The notes under the pieces: model-generated
Told to the model about the DNA's origin: nothing
Databases searched by the model: none
What the model saw: the letters and a program-made list of their open reading frames with translations, nothing else
Shown here: in pieces, positions 1 through 64,000 of the stretch
How positions within the stretch are numbered: position 1 is the stretch's first letter
Layout of the letters: every line of letters starts with the position of its first letter
Translations under genes and position numbers: made by a program
DNA from: Aureibaculum algae
GTDB taxonomy: Bacteria; Bacteroidota; Bacteroidia; Flavobacteriales; Flavobacteriaceae
Assembly (NCBI RefSeq): GCF_006065315.1
Contig: NZ_CP040749.1
Coordinates: forward strand, 1,426,001 to 1,490,000
Direction: 5' to 3'
DNA: 64,000 nt

Positions 1-440
1 AAAAACGTTTTACCATCTGGTGACCATTCGTAACCTTGAATTCCTTGTTTGATATTGGTTATTTGCTCTGCATCACCTCCCAATCTATTTAAAGTATATA
101 GTTGGGTTTTTTCATTTTTTTTTGACGCTAGAAAAGATAAGTATTTGTTATCAGGACTCCAACGTGGAGAATTAGGGGAGTAAAAGTCTTTTGAGGTCAT
201 TGGAATTGCAGGTCCACCTTCAATAGAAATCATCCAAAGTTGTGACTGTGATTCGTCTTTTTTTAAATCCATTTCTGTGGTTAAATAGGCCACCCATTTT
301 CCATCAGGACTAATCTGAGGATCACTTACAGATTTTAAATTCATTAAATCAGCAGTGTCAATTGCTTTTTGACTATTCATTTGAAGACAAAAGCAAATGA
401 ATAAAATAGAAATACTAAATTTATAGAAGTTTGATTTCAT
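1..440 (-). CDS. S9 family peptidase, N-terminal part (cut by window edge)
   Basis: The frame opens with ATG at 440 and runs off the left edge after about 146 codons, so the catalytic C-terminus is not visible. Residues 1-24 are a signal peptide ending near QMNSQ. The rest shows TolB/WD40-like propeller repeats: SPDGKWVAY, SPDNKYLSF and EWSPDG, with QLWMISIEGG between them. This layout is known from the propeller of prolyl oligopeptidase or acylaminoacyl peptidases, which cleave peptides in the periplasm. A TolB-like protein without a peptidase domain cannot be excluded from this fragment. It is divergent from the SanA-like gene to its right. Confidence 0.75.
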   Translation of the reverse strand, partial: MKSNFYKFSISILFICFCLQMNSQKAIDTADLMNLKSVSDPQISPDGKWVAYLTTEMDLKKDESQSQLWMISIEGGPAIPMTSKDFYSPNSPRWSPDNKYLSFLASKKNEKTQLYTLNRLGGDAEQITNIKQGIQGYEWSPDGKTF

Positions 441-536
441 AATGTCAAAATTTAGTTAAGGTTCTAACAAATATATTATATAAAAGAATATTAATTTATA
501 TTTAGAAACAATTAAATTTTGCCAAACCTATTTTTT

Positions 537-1160
537 ATGAAAAAGAAAATTTTACTCCTCGTAATTATTTTATCTCTATTTGTCTTTATCCCTAATTACA
601 TTATATATAATTTTTCATCTGATAGGGTTTTTGATAATATTAATCAAATCAAGTCTAATAAAGTAGGGGTAGTGTTAGGTACTTCTAAACTTTTAAAGAG
701 TGGTAATATCAATCTTTTCTATCAATATCGAGTTGATGCGGCAGTAGCCTTATACAAGGCGGGGAAAATTGAATTTATATTAGTAAGTGGTGATAATAGT
801 TCCGTTAACAATCATGAGCCGACCGATTTTAAAAATGATTTAATTGCTCTAGGCATACCTGCTGAACGAATATTTCTCGATTATGCGGGTTTCAGAACCT
901 TAGATTCTGTAGTACGAGCGAAAGAAATTTTTGGATTAACAGAAGTAACTTTTATTTCTCAAAAATTTCATAATGAAAGAGCGATCTATCTTGCCGAAAA
1001 AAAGGGTATAACTAGTATTGGCTTCAATGCCAAAGACGTTGGAGGCAAATCAGGTACAAAAGTAATGATGCGTGAATATCTGGCAAGAGTAAAAGTTTTT
1101 GTCGATTTACTCTTTGGTGTAAAACCTCATTTTTTAGGTGACAAAATAGAAATTAAATGA
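537..1160 (+). CDS. SanA/YdcF-like DUF218 membrane protein
   Basis: About 207 residues. A lysine-rich N-terminus (MKKK) and one membrane segment (about residues 4-25) are followed by a DUF218 domain starting at GVVLGTS. The typical features are an early VVLG strand, the ILVSGDN segment, a later IFLDYAGFRT segment with the Arg-Thr-x-Asp-Ser run, and a FISQKFHNERA segment. In Escherichia coli, SanA and ElyC of this family affect envelope barrier function and peptidoglycan, but their reactions are poorly defined. I chose ATG 537 because the upstream in-frame TTG at 519 sits in a TTTTGC promoter-like stretch and would put charged residues badly. The gene converges with the Nudix gene, with 2 bp between the stops. 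Confidence 0.75.
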   Translation: MKKKILLLVIILSLFVFIPNYIIYNFSSDRVFDNINQIKSNKVGVVLGTSKLLKSGNINLFYQYRVDAAVALYKAGKIEFILVSGDNSSVNNHEPTDFKNDLIALGIPAERIFLDYAGFRTLDSVVRAKEIFGLTEVTFISQKFHNERAIYLAEKKGITSIGFNAKDVGGKSGTKVMMREYLARVKVFVDLLFGVKPHFLGDKIEIK

Positions 1161-1162
1161 AA

Positions 1163-1594
1163 TTACAAAAGACCACAAATTACCAACGCTTTTTCATAGG
1201 CTTGTGCTCTAAAGTATGTATTGTAGTTTGGTAATTCAGATGGGTTTATCCAAATTAACTCCTCAAATTCATCATCTTGAGGTATAAGCTTCATTTGATC
1301 ATTAAATGTTACCTTAACAATATTTAATTCTTGACTTTTAAAAATATATTTATCCTCATTTGGGTAAATATACTTTACTGTTTCAGTATAACTTTGAGAA
1401 ATATCATTAATAGTAATATCAAGATCCAGTTCTTCTTTTAATTCACGTATAATACCATCTACAAAATGTTCATTTTCATCTAATCCCCCTTGTGGGAATT
1501 TAAAACCGCCATCCCTCGGTGAAGAACCAATTAATACCTTATTCTCGATATTTACAATTACTGCCATTACAGCTTTTCGAATCTCCTGTTTCAT
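1163..1594 (-). CDS. Nudix hydrolase, RppH-like
   Basis: 143 residues, a single Nudix domain. The Nudix box spans G36 to L58, with E42, R50-E51 and E54-E55 in place to bind the catalytic metal. Asp57 replaces the usual Gly near its end. FPQGG just before the box resembles RppH and dinucleoside-polyphosphate hydrolases, so hydrolysis of a nucleoside polyphosphate or a capped RNA end is plausible; the substrate is not proven. The start codon lies 10 bp from the stop of the upstream gene at 1605. A TAACTTTG box there predicts an almost leaderless transcript. Confidence 0.8.
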   Translation of the reverse strand: MKQEIRKAVMAVIVNIENKVLIGSSPRDGGFKFPQGGLDENEHFVDGIIRELKEELDLDITINDISQSYTETVKYIYPNEDKYIFKSQELNIVKVTFNDQMKLIPQDDEFEELIWINPSELPNYNTYFRAQAYEKALVICGLL

Positions 1595-1599
1595 TCAAA

Positions 1600-1607
1600 C
1601 AAAGTTA
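1600..1607 (-). promoter_or_regulatory. -7 promoter box for the Nudix gene
   Basis: On the minus strand this reads TAACTTTG, a match to the Bacteroidota -7 element TAnnTTTG. It overlaps the stop codon of the gene at 1605-2090. It would place transcription start about 2 bases before the Nudix ATG. No good TTG -33 element was seen, so this rests on the -7 match only. Confidence 0.4.
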
Positions 1608-2090
1608 TCTAGAAAAAATGTTTTTAGGGCCTTTTTGAGCATAAATCTGAGGTTTTTCAGTATAAACTTGCGTTAGTCTAACAATATTATTAGACAATCT
1701 GCTAGTTGCTGAAAAAAGTTTTACTTGCGTAGAATTCGAATCTGATGCTGCAGAATAGGTATTTATAAGAAAAGTGTGATAATTTCTTATGTTATAGAAA
1801 TAGGAGGGATTCAGCAGGTCATTGTTTTCTAAATCAGTCGTTATTTTAGCATAGACTTTAAATTTAGCTTGGTCTATATTTGACATCGTTACTAAATCAC
1901 AAAATAATTTTACCTTTTGATTGAAAGTGAACTTGTTGTTAGCTAATAGTCCATTAATAGTTTGCATATCTTTCTTTGAAAGATGATTTAAAAAATAGTT
2001 GGAAATCAGGTCATCAATAAGGAGAGTGTTTTCTTTAACTTTTTTTTCTAATTCTAATATCATGTACAACAATTTTGAGCATTGATCCAT
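1605..2090 (-). CDS. Hypothetical cytoplasmic protein
   Basis: 161 residues, not recognised. It has no signal peptide and no membrane segment. It is mostly helical by eye, with a charged first third (LELEKKVKEN) and a polar C-terminus ending in KNIFSR. The segment around NKFTFNQKVKLFCDL is loosely reminiscent of the HEPN-like/MltR region, but the resemblance is too weak to assign a function. It is co-directional with the Nudix gene, only 10 bp upstream of it, so the two could be transcribed together in part. Confidence 0.55.
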   Translation of the reverse strand: MDQCSKLLYMILELEKKVKENTLLIDDLISNYFLNHLSKKDMQTINGLLANNKFTFNQKVKLFCDLVTMSNIDQAKFKVYAKITTDLENNDLLNPSYFYNIRNYHTFLINTYSAASDSNSTQVKLFSATSRLSNNIVRLTQVYTEKPQIYAQKGPKNIFSR

Positions 2091-2199
2091 TTAAGTTGAA
2101 TGGAATAATACAGTGGTTTAAAATATGATAGTTAGAAAAACAATTGATAGACTTCAAATATAGCGAATATAATCGAGTAAATTTATCAAAATCAACGAT

Positions 2200-2583
2200 T
2201 TACGTTTTTTTGATGGTAAATGGTATGTTTTGTCTATTATTTAGTAAAATAATAGCCGATAAAATAAAGACTGAAATGGCCAAATAAAAAAGTTTACCAC
2301 GATCTCCATGAATTGTAATTCCCAATTTTGTTAAGTGAGCATATATGGCTCCAGTAATAATAAGTAATGATAGTAATGCTCCTAGCCAAATAGTTTTGGG
2401 TATAAATAATAAAATTGCTGCTATCAATTCCAAGATACCTATTGTAATTCTACCATAAGGTTCAAGACCTAGGGTGTTAAAAATATACACACTGTCAGCA
2501 TGTGCAGAAAATTTAAAGTACAATGTTTGAACTAACACAAGGGCTACTATTAATCGTAAAGTGAAGTGAATTCGAGAGTTCAT
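2200..2583 (-). CDS. DoxX-like small membrane protein
   Basis: 127 residues with four hydrophobic segments: about residues 8-24, 43-62, 65-85 and 97-115. The motif YFKFSAHADS after helix 1 and the EPYGRITIGILELIAAILL helix match the DoxX/DoxX-like family, four-helix membrane proteins linked in some bacteria to redox or quinone metabolism. The actual substrate here is unknown. It is a single gene on the minus strand, divergent from guaA and separated from it by about 120 bp. Confidence 0.7.
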   Translation of the reverse strand: MNSRIHFTLRLIVALVLVQTLYFKFSAHADSVYIFNTLGLEPYGRITIGILELIAAILLFIPKTIWLGALLSLLIITGAIYAHLTKLGITIHGDRGKLFYLAISVFILSAIILLNNRQNIPFTIKKT

Positions 2584-2691
2584 GGCGATTTCATTTAAGG
2601 TTTAGACGAAAATCAATGAAGACCATACAGCTATATTCAAACAATTTATAAACAAATCATAAAAGGTCCTCAAGTTTTAGGAATTAAATTT

Positions 2692-2699
2692 TATTTTTG
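2692..2699 (+). promoter_or_regulatory. -7 promoter box of guaA
   Basis: TATTTTTG matches TAnnTTTG exactly and ends 4 bases before the guaA ATG at 2703. If transcription starts at the usual distance, the ATG is base +1 and the mRNA is leaderless. A convincing TTG at -33 is not visible. Confidence 0.45.
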
Positions 2700-2702
2700 C
2701 AG

Positions 2703-4235
2703 ATGCAAGAAAAAGTCCTCATTTTAGATTTTGGTTCACAGTTTACTCAATTAATAGCTCGTCGTATTAGAGAATTAAATATATTCTGTGAAATATTTCC
2801 ATTCAATAGTAACAAGTTTAACGTAGACGAATACAAAGCCGTGATATTGTCTGGTAGTCCATGTTCAGTAGATTCTGAAGATGCTCCCAAACCTGATTTA
2901 TCAAAAATTAAAGGAAAAAAACCATTATTGGGTATCTGTTATGGAGCTCAATATTTAGTTCATTTTTATGGAGGTAAGGTAGGTGCATCCAATACAAGAG
3001 AGTATGGAAGGGCTAAACTTTCAAAAGTAGATCATAGTGAAGAGTTTTTTACTAAAATTAATGAAGGTAGTCAAGTTTGGATGAGCCATTCAGATACTAT
3101 TTTAGAATTACCAAAAGGATATAAAAATATTGCAAGCACGGAAGATGTAGAGCATGCTGCTTTTAAAATAGAAGATGAGGATACGTATGCTATTCAATTT
3201 CATCCGGAAGTATATCACACCACTGAGGGCAAGCAAATTTTAGAGAATTTTTTAGTTAAAATAGCCAATGTTGAACAAAGTTGGACGCCAGATTCTTTTG
3301 TTGACTCTACTGTAAGTAAACTGAAAGAACAATTAGGTAATGATAAAGTTGTACTTGGTTTATCTGGAGGAGTTGATTCTACAGTTGCTGCAGTTCTTTT
3401 GGATAAAGCGATAGGAAAGAATTTATATTGCATTTTTGTTAATAATGGGTTATTACGTAAAAATGAATTTGAAAGCGTATTAGATCAATATGAACATATG
3501 GGACTTAATGTTAAGGGTGTCGATGCTTCGGCACGTTTTTTGAAAGCTCTAGAAGGTATTTCAGAACCAGAATTAAAACGTAAAGCCATTGGAGGTACAT
3601 TTATAGAGGTGTTTGATGATGAAGCACATCATATTCAGGATGTGAAGTGGCTTGCACAGGGTACTATTTATCCTGATGTAATTGAATCCGTTTCTGTAAC
3701 AGGTGGTCCGTCGGCAACTATTAAAAGTCATCATAATGTAGGAGGATTACCTGATTTTATGAAATTGAAAATTGTAGAGCCTTTACGTATGATTTTTAAG
3801 GATGAGGTTCGAAGAGTTGGTAAAACTATGGAAATTGACCCTGAATTATTAGGAAGGCACCCGTTTCCAGGTCCAGGATTAGGAATAAGAATTCTTGGAG
3901 ATATTACGGCAGAAAAGGTGAGAATATTACAAGAGGTTGATGCTGTTTTTGTAAATGGGTTAAAGAAGTGGAATTTATATGATGATGTTTGGCAGGCAGG
4001 AGCCATGCTCTTACCAGTAAATTCAGTAGGTGTAATGGGAGATGAGCGTACATATGAAAAAGTTGTAGCTTTGCGAGCAGTTTCTTCAACAGATGGAATG
4101 ACGGCTGATTGGGTGAATTTACCTTATGAGTTTTTACAAGAAACATCAAATAAAATTATAAATGGAGTAAAAGGTGTGAATAGAGTTGTTTATGATATCA
4201 GTTCTAAGCCACCAGCAACAATAGAGTGGGAGTAA
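2703..4235 (+). CDS. guaA: GMP synthase (glutamine-hydrolysing)
   Basis: 510 residues from ATG 2703. The enzyme converts XMP to GMP using glutamine and ATP. The N-terminal class I amidotransferase domain carries the triad Cys79 (GICYGAQ), His167 and Glu169 (FHPE). The ATP-pyrophosphatase loop SGGVDS lies near residues 220-225. The C-terminal dimerisation domain includes HPFPGPG and ends [10 protein letters not shown], the conserved family end. An in-frame TTG six bases upstream lies inside the promoter box, so ATG is preferred. It is followed after 30 bp by the LysM-protein gene, suggesting co-transcription up to the terminator at 6187. Confidence 0.97.
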
Positions 4236-4265
4236 TTCCGTTTTTAAATAGATTAATTAATTACG

Positions 4266-6164
4266 ATGAATAAAATAAAAATAACAATACTTTTTTTTCT
4301 TTTTGTAGTAGTTAGTGTTTTTTCTCAACAGAAAAAGTACATACCTCACAAAGTAACAAAAGGGGAAACGGTGTTTAGTATTACGCAAAAATTTGGTGTT
4401 TCTAAAGCCGAATTTTTAAAGTTAAATCCTGATATTAAAAATGATGCAGTCAGTATAGATCAGGTGGTTATTGTGCCGAACAAAGCTTACAATGCTGTAC
4501 CAGATATTGAAGATGGTGATTATGTATTGGATGGTTTTTTAGTACATAAAGTACTTCCAAAAGAGAATTATTTTAGATTGAGAAAAGAGTATGGAGCCTC
4601 TAAACGTGTTTTAAGAAAATACAATGATGTTTTAAGGATTGACGATTTAAAAGCTGGGCAAATTATTAAAATACCCGTAAAAAATGGATATCAGGTTAAT
4701 GCTAAAGAAGTAAAGGCTGAAGACAATTCGGTTAAACCTTATTTAGTTAAAGCGAAAGAAACGAAATACATGATAGCGAGGCGTTATGGAATTTCAGTGG
4801 CTGATTTAGAAAAGATGAATCCTCAAATTAAAGAAGGTTTGAAGGCAGATGCTATTATTAAATTGCCAAATAGAGAAGAAATACCCGATGCTATAAATGA
4901 CGATAACATAAGACATCAAGTTGAGAAAGGGGAAACTATTTTTAGTTTAAGTCAAAAATTTAAAATCTCTCAAGAGCAACTATTATTGTATAATCCAGAC
5001 TTAAAACTAGGAGCTAAAGAGGGAGGGATTGTTATAATTCCAAAAGTAGTATCTCTGAATAATAGAGAGGTTTTTACAGAGAATTTTTTATCTAACAATA
5101 CGTTGAAAGTGGCAATAATGTTACCTTTTGCTTCGGGGAAACCTAGATTGGATGATATTGCAACAGATTTCTATTTAGGAGCAGAAATGGCCTTAGATTC
5201 TTTAAAAAAGCAAGGATTGAATATCACGGCAAAAGTTTTTGATACTAAAAATAGTTTAACAGAGGTTTCTACTATTCTTAAAATGAATGAATTTAATGAT
5301 GTTGATGCTATTATTGGTCCAATGTTTTTAAATAATGTAAGATTTGTTTCTCAAAGTTTAGGAAATCAAAATACAGCAATTATTTCTCCTGTTTCCTCAA
5401 AAGATCACGGAGCATTTGCGGCAAAAAATACAATTCAAGATACACCTTCAGAAGATCAATTGTCGCAAAAGGTACTGGAGTATGTTAAAAAGAATTATAA
5501 GGGTGAAAATTTAATTGTTATTAAAGATGATATCCAAGAGAACCAATTAAAATATAATAAAATAATTGCTGAGTTAAAAGCAATTGATTCATTAGGTAAA
5601 CTCAGAATTTTAAGTCCGGTGAAAGGATATATTAGACCTGATTATTTTAAAAAGAATATATTAGATAAGAAAGAAAATTGGGTTGTATTATTGACGGATG
5701 ATTCTTCAGTAACTAATGATGTAATTCAGAACTTAGGGGTAATGCCAGAAAAAATTAGTATTACACTATTCGCATTGCGTTATCAAGCTAATTTTGAGAA
5801 AATTGAAAATCATCACTTGGCAAGAGTTAATTTGCATTATGCAACAGAAAACTTTGTAGATGAGAATAGTGCCAGCGTTCAGCAATTTATTTCGAATTAT
5901 AAGAAGAAAAATTATCTAGACCCCACTGATTATGCTTTTAAAGGTTTTGATATAACTTATGATGCTTTAGCTCGTATGGCAACGTATGCAATGGTAAACA
6001 GTGCTTTTTCAGGAGGTATTTCTGAAAGAATTGCAAGTAAATTTTTGTATACTAAAAATGGTAATAAAGGATATATAAACAAAGGTATATTCTTAGTAAA
6101 ATACGACGGACTCAATTTAGTAGATGTTGAAAAACCTAAAACTACGGAGATCATAGAAGAATAA
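4266..6164 (+). CDS. Secreted LysM protein with periplasmic-binding-protein-like domain
   Basis: 632 residues. A signal peptide (about 1-20, ending VFSQ) is followed by LysM modules. Clear ones start near residues 25 and 212, both with KGETVFS/KGETIFS, and one lies near 155. A degenerate fourth lies near 90. LysM binds N-acetylglucosamine polymers such as peptidoglycan. Residues from about 280 to the end look like a type 1 periplasmic-binding fold: VAIMLPFASG, DFYLGAEMALDSL, IIGPMF and AFKGFDITYDAL. This is the fold of branched-chain amino acid receptors and of LpoA-like synthase activators. A role in the envelope is inferred. It lies 30 bp downstream of guaA. Confidence 0.8.
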   Translation: MNKIKITILFFLFVVVSVFSQQKKYIPHKVTKGETVFSITQKFGVSKAEFLKLNPDIKNDAVSIDQVVIVPNKAYNAVPDIEDGDYVLDGFLVHKVLPKENYFRLRKEYGASKRVLRKYNDVLRIDDLKAGQIIKIPVKNGYQVNAKEVKAEDNSVKPYLVKAKETKYMIARRYGISVADLEKMNPQIKEGLKADAIIKLPNREEIPDAINDDNIRHQVEKGETIFSLSQKFKISQEQLLLYNPDLKLGAKEGGIVIIPKVVSLNNREVFTENFLSNNTLKVAIMLPFASGKPRLDDIATDFYLGAEMALDSLKKQGLNITAKVFDTKNSLTEVSTILKMNEFNDVDAIIGPMFLNNVRFVSQSLGNQNTAIISPVSSKDHGAFAAKNTIQDTPSEDQLSQKVLEYVKKNYKGENLIVIKDDIQENQLKYNKIIAELKAIDSLGKLRILSPVKGYIRPDYFKKNILDKKENWVVLLTDDSSVTNDVIQNLGVMPEKISITLFALRYQANFEKIENHHLARVNLHYATENFVDENSASVQQFISNYKKKNYLDPTDYAFKGFDITYDALARMATYAMVNSAFSGGISERIASKFLYTKNGNKGYINKGIFLVKYDGLNLVDVEKPKTTEIIEE

Positions 6165-6186
6165 AGAAAGACCTTATTGATTAATT

Positions 6187-6222
6187 AAAAAAGCCTAAAA
6201 TATTCAATTTTAGGCTTTTTTT
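6187..6222 (+). terminator. Rho-independent terminator after the guaA-LysM unit
   Basis: A 15-bp perfect stem (6187-6201 with 6207-6221) contains AAGCCTAAAAT. The loop is 5 bases and is followed by a T run. It lies 23 bases after the LysM gene stop. Confidence 0.9.
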
Positions 6223-6246
6223 ATGTGCTAAAAGTACTCTATGATG

Positions 6247-6319
6247 TAAAATAGGAAAAATCCCCTTTTTAAATGGGGGAAAACCCTTTTGGGTATACTA
6301 TAATTTTTAACTATCTTGT
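6247..6319 (+). repeat. Shared upstream element, copy A (before first hybrid two-component gene)
   Basis: About 73 bases closely matching 11295-11368 upstream of the second regulator. In order it holds TAAAATAGG, a CCCC-Tn-AAAT-GGGGG inverted repeat, CCCTTTTGGG, ACTATAATTTTT and ACTATCTTGT. It begins after the previous operon's terminator and ends 85 bp before the ATG, so it is promoter or operator sequence rather than a terminator. Confidence 0.75.
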
Positions 6320-6404
6320 GAAGGTGAAATGTATTGAAAGTCAATGTATTGTATTGTATTTTAATAGAACTATTTTAAGAATTAATCAAAGTTAATTTGA
6401 ATTC

Positions 6405-9400
6405 ATGCTGTTTATCAGAAAAAAATATTCTTACCATTTATTAATAATTCTGTTCTTCTTCACATTTTATAATTCATTTTCGCAACATTATCACCAAAGG
6501 ATTAAACATTATTCTTTAGAAGATGGACTATCGCAAACTACCATTTTAGATTTATTAAAGGATAGTTCAGGTTTTATTTGGATTGGTACCCAAGGAGGGT
6601 TGAATAGATTTGATGGGCAACAATTTAGGCATTTTAAACCTATTTCGGAAGATACCACGTCTATTTCAAATACATATATAAATAAACTTTTAGAAGATAA
6701 GAATGGAAATATCTGGATCGGCACCTTAAATGGTCTTAATATTTATAATCCCCAGTCTGATGTTTTTAATAAAGTATCACTAAGTACCTTTAAAAATGAG
6801 ATCATAACCAGTTTGGAAGTTCAAGAAAATGGGACTATTTGGGTGGGAACAAGAAAAACAGGAGTACATAGACTTCTTCCTTTAGGACAAAACAAATTTC
6901 AAAAAGAAAATTTTCTAAGTACTACTTCGATAACATCTTTGTTTATTGATTCACAAAAACAATTATGGATTGGAGGTTTTGAAGGTGCGGTCTTTATATT
7001 AGATTTGAACAATAGTGAAATTGAATTAAAACCACTACATTTAAATATACAAGGCCGTGTACAAACTTTTTATAGAACAGAAAAAAAGCTTCTAATTGGT
7101 ACTGAAGTAGGTTTCTACATTTATGATTTAATTACAAAAAATGTAAAAAGAGTCAATTTGAATGAACAGCATCAGGGCTTAACCAAACAAGTAACTGAAT
7201 TTCTTGATGCTGGTAATTTCGGGGTTTGGGTAGGTACAGATTCTGGAGTATTTCTATTCGATTGGAAAAACGAAAAGGTGTTGAATAAAATTGAATATCG
7301 TGAAAATGACATCAAGGGATTAAGTAATGATAGAGTGTATTCGTTGCTGCAACTTAATGAAAGTCAGTTATTTGTTGGTACTAACAGTAATCTTGATCTA
7401 ATAGATTTCAACATTCCCTACTTTAAGAATATTTCGAAAAATAAAAAAGGAGCACACATTCTGAATGATAATTCTATTTCTGCCATTTTTAAGGATGAAG
7501 AATATACATGGGTAGGAACCTCTGTTGGAGGGTTAAATTTAATCACAAGGGATAAAACCTATTACTTTAAGGAAGACCAAACTAAGCCTTATGGCATTAC
7601 AGGAAATGAAGTTCGCGAAATACTGAAGGATACAAAAAATCAAAGATTATGGATCGCTACTACTCGGGGTCTTAATATGATAGATTTAAAAACCTTTGAT
7701 CCCGATCTGCCAATTTTTAAAACATTTACGTACGACCCTAAAAATTCTAATAGTATTAGTAATGATTTTTTAAAAGGTATTACCCTGGATACTGAATACA
7801 ATGTTTGGGGAGCAACTTATGGTCATGGTATATTTAGACTGCAGCTTAGTAATGATAATACAGTTAGCATTATTAGGTTCAAAAATAACAAAAGCGACCC
7901 AAATTCACTTGCCAATGATTTTGTGGAAAAAATTTTTTCAGATCCAAAAAATACCATTTGGGCTGGTACGCAAGGAGGATTAAGTAGATTAAGTTTTACG
8001 GACAATTCTTTGACAAAGCCAAGTTTTATAAATACCACGGTACTTGAAAGTTCTCGAAATTCTAACGCAACAAGTATTGTACTTGACATTACAATTGACT
8101 CTAAAGGTAACAAATGGTTAGCATCCTCCACTCATGGGCTAAATCTGTATTTAGGAAACAACAAATTCAAAACATGGACAGATAAAGAAATGAACCTAGA
8201 TGGAATTATCTATAGTTTACAACATGATGATAATGATAATTTATGGATGGGAACAACAGCAGGTATCATACGGTTTGATCCTAATACAGAAGAGTTTAAA
8301 ACCTATGGTATCGAAGATGGTATTCAGAACAAAGATTTTAATATGCATGCCAAATTTAAAGATAAGACAGGAACTATATATTTTGGAGGAGGAGGAGGCC
8401 TCACATATTTTCATCCAAAAGATTTGGAAACAATAGACCATCCACAGTCGCTTTACTTTTCTCAATTACGGGTGAAGGATGAAATTGTTAAGACCAAAAA
8501 AGCATCGAAACCTTGGTTAACTAGTGCCATAAGCAAAACGAATAGTTTACAATTTAAAAATGACGAATTCCCTTTCTATCTAAACTTTTCAAGTATTGAT
8601 TACAGGCTAAACAAAGATGTCTCCTTTGCCTACAAACTACTTCCCACAGATACGGAATGGAATGTTCTGAAAGATCTTGAAATACAGTTCTTAAATCTCC
8701 CTGCTGGTAATTATACTTTACAGGTTAATGGGTTTTCACGGGGTAAGGAATGGGAACAGCCACCTTTGGAGATGAGTTTGGAAATACTGCCGCCTTGGTG
8801 GTCAACTTGGTGGTCTTATATTATGTATGCTGTTATTGCGATTGCTCTGGCAGACAGGTTTTATCGCTTTCAGCTATCTAGAAAACTTGCCCTTGCTGAA
8901 TCTGATCGTCTTACAGGTCTAGATCAGCTAAAAAGTAATCTTTATACAAATATCACTCACGAATTCAGAACTCCGTTAACTGTAATTCTTGGAATGGCAA
9001 ATACGCTAAAATCAAATATTGAAGAAAAAGAATTTGATACTGCTGAAAAGTCGGTTGAAATGATTACCAGAAATGGAAATAATTTATTGAGACTTGTAAA
9101 TGAACTACTTGATTTAGCAAAATTAGAAAACGAAAAAATGGATTTAAATTTTATTAAAGGCGACATTATTCCTTTTATAAAATACCTCAGCGAAAGTTTT
9201 CATTCAATGGCAGATGAATCAAATATTAAGCTAACTGTTTATGCTGAAATTGATACGCTTGTCATGGACTATGATGTCGACAAACTATCGGCTATAACTT
9301 ATAACCTTATTTCAAACGCTATTAAGTTTAGCAACAAGTCTGATGGAAAAATCATAGTTCATATTAATCATAGTACAGTAAAGAAAAAAGAACATCTTAT

Positions 9401-10475
9401 TCTTAAAATTAAAGATAATGGTATTGGTATTTCTAATAAAAATATTCCAAATATTTTTAATCGGTTTTATCAAGTCAATGCATCCGAATCTAGATCTGGA
9501 GAAGGTACAGGAATAGGCCTCGCATTAACAAAAGAATTAGTGATTCTCATGGGTGGTACTATTGAAGTAAAAAGTGAACTTCATAAGGGGAGTGAATTTA
9601 TTATTGATTTGCCTATCACAAGAAATGCTGCAATAGCCAAAGACCAGCACTTCGACGCCAAGCCGGAACCATTAATCTCAAATGTAGAAAACAAAATTCT
9701 AAGTGTAGAAAATTTTGATCCTAATTCTGAAATACCGTTGTGCTTACTTATTGAAGATAATCACGATGTTGCTCATTATTTAGAGACTTGTTTAAAGCAC
9801 AACTATCAAACGATACATGCTCGTAATGGAATTGAAGGCATTGAACTTGCTTTAGAAAAAATACCAGACATTATTATTTGCGATGTAATGATGCCGGGTA
9901 AAAATGGTTACGAAGTTTGTAAAACGCTGAAAACCGATGAGCGAACTGACCATATTCCAATTATTATGCTTACCGCTAAAGTTACTTTAAAAGATCGGCT
10001 TACTGGTCTTTCGCATGGAGCAGATGCCTATTTGACAAAACCCTTTGTAAAAGCAGAATTGTTTACCCGATTAGATCAACTTATTGTTCTCCGAAAAAAA
10101 ATGTTGCTTAAAATAGAAAATAGCAACTTTAGTACTTTTATGAATAAGAAAGCTGAAAATCCTGAAACTAAATTCCTTCAAAAGGTCATACAGTTCATAA
10201 ATGATGATATTGAAAATTCCTCTTTTGGTTCAGAAAGTCTGGCAAGTAAGTTGAATTTAAGTGAATCTCAAATTTATAGAAAGCTGAAAGCAATTACTGA
10301 TAAATCTACTGCTGTTTTTATACGTTCAGTTAGATTACAAAGAGCGAAGGAATTAATTCAAACGACTGATAAAACGATTTCAGAAATTGCTTATGAGGTT
10401 GGTTTTAATAATCCTTCATGGTTTAGCCGTGCTTTTAAAGAGGAATTCGGACAGACTCCAGGTGATTTCAAGTAG
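6405..10475 (+). CDS. Hybrid two-component system (one-protein sensor kinase and AraC-type regulator)
   Basis: 1356 residues. A signal peptide (about 1-27) is followed by Reg_prop beta-propeller repeats (WIGTQGGLNRFDG, WIGTLNGLN, WVGTDSGVF), forming a periplasmic sensor to about residue 700. A Y_Y_Y domain follows, then a membrane helix near 800-820. The HisKA H-box is THEFRTPL with His852. The ATPase has NAIKFS, DNGIGI and GTGIGLAL. The receiver has phospho-acceptor Asp1160 (CDVMMPG) and a TKPF lysine. An AraC-type double helix-turn-helix ends the protein. Such proteins usually sense an oligosaccharide and activate a degradation locus. Here the neighbours are a lipoprotein and a secreted-protein cassette without SusCD, so the ligand is open. 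Confidence 0.93.
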   Translation: MLFIRKKYSYHLLIILFFFTFYNSFSQHYHQRIKHYSLEDGLSQTTILDLLKDSSGFIWIGTQGGLNRFDGQQFRHFKPISEDTTSISNTYINKLLEDKNGNIWIGTLNGLNIYNPQSDVFNKVSLSTFKNEIITSLEVQENGTIWVGTRKTGVHRLLPLGQNKFQKENFLSTTSITSLFIDSQKQLWIGGFEGAVFILDLNNSEIELKPLHLNIQGRVQTFYRTEKKLLIGTEVGFYIYDLITKNVKRVNLNEQHQGLTKQVTEFLDAGNFGVWVGTDSGVFLFDWKNEKVLNKIEYRENDIKGLSNDRVYSLLQLNESQLFVGTNSNLDLIDFNIPYFKNISKNKKGAHILNDNSISAIFKDEEYTWVGTSVGGLNLITRDKTYYFKEDQTKPYGITGNEVREILKDTKNQRLWIATTRGLNMIDLKTFDPDLPIFKTFTYDPKNSNSISNDFLKGITLDTEYNVWGATYGHGIFRLQLSNDNTVSIIRFKNNKSDPNSLANDFVEKIFSDPKNTIWAGTQGGLSRLSFTDNSLTKPSFINTTVLESSRNSNATSIVLDITIDSKGNKWLASSTHGLNLYLGNNKFKTWTDKEMNLDGIIYSLQHDDNDNLWMGTTAGIIRFDPNTEEFKTYGIEDGIQNKDFNMHAKFKDKTGTIYFGGGGGLTYFHPKDLETIDHPQSLYFSQLRVKDEIVKTKKASKPWLTSAISKTNSLQFKNDEFPFYLNFSSIDYRLNKDVSFAYKLLPTDTEWNVLKDLEIQFLNLPAGNYTLQVNGFSRGKEWEQPPLEMSLEILPPWWSTWWSYIMYAVIAIALADRFYRFQLSRKLALAESDRLTGLDQLKSNLYTNITHEFRTPLTVILGMANTLKSNIEEKEFDTAEKSVEMITRNGNNLLRLVNELLDLAKLENEKMDLNFIKGDIIPFIKYLSESFHSMADESNIKLTVYAEIDTLVMDYDVDKLSAITYNLISNAIKFSNKSDGKIIVHINHSTVKKKEHLILKIKDNGIGISNKNIPNIFNRFYQVNASESRSGEGTGIGLALTKELVILMGGTIEVKSELHKGSEFIIDLPITRNAAIAKDQHFDAKPEPLISNVENKILSVENFDPNSEIPLCLLIEDNHDVAHYLETCLKHNYQTIHARNGIEGIELALEKIPDIIICDVMMPGKNGYEVCKTLKTDERTDHIPIIMLTAKVTLKDRLTGLSHGADAYLTKPFVKAELFTRLDQLIVLRKKMLLKIENSNFSTFMNKKAENPETKFLQKVIQFINDDIENSSFGSESLASKLNLSESQIYRKLKAITDKSTAVFIRSVRLQRAKELIQTTDKTISEIAYEVGFNNPSWFSRAFKEEFGQTPGDFK

Positions 10476-10520
10476 CTTATAAACAGGTGTTTAACATTTT
10501 TTATTGCATAAGTTTGCAAT

Positions 10521-10580
10521 AATAGTATAATACTTTCCTACACAATTCATAATTACTTCTATTGATTGAAATAATAGTGA
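10521..10580 (+). promoter_or_regulatory. Two phased AATAGT motifs before the lipoprotein gene
   Basis: AATAGTAT (10521-10528) and AATAGTGA (10573-10580) start 52 bases apart, close to five helical turns. The first overlaps a hairpin with arms TTATTGC and GCAATAA at 10501-10522. The longer string TGCAATAATAGTA at 10515-10527 recurs at 15599-15611, also downstream of a hybrid two-component gene. These are candidate AraC-domain sites; the link is inference. Confidence 0.4.
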
Positions 10581-10638
10581 ACATCATTATTTAATAATCA
10601 CAATATCATTGCATCATAATAACTATAAAACATATATT

Positions 10639-11199
10639 ATGAAAAACACAATGAGAATTTTACCGCTTGCTATTATTATGATTATAAGCTCTTGTAGTAG
10701 CGAAACATTTACTGAACCACTGCCGGATAAAACTAAATCTGTGGTCGTTATTATTGATCATAACGATAATGAAATTCAGGAGTCTTTATCAACACTCCAT
10801 CGAAATAGAGACGGAATTGCAGTAAGCTTTAAAACTAATGGGTTAATACCAGGAAATGTATATACTTTATGGTATGTAATCTTTGGAGAGACTTCAGGGC
10901 CACCAACATCTACTTACGCAGGTGGTATTATATCAGATGGAAATGGAAATGGTAATTTTACGGCACAAAAAAGTATTGGAGAGATATTTAATAACCCCCT
11001 TACTGCTGAAGTGCATTTGGCATTACGAACTCATGGGCAAGCTCAACCGGGAATGATAGCTAGTCAGATCCAGACTATGGATGGCGGGTGTCTTTTACCT
11101 GATATTGGTTTTCCATCGGGTCCTACGCTACATCCAGATTCTGACCAGTTAGGGTATTGTGCTAATATTCAAGTTGCCATGCATCCTGCCGTAAAATAA
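10639..11199 (+). CDS. Small lipoprotein of unknown function
   Basis: 186 residues from ATG 10639. The signal peptide ends in a lipobox (ISSC), followed by Ser-Ser-Glu. The mature part looks like an all-beta domain with VVVIIDHNDNE, GLIPGNVYTLWYV, a glycine-rich SDGNGNGNF turn and a conserved-looking segment HLALRTHGQAQPG followed by MDGGC. Cysteines near MDGGC and LGYCAN could pair. I do not recognise a named domain. It lies between two hybrid two-component genes and has its own terminator, so it may be a direct target of one of them. An in-frame TTG at 10609 is less likely as start because ATG 10639 gives a proper signal peptide. Confidence 0.7.
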   Translation: MKNTMRILPLAIIMIISSCSSETFTEPLPDKTKSVVVIIDHNDNEIQESLSTLHRNRDGIAVSFKTNGLIPGNVYTLWYVIFGETSGPPTSTYAGGIISDGNGNGNFTAQKSIGEIFNNPLTAEVHLALRTHGQAQPGMIASQIQTMDGGCLLPDIGFPSGPTLHPDSDQLGYCANIQVAMHPAVK

Positions 11200-11244
11200 A
11201 AATACGGTTTACAAAAGTAGAACAGTAACTGTTTTATTGAAGAA

Positions 11245-11285
11245 AAAAAACAGCTTGAAACCATCATTTTAAGCTGTTTATTTTT
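11245..11285 (+). terminator. Rho-independent terminator after the lipoprotein gene
   Basis: The stem AAACAGCTT (11248-11256) pairs with AAGCTGTTT (11271-11279), extended by A-T pairs, and is followed by TATTTTTAT. A shorter hairpin (AACAG-TAA-CTGTT) lies just before it at 11221-11233. Confidence 0.8.
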
Positions 11286-11294
11286 ATAATTTCT

Positions 11295-11368
11295 TAAAAT
11301 AGGGAATAACCCCTTTTTTAATGGGGAAAAACCCTTTTGGGCAGTACTATAATTTTTCACTATCTTGT
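11295..11368 (+). repeat. Shared upstream element, copy B (before second hybrid two-component gene)
   Basis: About 74 bases that align with 6247-6319 with only a few substitutions and single-base gaps. CCCC at 11310-11313 faces GGGG at 11323-11326. CCC at 11332 and GGG at 11339 flank TTTT. The last third (ACTATAATTTTT, then ACTATCTTGT) is almost identical in both copies. It starts after the terminator at 11245-11285 and ends 60 bp before the ATG. Confidence 0.75.
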
Positions 11369-11404
11369 TAGACTTAAAAATATACTATATAAATACCAGT
11401 ATTC

Positions 11405-11412
11405 TAGATTTG
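11405..11412 (+). promoter_or_regulatory. -7 promoter box of the second hybrid two-component gene
   Basis: TAGATTTG matches TAnnTTTG and would start transcription about 13 bases before ATG 11429. No TTG at the right -33 distance is visible. That fits a promoter needing an activator bound at the shared element upstream. Confidence 0.35.
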
Positions 11413-11428
11413 TAAATTCTATCCAACA

Positions 11429-14400
11429 ATGAAACTATTTCAACGTGATTTTATTGTGCCAATGAGAAAATACCGTTTGCATAGCCTTTTGATAACTTTC
11501 TTATTCTTTAATTTTTCTTATTCTTTTTCTCAGCAGATCAAAAATTCTAATACAGAACTTACACCTCTAGAAATTTGGGAATCTGGATTACCATATATTG
11601 AAAACTATAACTATGCTGATTATAAGAATAGCCCATGGAACTTTAGAATTATAGAAGGAAATAATGGATTTATTTATGTAGGGAATGGTGAAGGAGTCCT
11701 TGAATTTGATGGTAATACATGGGAGTTTATTCCAACAGAATTTAAAGATTGGGTGATGGCTTTCTCTAAAACAGTAAATGATAAAATATATGTAGGAGGT
11801 CGCCGAGATTTAGGGTATTTGGAACCGGATGAACTTGGTACAATGAAATATAAATCGCTCACAGCTAATCTTGATCCCAACTTTAAAGATTTCAATGGTT
11901 TTGCCTCAACGAAAACAGATGGTATTTCTTCAACTGTTACAAATGGAGATAATGTGTATTTTTCATCCTCTAAATACCTTTTTAGATGGGACGGTGAAAA
12001 ATTTAAAACTTGGAAGGCACAGGAAGAGTTTGGCGAAATTTTTAAGGTAAATGGTTCACTATATATAATTGATTTAGGTGTTGGATTACAAAAACTAGTT
12101 GATGATTCTTTTCATGTAATTTCTGGCTCGGAGATTTTAACTAAAAATTATGAAAAACGTATTGTAGAAATACGCGAAATGTTACCCTATCGAAATAATC
12201 AAATCTTAATTATTCATTCAGATCAGGGCATGGTACTTTACAATGGTGAAAATTTTGAACCATTTAACGAAAAAAGCAATGAAATTTTAGAAAAAAGCAA
12301 TATATATGGTGGAGTTGCTTTATCAAATGGAGATTATGCACTTGCATCACTTGTTTCCGGAGTATTTATAATTGACGGAAAAACAGGTGAAATAAAAAAG
12401 AGAATTGGAAAAAGACACGGTTTGACTAGTAATGAACTTTATGCTATATATGAAGACAGTAATGGTGCGATTTGGGTTTGTGGTGGTGAAGGTATTTCTA
12501 AGATAGAATGGGCATCACCGTTTAGAATATTCAATGATTTGAGTGGGTTAAATGAAATTGTGACTTCTGTATGTTATCAGTCAGGTAAATTATTTGTTGA
12601 GAGTAACGGACTATATTATTTGGCAAAGGACAATTCTTATATGGAGAATAAAAAGTTGGTTTTTGAAAAAATAAAAGGGATTAGGGCTGGTAGACTTATG
12701 GGTATTACTTCTTCTAACAATAATATATTTACTTATAATGAAAGTCAAATTTATAAAATTAGTAATACTTATGAAGCAGAACTTATTATTGAAATGGTGA
12801 TTGGTTTTTCTTCTATTGTAAAATCAAAAGTAAATAATTCAAAATTTCATTTGGCTACGTATGATAAAGAGTTATATGAACTTAACCTTATAAATAATAA
12901 ATGGTATACTGAATTTGTTCTTCAAACAGATGGAGTCATAACAGATATTGAGGATGATTCCTTAGGTAATCTATGGTTTGCTGTACACGATAAGGGGTAC
13001 TATTATGGTGAAAAGTTATCTGATAATATAGAAAGTACAACTAATTTCGAGATTAAAAAATACAAATCTATGGATGAACTTCCGTCGATTTCAAAAAGTT
13101 TTATCACTAAATTTAAAAATGAATTGGTCGTAAATACGGACGAAGGTTATTATAAATTTAATAATAATGACCAAACTTTTGAAAAGTATAGTTTATGGCC
13201 AAATCAGTACGATAAATATGGCGAGAATACGGTTGTCGAATTTGGTTTTGAGAAATTTGATAATAAAGGTGAATTATGGCATACAACTAGAGCTGATAAT
13301 GTAACTAGAGTCTTTAAACTCTCTCAAGATAAACTTACTGAACTTAAAGAAATTAAGCTGTTTTCTGATTCTAGAATAGAATATTTTGAGCTTATGGGTG
13401 AAATTTCGCTTTTCGTTACAACAAATAACGGTATACTTATGTATAATCCGAATATGGTTAGATCTTTCAACAAAAACTTGAGCACTAAATTAAGAAAGGT
13501 ATGGATAAATAATGATTCTTTGATTTATGCTGGCTCTGACCGGTACAAGAACATGGAAGATAGTTTTGAACTGCCTTTTAAAAAAAATACACTAAAATTT
13601 GAATATTCTCTTCCTTATTACACCAAATCAGAAAACAATACGTATCAATATATCTTGGAAGGTTTTGACGATGACTGGTCGTCTTGGTCTACCGAGACAA
13701 AAAAAAATTACACCAAAATACCTGAAGGTGACTACACATTCAAAGTACGCTCTAAAAACATTTATGATGAATCTGGAAATGAAGATAGTTATTACTTCAC
13801 CATTTTACCACCATGGTATAGAACATGGTGGGCATACCTATTATATATTATTGGATCCATCGGTGTTGTAACCTTATATTCTAAATGGAGGTCTAATGAG
13901 TTGCAGAAAAAGAATGTAGCACTTGAAAATACCATTAACAATCGTACACTTGAAATAAGACAAAAGAATAAACTTTTGAATCACCAAACGGAGCAATTAG
14001 AGCAGTTGAACGAATCAAAAACAAGGTTGTACTCAAACATCACCCATGAATTTCGTACACCATTAACCGTAATCTTAGGGATGGTGGACACCTTAAAAAC
14101 AAACGTGCCTTTTAATAGTTTCGAAGGAGCTGAAAAATCATTAGAAATGATTCGACGTAACGGTAAAAATTTATTAAAATTAGTTAATGAGCTCTTAGAT
14201 TTGGCAAAGGTTGAGAGCGGCTCAATGGAGTTGAATTTGATTCAGACTGATGTTATACCGTTTGTCAAATATTTGAGTGAAAGCTTTCATTCTTTAGCGG
14301 AAGCTAAGAAAATAAATCTCACTGTTTATTCTGAAATTGACGGCTTGGAAATGGATATAGATGTGAATAAGATGGCATCGATTATTTCCAATTTGCTTTC

Positions 14401-15559
14401 AAATGCAATTAAATTTACTTCTGCTAACGGAAAGATAATAGTGCATCTGAACAAAGCAAAAAATGATGGTGCTAAAGTATTCATAATAAAAGTACAAGAT
14501 AATGGGTTAGGATTGTCAGAAGACGACATTGCCTCATTATTTGACCGTTTCTATCAGGCAGATAACCGAAATTTACAATATCAAGTAGGTACAGGTATCG
14601 GACTTTCTTTGGTAAAAGATTTTGTAGAATTAATGAATGGAACTATTGGGGTTGAGAGTATTCTCGGTAAAGGAAGTACGTTTACTGTTCAACTTCCTGT
14701 AACCCATAATGCAGTTAAGACGGTAGATGCTTCAATAACGATAGAGCCAACTATAAAAAAAGAAACTAATATTATAAAATCAGAACCAATTGACTCGAAT
14801 GGGCTTTCTACTTTGCCATTAGCTCTTATAATTGAGGATAATGAAGATGTAGCCCATTATTTAAAAACTTGCTTAAAAGGAAAGTACCAAACCATGCATG
14901 CCATAAATGGCAATTTAGGTATAGAAATGGCCTTTGAAAAAATACCTGATATCATTGTAAGTGATGTTATGATGCCTGGGAAAGATGGTTTTGAAGTGTG
15001 TACAATACTAAAAACAGATGAGCGTACAGACCATATACCTATAGTAATCTTAACCGCTAAAGTAACAACAGAAGATCGTTTAACAGGACTATTACACGGT
15101 GCAGATGCCTATTTGGCCAAACCCTTTAACGAAAAGGAATTATTTATTCGATTAGATCAATTGGTTTTACTCCGAAAAAAATTAAATGAAAAAATTCAAA
15201 AAGAGGGCTTAAATTCATTTCTGGACAAACAAGTAGAAAGTCCAGAAACAAAATTTCTTATAAAAGTTAAACAATTTATAAATGAGGATATTGGCAATTC
15301 TGAATTTGGTTCAGGAAACCTTGCAAACAAATTGAATTTAAGCGAGTCGCAAGTCTATAGAAAATTGAAGGCCATTACTGATAAATCTACTGCGGTTTTT
15401 ATCCGTTCAGTAAGATTGCAAAGAGCGAAAGAATTAATTCAAATTACAGACAAAACCATTTCTGAAATTGCTTACGAGGTCGGTTTTAACGATCCATCTT
15501 GGTTTAGTAAGGCCTTTAAAGATGAATTTGGTTTTGCACCTAGTGAAATTAATAAGTAG
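11429..15559 (+). CDS. Hybrid two-component system, paralogue of the gene at 6405
   Basis: 1376 residues. A signal peptide ends near YSFSQQ; ATG at 11462 is an alternative start giving a shorter n-region. The periplasmic propeller is more divergent than in the first paralogue. It is followed by a Y_Y_Y domain, the PWYRTWWAYLLYIIG membrane helix and a coiled linker (QTEQLEQLNESK). The kinase H-box has His873 in THEFRTPL. ATPase motifs are NAIKFT, DNGLGL and GTGIGLSL. The receiver has Asp1179 and an AKPF lysine. The final AraC domain is nearly identical to that of the first regulator over its recognition helices. Divergent sensors with near-identical DNA-binding ends suggest two ligands feeding one regulon. 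It precedes the secreted-protein cassette. Confidence 0.93.
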   Translation: MKLFQRDFIVPMRKYRLHSLLITFLFFNFSYSFSQQIKNSNTELTPLEIWESGLPYIENYNYADYKNSPWNFRIIEGNNGFIYVGNGEGVLEFDGNTWEFIPTEFKDWVMAFSKTVNDKIYVGGRRDLGYLEPDELGTMKYKSLTANLDPNFKDFNGFASTKTDGISSTVTNGDNVYFSSSKYLFRWDGEKFKTWKAQEEFGEIFKVNGSLYIIDLGVGLQKLVDDSFHVISGSEILTKNYEKRIVEIREMLPYRNNQILIIHSDQGMVLYNGENFEPFNEKSNEILEKSNIYGGVALSNGDYALASLVSGVFIIDGKTGEIKKRIGKRHGLTSNELYAIYEDSNGAIWVCGGEGISKIEWASPFRIFNDLSGLNEIVTSVCYQSGKLFVESNGLYYLAKDNSYMENKKLVFEKIKGIRAGRLMGITSSNNNIFTYNESQIYKISNTYEAELIIEMVIGFSSIVKSKVNNSKFHLATYDKELYELNLINNKWYTEFVLQTDGVITDIEDDSLGNLWFAVHDKGYYYGEKLSDNIESTTNFEIKKYKSMDELPSISKSFITKFKNELVVNTDEGYYKFNNNDQTFEKYSLWPNQYDKYGENTVVEFGFEKFDNKGELWHTTRADNVTRVFKLSQDKLTELKEIKLFSDSRIEYFELMGEISLFVTTNNGILMYNPNMVRSFNKNLSTKLRKVWINNDSLIYAGSDRYKNMEDSFELPFKKNTLKFEYSLPYYTKSENNTYQYILEGFDDDWSSWSTETKKNYTKIPEGDYTFKVRSKNIYDESGNEDSYYFTILPPWYRTWWAYLLYIIGSIGVVTLYSKWRSNELQKKNVALENTINNRTLEIRQKNKLLNHQTEQLEQLNESKTRLYSNITHEFRTPLTVILGMVDTLKTNVPFNSFEGAEKSLEMIRRNGKNLLKLVNELLDLAKVESGSMELNLIQTDVIPFVKYLSESFHSLAEAKKINLTVYSEIDGLEMDIDVNKMASIISNLLSNAIKFTSANGKIIVHLNKAKNDGAKVFIIKVQDNGLGLSEDDIASLFDRFYQADNRNLQYQVGTGIGLSLVKDFVELMNGTIGVESILGKGSTFTVQLPVTHNAVKTVDASITIEPTIKKETNIIKSEPIDSNGLSTLPLALIIEDNEDVAHYLKTCLKGKYQTMHAINGNLGIEMAFEKIPDIIVSDVMMPGKDGFEVCTILKTDERTDHIPIVILTAKVTTEDRLTGLLHGADAYLAKPFNEKELFIRLDQLVLLRKKLNEKIQKEGLNSFLDKQVESPETKFLIKVKQFINEDIGNSEFGSGNLANKLNLSESQVYRKLKAITDKSTAVFIRSVRLQRAKELIQITDKTISEIAYEVGFNDPSWFSKAFKDEFGFAPSEINK

Positions 15560-15598
15560 TTGATTTTTAGTCAATTAATTTTATTTTTCATGCTCCAA

Positions 15599-15664
15599 TG
15601 CAATAATAGTACTAGCTTTTTCTTACTGATGATCTAATATTACTAGTTTTTGATCCAATAGTAC
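15599..15664 (+). promoter_or_regulatory. Three phased AATAGTAC-like motifs before the secreted-protein cassette
   Basis: AATAGTAC (15605-15612), AATATTAC (15636-15643) and AATAGTAC (15657-15664) start 31 and 21 bases apart, about three and two helical turns. The first two are embedded in longer similar strings, AATAGTACTAG and AATATTACTAG. The array ends about 130 bp before the first cassette gene. They are candidate binding sites for the hybrid regulators' AraC domain. Confidence 0.45.
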
Positions 15665-15796
15665 ACGCCCCTTAATAAATCACTTTTTAATTTTACAACA
15701 GTAATTCGTATACGATAGAAATTCTTAAAAATATTTCTAAAGAGATAAAGCTATTAAACATCATATTAAGATGCCAAAAATAAATATTTGTAAAAA

Positions 15797-17749
15797 ATGA
15801 AAATTATGAAAACTAAGAGCGTACATGTAAAAAACAGGAACAATTCAGCTTGTTGGAAAAATGCAAGCAAGAGCAACTACAGTTTATTACACTACATCAT
15901 TATTCTGTTAATATTTAGTGCAAGTAATACTCTACAGTCCCAAGCAAGCTTAGCTGCTGAAAACAGAATTGATGATTTAGTTGTAACAACAGATGATGGA
16001 GAGAAAAAAACCTACTCAGTTTTTAGAGATGCTGAACAAACAGATCAATATTATTATGTACCTAATGAGGCTCGAGTTACAACGACTAAAGATAAAAAAG
16101 GAAAAGAATTTCCAGATCTTACATTGTTACGCTATCAATATGACCCATCAGATGGTGGTCCAACACAACAAGGAGGTATTATACAAGGCACAATGACTAT
16201 GGCTGCAGAACCAGAGGTAATTGAAACTATGAAGAAATATATCTTAAAAAAGGCACCGAAAGCCGGAACAATCAAATTAGCCCCAATACCGCTTGAAAAA
16301 TGTGACTTTGAAATAAGAACTGAAAAGGGACTGTTTTTAGGAAATCCTGAAACTAATACAGCTTTTCAAGGCCCTTTAATTGCTAATCAAAAAATGGGTT
16401 TTAGTTTAAGCTTGAATGAATTAGGTGCAGCAGTTATATCAGAACTAGCCACTGGAAAAGGAGGTGTTTTAATAAGTGTTTCTATAAAGTACAGAGGTTT
16501 AACTCCACCTTGTGGATATAATATTACTGGAAAATGGGAAAGTGTTTATGAATATTATCAGAAACAAACAAAATTAGAAGGGGGATTAAGTTTGGGACCC
16601 ATTAAGTTAGGAGGGAGTAAAACAAAGGAAGAAATAATTGAAGACCTCAATGAAACTAGTGGTGTAAAAGTGGAAAGAATAAAATGTCCATCACCTGAAA
16701 ATGCTACCGGAAATTCTACTGATGAATCTTTGGAAGACGAACATTTTCAAAGGCTAAAAGATAAAATAGAGAACGAGGTTCTGAGTAAAGAATACAAAAC
16801 AAAAGAGGCACGCTTAACCGAATTACAATCATTATATGAAAGTACTGATGATGAAGGAATTAAAAAGAAATTAATGGATGAAATTACTATGGGTGAGAAG
16901 TCATTAAAAGCGGGATATCAAAACTCGGTAAAAGATATTAAAAACATGAAAAAAGGTACTATTTCTTATGATTCAAGGACTCAATATCTAGAGTCTAGAG
17001 AAACTACGTTCTTTGGGCTAATAGGCTTTTCAAAGTTTAATATGACCGAAGAGGAGCTAAAAGAAAATGGGCATATTATAGATATCAATGCTAATGATAC
17101 GTTTCCATATATAGCAATAGGGTTACAGGATATAAACCTGAACTTCGACTTAAGATCATTAGCTCTCGATATAAGTTATACAAATAGCGAAGGTGACACA
17201 AATAGCTTAGCATGTAGATGGACTCCAGAAAAAAAGTGGAGAAACTTTGAAGGTGCTAGTATAGATTATTTGAGATTTAATTTGATAGGTGAAAAAGATA
17301 TAGAAAGACGCAATGAACCTAAATTTAATATTAAACTACAAGTCAATTCAAAACTACTTAATGGTGATTTTATTATAGAAAAAGAAGTACAACTTGAAAA
17401 GGGTAAAAAAAACATGGATGGCATTGGCCAAATTACTAAACAGTTATCAATTGATGGCAGCAGTTTATCTTTTCATAAAATAACAGGTGATAATTCAGAT
17501 TTAGATTTGGCAGAGGTTACCCTTAAAATAGGTGATCTAATTATTAAAAAAGCTATAAAACCATATGTTCAGAATGGAGTTTATGGGGAACCTAAACCTA
17601 TAGTTTTACTAGTACCAAAAGATGAAACTTCCATATCTAGTGAAGTGAATTTTATAACTAAGAGGGAAGAAATTAAAAAAACAGCACTCATAGAAATAAC
17701 TGAAAATACATTGCGAGATCTACAATGGAGAACTTTTGATGATGAATAG
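15797..17749 (+). CDS. Secreted protein of unknown function, first gene of a four-gene cassette
   Basis: 650 residues, not recognised. After a long basic n-region, a hydrophobic stretch (about residues 34-46) looks like a signal peptide ending near LQSQA; ATG 15806 is an alternative start. The first half is rich in beta-type segments (YYYVPNEARV, LTLLRYQYD, GTMTMAAEPEV). There is one cluster of short glycine-rich strands near 265-280 and a charged, probably coiled-coil helix around residues 315-385. Four cysteines follow the signal segment. It sits 237 bp after the second regulator, with phased motifs in the gap, and 21 bp before the next gene. No enzyme motif is visible. A structural or adhesive envelope role is only a guess. 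Confidence 0.75.
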   Translation: MKIMKTKSVHVKNRNNSACWKNASKSNYSLLHYIIILLIFSASNTLQSQASLAAENRIDDLVVTTDDGEKKTYSVFRDAEQTDQYYYVPNEARVTTTKDKKGKEFPDLTLLRYQYDPSDGGPTQQGGIIQGTMTMAAEPEVIETMKKYILKKAPKAGTIKLAPIPLEKCDFEIRTEKGLFLGNPETNTAFQGPLIANQKMGFSLSLNELGAAVISELATGKGGVLISVSIKYRGLTPPCGYNITGKWESVYEYYQKQTKLEGGLSLGPIKLGGSKTKEEIIEDLNETSGVKVERIKCPSPENATGNSTDESLEDEHFQRLKDKIENEVLSKEYKTKEARLTELQSLYESTDDEGIKKKLMDEITMGEKSLKAGYQNSVKDIKNMKKGTISYDSRTQYLESRETTFFGLIGFSKFNMTEEELKENGHIIDINANDTFPYIAIGLQDINLNFDLRSLALDISYTNSEGDTNSLACRWTPEKKWRNFEGASIDYLRFNLIGEKDIERRNEPKFNIKLQVNSKLLNGDFIIEKEVQLEKGKKNMDGIGQITKQLSIDGSSLSFHKITGDNSDLDLAEVTLKIGDLIIKKAIKPYVQNGVYGEPKPIVLLVPKDETSISSEVNFITKREEIKKTALIEITENTLRDLQWRTFDDE

Positions 17750-17770
17750 AAATCCTTACAAAATTGTACT

Positions 17771-19744
17771 ATGAAAAATTATGTTAATTATATAGTCTTA
17801 GGTTTTTGTCTGATGATGTCTGTCAATTTGCTTGCACAGGTAAGAAAAACTAAAACAGTATCAAGTAAAAACACTAAGGTGTTTTATCAAGCAGGTAGAA
17901 AATCGGCAATAGTTTTACCCACACGAAAAATAATGCATAGGTCTGATAAGTTAGTTTGGGTTTATGCTACCAATACTTCGAAAGGTAATTGGCAAAGAGC
18001 TCAAGCCAAAGACAACGAATTATTTACAGAATTAAGAAAGAGCGGTGACTCATTATATAGAACGAATTTTAGTAATGATTTTAGAGTTCCGCGAATTGCA
18101 TTTGAACCTGATCGATTTGAACAACATCCTGAATGGCTTACCAAAAACGGAAGCTTAGTAAAATCTGATGGAAGTAGTCGAATAGAATTGAAAGGTGCTA
18201 CAGGCAAAACTAATATCTATTATCATAAAAACATTAATCTGCTATTGATGAGTTTTGCAGGTTATAACAAATATGGCCTACCAGAAACAAATCGAGCTAA
18301 CACTAATCATATTATTGTAACAGACACCCTGATAATTCCACCTCACAGCATGGGATTTATGAATGTACAAAGGCGTAATAAAGGTTATGTTAAAATAATA
18401 GCGAATTGTATTATCTATGAGCGTCCGGTAAAAGTTACTTCAACAATGATTTCTGAAAAGACGAATTTTGTGATCTCTGCACGCAAGATATTATTAAAAT
18501 CTCCATATAAAGACTTAACTGATAAAGCCCTTAATACTGCACCCTTTGTTTGGAAAGTAGATCCTAGTAATGTTGAATTTTACAAAGAAGCGTTTAAAGA
18601 TATTGAGGAATTGCTTTTTAATAGGTTATTAATAGAGTATTTAAAACTAGTAACTATAAACTTACAAAACCCTGCAAATGATAGCTGGTCAAAGGATAGA
18701 CTTTTAGCAAAATTTCAAACATACAGGGGACGGGTCAACTTCAATGAGTTAAACAATGATAGTGAATATTACAGCCTATTTACTGACCTATGCAAAGAAT
18801 TCGATACCAAATACGGAAATGGTAAAATTGGTCCGCATAGAACAATTAATGACTTAGATATACTAGTAGAAGGTAACATACAAGATTTACCAGTAGTGCC
18901 ATTTAAATATTATGCTGTACCATCAACGGCCACCCTTTTACCAGTTAAAAATCACGCTACTGGAGTACAAGATAAACTGGGTGATTTATATTATAAAGCT
19001 ACTGGCGAATCAAAAATGTCAGTAACACTAGAAGTAAAATTAGGGTATGATGCAATAAAAATTGCTGAGGTTAAGAAGGCACTAAAGGAGAAAGGATTTG
19101 TTTTAGAAAATATCCCTCCTAAAACGGTAATGGCTATTAATGAACAACCTTTAAAAGCAAAGGGTAGAACAATCGGTGAAATAATACCTATTAGTAATCA
19201 AATTCTTCGATTTGAAATTGACCTTCCTGATGAAGGTCTAGACATCATAAAACTTTTTCTGAAAGACGATAATATTTTTGATTTAGACTATAAAGTATAC
19301 CAAGGACAGAAAGAAAGTAATCAAAAAATAATGCTTACAATTCCTGAAAACATTTTAAAACAAATAGATTTTGCTGATTTACTCAATGAGTTTAACACCA
19401 TTGAAAGTAATACAATGACAGTAACTGATGCTGTCATAATAACCAGCAATCTATCACCAGTTTTAGAAGGTAGTGGAGAAGGCACTTTAGAATATATAGA
19501 AGTATCCTTAGAATTTTTGTTTGATGACAAGACCGTATTTCGAGGTCCTGAAAGATTCTCTTCACACTCTGTAAATGGTTCAGAAAAGGAGATACCATTT
19601 ATGAAACATTCAGATAATTATAAAATTATTGTAACGGGTACTGCATACTATGAATTTGGAAATAGAGAAATAATAAAAGAGAATAGCTTTACCAATACTG
19701 ATAAATATATTACGCTACAAGAAAGCATGTTTAATAAGAATTAA
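17771..19744 (+). CDS. Secreted protein of unknown function, second cassette gene
   Basis: 657 residues, not recognised. It has a clear signal peptide (about 1-22, ending LLAQ). The N-terminal part after it holds the repeated-strand text VFYQAGRKSAIVLPTR and a polar segment with IELKGATGKTNIYYHKN. The middle is helical (FKDIEELLFNRLLIEYLKL). The C-terminal third returns to beta-type segments ending in a VTGTAYYEFG strand. No catalytic motif was found and no T9SS-type C-terminal sorting domain is evident. It lies 21 bp after the first cassette gene and 12 bp before the lysozyme-like gene, so an operon is very likely. Confidence 0.75.
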   Translation: MKNYVNYIVLGFCLMMSVNLLAQVRKTKTVSSKNTKVFYQAGRKSAIVLPTRKIMHRSDKLVWVYATNTSKGNWQRAQAKDNELFTELRKSGDSLYRTNFSNDFRVPRIAFEPDRFEQHPEWLTKNGSLVKSDGSSRIELKGATGKTNIYYHKNINLLLMSFAGYNKYGLPETNRANTNHIIVTDTLIIPPHSMGFMNVQRRNKGYVKIIANCIIYERPVKVTSTMISEKTNFVISARKILLKSPYKDLTDKALNTAPFVWKVDPSNVEFYKEAFKDIEELLFNRLLIEYLKLVTINLQNPANDSWSKDRLLAKFQTYRGRVNFNELNNDSEYYSLFTDLCKEFDTKYGNGKIGPHRTINDLDILVEGNIQDLPVVPFKYYAVPSTATLLPVKNHATGVQDKLGDLYYKATGESKMSVTLEVKLGYDAIKIAEVKKALKEKGFVLENIPPKTVMAINEQPLKAKGRTIGEIIPISNQILRFEIDLPDEGLDIIKLFLKDDNIFDLDYKVYQGQKESNQKIMLTIPENILKQIDFADLLNEFNTIESNTMTVTDAVIITSNLSPVLEGSGEGTLEYIEVSLEFLFDDKTVFRGPERFSSHSVNGSEKEIPFMKHSDNYKIIVTGTAYYEFGNREIIKENSFTNTDKYITLQESMFNKN

Positions 19745-19756
19745 TACACGACTATT

Positions 19757-20632
19757 ATGAAACTAATAATAAATATGATACTAATTCTAATAATTAGTAC
19801 TGGGTTGATAGACACGAGAAATAGTACAAGTAGAACACAATTATTAAGTAACAAAAAAAAGATTTCCGATTTAGTAAAAGAAAATGATTCAACTTTAATA
19901 GCAAAAAGAAAAGCACATTATATGAAGTACCCAGAAAGGGGTAATTTAACTAAAGATCGTGAGGGCGTACACCCTAAAGCTAAGGTTCCCAAAGGACGCA
20001 AGGGAGAAGATAATTCAGGAATTACTTTGGCACTTGGTATCGATTTAGCCGCTGGGTTTAGCAAAAGTCACCAACGACAAAAAATTGCTGACGCCATAAA
20101 TGCAGATGAAGATTTACGAGATTGGATAATTAGAGTACCAACAACCCGAGGTGAGAAAGCACGTTCTTGGTTAAAGAAAGAAGGTAACCATAGCCCAATT
20201 TTTAATAAAAATCAGATGAACCAACTTTACGAGTTTGGGTATAACTTTTTTATAGAAAGAGCTAAAAAAAGATTGCTGGGTACTACTGGGTATCCTATAG
20301 CGGATGTTATTCCAGAACATAGGCTTACCGAAACAGAGTTTGCAGATTTAGCATTAAATATTGCTGATGGTGACCAAGATTATTTATACGAGTTATTAGC
20401 TGACATTGCATGGAATTCGGGGCAGTTTGCCAGAGGGCGGCAGAACCATATTGCTCGTGCTTTAAAAGTTGAGGGTGATACATTAAGTAGGGTTGACAAG
20501 CAAATAATACGATTAAATGCTCTACGTATTCTTATTCATAATAGAAAAATTCCGACTAGTCGTAGTGGGAGAATAAATCGATTAGCCTGGATAGATTCTA
20601 AAGTGGATATTTTAAGACAAAATAGGTATTAA
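19757..20632 (+). CDS. Secreted or anchored lysozyme-like protein, pesticin/T4-type (proposed)
   Basis: 291 residues. A hydrophobic N-terminus (about 3-18) acts as signal peptide or anchor. Residues 69-101 hold an EG pair followed by SGITLALGIDLAAG. This resembles the active-site region of the pesticin/T4 lysozyme fold, known to use Glu, Thr and Asp. Here Glu69, Thr90 and Asp96 are the candidates; Thr and Asp are six residues apart, as in pesticin. The rest is helical, including a WNSGQFARG segment, as expected for a muramidase C-lobe. The proposed role is cleavage or binding of peptidoglycan in the periplasm or outside. A catalytically dead binder is the alternative. Its cassette neighbour has an OmpA-like wall-binding domain, which fits. 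Confidence 0.6.
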   Translation: MKLIINMILILIISTGLIDTRNSTSRTQLLSNKKKISDLVKENDSTLIAKRKAHYMKYPERGNLTKDREGVHPKAKVPKGRKGEDNSGITLALGIDLAAGFSKSHQRQKIADAINADEDLRDWIIRVPTTRGEKARSWLKKEGNHSPIFNKNQMNQLYEFGYNFFIERAKKRLLGTTGYPIADVIPEHRLTETEFADLALNIADGDQDYLYELLADIAWNSGQFARGRQNHIARALKVEGDTLSRVDKQIIRLNALRILIHNRKIPTSRSGRINRLAWIDSKVDILRQNRY

Positions 20633-20682
20633 GGCCATGTTAAAGAATTAATAGACTAATAAAAAACTTAAAATAAGTAATT

Positions 20683-21744
20683 ATGAAAACATATGTGAAT
20701 ACAGTTTTTGGAGTTATGTTTTTTTTATGCATGACTATTATACAAGCTCAAAATAGTGATTCTACGAATGACAGATTTCCTTTTGAATATAATGAGCGAT
20801 CTAAAACTACTGAAGTTTCATTGATTTGGGATAAAGTGTATACTAATTTGTATGCGAGTTTTATGAATGAAGATAATGTCATAATACTACATAGTTATAG
20901 TAGTGCAACGGGCAAAAAAGAATACAACATGAAATTATCAAAAGAAAGAGGAAATGCAGTGAAAAAATTTCTAGTAAATAATGGTGTTGAAGCTTCAAGA
21001 ATTAAAATTCAACCACATGGAGAACCAAACATTGAGAATTATGATGATGATTATGCAGGCGACAGAAATGTAATTCCAGAATTTAAAAGGCGAACAACAG
21101 AAAAATCCAAAGATTTTATAGATGCGTTTAAAAGCAAAGAAACGTTAGACGATGATATTAATGAAGGACATAAAATATTTTTAAAAATTGTTAATCCATA
21201 CGTTACTTACATTAAAAATAAGTATCACCTTCAAGAACTACCAGGGCCAGGTAGGCCGTCAAAAGATGTAAATGAGTTCTTAAAACAAACTAAGGAAGTT
21301 TTTGATGATGCCAAGGGAGCTTATGGTGATGCAACTACAGGTGATTATAAAAATTTAGCGGAAGTAGTTGGTAACTATGGAGCAGCATCATTTATCGATT
21401 TGTTCACGAGCCTGCAAGCTGGTAAGGTTGCTAAAAATAGAAAGTTACTTTATGATGTAATTGGAGAGGCTTTTGCTACGGAATGCTTTCCAAATTACAA
21501 TGCAAATATTGAAGATTGCACTATTATTGAAAAATTTTTATTTTACTCGGTAAAGTACAAAGTTAGTGGGCTTTCAAATTTGAAAAAATATAAGTTGAGG
21601 GTAAGATTTGTTGCTGGAAAAACGCATACGATGAGTACGTTTCCTCGGAGCTACCGGTTTGAGCGAAGCATGGATGATTACTCTATGTTTATGGCTAATA
21701 TTCGCCATTATTTTGCATTATCCGATACAAGGTATAAAGATTAG
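20683..21744 (+). CDS. Secreted OmpA-like domain protein, fourth cassette gene
   Basis: 353 residues. A signal peptide (about 1-22, ending IIQAQ) is followed by an OmpA-type domain in the first half: VIILHSYSSATGKKEYN, then LSKERGNAVKKFLVNNGV and IKIQPHGEPN. These match the LSxxRAxAV and xGxGE positions of OmpA/MotB domains, which bind peptidoglycan diaminopimelate. The usual His-Thr-Asp is replaced by HSYSS. The C-terminal 200 residues are unrecognised, with a glycine-proline turn (LPGPGRPS) and a cationic final beta region. It lies 50 bp after the lysozyme-like gene. There is no barrel, so it is not a classic OmpA porin. Confidence 0.7.
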   Translation: MKTYVNTVFGVMFFLCMTIIQAQNSDSTNDRFPFEYNERSKTTEVSLIWDKVYTNLYASFMNEDNVIILHSYSSATGKKEYNMKLSKERGNAVKKFLVNNGVEASRIKIQPHGEPNIENYDDDYAGDRNVIPEFKRRTTEKSKDFIDAFKSKETLDDDINEGHKIFLKIVNPYVTYIKNKYHLQELPGPGRPSKDVNEFLKQTKEVFDDAKGAYGDATTGDYKNLAEVVGNYGAASFIDLFTSLQAGKVAKNRKLLYDVIGEAFATECFPNYNANIEDCTIIEKFLFYSVKYKVSGLSNLKKYKLRVRFVAGKTHTMSTFPRSYRFERSMDDYSMFMANIRHYFALSDTRYKD

Positions 21745-22089
21745 TATTGAAATTTTAAAAGGGAAATAATTTTTATTTAGGCTTTTCAATTATTAGATTC
21801 AATAGCACTGTTTATTTCACAAATAGTGCAAGATATTGACAAAATAATGAAAGTAATTTTTTGTAGAATAACCTAACATTGTAACATCAAAAAATTGATT
21901 GATATCTCTATTAAAAATATGAAAGTTTTTAATAAAAGGATTTTGATTCCGATAAATTACATAGGGGTTTAGGACAATTTTCTTGTATACTCGTCCTAAT
22001 TGATTTGATATTGAGATAAATAGCATTTATTTTCATTAACTTTTAAGATTAAAAACAATTAATAATAAATAACCATTAAATAAAAAGAA
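21745..22089 (+). other. Gene-free stretch after the cassette
   Basis: 345 bp, very AT-rich. It holds an imperfect hairpin (GCACTGTTT at 21805-21813 with AAATAGTGC at 21821-21829) without a following T run, and a weaker TAGGAC/GTCCTA pairing near 21970-22000. No convincing coding frame, terminator or promoter was found. Confidence 0.4.
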
Positions 22090-22626
22090 ATGAAAACAAA
22101 ACGACCACTTGCATTACTCTTAATTTTCGGAATTTTAGTAATAGGATGTAATGAAAAAGAAAAAGCAAAAGAACAAGAACAAATTGTAGCAGTTGAAGAA
22201 ATTAAAATTGATTTAGTAAATGATGAGTTTCCAGAAGCAAAAAAGGAAATTATGGAAACTTTTGGAGCCATTGCACAAAGTTTAAAGGATGGTGATATGG
22301 ATAAATTAATTTCTTTCCATGCCTATAGTCCAAAGTTTACTGAATTTAAAAATGGTGAACCACGTAATGGGGCTGAGGCAAATGAAACTTATGAGCGTGA
22401 AGTTTTTGGGGGTGTTACCGAAGTTGTAAAGTTCGATGCAAAGGACATGCAGATTGCAGTTTACGGAGATGTCGCTAACGTTACATTTCATTCAGATTTT
22501 CAATTAAAATTTGGTGAGGATCTCGTTGTTGTTAATGATCAGATTAGCTTGTTGTTTGTTAAAACCGACAAAGGATGGAAAATAGTAAGTGAACATCATT
22601 CGCCATTGAAGAAGGAAGAAAGTTAA
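22090..22626 (+). CDS. NTF2/SnoaL-like lipoprotein
   Basis: 178 residues. The signal peptide ends in a lipobox (VIGC), followed by a charged linker rich in Glu and Lys. From about residue 50 the protein shows the helix-then-sheet pattern of the NTF2-like/SnoaL-like/DUF4440 fold: IAQSLKDGDMDKLISF, then FGGVTEVVKFD, a VYGDVANVTFHSDFQ strand pair and GWKIVSEHHSP at the end. This fold binds small ligands or stabilises partners; no catalytic residue can be claimed. It is probably anchored to the outer or inner membrane and transcribed alone. Confidence 0.75.
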   Translation: MKTKRPLALLLIFGILVIGCNEKEKAKEQEQIVAVEEIKIDLVNDEFPEAKKEIMETFGAIAQSLKDGDMDKLISFHAYSPKFTEFKNGEPRNGAEANETYEREVFGGVTEVVKFDAKDMQIAVYGDVANVTFHSDFQLKFGEDLVVVNDQISLLFVKTDKGWKIVSEHHSPLKKEES

Positions 22627-22796
22627 AATGGAATAAATAACCAATTAAAAATTTGTTTTGTGGTATTTGCAGTAGGTTGAGATTGAGGTGATTGTAAAGT
22701 ATAGCTATTCAAAACCATCTGACTCATAAATTAGTTGATATCAGGGATTGATAATAATTAGTCTAATGCAGAATAACGAACTCTAAATCTATTCAA

Positions 22797-24527
22797 ATGA
22801 AAACAAAATTGACACTTATCTTATTGAGTATTGTACTATTGCCAATGGCTTATTTATTAAGTAATATGTTAGCCGTTTTCAATATTGAAACTCCTCCAAG
22901 AGCTGGTTATAATTTTATTAAATGTACATCGGCAAAATATTTGCTGACGGACATTGATACTACAAAACAAATTTCGCCACTTTTTAATAATTTAGGGAAC
23001 CTTAATTTTAAAATAAGCACAGAAAATGAAAGCGTACAAGCATTTTTCAATCAAGGTGTCAAGTTAAGTTATGCCTTTAACCATGCCGAGAGTCACCGTT
23101 CATTCTTAGAGGTGGCACGTCTAGATGGAAATATTGCTATGGCGTACTGGGGACAGGCTTTTGCCTTAGGGCCAAATATTAATGATCCATTACCTAGTGA
23201 AGAACGCAAGCAGAAAATTAATGAGGCTATTGCTAAAGCCAAGCAATTGTCAACTAAAGCATCACCTAAAGAGCGGGCTTTAATTGAAGCATTATCGGCA
23301 AGGTATAGTACTGATTTAACAAAAGATGTTGCTGAACTCAATAGGGCTTATATGCATGCGATGTTGAAAGTAGTACAACAGTATCCTAAAGATGCAAACA
23401 TTCAGATTTTGTATGCGGCGTCAGTAATGAATACAGTACCATGGAATTATTGGGATAAAGACGGAAAACCATCTCCAAATATTAAAGAAGCAAAGGTCGC
23501 ACTTGAAAAAGCGATGGAACTTGAACCCGAAAATCCGGGAGGGCATCATTACTATATTCATATGGTAGAGTTACCCTATCCAGACATGGGGGTTGCTAGT
23601 GCTGATAAATTGGCCTCGCTAATGCCAGGAGCTGGTCATGTTGTACATATGCCTTCACATATCTATATTAGAGTTGGTAGGTATTTAGATGCTGTAAAAG
23701 TAAACCAAGCGGCTATTTTAGCCGATGAAGATTATATTTCACAATGTTTTGCTCAAGGGATATATCCTATGGGCTATTATCCTCATAATATTCATTTTTT
23801 ATGGTCATCGGCAAGTTTGTTAGGGGCTAGCGATATTGCAATTGAAGCTGCTAAAAAGACGGCAGAAAAAGTGCCTGCCGGAGAATTAGAGTCACTTACT
23901 TTTTTACAAGATTTTGCCGCTACACCATTATTAGCATATGTCCGTTTTGGAAAATGGAATGAGATTTTGACCATTCCAGCTCCTAACCCCAACATTAAGC
24001 ATTTAAGTCTTATGCAACATTACGCACGAGGAATTGCTTTTGTAAGAAAAGGGAATATAAAGGATGCTCAAGAAGAATTGGAAGCCATTGCAGAACTAAA
24101 AAAAGATCCTGATTTAAAAACATTGATAGCAACGGCAAATAATGAATCTATACATGTAGCCAATATTGCTTATGAAGTTGTGGCAGGGGAACTATTAGCA
24201 TTAAAAGGAGATTTTTCAAAAGCCATAATTCATCTTAAAAATGCTGTAAAATTTGAAGATGGGTTAACCTACACTGAGCCCGCTGCTTGGCATATACCTA
24301 CACGTCAAAATTTAGGAGCGGTATTGATAAAAGCTAAAAAATATAAGGAAGCAGAAAAAGTTTACAAGGAAGATTTACATATTTTAAGACAAAATGGATG
24401 GTCTTTAACAGGACTCTACCATTGCCTAAAAGCTCAAGGGAAAATGAAGGAGGCTCAAAGCATAAAAGAGGAATTTGAAGTTGCCTGGGAATATGCCGAT
24501 ATTGAAATAGAAGGCTCGGTATTATAG
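22797..24527 (+). CDS. Tetratricopeptide-repeat protein, exported
   Basis: 576 residues with an N-terminal hydrophobic segment (about 5-26). TPR-like helix pairs run through the protein: FFNQGVKLSYAFNHAESHRSF, AKVALEKAMELEPENPGGHHYY, ELLALKGDFSKAIIHLKNAV and AKKYKEAEKVYKEDLHIL. Conserved-looking His residues occur in GGHHYYIHMVE and GHVVHMPSHIYIRVG, a pattern beyond plain TPR that may bind a ligand or metal. Proteins of this architecture are common in Bacteroidota but not characterised to my knowledge. It is followed after 37 bp by an outer-membrane barrel gene, so a shared transcript is likely. Confidence 0.75.
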   Translation: MKTKLTLILLSIVLLPMAYLLSNMLAVFNIETPPRAGYNFIKCTSAKYLLTDIDTTKQISPLFNNLGNLNFKISTENESVQAFFNQGVKLSYAFNHAESHRSFLEVARLDGNIAMAYWGQAFALGPNINDPLPSEERKQKINEAIAKAKQLSTKASPKERALIEALSARYSTDLTKDVAELNRAYMHAMLKVVQQYPKDANIQILYAASVMNTVPWNYWDKDGKPSPNIKEAKVALEKAMELEPENPGGHHYYIHMVELPYPDMGVASADKLASLMPGAGHVVHMPSHIYIRVGRYLDAVKVNQAAILADEDYISQCFAQGIYPMGYYPHNIHFLWSSASLLGASDIAIEAAKKTAEKVPAGELESLTFLQDFAATPLLAYVRFGKWNEILTIPAPNPNIKHLSLMQHYARGIAFVRKGNIKDAQEELEAIAELKKDPDLKTLIATANNESIHVANIAYEVVAGELLALKGDFSKAIIHLKNAVKFEDGLTYTEPAAWHIPTRQNLGAVLIKAKKYKEAEKVYKEDLHILRQNGWSLTGLYHCLKAQGKMKEAQSIKEEFEVAWEYADIEIEGSVL

Positions 24528-24564
24528 GTGTATATATAATACACTATAAGGAAATATTTGAATT

Positions 24565-26985
24565 ATGAAAAAGTTAATTTTAGTTTTATTTTCATTTTCT
24601 ATATGTTGTTTTTCTCAAACGACACATACAATTTCGGGTTTAGTTTCTGATGCCAATGGTAACGGATTACCTTTTTCAAATGTTTTATTGTTACACTCAT
24701 CAGATTCTACTTTGGTGAAAGGGATTGTTTCTTTAAATAATGGAAGTTATACTTTGGACAATGTCAATCAAGGTGAATACCTAATCATGGCTAGTATGGT
24801 TGGATTTCAGTCAGTGTATTCAAAAGCTTTTAATCTAAACACTACTTATAAAGTGGAACCTCTTGTCTTAATAGAAGGAGAGGCACTGGATGAGGTAGAA
24901 GTAACAGTAAAAAAGCAGCTGTACGAGCAAAAAATTGATAGAATGGTTATTCATGTAGCCAGCAGTATTATTGCTTCAGGTTCATCGGTTTTAGAGGTTC
25001 TTGAGCGTTCTCCAGGTGTTGTTATTGATAGGCAGAACAATGTCATATCCTTAGTAGGTAAAAGTGGTGTTGTTGTATTAATAAATGGTAAAGAAAGTTA
25101 TATGCCTGCGACAAGTATTGTTCAAATGCTACAAGGAATGAGTTCTGATAATATAGAAACTATTGAATTGATTACTACGCCACCAGCCAATTTTAATAGT
25201 GAGGGGAATGCCGGATTTATAAATATTGTTTTAAAAGCACAAACAGACGTAGGTCTAAATGGTTCTTATGCATTGTCGTTTGGAGTAGGTAATGGAACTA
25301 TAACAACTGATAATATTAGTTTTAATTATAGAAAAAAAAGAATCAATTTTTTTGGTAACTATTCTTATTTACGAGACAGCCAAGGACAATTATTCGAATT
25401 TGAAAGGAGGTTCATCAATAAAGATGACGCTTCCGTATTGGTAGAGACAAATTCGAATAGAGATCCCATTCAGCGTAATCATAATGTCAGGTTTGGTTTA
25501 GATTATCAGCTGTCTGAAAAAACGATTATCGGACTACTTCTTTCAGCAAATGATAATAAATGGACTATGGACGCTGTAAATAAAAGCATGGAGACCATAA
25601 ATGGTAATCCTAATTCTTTTGTTGAGCTGTTAAATTCGGAAAGAAATCAGCAAAAGCACATGGGGGCAAATATAAATCTCAAACATACTTTTAAGAAAGA
25701 TGGATATATCAGTGTTGATTTAGATTATTTAAAATATCATATCGAAAATCCGACAGATTATACCAATAGCTTTTTTGATAGTAACAATGATTTTTTAAGG
25801 GAAGAAATTACAAAAAGTGATAAAACAAATCCTATTAAAATTGCCGTAGGTAAAGCTGATTATAGCAATCAGATAAATAGTAAAATTAAGTTAGATGTGG
25901 GGTTAAAAACAGCATTTAGTAATTTTGATAATGACGTGGTTGTCGGTACCTTTTCAGGACAAGATTTTATTGAAGACAATGAGTTAACAAACATAAGTGA
26001 TTTAAATGAACAAATATTAGCAGCTTATAGCAGTGTTGATTATGCTATTAATGATAACATAAATATGAAATTGGGTATGCGTTATGAGTATACCGATTCA
26101 GAATTGAATTCAGACAAAAAAGGAAAAGTAGTTGATCGAAAATTTGGTAATTTTTTTCCAACGGCTTTTGTTTCTTATAAATTTAATGATTCTTTAAATT
26201 TTAACTTATCCTATGCGAAACGTATAACACGACCCACTTTTAATGACATGGCTCCATTTGTGATTTTCTTTGATCTCGGGACTTTTTTTTCAGGTAATCC
26301 GGCTATTCAACCGGCTATTTCTAATGCCGTTAAATTCGATTTGAACTATCGATCAATATTTATTTCAGCACAATATTCAGTGGAAGAGGGAAGCATTTCT
26401 AAATTTCAATCCTCTTTCGATGAAAAGAATGAGCGATTGGTTTTTGCTGCAACAAACTTAGATAATACAAAAATATTTTCATTAACATTAGGACTTCCTA
26501 TAACCCTTACCCATTGGTGGAAGATGCAAAATAATATCATATTTTCAAATACCAATATGTCAAATACGGTTGAAGGTTCTTTGTCTCATTTTGAGAAAAA
26601 TACAATTGATATCAATAGCACACAGTCATTTACTATGGCAAAAAATCTCACTTCAGAAATTAGTGTAAATTATATTAGTCCCAGTTTTAATAGTTGGATA
26701 GGGACATCAACATTAAAAAGTATTTATGGAATTAATATTGGAATTCAAAAGAAGTTTGGTGATAAATGGGGTACCCTCGGATTTAAAATTAATGATTTAA
26801 TGGATTCAATTCAATGGGATGTAGTTAATGCTATTCCTGAACAGAACTTAAAAACGAAAAGTAGTTTAGATTTTATGAGTCGTACTTTTGTACTTACCTA
26901 TTCAAGAAGTTTTGGGAATAAAAAGTTGAAATCTGCCCGTGAAAGAGCGAGAGGTGCTGAAGAAGAAAAAAATAGAGTAAATTAA
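24565..26985 (+). CDS. Outer-membrane beta-barrel protein (TonB-receptor-like, OMP_b-brl_3 type)
   Basis: 806 residues. A signal peptide (about 1-18) is followed by a carboxypeptidase-regulatory-like domain: HTISGLVSDANGNGLPFSNV, then DNVNQGEYLIMASMVGFQS. A plug region follows (VLEVLERSPGVVID, VVLINGKESYMP, IELITTPPANF), then many amphipathic barrel strands with FGNFFPTAFVSYKF and NLSYAKRITRPTF. This is the outer-membrane beta-barrel family related to TonB-dependent receptors but shorter. The substrate is unknown. The C-terminus ends in a charged tail rather than an aromatic residue. A shared terminator follows at 27010. Confidence 0.85.
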   Translation: MKKLILVLFSFSICCFSQTTHTISGLVSDANGNGLPFSNVLLLHSSDSTLVKGIVSLNNGSYTLDNVNQGEYLIMASMVGFQSVYSKAFNLNTTYKVEPLVLIEGEALDEVEVTVKKQLYEQKIDRMVIHVASSIIASGSSVLEVLERSPGVVIDRQNNVISLVGKSGVVVLINGKESYMPATSIVQMLQGMSSDNIETIELITTPPANFNSEGNAGFINIVLKAQTDVGLNGSYALSFGVGNGTITTDNISFNYRKKRINFFGNYSYLRDSQGQLFEFERRFINKDDASVLVETNSNRDPIQRNHNVRFGLDYQLSEKTIIGLLLSANDNKWTMDAVNKSMETINGNPNSFVELLNSERNQQKHMGANINLKHTFKKDGYISVDLDYLKYHIENPTDYTNSFFDSNNDFLREEITKSDKTNPIKIAVGKADYSNQINSKIKLDVGLKTAFSNFDNDVVVGTFSGQDFIEDNELTNISDLNEQILAAYSSVDYAINDNINMKLGMRYEYTDSELNSDKKGKVVDRKFGNFFPTAFVSYKFNDSLNFNLSYAKRITRPTFNDMAPFVIFFDLGTFFSGNPAIQPAISNAVKFDLNYRSIFISAQYSVEEGSISKFQSSFDEKNERLVFAATNLDNTKIFSLTLGLPITLTHWWKMQNNIIFSNTNMSNTVEGSLSHFEKNTIDINSTQSFTMAKNLTSEISVNYISPSFNSWIGTSTLKSIYGINIGIQKKFGDKWGTLGFKINDLMDSIQWDVVNAIPEQNLKTKSSLDFMSRTFVLTYSRSFGNKKLKSARERARGAEEEKNRVN

Positions 26986-27009
26986 TTGGAAAAGAAATAT
27001 TACAAAGAG

Positions 27010-27043
27010 AAAAGAGCCTGAAATTTAAATTTCAGGCTCTTTT
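27010..27043. terminator. Bidirectional terminator between the barrel gene and pdhC
   Basis: A perfect 34-base palindrome has a 17-bp stem built on AAAAGAGCCTGAAATTT. It has A-rich and T-rich flanks on each side. It lies between two convergent genes and can serve both. Confidence 0.9.
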
Positions 27044-27067
27044 TATTTAAGTTATATTCTGGTTTTA

Positions 27068-28705
27068 TTATACCAACATTGTAACTGGATTTTCAATAAA
27101 CCCTTTTAAAGTCAATAAAAATTGAGCACCAGTAGCACCATCAACCGTTCTGTGGTCACATGCTAAGGTTAATTTCATAGTATTACCTACAACGATTTGA
27201 CCTTCTTTTACAATTGGTTTTTGAACAATTGCACCTACAGATAAAATAGCTGAATTAGGCTGGTTTATAATTGAAGTAAAGTCTGTTATACCGAACATTC
27301 CTAAATTAGAAATAGTAAAAGTACTGCCTTCCATTTCTTGAGGAGTTAACTTTTTATTTCTTGCTTTACCAGCGTATTCTTTTACTTTTGATCCAATTTG
27401 TTGTAAGCTTTGTTCATCGGCAAATTTTAAAACAGGTACTAATAAACCATCTTCAACCGCAACGGCTACACCAATATGTACATGATGATTTATACGCATT
27501 CTATCGTCAAACCACTGAGAATTTACTTGTGGATGTTGTTTTAGAGCTAAAGCTACTGCTTTAACTACCATGTCGTTATAAGATATTTTGGTGTCAGGTA
27601 CAGAATTGAATTGTTGTCTAAATACAATCGCATTATCCATATTGAATTCTACATTCAAATAGTAATGTGGTGCCGTAAATTTAGATTCACCTAATCTACG
27701 AGCAATTACTTTACGCATTTGCGAGTTCGGTATTTCATCAAAACTTTCTTCACCGCTTGCCACAAATGGCATTGCAGATGAACCTGCTTGACTAGGGGTA
27801 AAGTTTTCAACATCACTTCTGATGATACGTCCACCAGTACCAGAACCTTTTACTTGTGCAAGATTAATTCCTTTTTCTTGTGCTATTTTTTTAGCCAATG
27901 GTGAAGCGAATATACGTCCCCCAGAAGCAGAAGTGGTTACATTTGCTTCTGGAGCAGGTGCACTTACTGTTTTTTGAGCTTGTGGCGGAGCAGCTTTTAC
28001 TTCTTCTTTTTTAGGAGCTGGTTTTGCTTCTTCTTTAGCTTCTGATTTTGAAAAAGCACCGGCTTTAATAGCTTCTACCAATTCAGTTACATCAGTACCT
28101 GCATTACCAACAACAGCCAAAACGCTATCAACAAGAGCAGTTTCTCCTTCATTTACACCTATATAAAGTAATGTTCCTTCATAGAAACATTCAAATTCCA
28201 TAGTGGCTTTATCTGTTTCAATTTCTGCTAAAATATCACCTTCTTTAACTGTATCACCAACTTTCTTAAGCCAAGATGCAACAGTACCTTCAGTCATTGT
28301 ATCACTTAAGCGAGGCATGGTAATAATTTCTGCACCATCAGGTATTGCAGTATTTGAACTAGCTTTCGCTTCTTCTTTAACTTCTGATTTTTCTGTTACA
28401 GCAGCTTCTTTTTGATCTTCTTTTTGATCTTCAGATGCACCTTTAAGTAAGTCAGAAATATCTTCTCCTTCTTCACCAATAATCGCTAATAAAGTATCTA
28501 CCTTAGAAGTTTCTCCTTCTTGGATTCCAATATATAATAAAGTCCCTTCATTGAAAGATTCGAACTCCATCGTAGCTTTATCAGTTTCTATTTCAGCTAG
28601 TATATCTCCTTCTTCGACCTTATCACCTACTTTTTTTAACCATTTAGCAACAACACCTTCTTCCATAGTGTCGCTCAAACGGGGCATATTAATTATTGTT
28701 GCCAT
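27068..28705 (-). CDS. pdhC: Pyruvate dehydrogenase E2, dihydrolipoamide acetyltransferase
   Basis: 545 residues. Two lipoyl domains come first, with lipoylated Lys43 and Lys166, each in ETDKATMEFE/ETDKATMEFEC contexts. A flexible Ala/Pro/Glu/Lys linker follows each. A peripheral-subunit-binding domain (ASPLAKKIAQEKGI ... GTGGRI) lies near residue 270. The catalytic acyltransferase domain ends with DHRTVDGATGAQFL, whose His and Asp are the family's active residues. It transfers acetyl groups from E1 to CoA. It lies 56 bp downstream of pdhA; the E1 beta gene is not in the window. Lipoate would be made by the LipA encoded at 47886. Confidence 0.96.
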   Translation of the reverse strand: MATIINMPRLSDTMEEGVVAKWLKKVGDKVEEGDILAEIETDKATMEFESFNEGTLLYIGIQEGETSKVDTLLAIIGEEGEDISDLLKGASEDQKEDQKEAAVTEKSEVKEEAKASSNTAIPDGAEIITMPRLSDTMTEGTVASWLKKVGDTVKEGDILAEIETDKATMEFECFYEGTLLYIGVNEGETALVDSVLAVVGNAGTDVTELVEAIKAGAFSKSEAKEEAKPAPKKEEVKAAPPQAQKTVSAPAPEANVTTSASGGRIFASPLAKKIAQEKGINLAQVKGSGTGGRIIRSDVENFTPSQAGSSAMPFVASGEESFDEIPNSQMRKVIARRLGESKFTAPHYYLNVEFNMDNAIVFRQQFNSVPDTKISYNDMVVKAVALALKQHPQVNSQWFDDRMRINHHVHIGVAVAVEDGLLVPVLKFADEQSLQQIGSKVKEYAGKARNKKLTPQEMEGSTFTISNLGMFGITDFTSIINQPNSAILSVGAIVQKPIVKEGQIVVGNTMKLTLACDHRTVDGATGAQFLLTLKGFIENPVTMLV

Positions 28706-28761
28706 AAATTTTATTTTAAAACTTTTATCTAGTAATCTATTATTTGCTTATCTTTTGTATA

Positions 28762-29757
28762 CTATAATTTGTGTTTTACAAAAGGGTAATCTTCTTGTTC
28801 GTAAACCATATCATACAATGCTTGTTTGTCTGGATATGGAGATTCTTCAGCAAATTTTTCACATTCTGCTACTTTATCTTTTACTGCTTTGTCCCATGCT
28901 TTAATTTCATCATCAGTAGCATATTTTTCCTTTTTTATTACATCTAAAACTTGAGTAATAGGATCTATTTTTTTATACTCTGCCACTTCATCTTTCGTTC
29001 TATAATGTTGAGCATCACTCATAGAATGTCCTCTATATCTATATGTTTTAACTTCCAAGAAGTAAGGTCCATCTTTTCTAGCATGTTCAATAGCTTCATA
29101 CATAGCTTCAGCAACTTTAACAGGATTCATCCCATCAACTGGTTTGCTTGGCATATCATATCCTAAGCCTAACTTCCAAATATCTTCATGATTTGCAGTA
29201 CGTTTTACGGATGTACCCATGGCATAACCGTTATTCTCTACTACAAAAACTACAGGAAGCTTCCATAACATGGCCATGTTAAAGGTTTCATGTAAAGAAC
29301 CTTGTCTTGCAGCACCATCACCAAAACAAGTCAATGTAACAGCATCATTTCCTTTGTACTTATCACCAAAAGCAATACCTGCACCTAATGGAATTTGACC
29401 ACCAACGATACCGTGACCTCCATAAAAACGATGTTCTTTAGAGAAAATATGCATAGAACCACCCATACCATGAGAAGTTCCAGTTTCTTTACCATATAGC
29501 TCAGCCATAACTCTTCTAGGATCTACACCCATTCCGATTGGTTGTACGTGATTACGGTAAGCAGTAATCATCTTATCTTTTGTTAAGTCCATAGCGTGTA
29601 AGGCACCTGCCAATACAGCTTCTTGACCATTATAGAGGTGTAAAAAACCTCGAACTTTTTGCTGAATATAAACAGCTGCTAATTTATCTTCAAACTTTCG
29701 CCAAAAAAGCATGTCTTTGTACCAATTGATGTAGGTCTCTTTAGTTATTTCCTTCAT
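28762..29757 (-). CDS. pdhA: Pyruvate dehydrogenase E1 component, alpha subunit
   Basis: 331 residues, normal length. It binds thiamine diphosphate through the motif starting GDGAARQG and ending ENNGYAMGTS, and carries the phosphorylation-loop region YRYRGHSMSD typical of alpha subunits. HGMGGSMHIF and YGGHGIVGGQ are family signatures. With the E1 beta subunit it decarboxylates pyruvate and loads the lipoyl arms of PdhC, encoded next. The beta subunit must lie elsewhere. Two -7 boxes precede the gene. Confidence 0.95.
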   Translation of the reverse strand: MKEITKETYINWYKDMLFWRKFEDKLAAVYIQQKVRGFLHLYNGQEAVLAGALHAMDLTKDKMITAYRNHVQPIGMGVDPRRVMAELYGKETGTSHGMGGSMHIFSKEHRFYGGHGIVGGQIPLGAGIAFGDKYKGNDAVTLTCFGDGAARQGSLHETFNMAMLWKLPVVFVVENNGYAMGTSVKRTANHEDIWKLGLGYDMPSKPVDGMNPVKVAEAMYEAIEHARKDGPYFLEVKTYRYRGHSMSDAQHYRTKDEVAEYKKIDPITQVLDVIKKEKYATDDEIKAWDKAVKDKVAECEKFAEESPYPDKQALYDMVYEQEDYPFVKHKL

Positions 29758-30085
29758 GTTGTTTTAAAGTAATAGTTACAAACGTAGTTACAAAAATACT
29801 ACTTTAGATGTAGTTCTAAAAGAAACATTTGATTTTTGTTATATTTCTTTTATTCAGAACTGTAATGAAAGGTAATTATTATATTTTTCACAAAAAATGG
29901 CTCATTTTATATGTGATTAATGATATATTCTTATGCTTAATTAGGCTACATATGAATCATTTGATTAATTTTTAGCTCAAAAAGATTCGCAAAAGTTAAT
30001 TTTATTGCCTTTTCATGGCGATTGTGTTTAAATTATTGGTTAATAATTATTATTTACACCGATAATATCAATCGTAATAATTGAT
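29758..30085. other. Gene-free stretch before pdhA
   Basis: 328 bp, AT-rich, between the stop of the M28 peptidase gene and the pdhA start. It holds the two pdhA -7 candidates near its left edge. I saw no terminator, RNA-like hairpin or coding frame in the rest. Confidence 0.4.
29779..29798 (-). promoter_or_regulatory. Two -7 promoter candidates of pdhA
   Basis: On the minus strand, TACGTTTG (29779-29786) and TATTTTTG (29791-29798) both match TAnnTTTG. Transcript starts would be about 18 and 30 bases before the pdhA ATG. No clear TTG element lies 17-23 bases upstream of either. Confidence 0.4.
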
Positions 30086-31024
30086 TTATTTTAGTGTTTT
30101 TATTGTTAGGAAGAGTTGTTCAATTACCAATGACATTTTATGAAGATTTAAGGTTGATAATATGTCTCCTTTCTTATGATAATTTTTGTTTCGGTAAAAT
30201 GCAGTATTTGTAATCATTACGGCATCATAGTTTAGATTCCAATAGTTCAGGTGATCTGAAAAATCAACACCAGGCAACATGGAGTTTCCTTTTAATGATT
30301 CTGTTTTAATTATTTTTTTTGATTTAAATAATTGATTGAATTCATCGCTAAATTCACCACTGTTTTTATGTTGAACAACGGTTATATAATCGGCTTTGTT
30401 ACCATATATTAAACTCATGCCAGGGATAGGATATTCTTGTGAGTTGGGTTTGCTATTGTAATAACCTATCATTTCTAGGCAAATCATTCCCTTAACTGAA
30501 ATTTTATTTTTATAAAGATAATTGGCATGAATTGCACTGCCCATTTGTTCCGTTCTAAAAAAAGGAGGCTCTTCTAAAGTATAGGCTACAAAATCGATTC
30601 TGTAGTTTAATTTTTCTTTTGATAATAATCTCGCCAATTCTAAAATACCCGCAACGCCACTGGCATTGTCATCTGCTCCAGTATGATTACCATACACATC
30701 GTAATGAGCACCAATTATAATGCGTTCTTTGTTTTCTGTACCTATAGAACCTATTACATTTTTATAGGTTTTATTTTCAACTTTATAATTTTGAAAAGCA
30801 GTAGTGTCGCAAATTTTAATGAGTTCAGATTTTATATAATCAGCAACACTATCTAGCGTTATTATATTTTTATAGTTTCTTGGTTTTTGTGTATTTGTTA
30901 TTTTTACAAGATCGTTAAGAACGCGTACTGTATCTGCAAATTGCAATGTGTTTTTGGTCCTGTTTTGAGAATGGGTGCAGCCCACAATAAAGATAAATGT
31001 TATTATAATACAGAGGTTTCTCAT
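30086..31024 (-). CDS. M28 family zinc peptidase, lipoprotein
   Basis: 312 residues. The signal peptide ends in a lipobox (IVGC). The M28 co-catalytic zinc site is visible: GAHYDVYGNHTGADDNASG gives the first His and the bridging Asp, LEEPPFF the catalytic Glu pair, EMIGY precedes the next ligand region, and DFSDHLNYW supplies the last His. Members are aminopeptidases or glutaminyl-cyclase-like enzymes. Here it probably works at the cell surface or in the periplasm on peptides. It appears to be transcribed alone. Confidence 0.85.
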   Translation of the reverse strand: MRNLCIIITFIFIVGCTHSQNRTKNTLQFADTVRVLNDLVKITNTQKPRNYKNIITLDSVADYIKSELIKICDTTAFQNYKVENKTYKNVIGSIGTENKERIIIGAHYDVYGNHTGADDNASGVAGILELARLLSKEKLNYRIDFVAYTLEEPPFFRTEQMGSAIHANYLYKNKISVKGMICLEMIGYYNSKPNSQEYPIPGMSLIYGNKADYITVVQHKNSGEFSDEFNQLFKSKKIIKTESLKGNSMLPGVDFSDHLNYWNLNYDAVMITNTAFYRNKNYHKKGDILSTLNLHKMSLVIEQLFLTIKTLK

Positions 31025-31155
31025 AGTTGAAATTTTAAATAAAACTATATGAAATCACTATTTCAAAAAACTACTAATTAGCAAAAGGTCAAATGCAGTG
31101 TGTAAAACCTATATATGATTTAGGGAACGTATGGTTGGTAACTATTCTAAAAGGA

Positions 31156-32169
31156 TTACTCTTTGTTCTTAATAATATAAATGCCATTTTCTTTATATTC
31201 TCTTTTCGATCTGCCATTACCACTTAATTTAATAAAAGCAATTTTATTTGAATTTTTAAATTCCTTTTTGGGATAAAACAATTCGATATCAGGGTAGTAA
31301 GAGCCGAAAGCACCTGTTTTAAATGTATAGGCTTTGAAATTTAAATTTTCATCGAAATGACGAAGTCTAAAATAGCCTATACCATTCCATCCAGATCTAC
31401 TTGTATTATTAATGTCATAAAAAGAGCCATATTCTCTTGATGTGCCTACAAATTTTTCTAAATGTATAGGTTCTTCTTCATTTTTCCATTTTTGCCATGG
31501 AGCAATTTTGTTTTCTAAGACAATCAACGAATCTAAACTTTTTTCTTTGTGTTTATAAAATTTAAACGGATTCATATAAAAATCATCAAAACCTTTTGCA
31601 GACTTGAAAACGGTCCAATCCTCATTAATTTTTACATAACAATTAGTTTTATCAGCATCATAATCATTTCCATAGGCAATAATATCAGCCTTCACTATAT
31701 ATTCATTAAAAATGCTGGAGTGAATACTATCATAATTTATAATTTGATGATATGCTTGTTTTGACTTATTACCAGAATAAATCCAATCTGTATAGTAGTC
31801 TTCCTCAAAATAATAACCTAATTTATTTATATAATCTCTAAAATTCAGACTGTCTATTATTTCTCCATTTTTATTAGTTTTCCAATAGGTTTTCCAACCC
31901 GCATTATTTCTGTCGTAATCTGAATCGTAAATAGAAATAATATATTCTTTGGTAGCGGTGTTGTAGGAAATGGGGGCATCTAAATTACCATCAATAATTT
32001 TGTTTATTTGATAGTTTTCTGATGCGACATTATGATCTGATAAATAGTTGTAATCTCCATACAAACCGAATAGAGAGACACTATCAACAAAATGTCTAAC
32101 AGGACCTATGTAGCTGTATGTAAGGTATGCGGCAAGGACAACGGCTAAAACTTTTAAGGGCTTTTTCAT
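31156..32169 (-). CDS. Hypothetical exported protein
   Basis: 337 residues, not recognised. The N-terminus (KKPLKVLAVVLAAYLTYSYI) is a short signal anchor. The rest is rich in Tyr, Asp and Asn with alternating strands (EYIISIYDSDYDRNN, GWKTYWKTNKNGEIIDSL). It contains a GIGYFRLRHFD segment and ends in IKNKE. No cysteine-rich or catalytic motif is visible. It is co-directional with rlmF (32 bp downstream of it), so it may be carried on the rlmF transcript without a functional link. Confidence 0.6.
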   Translation of the reverse strand: MKKPLKVLAVVLAAYLTYSYIGPVRHFVDSVSLFGLYGDYNYLSDHNVASENYQINKIIDGNLDAPISYNTATKEYIISIYDSDYDRNNAGWKTYWKTNKNGEIIDSLNFRDYINKLGYYFEEDYYTDWIYSGNKSKQAYHQIINYDSIHSSIFNEYIVKADIIAYGNDYDADKTNCYVKINEDWTVFKSAKGFDDFYMNPFKFYKHKEKSLDSLIVLENKIAPWQKWKNEEEPIHLEKFVGTSREYGSFYDINNTSRSGWNGIGYFRLRHFDENLNFKAYTFKTGAFGSYYPDIELFYPKKEFKNSNKIAFIKLSGNGRSKREYKENGIYIIKNKE

Positions 32170-32201
32170 TTTGATTTTAATCGCAGTAGTATATTTTTAA
32201 A

Positions 32202-33182
32202 TTACTTTTTAGAAGGTTTTTTATCTGCCCATCTGGTCAATTTCCATTCTTTTTGTTCTAATTTGGAAAGGAAGGTCCAAGCTACAATGCGACTCGATTT
32301 GTTGCCTGTGCCCATGGCGATCGTTTTAACGTCTACAGCCTCGTATCTATCTAATGTTTTGTAAATTCCATTGAGATTAGATTGTTTAGATACTAAGGTT
32401 GAAAACCAATAGCAGTTTTTAGAAAATTTTTGACTTTCACGCACCATATTTGTGATAAATTTTGATTCGCCACCGTCACAAACCAACTCATTATAAATTC
32501 CAGCAAAATTGAGTTCTGGTGTTTTTACTTTTTTACCAGATAAATTTTGAACCTTTCGTTTTGTACCTCTTTGAGCATCTTCAATAGTTGCATGAAATGG
32601 AGGATTACAAACGGTGATGTCAACCTTATCTTCTCGGGTAAGAATTCCGTAAAAAATATCTTTAGTATTTTCTTGCAACCTAAAAGTAACTTTATCTTTT
32701 AGAGATGGGTTAGATTCAACAATGTGTTTTGAAGATTCTATGGATTTGGGATTAATATCAGACCCAATAAAATTCCAACCGTATTCCGTCACTCCTAATA
32801 TAGGGTAAATACAACTGGCACCTACACCAACATCTAAACAGGTGATTTTGTTTACTGTTGGAATTTTTCCAAAATTATGTTCACGCAACAAATCAGCCAT
32901 ATGGTGTATATAATCTGCTCTTCCAGGAATGGGCGGGCATAAATTTTCATCTGGAAAATTCCAATTTTTAATTCCGTAATAATGATGTAACAATCCTTTG
33001 TTTAAGATTTTTACAGCTTCTGGATTTGAAAAATCAACAGAATCGTCGCCATATTTATTTGGTTTTACATGCGTTGCCAATTCAGGATTTGACTCCACCA
33101 ATGCATTTAAATCATAACGTTCTCGGTTTTTGTTTCGAGGATGTAAACTAGATTTTATAGGGTTGGGTTTTTTAGACGACAT
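32202..33182 (-). CDS. rlmF: 23S rRNA adenine-1618 N6-methyltransferase
   Basis: 326 residues, the expected size. It methylates N6 of A1618 in 23S rRNA using S-adenosylmethionine. Visible signatures are LHPRNKNRERYDL at the N-terminus, PPIPGRADYIHH, a Rossmann motif (CLDVGVGASCIYPI), FIGSDI as the acidic SAM strand end, and the catalytic NPPF in TVCNPPFHAT. The N-terminus is basic, as usual for RNA-binding members. Confidence 0.93.
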   Translation of the reverse strand: MSSKKPNPIKSSLHPRNKNRERYDLNALVESNPELATHVKPNKYGDDSVDFSNPEAVKILNKGLLHHYYGIKNWNFPDENLCPPIPGRADYIHHMADLLREHNFGKIPTVNKITCLDVGVGASCIYPILGVTEYGWNFIGSDINPKSIESSKHIVESNPSLKDKVTFRLQENTKDIFYGILTREDKVDITVCNPPFHATIEDAQRGTKRKVQNLSGKKVKTPELNFAGIYNELVCDGGESKFITNMVRESQKFSKNCYWFSTLVSKQSNLNGIYKTLDRYEAVDVKTIAMGTGNKSSRIVAWTFLSKLEQKEWKLTRWADKKPSKK

Positions 33183-33307
33183 GTAATTACTGTATTGTTG
33201 ATGTTAAAATATAAGTAAAATATAATTTGAAATTTGTAAATATCTCACTTCTTTGATTAATTACTGTGATTTGTGCACTTTTTCTACTTAAATAGTTTAT
33301 ACCTTTT

Positions 33308-33325
33308 AGATATGAATTCATATCT
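33308..33325. repeat. Perfect 18-bp palindrome upstream of rlmF
   Basis: AGATATGAATTCATATCT reads the same on both strands. It sits 126 bp before the rlmF start in a 288-bp gap. It could be an operator for a dimeric regulator. It lacks a spacer loop and a T run, so a terminator is unlikely. Confidence 0.4.
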
Positions 33326-33470
33326 GTTTTAAATAAAAACCTAAAACACGAGCATTTAACATTCTTTGAATGGTTGTAAATGTTCAGTTTTCAGCATTGC
33401 CAAAGTCATTCGGAAGCTTTTAGTCGCTAAAAATCAAATAATAGGAGGGAAGTATTAAATACATTAACCA

Positions 33471-33833
33471 CTATTTTGGCCATAGTTGGTTTATACCCTC
33501 TACTTTAAATAGTTCAGTTCCTTTGGTTAGTTTTGTGTTTAAAGGACATATTGAAATTATTTTTCCAGTGAAAACACTTTCAAACTCCATAACGATCATG
33601 TTATTAGAAAGATTACATATAATATCTCCTGGCTTAACAACATCTCCGAGTTTAATATTCCAATTAGTTAACACTAAATCTTTTTGATTCTCTAATTCTG
33701 GTGCAAAGAAAGATTCCACTTGACCTTTTTCTAGTTTATATTCATAAGTGTCAGCAATCATGTTACAAGACTTCGGAATTCTATTCGGTTTTCTAGTTGT
33801 TGAAAATAGCCTTTGAAGTAGGGATTTTAACAT
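33471..33833 (-). CDS. Lipoyl/biotinyl-fold protein lacking the modified lysine
   Basis: 120 residues. From about residue 40 it follows the lipoyl-domain pattern: VKPGDIICNLSNNMIVMEFE aligns without gaps to the PdhC lipoyl domain of this window (VEEGDILAEIETDKATMEFE). The lipoylated lysine position is Met79. GKIISICPLNTKLTKGTELFKVE completes the hairpin half. It can therefore not be lipoylated or biotinylated at the usual site. It overlaps the upstream lipoprotein gene by one base (TAATG), so the two are translationally coupled. Possible roles are a scaffold or a binding decoy; none is proven. Confidence 0.7.
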   Translation of the reverse strand: MLKSLLQRLFSTTRKPNRIPKSCNMIADTYEYKLEKGQVESFFAPELENQKDLVLTNWNIKLGDVVKPGDIICNLSNNMIVMEFESVFTGKIISICPLNTKLTKGTELFKVEGINQLWPK

Positions 33834-34456
33834 TATTTTTTAAATTTTGAATTGACCCAAGCATCAACCATTTCTTTTTTATCAGCTTCGTTATTATAAT
33901 TTATGTTTACGGCAAAGTCAAACCCATTAATTAATCGGTTATATAATTGCTGTTTGATAATTTCTTTACCATCAGGAGCATAAATAGTAAATTCATACGT
34001 CTGAAAATCTAGTCCGTCAATTTTAACTACCGTTGTTGCTGAAGTATCAATTTTCATTTCTTGCTCAGTAAATGTATTGTACATTAGTTTTTTTAAGAGT
34101 ACATTATTCTCTTGCCATTCTCCGGGATATTCAATTTCAAAAGGCTGTGAAGTAGATTGAAATCGATTAAACGCGTTTTTTTGAAAACCGATTAAATTTT
34201 TAAGACCAGAAATATTGATTTCACTACCTATTTGATTTTCGATAATCTCTTTACCCTTATTTGTGTCTTTATTACTTTGTTTTTTTGTAGTCACTTTCCA
34301 ATCATTCGGTATGGTTATAGTCCATCCAATTTCTTTGCTATTGTAAATATTACTATCACTATTAAATTCATCAATATGCTCATTTGAATTATTTTTTTTA
34401 CAAGAAGTAAGTAATATTAAAATGACCAAAAGTGTTTTTGTAGATTTTATTAGCAT
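33833..34456 (-). CDS. Hypothetical lipoprotein
   Basis: 207 residues. The signal peptide ends in a lipobox (LTSC) followed by KKNNS. The mature part begins with a polar linker and then IGWTITIPNDWKV, a typical start of PsbP-like or DUF1795-like domains that bind small ligands or partner proteins. FDFAVNINYNNEADKKEMVDAWVNSKF resembles the closing segment of such domains. No catalytic residues can be named. It overlaps the lipoyl-fold gene by one base and follows the aminotransferase gene by 37 bp. Confidence 0.6.
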   Translation of the reverse strand: MLIKSTKTLLVILILLTSCKKNNSNEHIDEFNSDSNIYNSKEIGWTITIPNDWKVTTKKQSNKDTNKGKEIIENQIGSEINISGLKNLIGFQKNAFNRFQSTSQPFEIEYPGEWQENNVLLKKLMYNTFTEQEMKIDTSATTVVKIDGLDFQTYEFTIYAPDGKEIIKQQLYNRLINGFDFAVNINYNNEADKKEMVDAWVNSKFKK

Positions 34457-34493
34457 GAGTGTATTTTGTTTTAAGTTGTTTGGTTTAGAAAAA

Positions 34494-35615
34494 TTAATTT
34501 GAGACTAAACTTAAAAATTTTCTAATTTCAGTATGTGTATTAAAAAAGTTTGGACTTACTCTTATATTATTAGCCTGTAAAGTTACTAGAACATTTTCTT
34601 TTTTGAGTTTTTCAAATAGTATTTTAGTAGTTTCTAAAGAACCCGTATTAAAATGAACTATAGCGGTTCTTTCATTTCGTTTTTTTGTGGGTGTCACAAT
34701 TTTAAATCCTTTTTCACGGAGTCCTTTAATAAGAAGGTCTGTATGCTCTAAGGCTTTCTCATAAATAGTATCAATTCCAATATGAAGTAATAAATGAAGT
34801 CCATCAGACCAAGCATCAAAGAGTGAATATGCAATAGTACCAGTCTCAAATTTTCTAGAATCCTCATGATATGTAAGGTTATCATCACTTTTATCAGCGG
34901 CATACATTCCTGGTAAAACTGGGGTAATTTTATTTAGAACACGTTTACTAACATATAAGAAACCTGTTCCGTGCATACCCAATAGCCATTTAAAACCGCA
35001 ACCTGCCATTACATCAATTTGATATTTTTCTACATCGATAGGGGTCATTCCCGCTGCTTGTGCTGCATCCACAACAAATAGAGCACCATTCATGTGAGCA
35101 ATCTTACCAATTGCAGCGAGGTCGGGTCTAAAACCGCTGTTAAAACGAACCGCTGCAATGGCCACAATTCGGGTATTAGTATCTACCCATTTTTCTATGG
35201 ATGCAGGGTCAATACTAAGATCTTTATTTATTTTTGCAAATCTAATTTCAACTCCTTTTTCTTTTAGTTGTAACCATGGATAATTATTATTCCAATGTTC
35301 ATATTCTGGGATAACAATATTGTCACCTTTTTTTAAATCGACACCTTGAGCTACAATCCCTAAACCAACCCCCGTGCTTGTTACTAATGCATATTCTTCT
35401 GGAGCACCCCCTAATAGTTTTGCGAGTAAACCACGTATGTTATTGCGGTCAAAGGCTTTTTTACCAACAGGATTTAATTCTGTTTTTAAATGCTTTTGAA
35501 GTCTGTCATATACCAACGTATTTAAAGGTGCTTGTGAAGCACTGTTTAGATAAACGGCTTTTTCTGTAATTGGAAATAGTGATCGAATTTCTTCTATAGA
35601 CATAGGTATAGACAT
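34494..35615 (-). CDS. Class V aminotransferase-fold PLP enzyme
   Basis: 373 residues. Fold type I PLP features are visible: VYLNSASQAPL near the N-terminus, STGVGLGIVAQG at the phosphate-binding turn, VVDAAQAAGM with the ring-pairing Asp, and the Schiff-base lysine in GCGFKWLLGMHGTGFLY. The family includes cysteine desulfurases, isopenicillin-N epimerase-like enzymes and selenocysteine lyases. The cysteine loop of desulfurases is not evident, so sulfur transfer is unproven. The start region is a 12-bp tandem repeat holding two in-frame ATG codons (35615 and 35603). Confidence 0.8.
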   Translation of the reverse strand: MSIPMSIEEIRSLFPITEKAVYLNSASQAPLNTLVYDRLQKHLKTELNPVGKKAFDRNNIRGLLAKLLGGAPEEYALVTSTGVGLGIVAQGVDLKKGDNIVIPEYEHWNNNYPWLQLKEKGVEIRFAKINKDLSIDPASIEKWVDTNTRIVAIAAVRFNSGFRPDLAAIGKIAHMNGALFVVDAAQAAGMTPIDVEKYQIDVMAGCGFKWLLGMHGTGFLYVSKRVLNKITPVLPGMYAADKSDDNLTYHEDSRKFETGTIAYSLFDAWSDGLHLLLHIGIDTIYEKALEHTDLLIKGLREKGFKIVTPTKKRNERTAIVHFNTGSLETTKILFEKLKKENVLVTLQANNIRVSPNFFNTHTEIRKFLSLVSN

Positions 35616-35641
35616 AGGTATAGGCTTTCTCTAAGTTTTAT

Positions 35642-36475
35642 TTAGTACTCAAAAACATCATGCCTTATATTTTCTGAACCATTCCATGGCCGGAAATAAA
35701 GTATGCGTTCTTTTTGGCCTATTAATGTAAACAATTCATCCATAACTTCCGTAGTGTATTGTGATTTACAACAACCTAAGGCTTCTCTTCCTACGTTGTA
35801 ATCATCTTCTGAATAGGGTATTCTATACGTTAAGAATTTCTTATCCGTTGTTTTTAGACTTTCTTTAAACCAACTTGCCATATTCGTTTTTATTTTTGGA
35901 GCTGCCTCTAAGTCCTCTTTTAAAACACCAACATAAAGAAGCTGTTTCAATGACTTTGTTTTATTTTTTTGAAAAACTTCAGTGACAATATTACTGACAA
36001 TACGATGATCAGGGTGACCATAATAACCACCAGGGCCGAAACTCATAACAACATCAGGTTTGTATTTTGTAAAAAGATTATCAATTTTATCATCAAGAGA
36101 AAAAAGATTTTCCATTTTAGCTAATTCACCATCCGTATAATTCAATAAAATGGGTGGGTTTATACCTAAGGTTTTTGTTGTACATAATGCTTCTTGAGCA
36201 CGTACCTTAGCAAGTGAATCTCCGGCAGGGATGTTAGCATGGGGAGATACTCCATTAGACCCGTCAGTTGCTAATACTAAATAAATATTTACTCCTTCTT
36301 TAGCATATTTTGAGAGGATGGGTGAGATTGTGCTTTCATCATCTGAATGAGCAAAAACAGCCATTATGGTTTTTTTACTAGGAGATGTTGGTTTAACTTC
36401 TTGTTGTGTGGTAGTCCCTTTATTACAGGATGTTAGTAGTAGTGAAAGACAAATAATAGTAATTATTTTGTTCAT
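35642..36475 (-). CDS. PIG-L family deacetylase, lipoprotein
   Basis: 277 residues. The signal peptide ends in a lipobox (LTSC). The LmbE/PIG-L zinc site is present as AHSDDE (the usual AHPDDE with Ser for Pro) and GHPDHR; TDGSNG lies between them. The family removes acetyl groups from N-acetylglucosamine-type sugars or related amides, and here it would act outside the cytoplasm. It precedes the PLP enzyme gene by 26 bp in the same direction. The two may form a small operon, perhaps on an amino-sugar substrate; this is inference. Confidence 0.8.
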   Translation of the reverse strand: MNKIITIICLSLLLTSCNKGTTTQQEVKPTSPSKKTIMAVFAHSDDESTISPILSKYAKEGVNIYLVLATDGSNGVSPHANIPAGDSLAKVRAQEALCTTKTLGINPPILLNYTDGELAKMENLFSLDDKIDNLFTKYKPDVVMSFGPGGYYGHPDHRIVSNIVTEVFQKNKTKSLKQLLYVGVLKEDLEAAPKIKTNMASWFKESLKTTDKKFLTYRIPYSEDDYNVGREALGCCKSQYTTEVMDELFTLIGQKERILYFRPWNGSENIRHDVFEY

Positions 36476-36644
36476 TTTGTAAACGTTTTGTTTCTAAACT
36501 ATCAATTGAAGTTGGCAGTGGAAGTAAGGATTGTTCTATGTTTTAAGGAACGAATTTAGCAAATACTAACCAAATAAGGAATCTTTTCGGTATTTATAGT
36601 ATCGATAAAACGAGTAATAAATGACATGTAATTGAAGTCTACTT

Positions 36645-37007
36645 TTATAATTCTATATTTTGCCCAAAAGTCAATAAATTATTATCAGGGTCAAGCACGG
36701 AAAACTCTTTTTGTCCCCAAGGTTTAATTTCTAATGGTCCATTAGGATGGATAGTCGTTTTAGTTGTGATTAATAAGTTGTAGAATTGGTCAATGTCATT
36801 TGTTCTAATGTATACTTGACCATAATTTTCTTTAGGGTCTAGTTCTTTAAATAGAAAGAAATGAATTTGGATTTGATCTTTTTTTATCATCAAATACACA
36901 TCATAGTCGGCAGTTCCAATTTCTTGAAATCCCAAGGTATTGATGTAGAAATCTCGCGTTACATTTTTGTCACGCATCGGTAATTTTGGATTAATATCTG
37001 TTAGCAT
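36645..37007 (-). CDS. VOC family protein (glyoxalase/bleomycin-resistance fold)
   Basis: 120 residues, one vicinal-oxygen-chelate unit: PKLPMRDKNVTRDFYINTLGF opens the fold, VYIRTNDIDQFYNLL starts the second half, and FSVLDPDNNLLTFGQ closes it, as in bleomycin-binding proteins. A dimer would be needed for a full site. Metal ligands are not complete, which favours ligand binding over catalysis. Its substrate is unknown. It has no close operon partner: gaps are 169 and 227 bp. Confidence 0.8.
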   Translation of the reverse strand: MLTDINPKLPMRDKNVTRDFYINTLGFQEIGTADYDVYLMIKKDQIQIHFFLFKELDPKENYGQVYIRTNDIDQFYNLLITTKTTIHPNGPLEIKPWGQKEFSVLDPDNNLLTFGQNIEL

Positions 37008-37234
37008 AATTATGTATGAGCTTTATTTAATTAATAATAAAAACAGTTTGTTGTTTAGTTATTCATCGAATTTAACAATTTTATGAAACATAACAATCTG
37101 TCTATTTAAATTTGGCAAACGCTTCTAATACAATAACATGTTGTTGTTTGCTTATTGTCTGAATATTCTTTGGTTACTATAAATCTTACATCAATAGTCT
37201 ACAATACATCAGGCTAAACTATTTTTTAATTAGT

Positions 37235-38419
37235 TTAAACTTGTTTCAGTTCATTGTTATTATCGTATAATGCTATTAAACCTAAAATAGGTCCTATCGC
37301 TAATAAGGTATAAATATACGTTGGATTCATTAGATTTTGTAAAAAATTAAGAAGCTGAATACTAATAATCGTAATGAAAAAACCAATACTATTTACAATG
37401 GTAAGAGCGGTGCCTTTTATTTCTGCGGATACATTTTGAGCCACTAGCGTTGAGAAAAGAGGAGAGTCTGCGATTACAACCATTCCCCAAAAAAGAAGGA
37501 AAGCAATAAATAAGCTTTCAGACGCTGACATAAAGAATAATGGTGATAACAGACAGCATGCACATGATAAAATTAATGATATAATGGCTACTCGTTTAGT
37601 TCCTGCTATACCCACTAGGTATCCACCAACCACACAAGCCAAACCACCTATTCCAATAATTAAAAATGATAATAAAGGGATGTTAAACACAACTTCAGGA
37701 TGTTGAACGGTATAGGTCTTTAGTATAACCGGTATAAAAGCCCAAAAGGCATACAATTCCCACATATGACCAAAATAGCCAAAGGAAGTAGAACGAAATT
37801 TACGATTCCGGAATATATCAAAACATGCGGATAGATCTATTTTATTTGCAGGTTTTCGGTAGGGGCCATCAGGTACCATAATCAACATTAATAATCCACC
37901 AATTACGGCAAGAGATGAAGTTAAGATGATCACAGATTTCCAAGCAAATGTACCGGTCATTTCTTTGGCTAAATGAGGGAATGCAGTACCAATTACTAAT
38001 GCACCCACTAAAAAACTAAGTGATTTTCCTAATCCTTTTTCATAATAGTCCGTAGCTATTTTCATTCCAACTGGGTATATACCGGCTAGAAAAAAACCTG
38101 TAATAAAGCGAAGTGAAAGTATACTTGTTAAACTGTTACCATCCCATATTACCCCTACATTAAACAAGGAGCCGAGCAATGCACAGCTGAAAAATACTTT
38201 TGAGGGAGAAAAACGATCTGCAATAGTGAAAATGGCAAAGACCAACGTACCTAAAATAAATCCGAATTGTACTGCCGAAGTTAAATGGCCCAAAGCACTA
38301 GTTTCAAGATTGAAATTCACTATAAGATCGCTCATTACCCCATTACCAGCAAACCAAAGAGATGTACAGCAGAACTGAGAAATTACAATTATAGGAAGTA
38401 TGAACTTAGATTGTTTCAA
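37235..38419 (-). CDS. Major facilitator superfamily transporter
   Basis: 394 residues with about 12 hydrophobic segments. The loop-2 motif is DRFSPSKVF-like and helix 4/5 has GFFLAGIYPVGMKIATDYYEKGLGKSL, typical of MFS anion or nitrate/cyanate-type carriers. The cargo cannot be told. The frame has no ATG before residue 29; the first usable codon is a TTG at 38419. That TTG itself lies within a TATTTTTG string resembling a -7 box, so the true start is uncertain. It lies 151 bp after the sulfatase gene and might import the desulfated product. Confidence 0.8.
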   Translation of the reverse strand: MKQSKFILPIIVISQFCCTSLWFAGNGVMSDLIVNFNLETSALGHLTSAVQFGFILGTLVFAIFTIADRFSPSKVFFSCALLGSLFNVGVIWDGNSLTSILSLRFITGFFLAGIYPVGMKIATDYYEKGLGKSLSFLVGALVIGTAFPHLAKEMTGTFAWKSVIILTSSLAVIGGLLMLIMVPDGPYRKPANKIDLSACFDIFRNRKFRSTSFGYFGHMWELYAFWAFIPVILKTYTVQHPEVVFNIPLLSFLIIGIGGLACVVGGYLVGIAGTKRVAIISLILSCACCLLSPLFFMSASESLFIAFLLFWGMVVIADSPLFSTLVAQNVSAEIKGTALTIVNSIGFFITIISIQLLNFLQNLMNPTYIYTLLAIGPILGLIALYDNNNELKQV

Positions 38420-38570
38420 AAATAGTTTTAATCAATGATTGGGCTAATATAAGAAGCTCGCGTAAATATACACCGTGCTCAGATCCACATTTTAGAAATA
38501 ATCATCGAATATGTTCTACATTCTTAGATTCATTCTAAAGCCATTTTCCGACTTAGGAACAGAAACGTTA

Positions 38571-39974
38571 CTACTTTTTTTCTAATTCTTGATACTTTTT
38601 TCTCATCCGTTGAAGTACTTCCGTATAATTAGGATCGTTTTTAAAATTTATAAGTTGATTTGGGTCTTTTTGTAGATCATGCAAATATTCATATTGCGGA
38701 TTTTGTTCATAATAATTGGCATAAACATATCGCTGTTCATGAATTCCAACATATTTAGGAATCTTTTTATGTTCCATTCTGTGCTCAATTAAAAAACCAT
38801 CTCTCCAATTGGAAATTTCATCATTATTTAAAATAGGTTGGAGACTTTTTCCTTGATACGATTGAGGTACAGTAACACCAGCTATGTCAAGAATAGTTGC
38901 CGTGATGTCAATATTAAGAGCTGTTTTATCTGATGTTTGTCCAACGTTTTCAGAAGGCATTCGAGGATCATAAATGATTAAAGGTACTCTTAGAGATTCA
39001 TCATAATGAGACCATTTACCGGCAAAACCTCTATTTCCCATATAATATCCATTATCCGAAGAATAAATAATTATAGTATTTTTATCTAAACCTTTTGCTT
39101 TTAGTGATGCAATTACCCTTTTCATAACGTTATCATATCCACTAATCATGCGGTAGTAAGCCTTCATGTTTGTTTGGTATTTTTCTTCAGTGTCCCACCT
39201 CCAAAAAAAACGTTCTCGGTTTAATGAATTTTTTAAAAAATCGGGATGATTTTCATATATCTCAGGAGCATTCAAAGTTGGTTTCGGAATAACTACATCT
39301 TCATACATGTTAGCAACGGACTGAGGATATGGATAATGTCCTTCATTTCCAGGAGTTAAATTGGCATCTACAGCATGTACTGCATTAAAGCTTATGGAAA
39401 GACAAAAAGGATGCTCAGAAGTCTGATTATTAATAAATTCAACAGCATCATCTCCTCGAATTTCGGCAGAATGCCGTAAGGTACCATCAGCACGCTTTTC
39501 AAAATACGGTGCGTTTTTACGAGAAGGCTTAAAAAAGTCAAACATTTCTGTTATCATGCTATCTTTCATTTCAAGATTTACTCCAAATTTTCCTGTAAAA
39601 CCAGTAATGTATCCTGATTTTTTAAGTAACAAGGGATAAGAATTAGCGACAAATGCTTCTTTAAGTGGTTTTTTACCAAAAGTATAATTGTGTTTGTATT
39701 CATATAATCCGGTGAAAATAGAAGCTCGACTAGCCGCACAAATTGGAGAGGTAACAAATGCATTTGTAAACCGAATTCCATTCTTGGCAAGGTTATCAAT
39801 TGTTGGTGTTTTTACAATTGGATGACCTGCAATGGAGATAACATCATTACGCTGGTCATCAACAAGGACAAATAAAATATTTGGTCTAGTTTCATCATCC
39901 TTAATCTCATTTTTACATTGACTAAATAAGAGAGCTATTACTGAGTAAAAAAATATTTTCAATATGTTTTTCAT
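38571..39974 (-). CDS. Sulfatase (formylglycine-dependent)
   Basis: 467 residues. The N-terminal signal has a possible lipoprotein Cys20. NILFVLVDDQRND gives metal ligands Asp39 and Asp40. The sulfatase signature CAASR places the residue converted to formylglycine at Cys79, followed by ASIFTGLYEYKH. SSDNGYYMGN and GKWSHYDESLRVPLIIYDP carry further metal and sulfate-binding positions. It probably removes sulfate esters from algal or animal glycans outside the cytoplasm. No maturase gene (anaerobic anSME or FGE type) is in the window. It is upstream of the MFS gene. Confidence 0.92.
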   Translation of the reverse strand: MKNILKIFFYSVIALLFSQCKNEIKDDETRPNILFVLVDDQRNDVISIAGHPIVKTPTIDNLAKNGIRFTNAFVTSPICAASRASIFTGLYEYKHNYTFGKKPLKEAFVANSYPLLLKKSGYITGFTGKFGVNLEMKDSMITEMFDFFKPSRKNAPYFEKRADGTLRHSAEIRGDDAVEFINNQTSEHPFCLSISFNAVHAVDANLTPGNEGHYPYPQSVANMYEDVVIPKPTLNAPEIYENHPDFLKNSLNRERFFWRWDTEEKYQTNMKAYYRMISGYDNVMKRVIASLKAKGLDKNTIIIYSSDNGYYMGNRGFAGKWSHYDESLRVPLIIYDPRMPSENVGQTSDKTALNIDITATILDIAGVTVPQSYQGKSLQPILNNDEISNWRDGFLIEHRMEHKKIPKYVGIHEQRYVYANYYEQNPQYEYLHDLQKDPNQLINFKNDPNYTEVLQRMRKKYQELEKK

Positions 39975-40186
39975 TTATTTTACTATTTATATTTTATTAG
40001 AAGTTACAGTTATCACATAACTACCTTCTTTCAAGGAGAATTGTCCAGTTTGTAATGATCTATTAACAGGCTTTTACTATTGCTTTATTGGGACTAATAT
40101 ATGATGGAAACTATGAAAGTTATTTAGTGAAAAATTAGTCCGTTTTTACTTGTGTTTTACCACAGTATTGTATTTCACGCAGTGTT

Positions 40187-41374
40187 TTACTCATTTAAAT
40201 ATCTATCCCTGCTTTCGATTAAGTACTCAAAATCTCGATACTTTCTTATTCTTTTTGTGTTCCATTCTTTTAATAATTTATCTCTAAAGCTCTTATCTTT
40301 AAGTTTTTCTAACATAGAATTATTCTCAAAATATTCTAATTGAATTTTAAGTCTTCTAAAGAATTCTTTTTCGAAATCTTTAGAAATTAGACCATTGTAA
40401 TAGTCCATTAATTCGTGCTTTTCTATAGTTTTATAAAACACAAAACCATCAAATACATTTTTGTACTTCATCTCATTTTTGACTTGCTGTAAATCGAAAA
40501 TATCGTTTCCGAAAATGGAATTATTAAAATCGAAACCAACATCATCAATTTTTAAATATTTGAAAGCAGCATCCCATTTTCCTTCTTGAATGAGTTTGTA
40601 TGCCCAATCTTTTTGTTTTCTGAAAAAAACGGGACGATTGGAAAATATACTTACGGCTTTGTTTCCAAAATAATCAGATAGATATTTGCCAGAATTTTGT
40701 ACAATTTCATCGTCTGGTGTAATTGTATTTATTCTAAAAGCGTGTCTGAAATTCAAGATGATTAGTGCTTTAAAATTGTTTTTGGATTTTATTTTTTCGT
40801 ATTGATTAATGATGTTATAAGCTATTAAACTATCTCTTGGCTCAATTTCGATTTCATATTCTGTAGTATAATCTATAGCTGTTTTTACTTTCCTCCAATC
40901 AAATTCAGAATCAGAAGGGTGGAGTGAAATTTGATTTTCTGAATTAATGTTAATATTATAAATAGTTTTTAATAAATAATGATAGTTATATCTTTCCCAA
41001 ACCGGATAGAAAGAAGCATTTCGTTGAAATTCAGTTAGTTTTTTGTCCACATAAAGACTATTTAATTCTCTTGTTTTTAAAAAATCAGTTATTTCTGGAT
41101 TCAGATTAATAACTCCAACTTCAGTAAAAATGTTTTTCACATTTTCTTTAAAATATTCGTCTGATAATATTTCTTTTATCAATTCATATTGCGAAATTTC
41201 ACTATGGTCTCTTTCACAAAGAATTACAATGTCGTGTTCTTGAAACTGTTGCAAGATGTAATCTTTAGCAGACTTCTTTTCTACTTTTTTTAAAAAGTCG
41301 ACATAAGGTTTAATTTCAGAATTTTGAGAAAATCCAAGAAGTGGTAAAAGAAATATTAAGAACAGTTTTTTCAT
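40187..41374 (-). CDS. Secreted hypothetical protein, possibly erythromycin-esterase/ChaN-like fold
   Basis: 395 residues. A signal peptide (about 1-17, ending GFSQ) is followed by DIVILCERDHSEISQYELIKEIL and NIFTEVGVINLN. The Glu-x-x-His-x-Glu arrangement and the later Glu after a predicted strand resemble the start of EreA-type hydrolases and related folds. LIILNFRHAFRIN could be a matching later strand with His. The rest is lysine-rich and helical, ending in YLIESRDRYL. The match is partial, so the enzyme class is only suggested. It has no close operon neighbour. Confidence 0.55.
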   Translation of the reverse strand: MKKLFLIFLLPLLGFSQNSEIKPYVDFLKKVEKKSAKDYILQQFQEHDIVILCERDHSEISQYELIKEILSDEYFKENVKNIFTEVGVINLNPEITDFLKTRELNSLYVDKKLTEFQRNASFYPVWERYNYHYLLKTIYNININSENQISLHPSDSEFDWRKVKTAIDYTTEYEIEIEPRDSLIAYNIINQYEKIKSKNNFKALIILNFRHAFRINTITPDDEIVQNSGKYLSDYFGNKAVSIFSNRPVFFRKQKDWAYKLIQEGKWDAAFKYLKIDDVGFDFNNSIFGNDIFDLQQVKNEMKYKNVFDGFVFYKTIEKHELMDYYNGLISKDFEKEFFRRLKIQLEYFENNSMLEKLKDKSFRDKLLKEWNTKRIRKYRDFEYLIESRDRYLNE

Positions 41375-41668
41375 AATTCCTTATTCGGTTTTGAGACATT
41401 GCGTACAACTTAGGAATATATGTACCCTTACATATGTTTATTATATAGATTACCAAATATAATAAATATAGTTATTTTAGTTTATCGTTTATTTAGATCT
41501 TAGGTAGTAAAGTGAAAATAAATCAACGTTAATATTAAGGATTCTTAATATATGCTATAGTAATTGATAAATTTAGCTTTACTCTGAACCAACGTTACAG
41601 AAGTACACTATTGGTAAATTAAACAGATTTTATGTGTACTGCACCATTGTCCATTATTGTATACTGTT

Positions 41669-42946
41669 TTAGTTGTTTTCAATTTTATTCAACCATTCGA
41701 CTATTGAAATCAAATAGTTAGGTGTTAACGTCTGAAAATAGGGGAATTCTTTATCTAAATAAGTCATAGAATGTGTCGTGTTTTCCAAAGTTAAAATTTC
41801 ATATGCTCTTGATTTTGATTTTTTTAGAGCCTTTTCAATAATTAAGTAGCTATTTTCAGGAATAACTTTATCAGACAATCCTTGAATGACTAATATAGGC
41901 TGACTGATTTTTTTGAAGTATGGAAGTCCATTAAAGTTTAATTTGTAATCTTTTTGAATATGTTCTTCAGGAATCCAAACATGTTCGAACCAAAATTGAT
42001 TTTCATATTTATTTTTAATCGAGTTTAATTTTTTAAAACTCATATTGTTGGCCAAATACTCATATCCCGCTTTTTGAGCTTTAGCAGCTAAATTTATGTT
42101 TTCTTGACCAATTTTATCAACATTCATGTTTTTCCAATTATTTAGATCACTCTCTAAGAGTGTCCCACTGGGACAACTTACTGAAATTCCATAGTTGAGC
42201 TCTGGAATTTTTGTCAATATATATGGTATTTTGATCCCGCCTTGACTACTACCTTTTATTCCAATTTTTGATAGCGGAAGCATTGCAGTTTTTGCAAAAA
42301 AAGAAATAGCATTAATATCGTCTGTGCATAGGTCTTCTATTGTTGCTGATTGCCAATTACCTTCAGATTTTCCTGTACCTCGTTTATCGTAATTAAAAAC
42401 GGTATAACCAAGACTTGCAAAGTATGAAGCCTCGGCATTAGAACTGCTTCGGTCATTTCCTTGAGAGGATGTTACTAAAAACAAACCCTTTTGAGTCGAA
42501 TTTTTTGGATTCCATAGTGTTCCGAAAAAATTTAAACCATTGGAAGTAAAGCTAACATCTTGTTTTTCAATCACTTTTATGTCAGTTCTGTTTTCTTCAA
42601 CTAAATCTGTTTCAAATGTGTTCAATAGTTGCTTGTTTTCATTAGAATAAACCCTTAAATGGCCTTTAAAATTATTGTTTTGTTTAATGTATTTGTATTT
42701 GTAAGTATAATAGTCGCTAATTACATAAAACGAAAGAGAGTCTTTTTCGTAACTTGTATTTTGACACGGGATTTCATAAGCATTCATCTCGATACTAGAA
42801 AAAAAGGCATTGGTATGGTTATCAATTGTAGTCAGACTTATTTTGAAATTAAAAGATAAATTTCCATAGTCAATAGTACCTAAAAAAGACTGTGCACTTA
42901 AGGTTATTGTAAAGAATAACATTACTAAAACTTTGAAACACTTCAT
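41669..42946 (-). CDS. Secreted alpha/beta hydrolase
   Basis: 425 residues with a signal peptide (about 1-19). An N-terminal beta region of about 130 residues precedes the hydrolase core. The core has YDKRGTGKSEG, the nucleophile elbow GSSQGG, VIQGLSDKVIP with the acid Asp, and NTTHSM with the His. DKRGxGxSxG plus GxSQGG is typical of the alpha/beta hydrolase_5 or peptidase S9/S15-like esterases of Bacteroidota. The substrate is unknown. It stands alone with about 300 bp on its downstream side. Confidence 0.82.
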   Translation of the reverse strand: MKCFKVLVMLFFTITLSAQSFLGTIDYGNLSFNFKISLTTIDNHTNAFFSSIEMNAYEIPCQNTSYEKDSLSFYVISDYYTYKYKYIKQNNNFKGHLRVYSNENKQLLNTFETDLVEENRTDIKVIEKQDVSFTSNGLNFFGTLWNPKNSTQKGLFLVTSSQGNDRSSSNAEASYFASLGYTVFNYDKRGTGKSEGNWQSATIEDLCTDDINAISFFAKTAMLPLSKIGIKGSSQGGIKIPYILTKIPELNYGISVSCPSGTLLESDLNNWKNMNVDKIGQENINLAAKAQKAGYEYLANNMSFKKLNSIKNKYENQFWFEHVWIPEEHIQKDYKLNFNGLPYFKKISQPILVIQGLSDKVIPENSYLIIEKALKKSKSRAYEILTLENTTHSMTYLDKEFPYFQTLTPNYLISIVEWLNKIENN

Positions 42947-43052
42947 CAGTTTTTATTTTTGAAATGGCAAGCAACAATATATACCCACAATTGTGGGTAT
43001 TTCATTAATAACGACTATTTGGTTTTCATGTAATAAAACAATAAAATAAATC

Positions 43053-45902
43053 TTAAGCCTCCATATAATCCTCAATAGGGTTACAAGAACATACTAAATT
43101 CCGGTCTCCATATGCATCATCAACTCGGCGTACTGGTGGCCAAAATTTGCCATCAGCAATATACGGTAACGGAAAAGCAGCCGTTTGTCGACTATAGCTA
43201 AATTGCCAATCATCAGCCGTTAACATAGCTTGTGTATGTGGGGCATTTTTTAATACAGAATCTATACCCTCTTCATAGCTATCAATTTCAGATTTTATTG
43301 AAATTAAAGCCTCACAAAAACGATCTAATTCTTTTTTGCTTTCACTTTCAGTAGGTTCGATCATTAAAGTACCTGCAACAGGAAAAGAAAGGGTAGGAGC
43401 ATGGAAGCCATAATCCATCAATCGCTTCGCAACATCAGTTACCTCTATGCCTTTGGCTTTAAATTCTCTAAAGTCCACAATCATTTCATGAGCAGCAAAA
43501 CCTTTTTCGCCAGTATATAATATTTTAAAATGTTTTTCTAATTTAGATTTTAAGTAATTGGCGTTTAAAATGGCATATTTAGTGGCTTGTGTTAAACCTT
43601 CAGCACCTAACATTTTAATATAACCGTATGAAATTAAATCAACCAGAGCAGAGCCCCATGGAGCAGCAGAAATTCCAGTAATGGCATGTTGACCACCTGT
43701 TTTAATAATAGGATTGGTCGGTAAAAATGGAGCTAAATGTTTAGCCACACAAATAGGGCCAACACCAGGTCCACCACCACCATGTGGTATGGCAAATGTT
43801 TTGTGTAAGTTTAAGTGACAAACATCTGCACCAACTGTAGCTGGGTTGGTTAAGCCAACTTGAGCATTCATATTGGCTCCGTCCATATATACTTGTCCGC
43901 CATTATCATGAATGGTTTTCGTAATATCTTTAATGGCACTTTCAAAAACACCATGTGTTGATGGGTAGGTCACCATTAACGCAGCAAGATTATCTTTATG
44001 TAATTCTGCTTTTTCGCGTAAATCGTTAACATCTATATTTCCGTCTTCCGAAGTTTTGGTAACCACAACTTTCATACCGGCCATTACTGCTGAAGCAGGA
44101 TTTGTTCCATGTGCAGAAGCAGGTATTAAACAAATGTTTCTATGAGATTCACCGCGAGAAGCGTGGTATGCTCTAGTTACCATTAAGCCTGCATATTCAC
44201 CTTGTGCCCCTGAATTGGGTTGCAACGATGTGGCAGCAAAACCTGTAATAATGTTTAAAGAATGTTCTAAATCTCTCAGCATTTCTTGATATCCTTGTGC
44301 TTGATCAATAGGTACAAATGGATGGATGCTATTCCAACTGCTAGAACTCAAAGGAAGCATTTCAGAAGCGGCATTTAATTTCATGGTACAAGAACCTAAA
44401 GAAATCATAGAATCTGTTAACGAGATATCTTTTTTCTCTAACCTTTTAATATACCGCATCATTTCAGTCTCTGAATGGTAATTTTCAAAAACTTCAAAGG
44501 TCATAAAAGGCGTATTTCTTTGTAAGTCATCAGGTATTGAAGTTATATCTGTGTAGTTCGCACATGCTGCATGCTTTGCATTTTCTGCTTCCGCTAAAAT
44601 AGAAACAATACTGTCTACATCTGCAATTGTTGTAGTTTCATTTAATGAAATCCCAATAGTTGTATGGTCTAAGTATAAAAAGTTGATTTCTGAAGCCTCG
44701 GCAAGCTTTTTAACGGCATTGGCAGCACTTACTTTTATTTTTAAGGTGTCAAAAAATGTTGAGTTCTCTTGTTGTAAACCTAATTTTTTAACTTCTTCAT
44801 TTAAAATAGTGGTTAAACTGTGCACTTTGTTGGCTATATATTTTAGTCCATCGGCACCGTGGTAAACGGCATACATACCCGCCATAACAGCCAATAATAC
44901 TTGTGCGGTACAAATATTCGAAGTTGCTTTTTCACGTTTTATGTGTTGCTCTCTGGTTTGTAGTGCCATCCGTAAGGCTCTATTGCCATCGGTATCTATC
45001 GTTACACCGATAATTCGTCCAGGGATTGATCTTTTATACGCATCTTTGGTTGCAAAGTAACCAGCATGTGGTCCTCCGTAACCCATCGGAATTCCAAAAC
45101 GTTGCGAAGTACCTACAGTTATAGATGCTCCCATTTCTCCTGGAGATTTTAATATAGCTAAACTCAATAAATCAGCGGCTACAATAACTTTTATATCCTG
45201 ATGATTGGCACTTTCAATAAAATCAGTATAATCATAAATTTGACCATTTTTTGTAGGATATTGAACAATAGCACCAAAAACATTCGAAGAAAGTGCAGCA
45301 CCTTCATGATGCCCATAAATAAGTTCGATACCTAAGGGTTCTGAACGTGTTTTTAATATAGACACCGTTTGAGGTAACACATCATCAGAAACGAAAAATT
45401 GTAAGGCATCACTTTTCTTTTGGGCTCTTGAGCGATTGTTGTACAACATAATCATCGCTTCAGCTGCCGCAGTACCTTCATCTAATAATGATGAATTTGC
45501 CATATCCATTCCTGTAAGGTCAGCAATAACCGTTTGATAATTTAACAAAGCTTCTAAACGACCTTGAGAAATTTCTGCCTGATAGGGCGTATACGAAGTG
45601 TACCAACTTGGATTCTCAAAAATATTTCGTTGAATAACAGCCGGTAAAATGGTTGGGTGATAGCCTAAACCAATATATGATTTAAACTCTTTGTTTTTTT
45701 TAGATAATTTTTGAATATAACTGGTAAATTCATACTCGCTCATTGGAGATGGTAAATTCAACGGTTTTTCTAATTTAATATGACTAGGTATGGTATTGTC
45801 TATCAATTCATCCAAGCTATGTACACCAATGGTGTTAAGCATTTCTGGAATGTCATTTTCGCGAGGGCCGAGGTGTCTTAGAGTAAAAGAATCCGTTTGC
45901 AT
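43053..45902 (-). CDS. gcvP: Glycine dehydrogenase (decarboxylating), P protein of the glycine cleavage system
   Basis: 949 residues from ATG 45902. The protein is a fused P1-P2 chain, the normal size. The N-terminal half starts MQTDSFTLRHLGPREND. The C-terminal half has the PLP lysine in HLNLHKTFAIPHGGGGPG and the GSCTMKLNAASEM signature. It decarboxylates glycine and passes the aminomethyl group to lipoylated GcvH. A 37-codon in-frame extension upstream is hydrophobic, is overlapped by the -7 box, and is rejected. GcvH and GcvT are not in this window. Lipoate supply by LipA (47886) links to it functionally. Confidence 0.96.
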   Translation of the reverse strand: MQTDSFTLRHLGPRENDIPEMLNTIGVHSLDELIDNTIPSHIKLEKPLNLPSPMSEYEFTSYIQKLSKKNKEFKSYIGLGYHPTILPAVIQRNIFENPSWYTSYTPYQAEISQGRLEALLNYQTVIADLTGMDMANSSLLDEGTAAAEAMIMLYNNRSRAQKKSDALQFFVSDDVLPQTVSILKTRSEPLGIELIYGHHEGAALSSNVFGAIVQYPTKNGQIYDYTDFIESANHQDIKVIVAADLLSLAILKSPGEMGASITVGTSQRFGIPMGYGGPHAGYFATKDAYKRSIPGRIIGVTIDTDGNRALRMALQTREQHIKREKATSNICTAQVLLAVMAGMYAVYHGADGLKYIANKVHSLTTILNEEVKKLGLQQENSTFFDTLKIKVSAANAVKKLAEASEINFLYLDHTTIGISLNETTTIADVDSIVSILAEAENAKHAACANYTDITSIPDDLQRNTPFMTFEVFENYHSETEMMRYIKRLEKKDISLTDSMISLGSCTMKLNAASEMLPLSSSSWNSIHPFVPIDQAQGYQEMLRDLEHSLNIITGFAATSLQPNSGAQGEYAGLMVTRAYHASRGESHRNICLIPASAHGTNPASAVMAGMKVVVTKTSEDGNIDVNDLREKAELHKDNLAALMVTYPSTHGVFESAIKDITKTIHDNGGQVYMDGANMNAQVGLTNPATVGADVCHLNLHKTFAIPHGGGGPGVGPICVAKHLAPFLPTNPIIKTGGQHAITGISAAPWGSALVDLISYGYIKMLGAEGLTQATKYAILNANYLKSKLEKHFKILYTGEKGFAAHEMIVDFREFKAKGIEVTDVAKRLMDYGFHAPTLSFPVAGTLMIEPTESESKKELDRFCEALISIKSEIDSYEEGIDSVLKNAPHTQAMLTADDWQFSYSRQTAAFPLPYIADGKFWPPVRRVDDAYGDRNLVCSCNPIEDYMEA

Positions 45903-45947
45903 AAAAATATATTGTTTATATGTGCGTATATATGAATTATTAAGAAT

Positions 45948-45955
45948 CAAAAGTA
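45948..45955 (-). promoter_or_regulatory. -7 promoter box of gcvP
   Basis: TACTTTTG on the minus strand matches TAnnTTTG. It predicts a start about 42 bases before ATG 45902. This supports ATG 45902 over a longer reading frame, since the box lies inside that longer frame. Confidence 0.45.
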
Positions 45956-46030
45956 GCGAAAAAAGAGGTATTTTTGGACATGCAATTATAGAATTTATCA
46001 GCAACCATAACATTTTAGATTTTTTACCAA

Positions 46031-46858
46031 ATGCCCTTATTAAAACGCGTTTTTGATTTCTACATTTTTAGTAACATTCACGTGGCATTGGCGGTATTTT
46101 GTTTGGTGAAAATCACCTTGCTATCTTATGGAAATTCTAGTTATATAATCCCTCTTTTTTGCTTGTTTTCAACAATAGCATCGTATAATTTAATTCGCAT
46201 TTTTAGAATAGAAGAAGTGCAACCTTGGTTTTACGAATTTATAAAAAACAATAAATTAATTTTAATTCTATTTACAGTATTTAGTGCTGTAGTTGCTTTT
46301 TTATTAATTTTTAAATTTAGATACGCAACATTGTTTTGGTTTATCCCTTTTGGGATTATCACATTATTCTATGTAAATCCATTTCATCTAAAAAAACAAA
46401 AAATTTCACTGCGTTATATTGCTTTTGTAAAGTTATTTTTAATAGCAATTTCATGGGCAGCCGTTACGGTTATAATACCGTTGGTACAACATCAAATTCA
46501 TATAGGTAACACAGAAATTATACTATTTGTACAACGCTTTTTATTTGTGGCGGCAATAACTATCCCTTTTGATATTAGAGATGTCACTTATGATAAAGAA
46601 GAGTTGAAAACCTTACCACAGACCATTGGGATACAAAAATCTAAATGGTTAGGGATATTATTTTTAATGCTTTTTTTAGGATTAGAGTTTTTTAAAACGA
46701 CAGTAGTACCAGAGCAATTAAGAATACATTTCTATATAGCAGTAGTAACCTTACTTTTTTTAGTAAAATCAACCGAAGATCAAAATAAGTATTATAGTGC
46801 CTTTTTTGTGGAGAGTTTGCCAATGGTTTGGTTGGGATTGTTCATTTGGTTGCGATAG
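46031..46858 (+). CDS. Polytopic membrane protein, UbiA-prenyltransferase-like
   Basis: 275 residues with about eight hydrophobic helices. The segment IPFDIRDVTYDKEELKTLPQTIG resembles the second aspartate motif of UbiA prenyltransferases (DxxxD followed by a conserved thiolate-free loop). The first motif, normally NDxxDxxxD, appears as SYNLIRIFRIEE and lacks the aspartates. So it is either a divergent UbiA relative or a non-catalytic member. It is divergent from gcvP and convergent with the next gene, only 3 bp from its stop. Confidence 0.6.
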   Translation: MPLLKRVFDFYIFSNIHVALAVFCLVKITLLSYGNSSYIIPLFCLFSTIASYNLIRIFRIEEVQPWFYEFIKNNKLILILFTVFSAVVAFLLIFKFRYATLFWFIPFGIITLFYVNPFHLKKQKISLRYIAFVKLFLIAISWAAVTVIIPLVQHQIHIGNTEIILFVQRFLFVAAITIPFDIRDVTYDKEELKTLPQTIGIQKSKWLGILFLMLFLGLEFFKTTVVPEQLRIHFYIAVVTLLFLVKSTEDQNKYYSAFFVESLPMVWLGLFIWLR

Positions 46859-46861
46859 CCT

Positions 46862-47626
46862 CTAAAACCCTGTTGTAAATAAATTTCGAGCTCCTTTGAT
46901 ACCACATTTTTGATACTTATGGTAAGCCTGTGCAGCACGTTCGTCAATTTGTTTTCCAGTTTCATTATGTATCCATCCGTCTAAGGCCGCTTTTAAAACA
47001 TAAGCTTCAGGTGCCATTAAATGCGTAGTCCATAAAATGGGATTTGCTTTTGCAGATTTCAATTCTGATGAAAAATAGTTTTTACTATAACATGCCAATA
47101 CAATAGCATCTTTTTTAGTGGTTTCCGTTGATTTATATGTTATATTTATATCAAAATCCATTAGGCCATCATGTCCTATATATGACACTAAATCAGCACT
47201 ACCACCAAAGTCTAATGACATTTTATCATGTGTTATAGTAATAGGTTTTTGTCCGTTAGATGCTTTTAAAAAATCTTCAATGCATGTTTTTATTTTTTCA
47301 CCATCATAAGCATCAGCAAGCATATAAACATCTATAGATTTATGCTTAAATAAAATGCGTTCTAAAATAATGGGATTATTAGAGGCGAATGTGCTTACCA
47401 GATTCCAATCGGATGTTTTGTTTTTGAAGTATGACTTTACGCCATAAGTGGCACCCCAATATAAATTGTTTTTTGTGTCTTGACCATTACCCAAACTTTT
47501 TGGAACCGGAACGATACCTTGGTTAATATTATCGCAAAGTGCAACAAAGGTGTGTATGGTTTTGGTTTGCCCAAAAATGTTTATGGATAAAAGAGTGAGT
47601 AAAACTAAACTCGAAAGAATTTTCAT
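46862..47626 (-). CDS. Secreted hypothetical protein
   Basis: 254 residues. A signal peptide (about 1-19, ending NIFGQ) is followed by TIHTFVALCDNINQGIVPVP, NNLYWGATYGVKSYFK, and the segment SYIGHDGLMDF. The last part has DAIVLACYSKNYFSSELK and TTHLMAPEAYVLKAALDGWIH. The succession of Cys and His near strand ends suggests an alpha/beta enzyme-like fold, but I recognise no family. It appears monocistronic. Its stop is 3 bp from the end of the UbiA-like gene. Confidence 0.65.
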   Translation of the reverse strand: MKILSSLVLLTLLSINIFGQTKTIHTFVALCDNINQGIVPVPKSLGNGQDTKNNLYWGATYGVKSYFKNKTSDWNLVSTFASNNPIILERILFKHKSIDVYMLADAYDGEKIKTCIEDFLKASNGQKPITITHDKMSLDFGGSADLVSYIGHDGLMDFDINITYKSTETTKKDAIVLACYSKNYFSSELKSAKANPILWTTHLMAPEAYVLKAALDGWIHNETGKQIDERAAQAYHKYQKCGIKGARNLFTTGF

Positions 47627-47735
47627 GGTAAAACTATTTAATTGAATTTCAAAAATAGTGCATCAATTGAGGAGTGAAAAGTATAAATGAGTAAACGCGA
47701 CCTTTTAATGTATAACCGATTTGTTCCAATAAAAA

Positions 47736-47757
47736 AGCGTCCCACTCCTGGGACGCT
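47736..47757 (-). terminator. Rho-independent terminator downstream of lipA
   Basis: A 9-bp perfect stem (AGCGTCCCA with TGGGACGCT, loop CTCC) is followed on the minus strand by a run of six T. It lies about 130 bases beyond the lipA stop, leaving room for a structured 3' leader or small RNA. Confidence 0.88.
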
Positions 47758-47885
47758 CTAAATTTAACTAACTCAAATAATTTATACAATGAAAGCAAAC
47801 TACTTTGCTTACACATCTATAACGGCAAGTTCCATGCCAAAATTGTATGAGTTGAGTAATTGAAAAGTTAAAAAGTGTTAAAATT
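47758..47885. other. Structured spacer after lipA, with a possible 24-codon frame
   Basis: On the minus strand this stretch precedes the terminator and holds a hairpin GCAAA-GTAG-TTTGC and a GGCA...TGCC pairing. On the plus strand a 24-codon frame starts at ATG 47789 and ends at a TGA near 47863. It begins MKANYFAYTSIT. Either a small RNA or 3' UTR of lipA, or a tiny peptide, could explain the order; neither is supported beyond this. Confidence 0.3.
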
Positions 47886-48752
47886 TTATAAAATGTGTTT
47901 TTGTGCCTTGTAAGAAGAGCGTACCAAAGCACCACTTTCTACATGTCTAAAGCCTAGTTTTAATCCAAACTCTTCGTATTTTTTAAATTGCTCAGGCGTA
48001 ATAAATTCTTTTACAGGTAAGTGCATTTTACTAGGTTGTAAATACTGACCGATAGTAACTACATCAACATTCACATTTTTAAGATCTGTCATGGTTTGCA
48101 TAACTTCGTCTTCTTTTTCACCCAAGCCTAACATAATTCCAGATTTTGTTCTTTTGATACCACTATCTTTTAGATATTTTAATACCGCCAAACTCCGATC
48201 ATATTTTGCCTGAATTCGAACTTCTCTTGTCAAACGTCTTACAGTTTCTACGTTGTGTGATACTACCTCAGGTGATACAGCTATAATTCTGTCTAAATTT
48301 TTATGTATAAGTTGAAAATCAGGAATTAAAGTTTCTAATGTAGTTTCCGGATTTGCCCTACGTATAGCATTGACTGTTTCTTCCCAAATTATAGAACCAC
48401 CATCTTTTAAATCATCTCTATCAACAGAAGTAATTACGGCATGTTTTATTTGCATTAATTTAATTGAACGAGCTACTTTTTCAGGTTCTTCCCAATCTAC
48501 AGTATCAGGTCTGCCTGTTTTTACACCACAGAATCCACAAGAACGCGTACAAACGTTACCTAAAATCATGAACGTAGCAGTGCCCTCTCCCCAACATTCA
48601 CCCATGTTGGGACAGCTACCGCTGGTACAAATTGTGTGTAAATCGTATTTTTCAACCAAACTTCTTAATTCAGTATATTTTTTACCTGTTGGTAGTTTTA
48701 CACGTAACCATTTTGGTTTTTTTACGGGAAGTATTACAGATTCTTCTGACAT
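47886..48752 (-). CDS. lipA: Lipoyl synthase
   Basis: 288 residues from ATG 48752. A radical-SAM enzyme that inserts two sulfurs into protein-bound octanoate. The radical-SAM cluster is CTRSCGFC. The auxiliary cluster is formed by [12 protein letters not shown]. The end has [10 protein letters not shown], where the RSSY serine binds the auxiliary cluster. A longer frame to 48869 contains no LipA-like residues and spans the -7 box, so it is rejected. It supplies lipoate for PdhC and the glycine cleavage H protein. Confidence 0.96.
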
Positions 48753-48779
48753 ATTCTCTTGTTCAATTTTTATGGAATG

Positions 48780-48787
48780 CAAAGTTA
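48780..48787 (-). promoter_or_regulatory. -7 promoter box of lipA
   Basis: TAACTTTG followed by C on the minus strand matches TAnnTTTG. The predicted transcript start is about 24 bases before ATG 48752. Confidence 0.45.
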
Positions 48788-48880
48788 CGAATTCAATTTT
48801 AAACTTAAGGATATTTGGAATATTCTGTAAAGGGCATGTTAATCCATTTTTCCATACAACCGTTGGCATTTAAATTGGGG

Positions 48881-50101
48881 TTATAGATTAAAAAGATACC
48901 ACACACTAAATCCGATAAGGAATACAATACCCAAATAGCTTACTATTTTCATTCCGATTGACGGATGCCATTCTTTTGGAGTATGCTTACCCGAAATCAA
49001 CATAAAATTAGCAATAGCATAAAATGGAGCCGTTAAAAAAGATAGGATGGTTGCAATTTTAACTAAGGTTATCATATTGGAAATAAAATAGAATAAGATA
49101 ATCATGGTACCTGCTGAAAGTATGATAATCCAGAAATTATAAGTTAGCTTCGTTTTTTTATTAAATAATAATACTGATGATCTTTCCATAGCACGAGGCG
49201 AAGCATCTAGCGTTGTTAGTGTTGTGCTCAACATTGTAGTAAAGGCGGCAATACCAATAAAGATAGCTGTATGTGAACCTAAAGTTTCTGTATATAGACC
49301 AATTATTTGTTGTGCGAAAACACCTGCACTACTGCTAAATTCACTACCAGATTGGTACATAAGCAAAGCTCCCAAACCTAAAAAACAAAAAGCTAAAATT
49401 GTTGTACCTATATAACCAATGTTAAAGTCGAATATGGATTGCTTCGTGTTATATGTATTGTTTCCATCCTTTTGCTTTTCCAATGCCCATAGGGAGTGCC
49501 AAGTGGAAATATCTAGCGGAGCAGGCATCCATCCTAAAAAAGTAATTAGAAAACCAATTTCTAATGCTCCTTCAGGGATGATTTGAGTAAAACTAACAGT
49601 CTTGTTGGTGTTAAAAATGGCAACCCCAAACGCTATTAAGGTACTTACGGTGAGTATAACAATAATAACCTTAATTAAGTTATCAAGTAGTTTGTATTTA
49701 CCAATTAACAATGTGGTTAAACAAATCAGCGTTATGATTATACTCCATAGGGTAACATCTGGGGTAATGCCAAATAGATTTGCAGCTAACCCTGCAGTTA
49801 CTATCGTAACGGCAGCTTGTATGGTAAACATTGTTGTTAGTGTAAGAATATAATATACAATCAAAACACCTTTGCCAAGTCTCTTATAGCCATCAATTAA
49901 ACTTTCTCCAGTTGCAGTCGCATAACGTGGCCCATATTGAAAAAAAGGATATTTAAAAAGGTTAACTAAAAGTATTGCCCATATAAGTCCAAATCCGAAA
50001 TCGGCTCCAGCTCGTGTTGATTGCACTAAATGAGAAACGCCTATTGCGGCACCGGCAAATAGCAAACCAGGGCCTAGTTTTTTTAGCCAACTTTTATTCA
50101 T
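48881..50101 (-). CDS. Nramp-related transporter with non-canonical metal site
   Basis: 406 residues with about 11 membrane helices. GPGLLFAGAAIG at the start of helix 1 and the MPAPLDISTW segment of helix 6 show the Nramp (MntH/SLC11) fold. The helix-1 metal motif DPGN is GVSH here, and the helix-6 MPH is MPA. The usual manganese or iron ligands Asp and Asn are thus absent. The Nramp-related magnesium transporters (NRMT) are known non-canonical members and are one possibility; another cation or proton-linked substrate is equally open. It is a single minus-strand gene, with 128 bp to lipA. Confidence 0.8.
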   Translation of the reverse strand: MNKSWLKKLGPGLLFAGAAIGVSHLVQSTRAGADFGFGLIWAILLVNLFKYPFFQYGPRYATATGESLIDGYKRLGKGVLIVYYILTLTTMFTIQAAVTIVTAGLAANLFGITPDVTLWSIIITLICLTTLLIGKYKLLDNLIKVIIVILTVSTLIAFGVAIFNTNKTVSFTQIIPEGALEIGFLITFLGWMPAPLDISTWHSLWALEKQKDGNNTYNTKQSIFDFNIGYIGTTILAFCFLGLGALLMYQSGSEFSSSAGVFAQQIIGLYTETLGSHTAIFIGIAAFTTMLSTTLTTLDASPRAMERSSVLLFNKKTKLTYNFWIIILSAGTMIILFYFISNMITLVKIATILSFLTAPFYAIANFMLISGKHTPKEWHPSIGMKIVSYLGIVFLIGFSVWYLFNL

Positions 50102-50324
50102 GGTTTAAAAATAGTCTCAAGGGGTTGATATTTTGCCAATTCTTTTTTTGATTGCTTGTGCCAACCGCACGAAACATGTCAATAATATTTCACAGAATTG
50201 TAGTTTGCTTTTGTGAAAATAGTGATTTTTTTTTAATGCCTATCCCGTATTAATTAATACAGCACTAAAGCAAATTTAAAATGATACTATTAAGATGTTG
50301 GCGAATTGATACGTGTTGATTGTA

Positions 50325-50888
50325 TTATGACTTTGCGGAGTTAATAATTTCGGCCAATAATTTTTTAGCTCGTAATAACTTAACTTTAATCGTACTCATG
50401 GGTTCATTAAGTTCTATAACCATTTCCTTATAGCTCATTTCTTGAAAAAAACGAAGGTTTATAATTTCTTGATAATGAGGTTTTAGCTGTTTTATAAAGG
50501 CTAGTAATTGTGCTAAATTTTGTTCTATTATTAAAAGGTCATCAGGCGTTGGCTCTGCATCTTCTATTTTATACGCTTCAGAATTTTTTTTGTCAATAGA
50601 AATTGTTTCTGTCTTTTTTTTACGTAGTTGGTCAATAAACAAGTTATTGGCAATGGAAAGTAGCCATGTTTTGAACTCGTAATTTTCGTCAAATGTATCA
50701 ATTTTATCAAATGCTTTCGAAAAAGTTCTGATGGTGACATCTTCCGCCTCATTTTCGTCATTTGTTTTGTTGAGAATGAAACGATAAATGTCTTTCCAAA
50801 ACATATTAAGCAAAAACGTATAAGAAGTTTCATCTCCTTGTTTTGCTTTGTTGATGCTATCAATAATATTTTCCGTCTTTTTTACCAA
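50325..50888 (-). CDS. ECF-type RNA polymerase sigma factor
   Basis: 187 residues. Region 2 includes DIYRFILNKTNDENEAEDVTI and TFSKAFDKI with WLLSIANNLFIDQLRKKK, the -10 recognition helix. Region 4 has LKPHYQEIINLRFFQEMSYKEM and the helix-turn-helix ending STIKVKLLRAKKLL. The only reasonable start is TTG 50888 inside the glycosyltransferase end; both genes overlap by 7 bases, implying translational coupling. No anti-sigma gene follows; the gene to the left is Nramp-like, 223 bp away. The signal it senses is unknown. Confidence 0.88.
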   Translation of the reverse strand: MVKKTENIIDSINKAKQGDETSYTFLLNMFWKDIYRFILNKTNDENEAEDVTIRTFSKAFDKIDTFDENYEFKTWLLSIANNLFIDQLRKKKTETISIDKKNSEAYKIEDAEPTPDDLLIIEQNLAQLLAFIKQLKPHYQEIINLRFFQEMSYKEMVIELNEPMSTIKVKLLRAKKLLAEIINSAKS

Positions 50889-51994
50889 GCGTTGGGTTTT
50901 CCTTTTAAGTTTCTAATAAATATTATGAATTGAATAAAAACTAAATAAATATCTAGTATTGGAAACCAAGGAATCAAATCTTTTTCATTGAGTTTTTCGG
51001 CAGCTTTTCCAATAATAATATATTGTATAAGTAGTCGTAAGAGCATTAATAAGATTACAATCCAAATTTCCAGTTGTCCAATTAACGCATAAGCCAACAA
51101 TATTATTGTGAGTAACCAAAATGAGAGTTGAGAAATATAATAAACACCTAATAAAGCTTTATGAATAGGTTTATAGTAGTTAGCAGTGGTGGTATGCCTT
51201 CTTTTTTGATTGAACCAACTTTTAAATGTTGTGTTCGGTTCTGAAATGGTAAAACTTTGTTTTGTAAAACAAATAGTTGTGTTTTTTTGATTAGCAACTT
51301 CATTGATAAAGAGGTCATCATCTCCCGATTTAATATTGGCATGGCTTTCAAGTCCATTGACCTCGGTAAATAGACTTTTTTTATAGGCTAAATTTCTACC
51401 TACTCCCATATAAGGCATATCCATTTTTGTGTAGGAAAAATACTGGACCGCCGTTATCAATGTCTCATAACGGATAATTTTATTCAAAAAGGAATTGGAT
51501 ATTTTTTTATAAGCACCATATCCCAACACTATTTTTTTACGATCACTGAATTGAGATGCCATTTCTGAAATCCAATGTGTTGAAGCAGGTTCGCAATCAG
51601 CATCAGTAAATAAAAGATATTCATATTTTGCCGCCTCAACGCCTTTAGTAATCGCATTCTTTTTGTTGCCAGAATAATCCTCACTAGCTTTTATTTCAAT
51701 AATTTTGAGATGACGAAATCTTATTTGATATTCTTCAAGTAGGGCAGAAGTAGTATCTGAAGAAGCATCATTAACAACAATTACTTCAAAATCTAGGTAT
51801 CTCTGTGTAAGTACTTTTTCTAAATGTAGCTTTAAATTATCAGCTTCATTTCGGGCACAGATAATTACCGAAAATTTTAATCGTTGTATGTTGGTTACTT
51901 CTTGTTTTGAAAAAGTAAATTTACTAAATATGTAAAAATAGAATAGTTGAGCAACAACACTCAAAATAAAAATTACATATAAAAAGGATAACAT
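50882..51994 (-). CDS. Family 2 glycosyltransferase, membrane-bound
   Basis: 370 residues. A membrane segment at the N-terminus (about 2-22) is followed by the GT2 fold: SVIICARNEADNL, VIVVNDASSD, FTDADCEPAS with the DxD, then SGDDDLFINE and the QKRRH segment in place of QxxRW. Two or three hydrophobic helices end the protein. It transfers a sugar from a nucleotide sugar at the inner membrane face; the acceptor is unknown. It overlaps the upstream small-protein gene by one base and the sigma gene by 7 bases, so these three form one unit. Confidence 0.88.
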   Translation of the reverse strand: MLSFLYVIFILSVVAQLFYFYIFSKFTFSKQEVTNIQRLKFSVIICARNEADNLKLHLEKVLTQRYLDFEVIVVNDASSDTTSALLEEYQIRFRHLKIIEIKASEDYSGNKKNAITKGVEAAKYEYLLFTDADCEPASTHWISEMASQFSDRKKIVLGYGAYKKISNSFLNKIIRYETLITAVQYFSYTKMDMPYMGVGRNLAYKKSLFTEVNGLESHANIKSGDDDLFINEVANQKNTTICFTKQSFTISEPNTTFKSWFNQKRRHTTTANYYKPIHKALLGVYYISQLSFWLLTIILLAYALIGQLEIWIVILLMLLRLLIQYIIIGKAAEKLNEKDLIPWFPILDIYLVFIQFIIFIRNLKGKPNAW

Positions 51995-52197
51995 TAGCTA
52001 TGTTGAGGTTCTTTACAAGTGTCAAATTGATCAGGTGATTTACCGCAAAAACCACAAGAATCACCATTTTCATTTAATATTGGATTTTGACTAGCACATG
52101 TACCTGCAAATTTACCATCTTTTTTGGCCCAAATCTTAATAGCAATTCCGGCAAAAGCTAAGGCTAACAGCCCTAATGTAAGGAGTAAAAGTTTCAT
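51994..52197 (-). CDS. Small Cys-rich membrane protein
   Basis: 67 residues. One membrane helix (about 2-21) is followed by a positive stretch (KIWAKKDGK). Then comes an exposed domain with four cysteines: GTCAS, DSCGFCGKSPD with a CxxC, and DTC. The CxxC pair suggests metal binding or redox pairing. I do not recognise a named family. It is the first gene of the unit with the glycosyltransferase and ECF sigma genes and overlaps the former by one base. Confidence 0.75.
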   Translation of the reverse strand: MKLLLLTLGLLALAFAGIAIKIWAKKDGKFAGTCASQNPILNENGDSCGFCGKSPDQFDTCKEPQHS

Positions 52198-52212
52198 AAA
52201 AATTATTTTCTA

Positions 52213-52220
52213 CAAAGGTA
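52213..52220 (-). promoter_or_regulatory. -7 promoter box of the small membrane protein unit
   Basis: TACCTTTG on the minus strand matches TAnnTTTG; the start would be about 12 bases before the ATG at 52197. A TTG-like CAA on the plus strand lies 25 bases away, slightly long for the -33 spacing. Confidence 0.45.
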
Positions 52221-52340
52221 CTCAAATTCAATGAATTTTAATAGCCAAGAAAATATTTAGTATATTTATCAAAACGATGAGCCCGATTTTAAATGAAATT
52301 TACTATTGAAAATCGGGTTCCTAACTAAACTTTATACAAT

Positions 52341-53018
52341 ATGAAAAATTATTTAGCAGAAATGTTCGGAACATTTGTTCTGGTTTTTATTGGCTGTGGT
52401 AGTGCAGTAATTTCCGGCGGAGATGTCGGTTTTTTAGGTATAGCATTTGCATTCGGTATTGCAGTTTTAGCGATGGTCTATGCCATTGGACCTGTATCAG
52501 GTTGTCACATTAATCCCGCTATTACAGTGGGTATGCTCTTTGCAGGAAAAATTAATGCCAAAGATGCTGGCGGTTATATTATTTTCCAGATTATAGGTGC
52601 TATTTTGGGTGCTGGGGTATTATTCTTAATTGCTGGTGGTCATGCTGATTATGATATTGCAATAAATGGATTAGGACAAAATGGATATGGCACAGGGTCT
52701 CCTAATGGGTACAACATGCAATCTGCATTTATAGCAGAAGTGGTTTTAACAGCAATTTTTTTATTAGTTATTTTTGGTGTTACACATAAGGATGCCAATG
52801 TTAAATTTGCGGGAATTGCTATTGGATTGGCTTTAACTATGATACATATTGTGGGCATTCCTATTTCAGGAACTTCAGTAAATCCTGCACGTAGTATCGG
52901 ACCTGCTTTATTTGTACAAGGACTTGCGTTAACTCAATTGTGGCTGTTTATTGTAGCACCAATCATTGGTGGTATTTTAGGAGCTTTGATATGGAAAATT
53001 ATTAAACCAGTAGGATAA
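52341..53018 (+). CDS. aqpZ: Aquaporin Z-type water channel
   Basis: 225 residues, the usual size, with six membrane helices and two half-helices. Both NPA boxes are intact: GCHINPAITVGM and SVNPARSIGPAL. The arginine after the second NPA is part of the selectivity filter. HINPAITVG and EMFGTFVLVFIGCG match the water-selective AqpZ branch. It acts in the inner membrane. It is transcribed alone, with a bidirectional terminator after it. Confidence 0.95.
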   Translation: MKNYLAEMFGTFVLVFIGCGSAVISGGDVGFLGIAFAFGIAVLAMVYAIGPVSGCHINPAITVGMLFAGKINAKDAGGYIIFQIIGAILGAGVLFLIAGGHADYDIAINGLGQNGYGTGSPNGYNMQSAFIAEVVLTAIFLLVIFGVTHKDANVKFAGIAIGLALTMIHIVGIPISGTSVNPARSIGPALFVQGLALTQLWLFIVAPIIGGILGALIWKIIKPVG

Positions 53019-53027
53019 ACAGTTTAA

Positions 53028-53070
53028 AAAAAAATGCACTTAGATAATAATTATCTAAGTGCATTTTTTT
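53028..53070. terminator. Bidirectional terminator between aqpZ and the yceI-end of the lipid operon
   Basis: A 20-bp perfect stem (53028-53047 with 53051-53070) around TGCACTTAGATAA has a TAA loop and poly-A/poly-T arms. It lies between convergent genes. Confidence 0.92.
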
Positions 53071-53084
53071 TGTTTTAAAATAGA

Positions 53085-53699
53085 TCACTCTTTTTTCAAA
53101 TATATTGCTGCACTAATTCCTACTTCGCTCCATGTTTTGCTTACTCCATCAGGGCCCTTATGCAAATCAAAACATGCTTTACTTATAGATTCTAAAGCAG
53201 ATTGAGCTTTAAAATCTTCTAAATTCAATGAACCTTCTAATTCAACTAATTGACCACTTGAAGTATAAGTAACAGGAACTTTATGCTGTACACCATTCAT
53301 TTTTAGATCTACGTTACCTGTACCGTCTTGTTTTAAGTTTAAAGTACCTGTTAAAGATACAGTAGCATCCATTACTCCAAAAAACAACGTTTTTAATTTT
53401 GAATCTCTAATAGAATCCTTAGAAAATAAACTGCTCACTGGTATGTCAAATGTAGTGCCATCTAAAGCACCCACAGCTGTGGTATCATTCTTAACATTAC
53501 CAAGTGTAATTTCTTGAAAAACACCATGTACCGCTACTTTATCAGTAGTTTTATAACCAGTCCAATTTACAGTGATGGTTTTAGATTCAATAGAAAATTT
53601 TGCAGGTACTTCTTTTTTAACTTCTTTTTTGCAAGAAATAGCACTTATACTAAGTACTGCACCTAAAAATACTACGGATAACTTCTTTGTTAGATTCAT
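53085..53699 (-). CDS. YceI-family lipid-binding lipoprotein
   Basis: 204 residues. The signal peptide ends in a lipobox (ISC) followed by KKEVKKEV. The mature part is a YceI-type eight-strand barrel: ITVNWTGYKTTDKVAVHGVFQEI, TFDIPVSSLFS, GNVDLKMNGVQHKVPVTY and a closing ISAAIYL strand. Homologues bind isoprenoids or fatty chains in the periplasm. It is the last gene of a minus-strand operon of lipid genes (1 bp after the acyl-CoA-binding protein gene), which fits a lipid carrier. Confidence 0.85.
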   Translation of the reverse strand: MNLTKKLSVVFLGAVLSISAISCKKEVKKEVPAKFSIESKTITVNWTGYKTTDKVAVHGVFQEITLGNVKNDTTAVGALDGTTFDIPVSSLFSKDSIRDSKLKTLFFGVMDATVSLTGTLNLKQDGTGNVDLKMNGVQHKVPVTYTSSGQLVELEGSLNLEDFKAQSALESISKACFDLHKGPDGVSKTWSEVGISAAIYLKKE

Positions 53700-53700
53700 A

Positions 53701-53970
53701 TTAATTTATTTTTTGATTTGTTATTTTTTCAACTAATTCAATATATTTTTCTTTGGCTTCATCAATACTTAAATTTTTAATTTGAAACCATGCATTTAGT
53801 TTAAAGGCATTTTTTAGAGGAATACCTTCAGTAGGTTGCTTAAAATTACCACCTTTTGTTGCTTGCTTATAATAGGCATAAAACATTAGCATAGTGTCTG
53901 GTGGAATTTTTTGTGTCATCGCCGAGGCAATATCAAAGGCAGCTATAAATCTTTCATCAAGTTTAGACAT
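53701..53970 (-). CDS. Acyl-CoA-binding protein
   Basis: 89 residues, the standard ACBP size. It shows FIAAFDIASAM, MLMFYAYYKQATKG and KAWFQIKNLSIDEAKEKYIELV in the order of the four-helix ACBP fold. The Tyr-Tyr-Lys acyl-CoA contact is present as YYKQAT, and the second lysine as LKNAF-K. ACBP is frequent in eukaryotes and scattered in bacteria. It overlaps the psd gene by 8 bases, so it is coupled to phospholipid synthesis and probably buffers acyl-CoA or acyl-ACP-like intermediates. Confidence 0.88.
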   Translation of the reverse strand: MSKLDERFIAAFDIASAMTQKIPPDTMLMFYAYYKQATKGGNFKQPTEGIPLKNAFKLNAWFQIKNLSIDEAKEKYIELVEKITNQKIN

Positions 53971-54616
53971 AAGTTGCTATTACGGTTTCTCCTCCTTTAA
54001 CTTTATCATTTATAGATACATTAATTTTCATATCTAATGGTACAAAAATATCTACTCTAGATCCAAATTTAATAAATCCGGAATCGGCACCTTGTACGGC
54101 ATTATCATTCTCTTTGGCATAATTAACAATCCGTCTTGCCATGGCACCAGCTATTTGCCGAAACAAAATTTTACCAACTGTTCTATTTTCAACGACGACT
54201 GTTGTTCTCTCATTATCTGTCGATGATTTTGGATGCCAAGCCACTAGATACTTACCAGGATGGTATTTACTATAAATTATTTTACCACCAATAGGGTATC
54301 TCGTTACATGTACATTCAAAGGTGACATAAATATAGAAATCTGTCTACGTTTATCTTTAAAAAATTCGTTTTCTTCGACTTCTTCAATAACGACAACCTT
54401 CCCATCTACAGCAGCAATGATTTGATTGTCATTTTCTACAGTGTGTCTTTTAGGGTTTCTAAAAAACTGTAGTATTAAAACAAACAGAATTAAAAAAAGA
54501 ACCATAATGGAAGTTCTTAACCATTCAACATGAATGAGGTTATCCACTAATAAAATAATACCAGCAAAAATAAGCATAGAAATCATGATTATTTTATATC
54601 CTTCTTTATGAAACAT
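53963..54616 (-). CDS. psd: Phosphatidylserine decarboxylase, short bacterial form
   Basis: 217 residues. Two membrane helices (about 8-48) are followed by a beta-rich domain ending in an IKFGSRVDIFVP motif. Autocleavage between Gly185 and Ser186 would create the pyruvoyl group. FMSPLNVHVTRYPIGG and NERTTVVVENR are the family's substrate-binding strands. It converts phosphatidylserine to phosphatidylethanolamine at the inner membrane. No pssA gene is in the window. It lies between cdsA (12 bp) and the ACBP gene (8-base overlap). Confidence 0.92.
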   Translation of the reverse strand: MFHKEGYKIIMISMLIFAGIILLVDNLIHVEWLRTSIMVLFLILFVLILQFFRNPKRHTVENDNQIIAAVDGKVVVIEEVEENEFFKDKRRQISIFMSPLNVHVTRYPIGGKIIYSKYHPGKYLVAWHPKSSTDNERTTVVVENRTVGKILFRQIAGAMARRIVNYAKENDNAVQGADSGFIKFGSRVDIFVPLDMKINVSINDKVKGGETVIATYV

Positions 54617-54628
54617 TTTTTATAATAA

Positions 54629-55423
54629 TTAAGTGATGATATGTAAATATACGTAAACGAAAGGTGCAGCAAAAATAATACTATCTAGTCGATCTAAAAA
54701 TCCACCATGTCCAGGTATAAAATTGCTACTATCTTTAATGCCTGCTTCTCTTTTAAATTTAGACTCTATTAAGTCGCCTAAAAGTCCAAAACCAAAGACA
54801 ATAAAAGCAATTATTATCCAATGAATTAGTGCAATATTAGTTAAGTATAATGAGATGATATAGCCGCCAATTAAAGCTGCTACCATCCCCCCTAAGGCAC
54901 CTTCAACAGTTTTGTTTGGAGATACTTTTTTGTATAATTTTGTTTTACCAATAGTACTGCCCACTAAATACGCAAAAGTATCACTAATCCAAATTAAAAC
55001 AAAAACACTTAAAATAATTTTTGGATGGTATTCACCATTAATAAAAGGAACTTGTATTAGCATTGCAAAAGGCAAGGCAATATATGCCAATGCTAAAAAG
55101 TAATGTCCTAGTTTACTAGACGTTAGTGTTATTTTCGATATAAATAGTTGATAGATGACAGGCACAAATAAACTCGTGATGAGTAAAAAGTGTAGGTATT
55201 TAGAAACCAGCGTAGGGGTTTCAATATAATTAAGATAAATTAAGGTTGCTACAACAAAGGTCCATTTATAACTAAGATGAATTAAATTTTTAAATTCATA
55301 AAGACATAACATCATAAAGATGTAAAAAACGGCATAGAAAGATTCTTTAGCATAAAGTATACTACCAATAACTAAAGCAACGTAAATTATGCCTGATAAT
55401 GCTCTGACAACAATTTCTCGCAT
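54629..55423 (-). CDS. cdsA: Phosphatidate cytidylyltransferase (CDP-diacylglycerol synthase)
   Basis: 264 residues with about eight membrane helices. It makes CDP-diacylglycerol, the precursor of phosphatidylserine. The family signature is complete: SKFKREAGIKDSSNFIPGHG ending in GFLDRLDS. An earlier SPNKTVEGALGG loop is also conserved. Here it feeds psd, the gene that follows. The upstream LUD gene ends 1 bp from its start. Confidence 0.95.
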   Translation of the reverse strand: MREIVVRALSGIIYVALVIGSILYAKESFYAVFYIFMMLCLYEFKNLIHLSYKWTFVVATLIYLNYIETPTLVSKYLHFLLITSLFVPVIYQLFISKITLTSSKLGHYFLALAYIALPFAMLIQVPFINGEYHPKIILSVFVLIWISDTFAYLVGSTIGKTKLYKKVSPNKTVEGALGGMVAALIGGYIISLYLTNIALIHWIIIAFIVFGFGLLGDLIESKFKREAGIKDSSNFIPGHGGFLDRLDSIIFAAPFVYVYLHIIT

Positions 55424-55424
55424 G

Positions 55425-56021
55425 TTATAAATCTTCTAGTAATAGCAAATATAAGTTTTTTGCATTATTATTACCAAAGCTTAAAAAATCATCATCCACT
55501 TTTTCAGGAACATAACTTTTTATAGAACTAATGTTTGTAGGAAAATTTTTTTCATACGTTTGTCTAATACCCATTAACCCTTCTCTTTTGTCTTTCACCA
55601 TTTGACTGGTTTTTGCAAATACGATAAAATAGTCTGGTAATTCAACAATTTTATGATAATGAACTTGTTTTGAAGAAAACAATATACTCCCTTCATCAGA
55701 GAGTAAATGTTCACAGTACGTAAAAAATGGATATTGTTTATTGATGGTAGAGGTGTTATCACTATCAACAATAGTTAAAATCTTCTTTAAATCATTATCA
55801 AAACAAACTACATTTTCCCAACTATTTTCTTTAATAATATTTGATAAATGTTGATTGACCTCTTCTTGATTTGCACAGTATAAAAATTTACCACCTTTTT
55901 CTATAAAGTTATGGACAAAAGTTTCATCTAATCCAGCTACATCTAAAACTGTTGTTTTAGAAGTAGTATTATCTAGGTCATTTCCATGTGACGAGCTAAA
56001 AAATTTTTTAAAAAGATTCAT
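55425..56021 (-). CDS. LUD-domain protein (LutC-like)
   Basis: 198 residues, no signal peptide. The N-terminus is FKKFF and polar; then come KGGKFLYCANQEEVNQHLSNII and the LUD-type strand NVVCFDNDLKKIL. The C-terminal half has TYCEHLLSDEGSILFSSKQ, HKIVELPDYFIVFAKTSQMV and a FPTNISSIKSY segment. LUD proteins such as LutC take part in lactate oxidation in other bacteria; the LutA and LutB partners are missing here, so that role is unproven. It sits between ftsH and cdsA. Confidence 0.75.
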   Translation of the reverse strand: MNLFKKFFSSSHGNDLDNTTSKTTVLDVAGLDETFVHNFIEKGGKFLYCANQEEVNQHLSNIIKENSWENVVCFDNDLKKILTIVDSDNTSTINKQYPFFTYCEHLLSDEGSILFSSKQVHYHKIVELPDYFIVFAKTSQMVKDKREGLMGIRQTYEKNFPTNISSIKSYVPEKVDDDFLSFGNNNAKNLYLLLLEDL

Positions 56022-56062
56022 TTACTTAGAGAGTTTCTCAAAATTATATATTTAAGAAACGA

Positions 56063-58108
56063 TTACGCTAATTCTGTTGAAATCTCACCCTCATTGTTCA
56101 CATCTTTTTCGTCTTTAACTTCTTCTACTGCTTTTTTGGCTTCTTTTTTTTGTAAATCCTTTTTAGCTTTACTAACGGCTAACGGTTCTTTTGCAAACGG
56201 TCTTTCACCCAGTATTTTTACTAAATCATCACCAAATATCACTTCTTTTTCTAATAGAAGTTCCGCTAATGTCGTCAACTCTTCTTTATGTTCAGTAAGA
56301 ATTTGAATGGCTCTTTTGTATTGTGTCTCAATCAAGTGAGAAATCTCTTGGTCAATCAACACTGCAGTTTCTTCACTGTATGGTTTTGAGAAATTATAAT
56401 CTGATTGTCCTGAAGAATCGTAATACGTAATGTTACCTATTTTTTCACTTAAACCATAAACTGTAATCATTGCTCTCGCCTGTTTTGTGATTTTTTCAAG
56501 ATCACTTAAAGCTCCAGTAGAAATTTTACCGAAAATTAATTTTTCAGCGGCTCTACCACCCAAGGTTGCACACATTTCATCTAACATTTGTTCTGTTTGA
56601 ACAATCATCCGTTCTTCTGGTAAATACCAGGCAGCCCCTAATGATTGGCCTCTTGGTACAATGGTTACTTTTACTAAGGGAGCAGCATGTTCTAATGTCC
56701 AACTCACTGTTGCATGACCGGCTTCATGAAAAGCGATAGTTTTCTTTTCTTTTTGGGTCATTATTTTGTTTTTCTTTTCTAAACCACCAACAATTCTATC
56801 AACGGCATCTAAGAAATCTTGATGATGTACTGCCTTTTTATCTTGTCTCGCCGCTACTAAAGCAGCTTCATTACAAACATTAGCAATATCAGCACCAGAG
56901 AAACCAGGGGTCTGCTTAGCTAAGAATTCAATATCAACATCTTTTGACATTTTCAAAGGTCTAATATGAACTTCAAAAATTTCTTTACGTTCATTCATAT
57001 CAGGTAGGTCAACATAAATTTGTCTATCAAATCTACCTGCACGCATTAAAGCCTTATCTAATACGTCAGCACGGTTTGTAGCAGCTAATACAATAACATT
57101 AACATCTGTACCGAAACCATCCATTTCCGTTAATAATTGATTCAACGTGTTTTCACGCTCATCATTTCCACCTGAAAAATTATTTTTACCTCTTGCTCTA
57201 CCAATGGCATCAATTTCATCAATAAATATAATTGATGGTGATTTTTGAGCCGCTTGTTTAAACAAATCTCTTACACGAGATGCTCCTACACCTACAAACA
57301 TTTCAACAAAATCTGAACCTGACAATGAAAAGAAAGGAACTTTGGCTTCACCAGCAACGGCTTTTGCCAATAATGTTTTACCTGTACCTGGAGGGCCTAC
57401 TAATAAGGCTCCTTTAGGAATTTTACCACCTAATTTGGTGTATTTATCAGGGTTTTTTAGGAAATCAACTATTTCTTGAACTTCTTCTTTTGCACCTTCA
57501 AGTCCGGCTACATCTTTAAAAGAAGTTTGAACTTTTTGATCTTGATCAAATAATTTAGCCTTTGATTTTCCAATATTAAAAATTTGACCACCGGGTCCAC
57601 CTCCACCACCAGATCCTGACATACGTCTCATAATAAAGATCCAAATGGCGATTATAAAGATAAAAGGAAGCCACATAAAAATACCATCCCAAACACTTGT
57701 TTCTGTAGTATTATTAGTGTCAAAATCTAATTTATACTCGGCTTTATTCGTACTTAAGTCTTTTTCGAAATTTTGTAAATCACCAAAGTCAAAAACATAT
57801 AAAGGATCTTTCGCGTTATAGAAAGGACTCTTAGTTTTATCTTTGTATTTCTCTTTTTGTAAAGCTTCAGCTTTAATAAAAACCTGTGCTACATCGTTGT
57901 TAACGATAACAACTTTTTCAACGTCATTTTCCTTTAATATTTCATTAAATTCATTTTCAGTTAATTTACTAGTAGCTAGTTCTGAGCTATTAAAAAATTG
58001 ATAACCTATTATTAAGGCAAATAAAATACCGTAAACCCAGTAAAAATTGAATTTAAATTTAAACTCTTTAAAGGGCTTCTTATTGTTGTTCTTTTTATCC
58101 TTACTCAT
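56063..58108 (-). CDS. ftsH: ATP-dependent zinc metalloprotease FtsH
   Basis: 681 residues. Two membrane helices (about 22-42 and 130-155) bracket a periplasmic domain. The AAA+ ATPase has Walker A GPPGTGKT near residue 237, Walker [12 protein letters not shown], and the second region of homology with the Arg finger ([20 protein letters not shown]). The protease site is HEAGH near residue 463. The C-terminus is charged and disordered. FtsH degrades unassembled membrane proteins and short-lived regulators. It follows rsfS by 31 bp. Confidence 0.97.
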
Positions 58109-58139
58109 TGATGCGTTCTAAAATTGTTATTGTTTGTTT

Positions 58140-58505
58140 TTAAGCTTCTATAGTCGTGATTTTAGCATCACCCCACAAGCTCTCAATGTCATAAAATTCT
58201 CTGATATGTTTTTGAAAAACATGAACTACAACATTTACATAATCTAATAAAATCCATTCTGCGTTAGCCTCACCTTCGATGTGCCATGGATTTTCTTTTA
58301 AGGCTTTACTGACCGTTTTTTGTACCGAGCCTGAAATTGCATTTACTTGTGTGTTTGAACCACCTTCACAAACTATAAAATAGTCTGAAACTGTATTTTC
58401 AATATCTCTTAAATCTAAAATGTTAACTTTTGCACCCTTAACCTTATCTATGCCGTTAAGTATCTCTGAAATTAACTGATCGGTACTAACTTTATTTTTC
58501 GTCAT
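58140..58505 (-). CDS. rsfS: Ribosome silencing factor RsfS
   Basis: 121 residues, standard length. It binds ribosomal protein L14 and blocks subunit joining when nutrients are short. Signature segments are GAKVNILDLRDIENTVSDYFIV, EGEANAEWILLDYVNVVVHVF and the final FYDIESLWGDA. It is the first gene of the minus-strand operon through ftsH to yceI, with the -7 box TACATTTG before it. Confidence 0.93.
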   Translation of the reverse strand: MTKNKVSTDQLISEILNGIDKVKGAKVNILDLRDIENTVSDYFIVCEGGSNTQVNAISGSVQKTVSKALKENPWHIEGEANAEWILLDYVNVVVHVFQKHIREFYDIESLWGDAKITTIEA

Positions 58506-58529
58506 TAACTGCCTTTATAATTTTGATGC

Positions 58530-58537
58530 AAATGTAT
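58530..58537 (-). promoter_or_regulatory. -7 promoter box of the rsfS-ftsH operon
   Basis: TACATTTG followed by C on the minus strand matches TAnnTTTG; the predicted leader is about 21 bases. The -33 TTG is not seen at the usual spacing. Confidence 0.45.
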
Positions 58538-58607
58538 TAATTTTATCATTAGTGATGAACTCATCTTCACATTTTGTTTTTTAACAAAAAGGATAAGTAC
58601 ATATTGT

Positions 58608-58615
58608 TATATTTG
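58608..58615 (+). promoter_or_regulatory. -7 promoter box of birA
   Basis: TATATTTG followed by C matches TAnnTTTG. The start would be 4 bases before ATG 58623, giving an almost leaderless mRNA. Confidence 0.45.
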
Positions 58616-58622
58616 CATATAT

Positions 58623-59354
58623 ATGAAGATAGTCAAAGTTGGTGCCATAGATTCTACAAATTCTTATTTAAGAGAATTAATGAAGCAATCTTATGTTAAG
58701 GATGCCACCGTTGTTGTTGCAGAAAAGCAGCACAAGGGTAAAGGGCAAGGAGATAATCAATGGTCTTCTGAAGAAGGTAAGAACCTTACGTTTAGTGTTT
58801 TAATAAGGTTTGATGAGTTAAAAGTAGTCCATCAGTTTATGTTAAATTATAGCATCTCAATTGCCATCTATAATGTGTTGAGATATTATATACCTGAAAA
58901 ATTATCTGTAAAATGGCCGAACGACATTTTGTCAGCCGGCAAGAAAATATGTGGTGTTCTATCAGAATGTGTTTTAAAAAGTTCTAACGTGAATTACGCA
59001 ATTGTAGGAATTGGTTTAAATGTAAATCAAGAAAACTTTTCTGATGATTTGTCAAATGCCACTTCATTAAAGCGAATTTTAAATAGAACCATTGATAGGG
59101 ATGAACTGTTAGAAAAACTATTATTAGAAATCCAATATCAAATCATAGGGGTTAGAAAACATGAGTTTAAAAAGATAAAAAGTCAATACGAATCTATCTT
59201 ATACAGAAATGGTGTTCCGTCTATGTTTAAAAATGCAGATGATCAGGAATTTTTAGGAAGAATAATTGGAACTTCACTAATGGGAAATTTAATTGTTGAA
59301 TTAGAAGATGAAAGTCTTAAAGAATTTGGTCTAAAAGAAATTAAATTTATTTAA
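58623..59354 (+). CDS. birA: Biotin-[acetyl-CoA-carboxylase] ligase, short form
   Basis: 243 residues. It attaches biotin to carboxylase carrier proteins. Visible are KGKGQGDNQWSS, NLTFSVLIRF, the biotin-binding KWPNDI, KKICGVLSE and GIGLNVNQ. There is no N-terminal helix-turn-helix, so it is not a transcriptional repressor like the longer E. coli form. It is divergent from rsfS and converges with the SRPBCC gene, 5 bp from its stop. Confidence 0.95.
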   Translation: MKIVKVGAIDSTNSYLRELMKQSYVKDATVVVAEKQHKGKGQGDNQWSSEEGKNLTFSVLIRFDELKVVHQFMLNYSISIAIYNVLRYYIPEKLSVKWPNDILSAGKKICGVLSECVLKSSNVNYAIVGIGLNVNQENFSDDLSNATSLKRILNRTIDRDELLEKLLLEIQYQIIGVRKHEFKKIKSQYESILYRNGVPSMFKNADDQEFLGRIIGTSLMGNLIVELEDESLKEFGLKEIKFI

Positions 59355-59359
59355 TTCAA

Positions 59360-59749
59360 TTATAATTTTTCAATATTTTCAGTTAATGTGGTAATAAATT
59401 TTTGAATAGGGCTTTTAATCATCATAGCCACCATTGGGTTAAATTGTCCATCAAATAACAGTTGAACTTCACTTGAATTATCGTCAATTTTAACAATATT
59501 TCCAGTTAAGGTAAATGGAAATTTATCACTTGTAGATCCTAACACAACTTTATTTGAAGCTACTTGCTCTTGAAGTTTTAATCGTATTTCTGGCATACCC
59601 TTTAAAGAAAATAAGAAAGAATCTTCACTAACTTCAAATTTATCAATATTCTCAGGCATAATTTGTTCGTAATTTTCAACTTTAGTTAAAAAATTAAACA
59701 TTTCTTCTTGTGTCTTACTAACTATTACTTTATTTGTTTCTAAATTCAT
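59360..59749 (-). CDS. SRPBCC/START-like protein
   Basis: 129 residues, no signal peptide. It follows the coenzyme-Q-binding/START-like helix-grip layout: KTQEEMFNFLTKVENYEQIMPEN at the N-terminus, FSLKGMPEIRLKLQE, FPFTLTGNIVKIDDNSSEVQLLFDGQFNPM and a long terminal helix (MIKSPIQKFITTLTENIEKL). The fold binds lipids or aromatic ligands. It is the second gene of the pyrE transcript, 33 bp downstream of pyrE. Confidence 0.8.
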   Translation of the reverse strand: MNLETNKVIVSKTQEEMFNFLTKVENYEQIMPENIDKFEVSEDSFLFSLKGMPEIRLKLQEQVASNKVVLGSTSDKFPFTLTGNIVKIDDNSSEVQLLFDGQFNPMVAMMIKSPIQKFITTLTENIEKL

Positions 59750-59782
59750 TTTTCGTATTTAAAATTTTTATTCTAAAGAGTA

Positions 59783-60424
59783 CTAACCATTCCATTCACT
59801 TGGTTTCATTCTCCATCGCTGTAGCGTAAATTGATCTTCTTCTGCGACATATTCTCTTGCTACTGCTTGTTCAATTAACGTGTCATAATCGCTTATCGTT
59901 GTTAATTCTACATTTGCATCCGCAAAATTTTGAACAGCAACATCAAAACCATAACTAAATATGGCCACCATACCCTTTACATTAACTTGTTGCTCACGTA
60001 AAGCTTCAACAGCTTTTAGGCTGCTACCACCTGTACTTATTAAATCTTCAACAACTACTACAGATTGATGCTTTTCAATTTGACCTTCTATTTGATTTTG
60101 TCTACCATGTTTTTTTGCTTCTGGTCGTACATATATAAAAGGTAACCCCAATTCTTGTGCCACTAATGCTCCAATGGCTATTGCACCGGTTGCAACACCA
60201 GCAATAGCATCTGGCTTACCATATTTTTCATCTATTATTTTAGATAAAACTTCTCTAATATAAGTTCTAACATTTACATGCGATAAAGCAATCCTATTGT
60301 CACAATAAATAGGAGACTTCCATCCAGATGCCCATGTAAAAGGATTTTTTGGACTGAGTTTAATTGCCTTAATTTGTAATAAGAACTCAGCGGTTTCTTT
60401 AGCTTTGTTTTTTTCAAAAATCAT
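59783..60424 (-). CDS. pyrE: Orotate phosphoribosyltransferase
   Basis: 213 residues from ATG 60424. It joins orotate and PRPP to make orotidine 5'-phosphate in pyrimidine synthesis. The PRPP site is VVVVEDLISTGGSS. SGWKSPIYCDNR and the YVRPEAKKHGRQNQIEG loop with its catalytic lysine are also present. A TTG six codons upstream in frame is less likely: a -7 box lies only 6 bases before ATG 60424 and would give an essentially leaderless transcript from this ATG. Confidence 0.95.
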   Translation of the reverse strand: MIFEKNKAKETAEFLLQIKAIKLSPKNPFTWASGWKSPIYCDNRIALSHVNVRTYIREVLSKIIDEKYGKPDAIAGVATGAIAIGALVAQELGLPFIYVRPEAKKHGRQNQIEGQIEKHQSVVVVEDLISTGGSSLKAVEALREQQVNVKGMVAIFSYGFDVAVQNFADANVELTTISDYDTLIEQAVAREYVAEEDQFTLQRWRMKPSEWNG

Positions 60425-60429
60425 AAGCA

Positions 60430-60437
60430 CAAATTTA
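60430..60437 (-). promoter_or_regulatory. -7 promoter box of pyrE
   Basis: TAAATTTG on the minus strand matches TAnnTTTG; its last base is 6 bases from the ATG. The predicted leader is about 2 bases. Confidence 0.45.
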
Positions 60438-60465
60438 AACAATTATTTCAATAAAATATTAATTA

Positions 60466-61047
60466 ATGAAGACCGTATTTTTTAACAATTTCCCAATTAA
60501 TTTGGTTACAGATGTAAAGTATCAATCTGAAAGTCATTTTTTTCATAGTAACGATATTGATGTACTATCAATTATTGATAAAATGGAACAGGGATCTATG
60601 GAAGCTGTATTTCTATATAATGATGATTTTAATAGTTTATGGCAACATTTTACATCTGCATTTAAAATTATTGAAGCTGGTGGAGGAAAAGTTTTTAATG
60701 ATAAAAATGAAGTGCTATTTATATTTAGAAATGATAAATGGGATTTACCAAAAGGGAAAATTGAAAAAGGTGAAACTATTGAAGAGACTGCTATTAGGGA
60801 GGTGGAAGAGGAGACCGGTATTGAAAAGCTTAAAATTTCACATCAATTACAAACAACCTATCATATTTATAAACACAAAAAGAAATATGTGTTAAAAGTT
60901 AGTTATTGGTTTAAAATGACTTCTGATTTTAAAGGAGAACTCTTTCCTCAATTAGAAGAAGGGATTACAAAAGTTGTGTGGTTGTCTGATACTGAAACGG
61001 AAAAAGCCTTACAAAACACTTATAAGAATATAAAATTGCTTTTTTAA
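60466..61047 (+). CDS. Nudix hydrolase with N-terminal extension
   Basis: 193 residues. The Nudix box is complete from G97 to I119: G97, E103, R111-E112, E115-E116 and G118, preceded by FRNDKWDLPKGKIEKG. About 65 residues before it form an unrecognised alpha/beta region, with DIDVLSIIDKM and VFLYNDDFNSLWQHF. The WDLPKGK context is typical of ADP-ribose or mutator-type pyrophosphohydrolases, but the substrate cannot be told. It is divergent from pyrE with only 41 bp between, so the promoters overlap. Confidence 0.85.
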   Translation: MKTVFFNNFPINLVTDVKYQSESHFFHSNDIDVLSIIDKMEQGSMEAVFLYNDDFNSLWQHFTSAFKIIEAGGGKVFNDKNEVLFIFRNDKWDLPKGKIEKGETIEETAIREVEEETGIEKLKISHQLQTTYHIYKHKKKYVLKVSYWFKMTSDFKGELFPQLEEGITKVVWLSDTETEKALQNTYKNIKLLF

Positions 61048-61204
61048 ATCGAATTTGTAGCAATAAAATTATGACAGTTAATGTTAAATGCTGAGCGTAA
61101 TTTAGTGTCGAGTACAAGAAATTTGGATAATATATATTTTTCTTTATTCATTTGAAGAGGCGGAGCTAGCGAAAATCAATCGGATGTAACTTTTTCGCTA
61201 ACAA

Positions 61205-62935
61205 CTAAAATCGATAAATGGGATATTCCATATGTGCTTTTTCATAATAATCACTATGAGTGTGAATCCATTTTAATTGTGCGTACCAATTGTTTGCAAA
61301 ATCATCATCGTTCGCTCTTTTATCTTCAAACGTCTTTTTTAAGGCGGAATTATTATCTAATATTTCTTTGGCTAAATCTTCCCAAACATAGGGGGAAAAG
61401 CCTTCTTTTTGTTGTAAAATGGTATCAAAAAAGTTCCAATTAAAAAAAGAATCAGGACCTTGAGGTTCTAAAGTTTCTAATAAATAACGAACGCCAGGCT
61501 GATTGGTGTAGATTAAATAATCACCAGATTTGAAAGTCATATCTTTTCTTTTAGATTCAATTGAAGTATTGTAATGTTGATAATGCCCTTCATATGCAGA
61601 TTTCCTAGTGTTGTATTCCAAAATACGATATGCTTCTACACTAAATGTGGTGTCTTTAGCAATAGCCTTCATTTTTATGTTATTTATTTTTAAGAGATCA
61701 ATAACACTATACCAAGCTTGTGGAATTATATAGCCTTTTGGAATTGCTATTTCTGCATTTGGTTTAAAATAATTTTGGTAAGTAATTTTTTTAGTAAATG
61801 GCTTACTTCTCTCATATTTTAACCTGAGTTTTCCAGTAATTTCACTTGGTATCATTTTACCTTCAAACCCCTTAAAGTTTAATGTAGTAGTCTGGGTTGT
61901 ATCAACTTCCCAATCTAGAGGATAGTTTTTTTGCTTGAGTATTGTTTTATAATAATCCCGTCGTATGGCCTTAATTTCGGTACTGTTTTCTTCCATAATC
62001 TCTAGCATACTTTTCATTAATTCATAAGTGCCCTCAACACGTTGTTTATAAGGTTTTAACATATGCGTTTCTACCATCATTCCTAAGGTGTTAAATAATG
62101 TGGTATACCCAGTAGAATAGCGTGGGTAATCCATAAATTGAGAAAAACCTTTTTCAGGAGTACTATTAAAAACATTTACGTAAGGGGTAATATCCCATTT
62201 TTTTTTAGCAAGTTTTTTCTCCAATTCAGGCATCATTTTAGAATGTATGTAGCTTCCCAAGCTACCGCCTAATTTATTGTGTTGAGTAAATAAGTGCGTA
62301 AGTGAATATTGGTAGTCTGCACCATTACTAACATGGTTATCAATAAAAACATCAGGATTAACCAAATGATATATTTTTGCAAACGTTTTAGCGTTTTTAC
62401 TGTCATTTTTTATAAAATCTCTATTCAGGTCAAAGTTTCTAGCATTACCTCTAAAACCATAGGCCTTCGGACCATTTTGGTTCGTTCTACTATGTGAATT
62501 TCTATTAAGACTTCCACCTACATTATAAATAGGAATGGTTACCAAAACTACATTTTTAAGAGCTTTAATTTTACCCTGAACGATATCCCTATAAAGCATC
62601 ATGGTAGCATCTATACCATCGCTTTCACCAGGGTGAATACCATTATTTATAAGTAATACAGTTTTGTTTTTTTCTATCTCTAAAAAATCAAACTCTTTAT
62701 CAGGGTTTAAAATAGCAATATGTAATGGTTTGCCAGAATCGGTCTGGCCAATTTCTAGAAGCTGTATTTCAGGATATCTATTTGCTATGTTTGAATAAAA
62801 CTGGATTGTTTGTTTATAAGTAGCCGTTTCAGTTCCGTTACTTTTTTCGAAGGCAGTTATAAAATCATTTTTTGTTTGACTGACCACTAAAATGGAGAAG
62901 TGAATAAATAAAAAAAGAAGATAGATTTTTTTCAT
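61205..62935 (-). CDS. M14 family zinc carboxypeptidase, secreted
   Basis: 576 residues from ATG 62935. A signal peptide ends near VVSQ. The zinc site is NNGIHPGESDG (His and Glu) with the third ligand in FIDNHVSNGADY. The catalytic glutamate probably lies in GMMVETHMLKP. RNFDLNRDF and NVGGSLNRNSH supply substrate-binding arginines. The remaining 270 residues are beta-rich and unassigned. The enzyme trims C-terminal residues or cleaves amide bonds in peptides. It is divergent from the SulP gene. Confidence 0.88.
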   Translation of the reverse strand: MKKIYLLFLFIHFSILVVSQTKNDFITAFEKSNGTETATYKQTIQFYSNIANRYPEIQLLEIGQTDSGKPLHIAILNPDKEFDFLEIEKNKTVLLINNGIHPGESDGIDATMMLYRDIVQGKIKALKNVVLVTIPIYNVGGSLNRNSHSRTNQNGPKAYGFRGNARNFDLNRDFIKNDSKNAKTFAKIYHLVNPDVFIDNHVSNGADYQYSLTHLFTQHNKLGGSLGSYIHSKMMPELEKKLAKKKWDITPYVNVFNSTPEKGFSQFMDYPRYSTGYTTLFNTLGMMVETHMLKPYKQRVEGTYELMKSMLEIMEENSTEIKAIRRDYYKTILKQKNYPLDWEVDTTQTTTLNFKGFEGKMIPSEITGKLRLKYERSKPFTKKITYQNYFKPNAEIAIPKGYIIPQAWYSVIDLLKINNIKMKAIAKDTTFSVEAYRILEYNTRKSAYEGHYQHYNTSIESKRKDMTFKSGDYLIYTNQPGVRYLLETLEPQGPDSFFNWNFFDTILQQKEGFSPYVWEDLAKEILDNNSALKKTFEDKRANDDDFANNWYAQLKWIHTHSDYYEKAHMEYPIYRF

Positions 62936-62953
62936 TAAATATGTTTTATAGGT

Positions 62954-62961
62954 CAAACTTA
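62954..62961 (-). promoter_or_regulatory. -7 promoter box of the M14 gene
   Basis: TAAGTTTG on the minus strand matches TAnnTTTG and is 19 bases from ATG 62935. It shares a 97-bp divergent intergenic region with the SulP promoter. Confidence 0.35.
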
Positions 62962-62983
62962 ATGAAAATATTACTATATACTA

Positions 62984-63013
62984 TTGTCTATCTTTAGATT
63001 AACTGTACTTTTG
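62984..63013 (+). promoter_or_regulatory. Bacteroidota promoter of the SulP gene (TTG - 19 bp - TACTTTTG)
   Basis: TTG (62984-62986) and TACTTTTG (63006-63013) are 19 bases apart, within the 17-23 base spacing of the TTG/TAnnTTTG consensus, and the box is followed by C. The gene starts at 63033. Confidence 0.6.
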
Positions 63014-63032
63014 CCGCTTCAAAATTATAGCC

Positions 63033-64000
63033 ATGACTGAATTTATTAGAAAAAGAGCAGCGAACGCAAAGAATGATATTTTAAGTGGACTTACAGTAGC
63101 ATTAGCTCTGGTTCCAGAAGCAGTAGCTTTTGCCTTTGTAGCAGGTGTTGATCCTTTAGTGGGCCTGTATGCAGCATTTATGATCGGATTAATTACAGCC
63201 ATTTTTGGAGGTAGACCGGGTATGATTTCAGGAGCAACAGGGGCATTAGCAGTAGTTATGGTAACGTTGGTTGCTAAAGGGAATGCCATGGGGAGTCCAG
63301 ACGAAGAGTTAGGCTTGTATTACCTTTTTGCTACCGTTATTTTAATGGGTATTATACAAATGTTAGCGGGTGTTTTTAAACTAGGTAAATTTGTTAGGTT
63401 GATTCCTCACCCTGTAATGATGGGGTTTGTTAATGGTCTGGCAATCGTTATATTCTTGTCTCAGTTAGGTATGTTTAAGGAGAACATAAAGGATATTTAT
63501 GGTAATAATATGATCAAGACAGAGTCGGTAGAAAAAATTATGACAATTACCGATAATCAAGTTTATGATGGTAATACTGGTAAATTACTCTTTGTAAAAG
63601 ATAAGAATCAGTTATTAGATGCTGATAGCAATGCCTTAAGATATAATATAAGTGATGGTCAGGTATTTGATGCTTCAAATAATGAGGTGAAATTTAACCT
63701 TGAAAATTCTGCTATATATTCAATTGAGAAAAAGGGATTTGCGAAGCAATGGATTCCTAGTAAAGAATTAATGTGGATGTCTGGGTTAGTGTTATTAACC
63801 ATGTTATTAATGTTTGGATTACCTAAAATATCGAAAAAAATACCTGATGGTTTGGTGGCAATTTTAGTAGTATCAGCAATTGCTATCTTCGGAAAATTAG
63901 ATGTTGCCACAGTAGGTAGTTTTATTGCCGATGGGGGAGGAGAAGGTTTAAAAGGTGGTTTGCCTAAATTTCAATTCGATATATTTAATAAAGTTCCATT
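63033..64000 (+). CDS. SulP family anion transporter, N-terminal part (cut by window edge)
   Basis: About 322 residues visible; the STAS domain and end lie beyond the window. Helices start [35 protein letters not shown], with the SulP signature LVPEAVAF and [27 protein letters not shown] is another family segment. Between residues about 150 and 245 an extra hydrophilic stretch of roughly 90 residues ([13 protein letters not shown] to SIEKKGF) interrupts the membrane domain. This is unusual compared with short bacterial SulPs. It probably carries sulfate, bicarbonate or a similar anion. Confidence 0.85.

Follow-up and report, generated by a model that had tools for sequence, protein, structure and literature searches.

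In one passage of a published account (PMC11253607), hybrid two-component systems (HTCSs) appear mainly as regulators of polysaccharide loci. The window analysed here, a stretch of 64,000 nucleotides from Aureibaculum algae, holds two HTCS genes that lead into genes of another kind: a lipoprotein-like protein (LP) and four exported-looking proteins, here called A to D. What do these regulators control, and how did the locus come to stand where it does? Our tentative answer, held with somewhat less than even confidence, is that the locus is an exchangeable, HTCS-inducible, exported lytic cassette in which A and B serve as carrier or scaffold. It may be an undescribed means by which bacterial walls are attacked or remodelled. 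A literature search at the abstract level of open-licence papers recognised no work on these cassette proteins.

Layout, regulators and repeats

The features of the locus are as follows.

6247..6319, + strand: 74-bp element before HTCS1, 89% identical to the copy upstream of HTCS2
6405..10475, + strand: HTCS1, hybrid two-component sensor-regulator (Pfam domains), within the cassette HTCS clade
10512..10585, + strand: direct repeat pair TTGCAATAATAGT / TTGAAATAATAGT, at +45/+97 past the HTCS1 stop and before LP; putative HTCS operator
10639..11199, + strand (ORF from TTG 10609): LP, lipoprotein-like, without a Pfam family
11248..11279, + strand: terminator-like hairpin in the LP/HTCS2 gap, 13 pairs and a T-rich tail (hairpin scan)
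11295..11368, + strand: 74-bp element before HTCS2 (sequence comparison and genome search)
11429..15559, + strand: HTCS2, hybrid two-component sensor-regulator (Pfam domains), within the cassette HTCS clade
15596..15669, + strand: direct repeat pair ATGCAATAATAGT / TTGATCCAATAGT, at +45/+97 past the HTCS2 stop and before A; putative HTCS operator
15797..17749, + strand: A, exported, without a known family; N-terminal alpha/beta domain, helical stretch and two Ig-like domains
17771..19744, + strand: B, exported, without a known family; weak hint of an A-type domain
19757..20632, + strand: C, predicted pesticin-type muramidase; candidate catalytic residues E69, T90 and D96
20683..21744, + strand: D, exported; OmpA domain of the peptidoglycan-binding type (Pfam) and a C-terminal extension
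21813..21834, + strand: extra repeat copy in the D/SnoaL gap, 17.8 bits, weak on its own

The ORF list confirms six ORFs where the first-pass annotation had placed them, as well as its gaps of 21, 12 and 50 bp. LP probably starts later than its TTG at 10609; the first ATG of the ORF is at 10639. The annotated region begins at 6247, the first base of the 74-bp element that recurs ahead of the second regulator; the 89% identity of the two copies compares with 35% for the HTCS1 and HTCS2 proteins, and elsewhere in the genome the element has only matches of up to 28 bases, with E above 0.002. Two units, HTCS1-LP and HTCS2-A-B-C-D, appear to be joined in the window, separated by the terminator-like hairpin; over the whole scan, hairpins were in no excess (5 found, 4.8 expected), and neither were sigma-70 promoters (65 found, 58.6 expected).

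The regulators at 6405 and 11429 are paralogous and complete one-protein systems, as had been proposed: both carry Reg_prop, Y_Y_Y, HisKA, HATPase_c, Response_reg and HTH_18 domains above the Pfam cut-offs, and they are 35% identical over 1467 columns. Because their sensor halves are just 20% identical, the suggested control of the locus by two signals is plausible. In a tree built on the last 560 residues (24 rows, with 16 HTCSs of the same genome, G211 and G272 for comparison), seven of the eight HTCSs from cassettes or their sites form one clade with 100/100 support, and the HTCS of L004 is the sole cassette HTCS outside it. An earlier tree of 22 rows had placed five of six inside. The rows include seven of the 13 other matches of the own-genome HTCS search, six weaker or partial ones (L036-L041) being dropped, and all nine other matches of a further search. 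The closest HTCS outside the clade, L044, lies about 50 kb from the G211 cassette; there (L053:6087-12956) it is followed by an 818-aa exported-looking protein. It should also be mentioned that the window's own genome has an HTCS-like match with one in-frame TAA (C1:2025270-2026499).

Direct repeats with AATAGT at their centre stand at exactly +45 and +97 past the HTCS stop at three junctions, HTCS1-LP and HTCS2-A in the window and that of L005. The junction in G008 (L088), inspected once the pattern was fixed, again has them at +45 and +97. At the L006 and L013 junctions the repeats are 21 bp apart, L087 (G007) has no exact copy, and L004 has none on the coding strand. In the 5.17-Mb genome the double-site pattern occurs twice at up to one mismatch, both times in this locus, and two mismatches add one genomic occurrence, with 0 for the mirrored control; since the pattern was derived in part from the window's own two sites, these counts show specificity, not independent discovery. 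When the four training sites are set aside, the window's highest scores, 17.8 bits each, are those of 21813 (before SnoaL) and of a - strand position inside D, 21513, and the equal score inside D leaves the 21813 copy weak by itself. The repeat pair is a putative operator, to which the HTCS would bind.

The HTCSs of Bacteroidota polysaccharide loci have the same one-protein architecture and likewise lie beside the genes that they probably control. The genes apparently controlled here, however, are neither SusC/SusD nor polysaccharide enzymes, and the regulators form a distinct clade with a locus-specific repeat pair. With an HTCS lineage at the head of exchangeable exported cassettes, and a defined, locus-specific DNA element linked to it, an HTCS regulon of a different kind can be tested directly.

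Chromosomal sites and the exchange of cassette parts

In G016, the genome of a genus-mate, the site is empty: SnoaL-TPR-pdhC-pdhA begins about 330 bp past the LysM gene. Two other genus-mates have different HTCS-led cassettes at the same site: G007 has an HTCS that matches HTCS2 over its length at 58% identity together with a set that includes five A-type-domain proteins, and G008 has an HTCS 56% identical to HTCS1 with other exported-looking proteins. Judged by the empty site and by the other cassettes in G007 and G008, the locus is a discrete insert that spans approximately positions 6165 to 22089, and SnoaL and TPR belong to the flank. The TPR gene at 22797 had been a candidate cassette gene, from its 77% identity in L006, and the empty site rules this out. 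The protein itself (22797-24527) has its counterpart at L006:16357-19780, there preceded by a second TPR gene, 27% identical; the chromosomal site of L006 may be that of the window. A TonB-type receptor at 24565, beyond SnoaL and TPR, is present in G007 and G008, both of which lack A; in G016 it is absent between TPR and pdhC.

A second site, ruvB-P450-[ ]-queG-maeB-ruvA, is common to two distinct A-B cassettes, L004 and L013 (L013/L014). Relatives of LP occur in four of the 99 other genomes searched, all four without A, and at the queG site they are found in cassette-free genomes, in the P450/queG interval of G024 and before queG in G012.

The HTCS at the G008 site is, by block-wise comparison, a sensor/output mosaic. 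Its sensor blocks are 39-75% identical to HTCS1 and 14-26% to HTCS2; its output blocks are 57-96% identical to HTCS2 and 45-88% to HTCS1. At the DNA level, window positions 14136-15665, repeat region included, are 82% identical to G008.

Eight loci bear A: six from a scan of one genome per species over 84,980 species, that of G211, and the window (L008 is the same genome as L005). B follows A directly in all eight, a recurrence that puts the pairing above chance. An HTCS precedes A in five (window, L004, L005, L006 and L013), with one gene intervening in L004 and L013. In L003 the regulator before A is a TPR histidine kinase with a LuxR-type response regulator; in L002 a divergent pair resembling sigma/anti-sigma factors by eye stands before A, with a CHAT-TPR gene behind; and L007 has no regulator adjacent to A. 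The L007 locus, from Flavilitoribacter nigricans, has a protein of jacalin and ricin-type lectin domains ahead of A-B (L007:8366-9472). The distribution is patchy. Among 100 relatives A occurs in one, the window's own genome; full-length A, by profile, is found in 3/397 family genomes (own, G211 and G272), with partial matches in two more, and in 2/395 phylum genomes (own and G211), with partial matches in two, the family and phylum samples overlapping.

The gene after B varies between loci. In the window and L006 it is C. L004 and L005 have an Amidase_2-like gene there, with matches that stay under the Pfam cut-off (E 3e-5 and 0.002), and so does L013, whose protein is 54% and 63% identical to those two; in L003 the gene encodes a protein bearing an HEXXH motif. 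No enzyme was recognised at this position in L002, which has a D-like OmpA protein (39%), or in L007, which has a helical-looking protein of no recognised kind. The first-pass annotation had read these genes as a regulated cassette, and this is borne out by the A-B pair and by the HTCS genes, which recur in other Bacteroidota. It had named a lack of co-occurrence in other genomes as grounds for refutation, and for A and B that lack is not seen. As a fixed set of four the genes find no support: C is in two of the eight loci and D or a D-like protein in three (window, L006 and L002), other proteins taking the place of C.

L013 is close to the window in A (85% identical) and B (60%) and has no C or D within the stretch read, and L006 is close in C (79%) and D (48%) but distant in A (40%) and B (38%). 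The modules therefore move separately; in other words, on these identities the type of core and the type of enzyme are inherited independently of each other.

Proteins A to D and the wider A-type family

No Pfam or NCBIfam model matches A (650 aa) or B (657 aa) above its cut-off. The model of A (mean pLDDT 73) has an alpha/beta N-terminal domain at about residues 55-250, a helical stretch and Ig-like domains; 24 aligned relatives keep its putative processed N-terminus, QASLAAE, almost without change. A search of about 5.8 billion proteins, with scoring limited to the roughly 8,000 candidates that had the most words in common with the query, gave 26 relatives of A, itself included, and 12 of B. 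For eight of the 11 other B proteins the longest contig has the same size as that of some A protein, which points to linkage of the two genes in metagenomes as well. A and B were considered as relatives of each other and rejected, as their direct profile comparison aligned the signal peptide only. The A domain alone was placed on B at E 0.0047, and against a richer B set at E 0.00047 (probability 33%; B profile positions 386-511), which is suggestive of an A-type domain within B.

C was called lysozyme-like, and here structure and family searches part ways. The predicted structure has the pesticin-type lysozyme fold, and no Pfam lysozyme or pesticin match was found for C or for the seven family members at E up to 10. 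The protein search gave seven relatives; E69, T90 and D96 are invariant in 7/7 family members and are the candidate catalytic residues, with T90 and D96 spaced six apart like T201 and D207 (mutant names) of a pesticin-type lysozyme. C is thus predicted to be a pesticin-type muramidase that would cut peptidoglycan. It shares the predicted fold and the E...T-x5-D pattern with pesticin and with the pesticin-like domain of the type VI secretion effector VgrG3; unlike these, it stands alone with a signal peptide (by eye), with no receptor-binding or spike domain and no Pfam match.

The OmpA-like nature of D is upheld by Pfam (42.4 bits against a cut-off of 27.2). As the first-pass annotation had it, LP and A to D have no glycoside hydrolase or SusC/SusD match in Pfam; the locus has no SusC/SusD-type pair among these proteins and so falls outside the definition of a polysaccharide utilization locus. 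All of A to D have signal peptides as judged by eye. The NCBIfam library includes sorting-domain models of the type IX secretion system (T9SS), and none was among the matches of A to D at E up to 0.1. No immunity gene was recognised by Pfam or NCBIfam; LP and D are possible ones, as unknown families. PADLOC models leave A, B and C unmatched and match D only as ZorB, through its OmpA part (E 3e-6).

The N-terminal domain of A is, by profile searches, the mark of a wider unannotated family. It occurs in 6/395 phylum genomes (in a single place in the window's own genome), in longer proteins of other Bacteroidota and, by tblastn with a longer A-type protein, in three Alphaproteobacterial plasmid records. 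These wider proteins are often tandem paralogues. Apparently exported in Flavobacteriaceae, the domain has no obvious signal peptide, by eye, in several clusters elsewhere. Nine wider clusters were read (G379, G410, G548, G720, G641, G802, G007 and two plasmid records), and by raw count five have an enzyme gene in or beside them: G720 an N-acetylmuramidase (PF11860) and a papain-like protease with a chagasin-type inhibitor, G641 an N-acetylmuramidase, G802 a GH46 protein (chitosanase), G548 two caspase-like proteins, and the Paracoccus cluster a PLD-like protein and an annotated trypsin-like gene. G379 has just a PG_binding_1 fragment at the contig end, and no enzyme was recognised in the G410, Pararhizobium and G007 clusters. 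A long partner protein of some wider clusters was compared with B, and profile comparison fails to establish it as such. A and B open an unannotated protein family, part of whose clusters adjoin wall hydrolases and proteases. On the Paracoccus plasmid pNSM5TCa (L026), long hypothetical genes stand in a row, and the match to an A-type protein covers two of them; next to the row are genes annotated as trypsin-like, EAD1, ATP-binding and PLD-like.

Possible roles of the cassette

In the lytic cassette that we tentatively favour, one HTCS lineage would bind the paired direct repeats just 3' of its own gene and turn on the genes behind. The main operon would yield A and B, exported by their signal peptides and acting as carrier or scaffold, perhaps in a complex that carries C, along with a peptidoglycan-cutting enzyme (here C) and the wall-binding D. 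The enzyme, and at some sites the entire cassette, would be swapped by recombination at fixed chromosomal sites. The homology for this would come from the flank and from the HTCS gene's 3' half, which is conserved, together with the repeats. The variety of enzymes suggests that the target may be the wall of other bacteria, in competition or predation.

The same proteins could instead remodel the envelope of the cell that makes them, which we regard as unlikely though deserving of weight: A, B and D would form a periplasmic or outer-membrane structure, the enzyme would open the cell's own wall for its entry or reshaping, and the HTCSs would sense the envelope or wall fragments. The signal peptides with no T9SS sorting domain and the wall-binding domain of D agree with this, and so does the single wall enzyme per operon, as large trans-envelope machines have dedicated wall enzymes. 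Against it speak the patchy distribution of A, found in one of 100 relatives, and the swapping of the enzyme between unrelated families, which, like the proteases and the PLD-like gene beside relatives of A, would be odd for a housekeeping wall enzyme. Of an export apparatus, also proposed at first, we found no sign.

That HTCSs chiefly regulate polysaccharide loci in the account cited (PMC11253607) would suit an unusual locus for scavenging, in which peptidoglycan, chitosan-like polymers or debris are digested outside the cell or in the periplasm and A and B bind the polymer; the muramidase, amidase-like and GH46 proteins and the lectin before A in L007 would fit as well. We hold it to be quite improbable, because the cassette lacks SusC/SusD, the TonB-type receptor lies past the flanking genes and also occurs in the two genomes lacking A, and the proteases and PLD-like genes near relatives of A fit badly. 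Less probable still is defence or programmed cell death, in which the enzyme would break the cell's own wall once a threat is sensed. The exchange site with its changing content would accord with it, and A-type genes lie beside annotated EAD1, trypsin-like and ATP-binding genes on the Paracoccus plasmid and beside two caspase-like genes in L020; EAD, trypsin-like and caspase-like parts belong to proposed NTP-dependent conflict systems in the part of PMC7159879 drawn on here. The window's cassette has none of these parts, however, a transcriptional switch would be slow for abortive defence, and PADLOC sees just the OmpA part of D.

Returning to the lytic cassette, one close parallel is the polymorphic toxin systems, which, in the portion of PMC7073777 used here, combine a conserved exported part with an interchangeable toxic or hydrolytic part; the TANFOR proteins of Bacteroidetes are an example there, and peptidoglycan hydrolases are among such parts. 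Here, by contrast, A, B and C are separate ORFs with no C-terminal toxin fusion, and no immunity gene was recognised. According to a passage of PMC8213781, a pesticin domain and peptidoglycan hydrolases are also among the antibacterial cargo that extracellular contractile injection systems carry, whereas the Pfam matches of the cassette proteins include no contractile-tail family. More speculatively, and with lower confidence than for the cassette itself, the A-type domain could be an undescribed delivery or assembly module of a new class of diversifying weapon, with interchangeable hydrolases and, in Flavobacteriaceae, with HTCS exchange sites that reshuffle sensor, core and enzyme separately. 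Should other cells be the target of the module, it would be a modular lytic weapon of Bacteroidota whose proteins A, B and C have no family in Pfam, NCBIfam or PADLOC.

Two further cassette proteins should be mentioned. An exported-looking protein behind the HTCS1-like regulator at the G008 site (L088:6924-8600) matches Vitellogenin_N above cut-off (E 4e-12), a lipid-transfer-type domain in a bacterial cassette. Two otherwise different cassettes are closed by an accessory exported-looking protein, 41% identical between them (L013:8346-9017 and L090:2777-3460).
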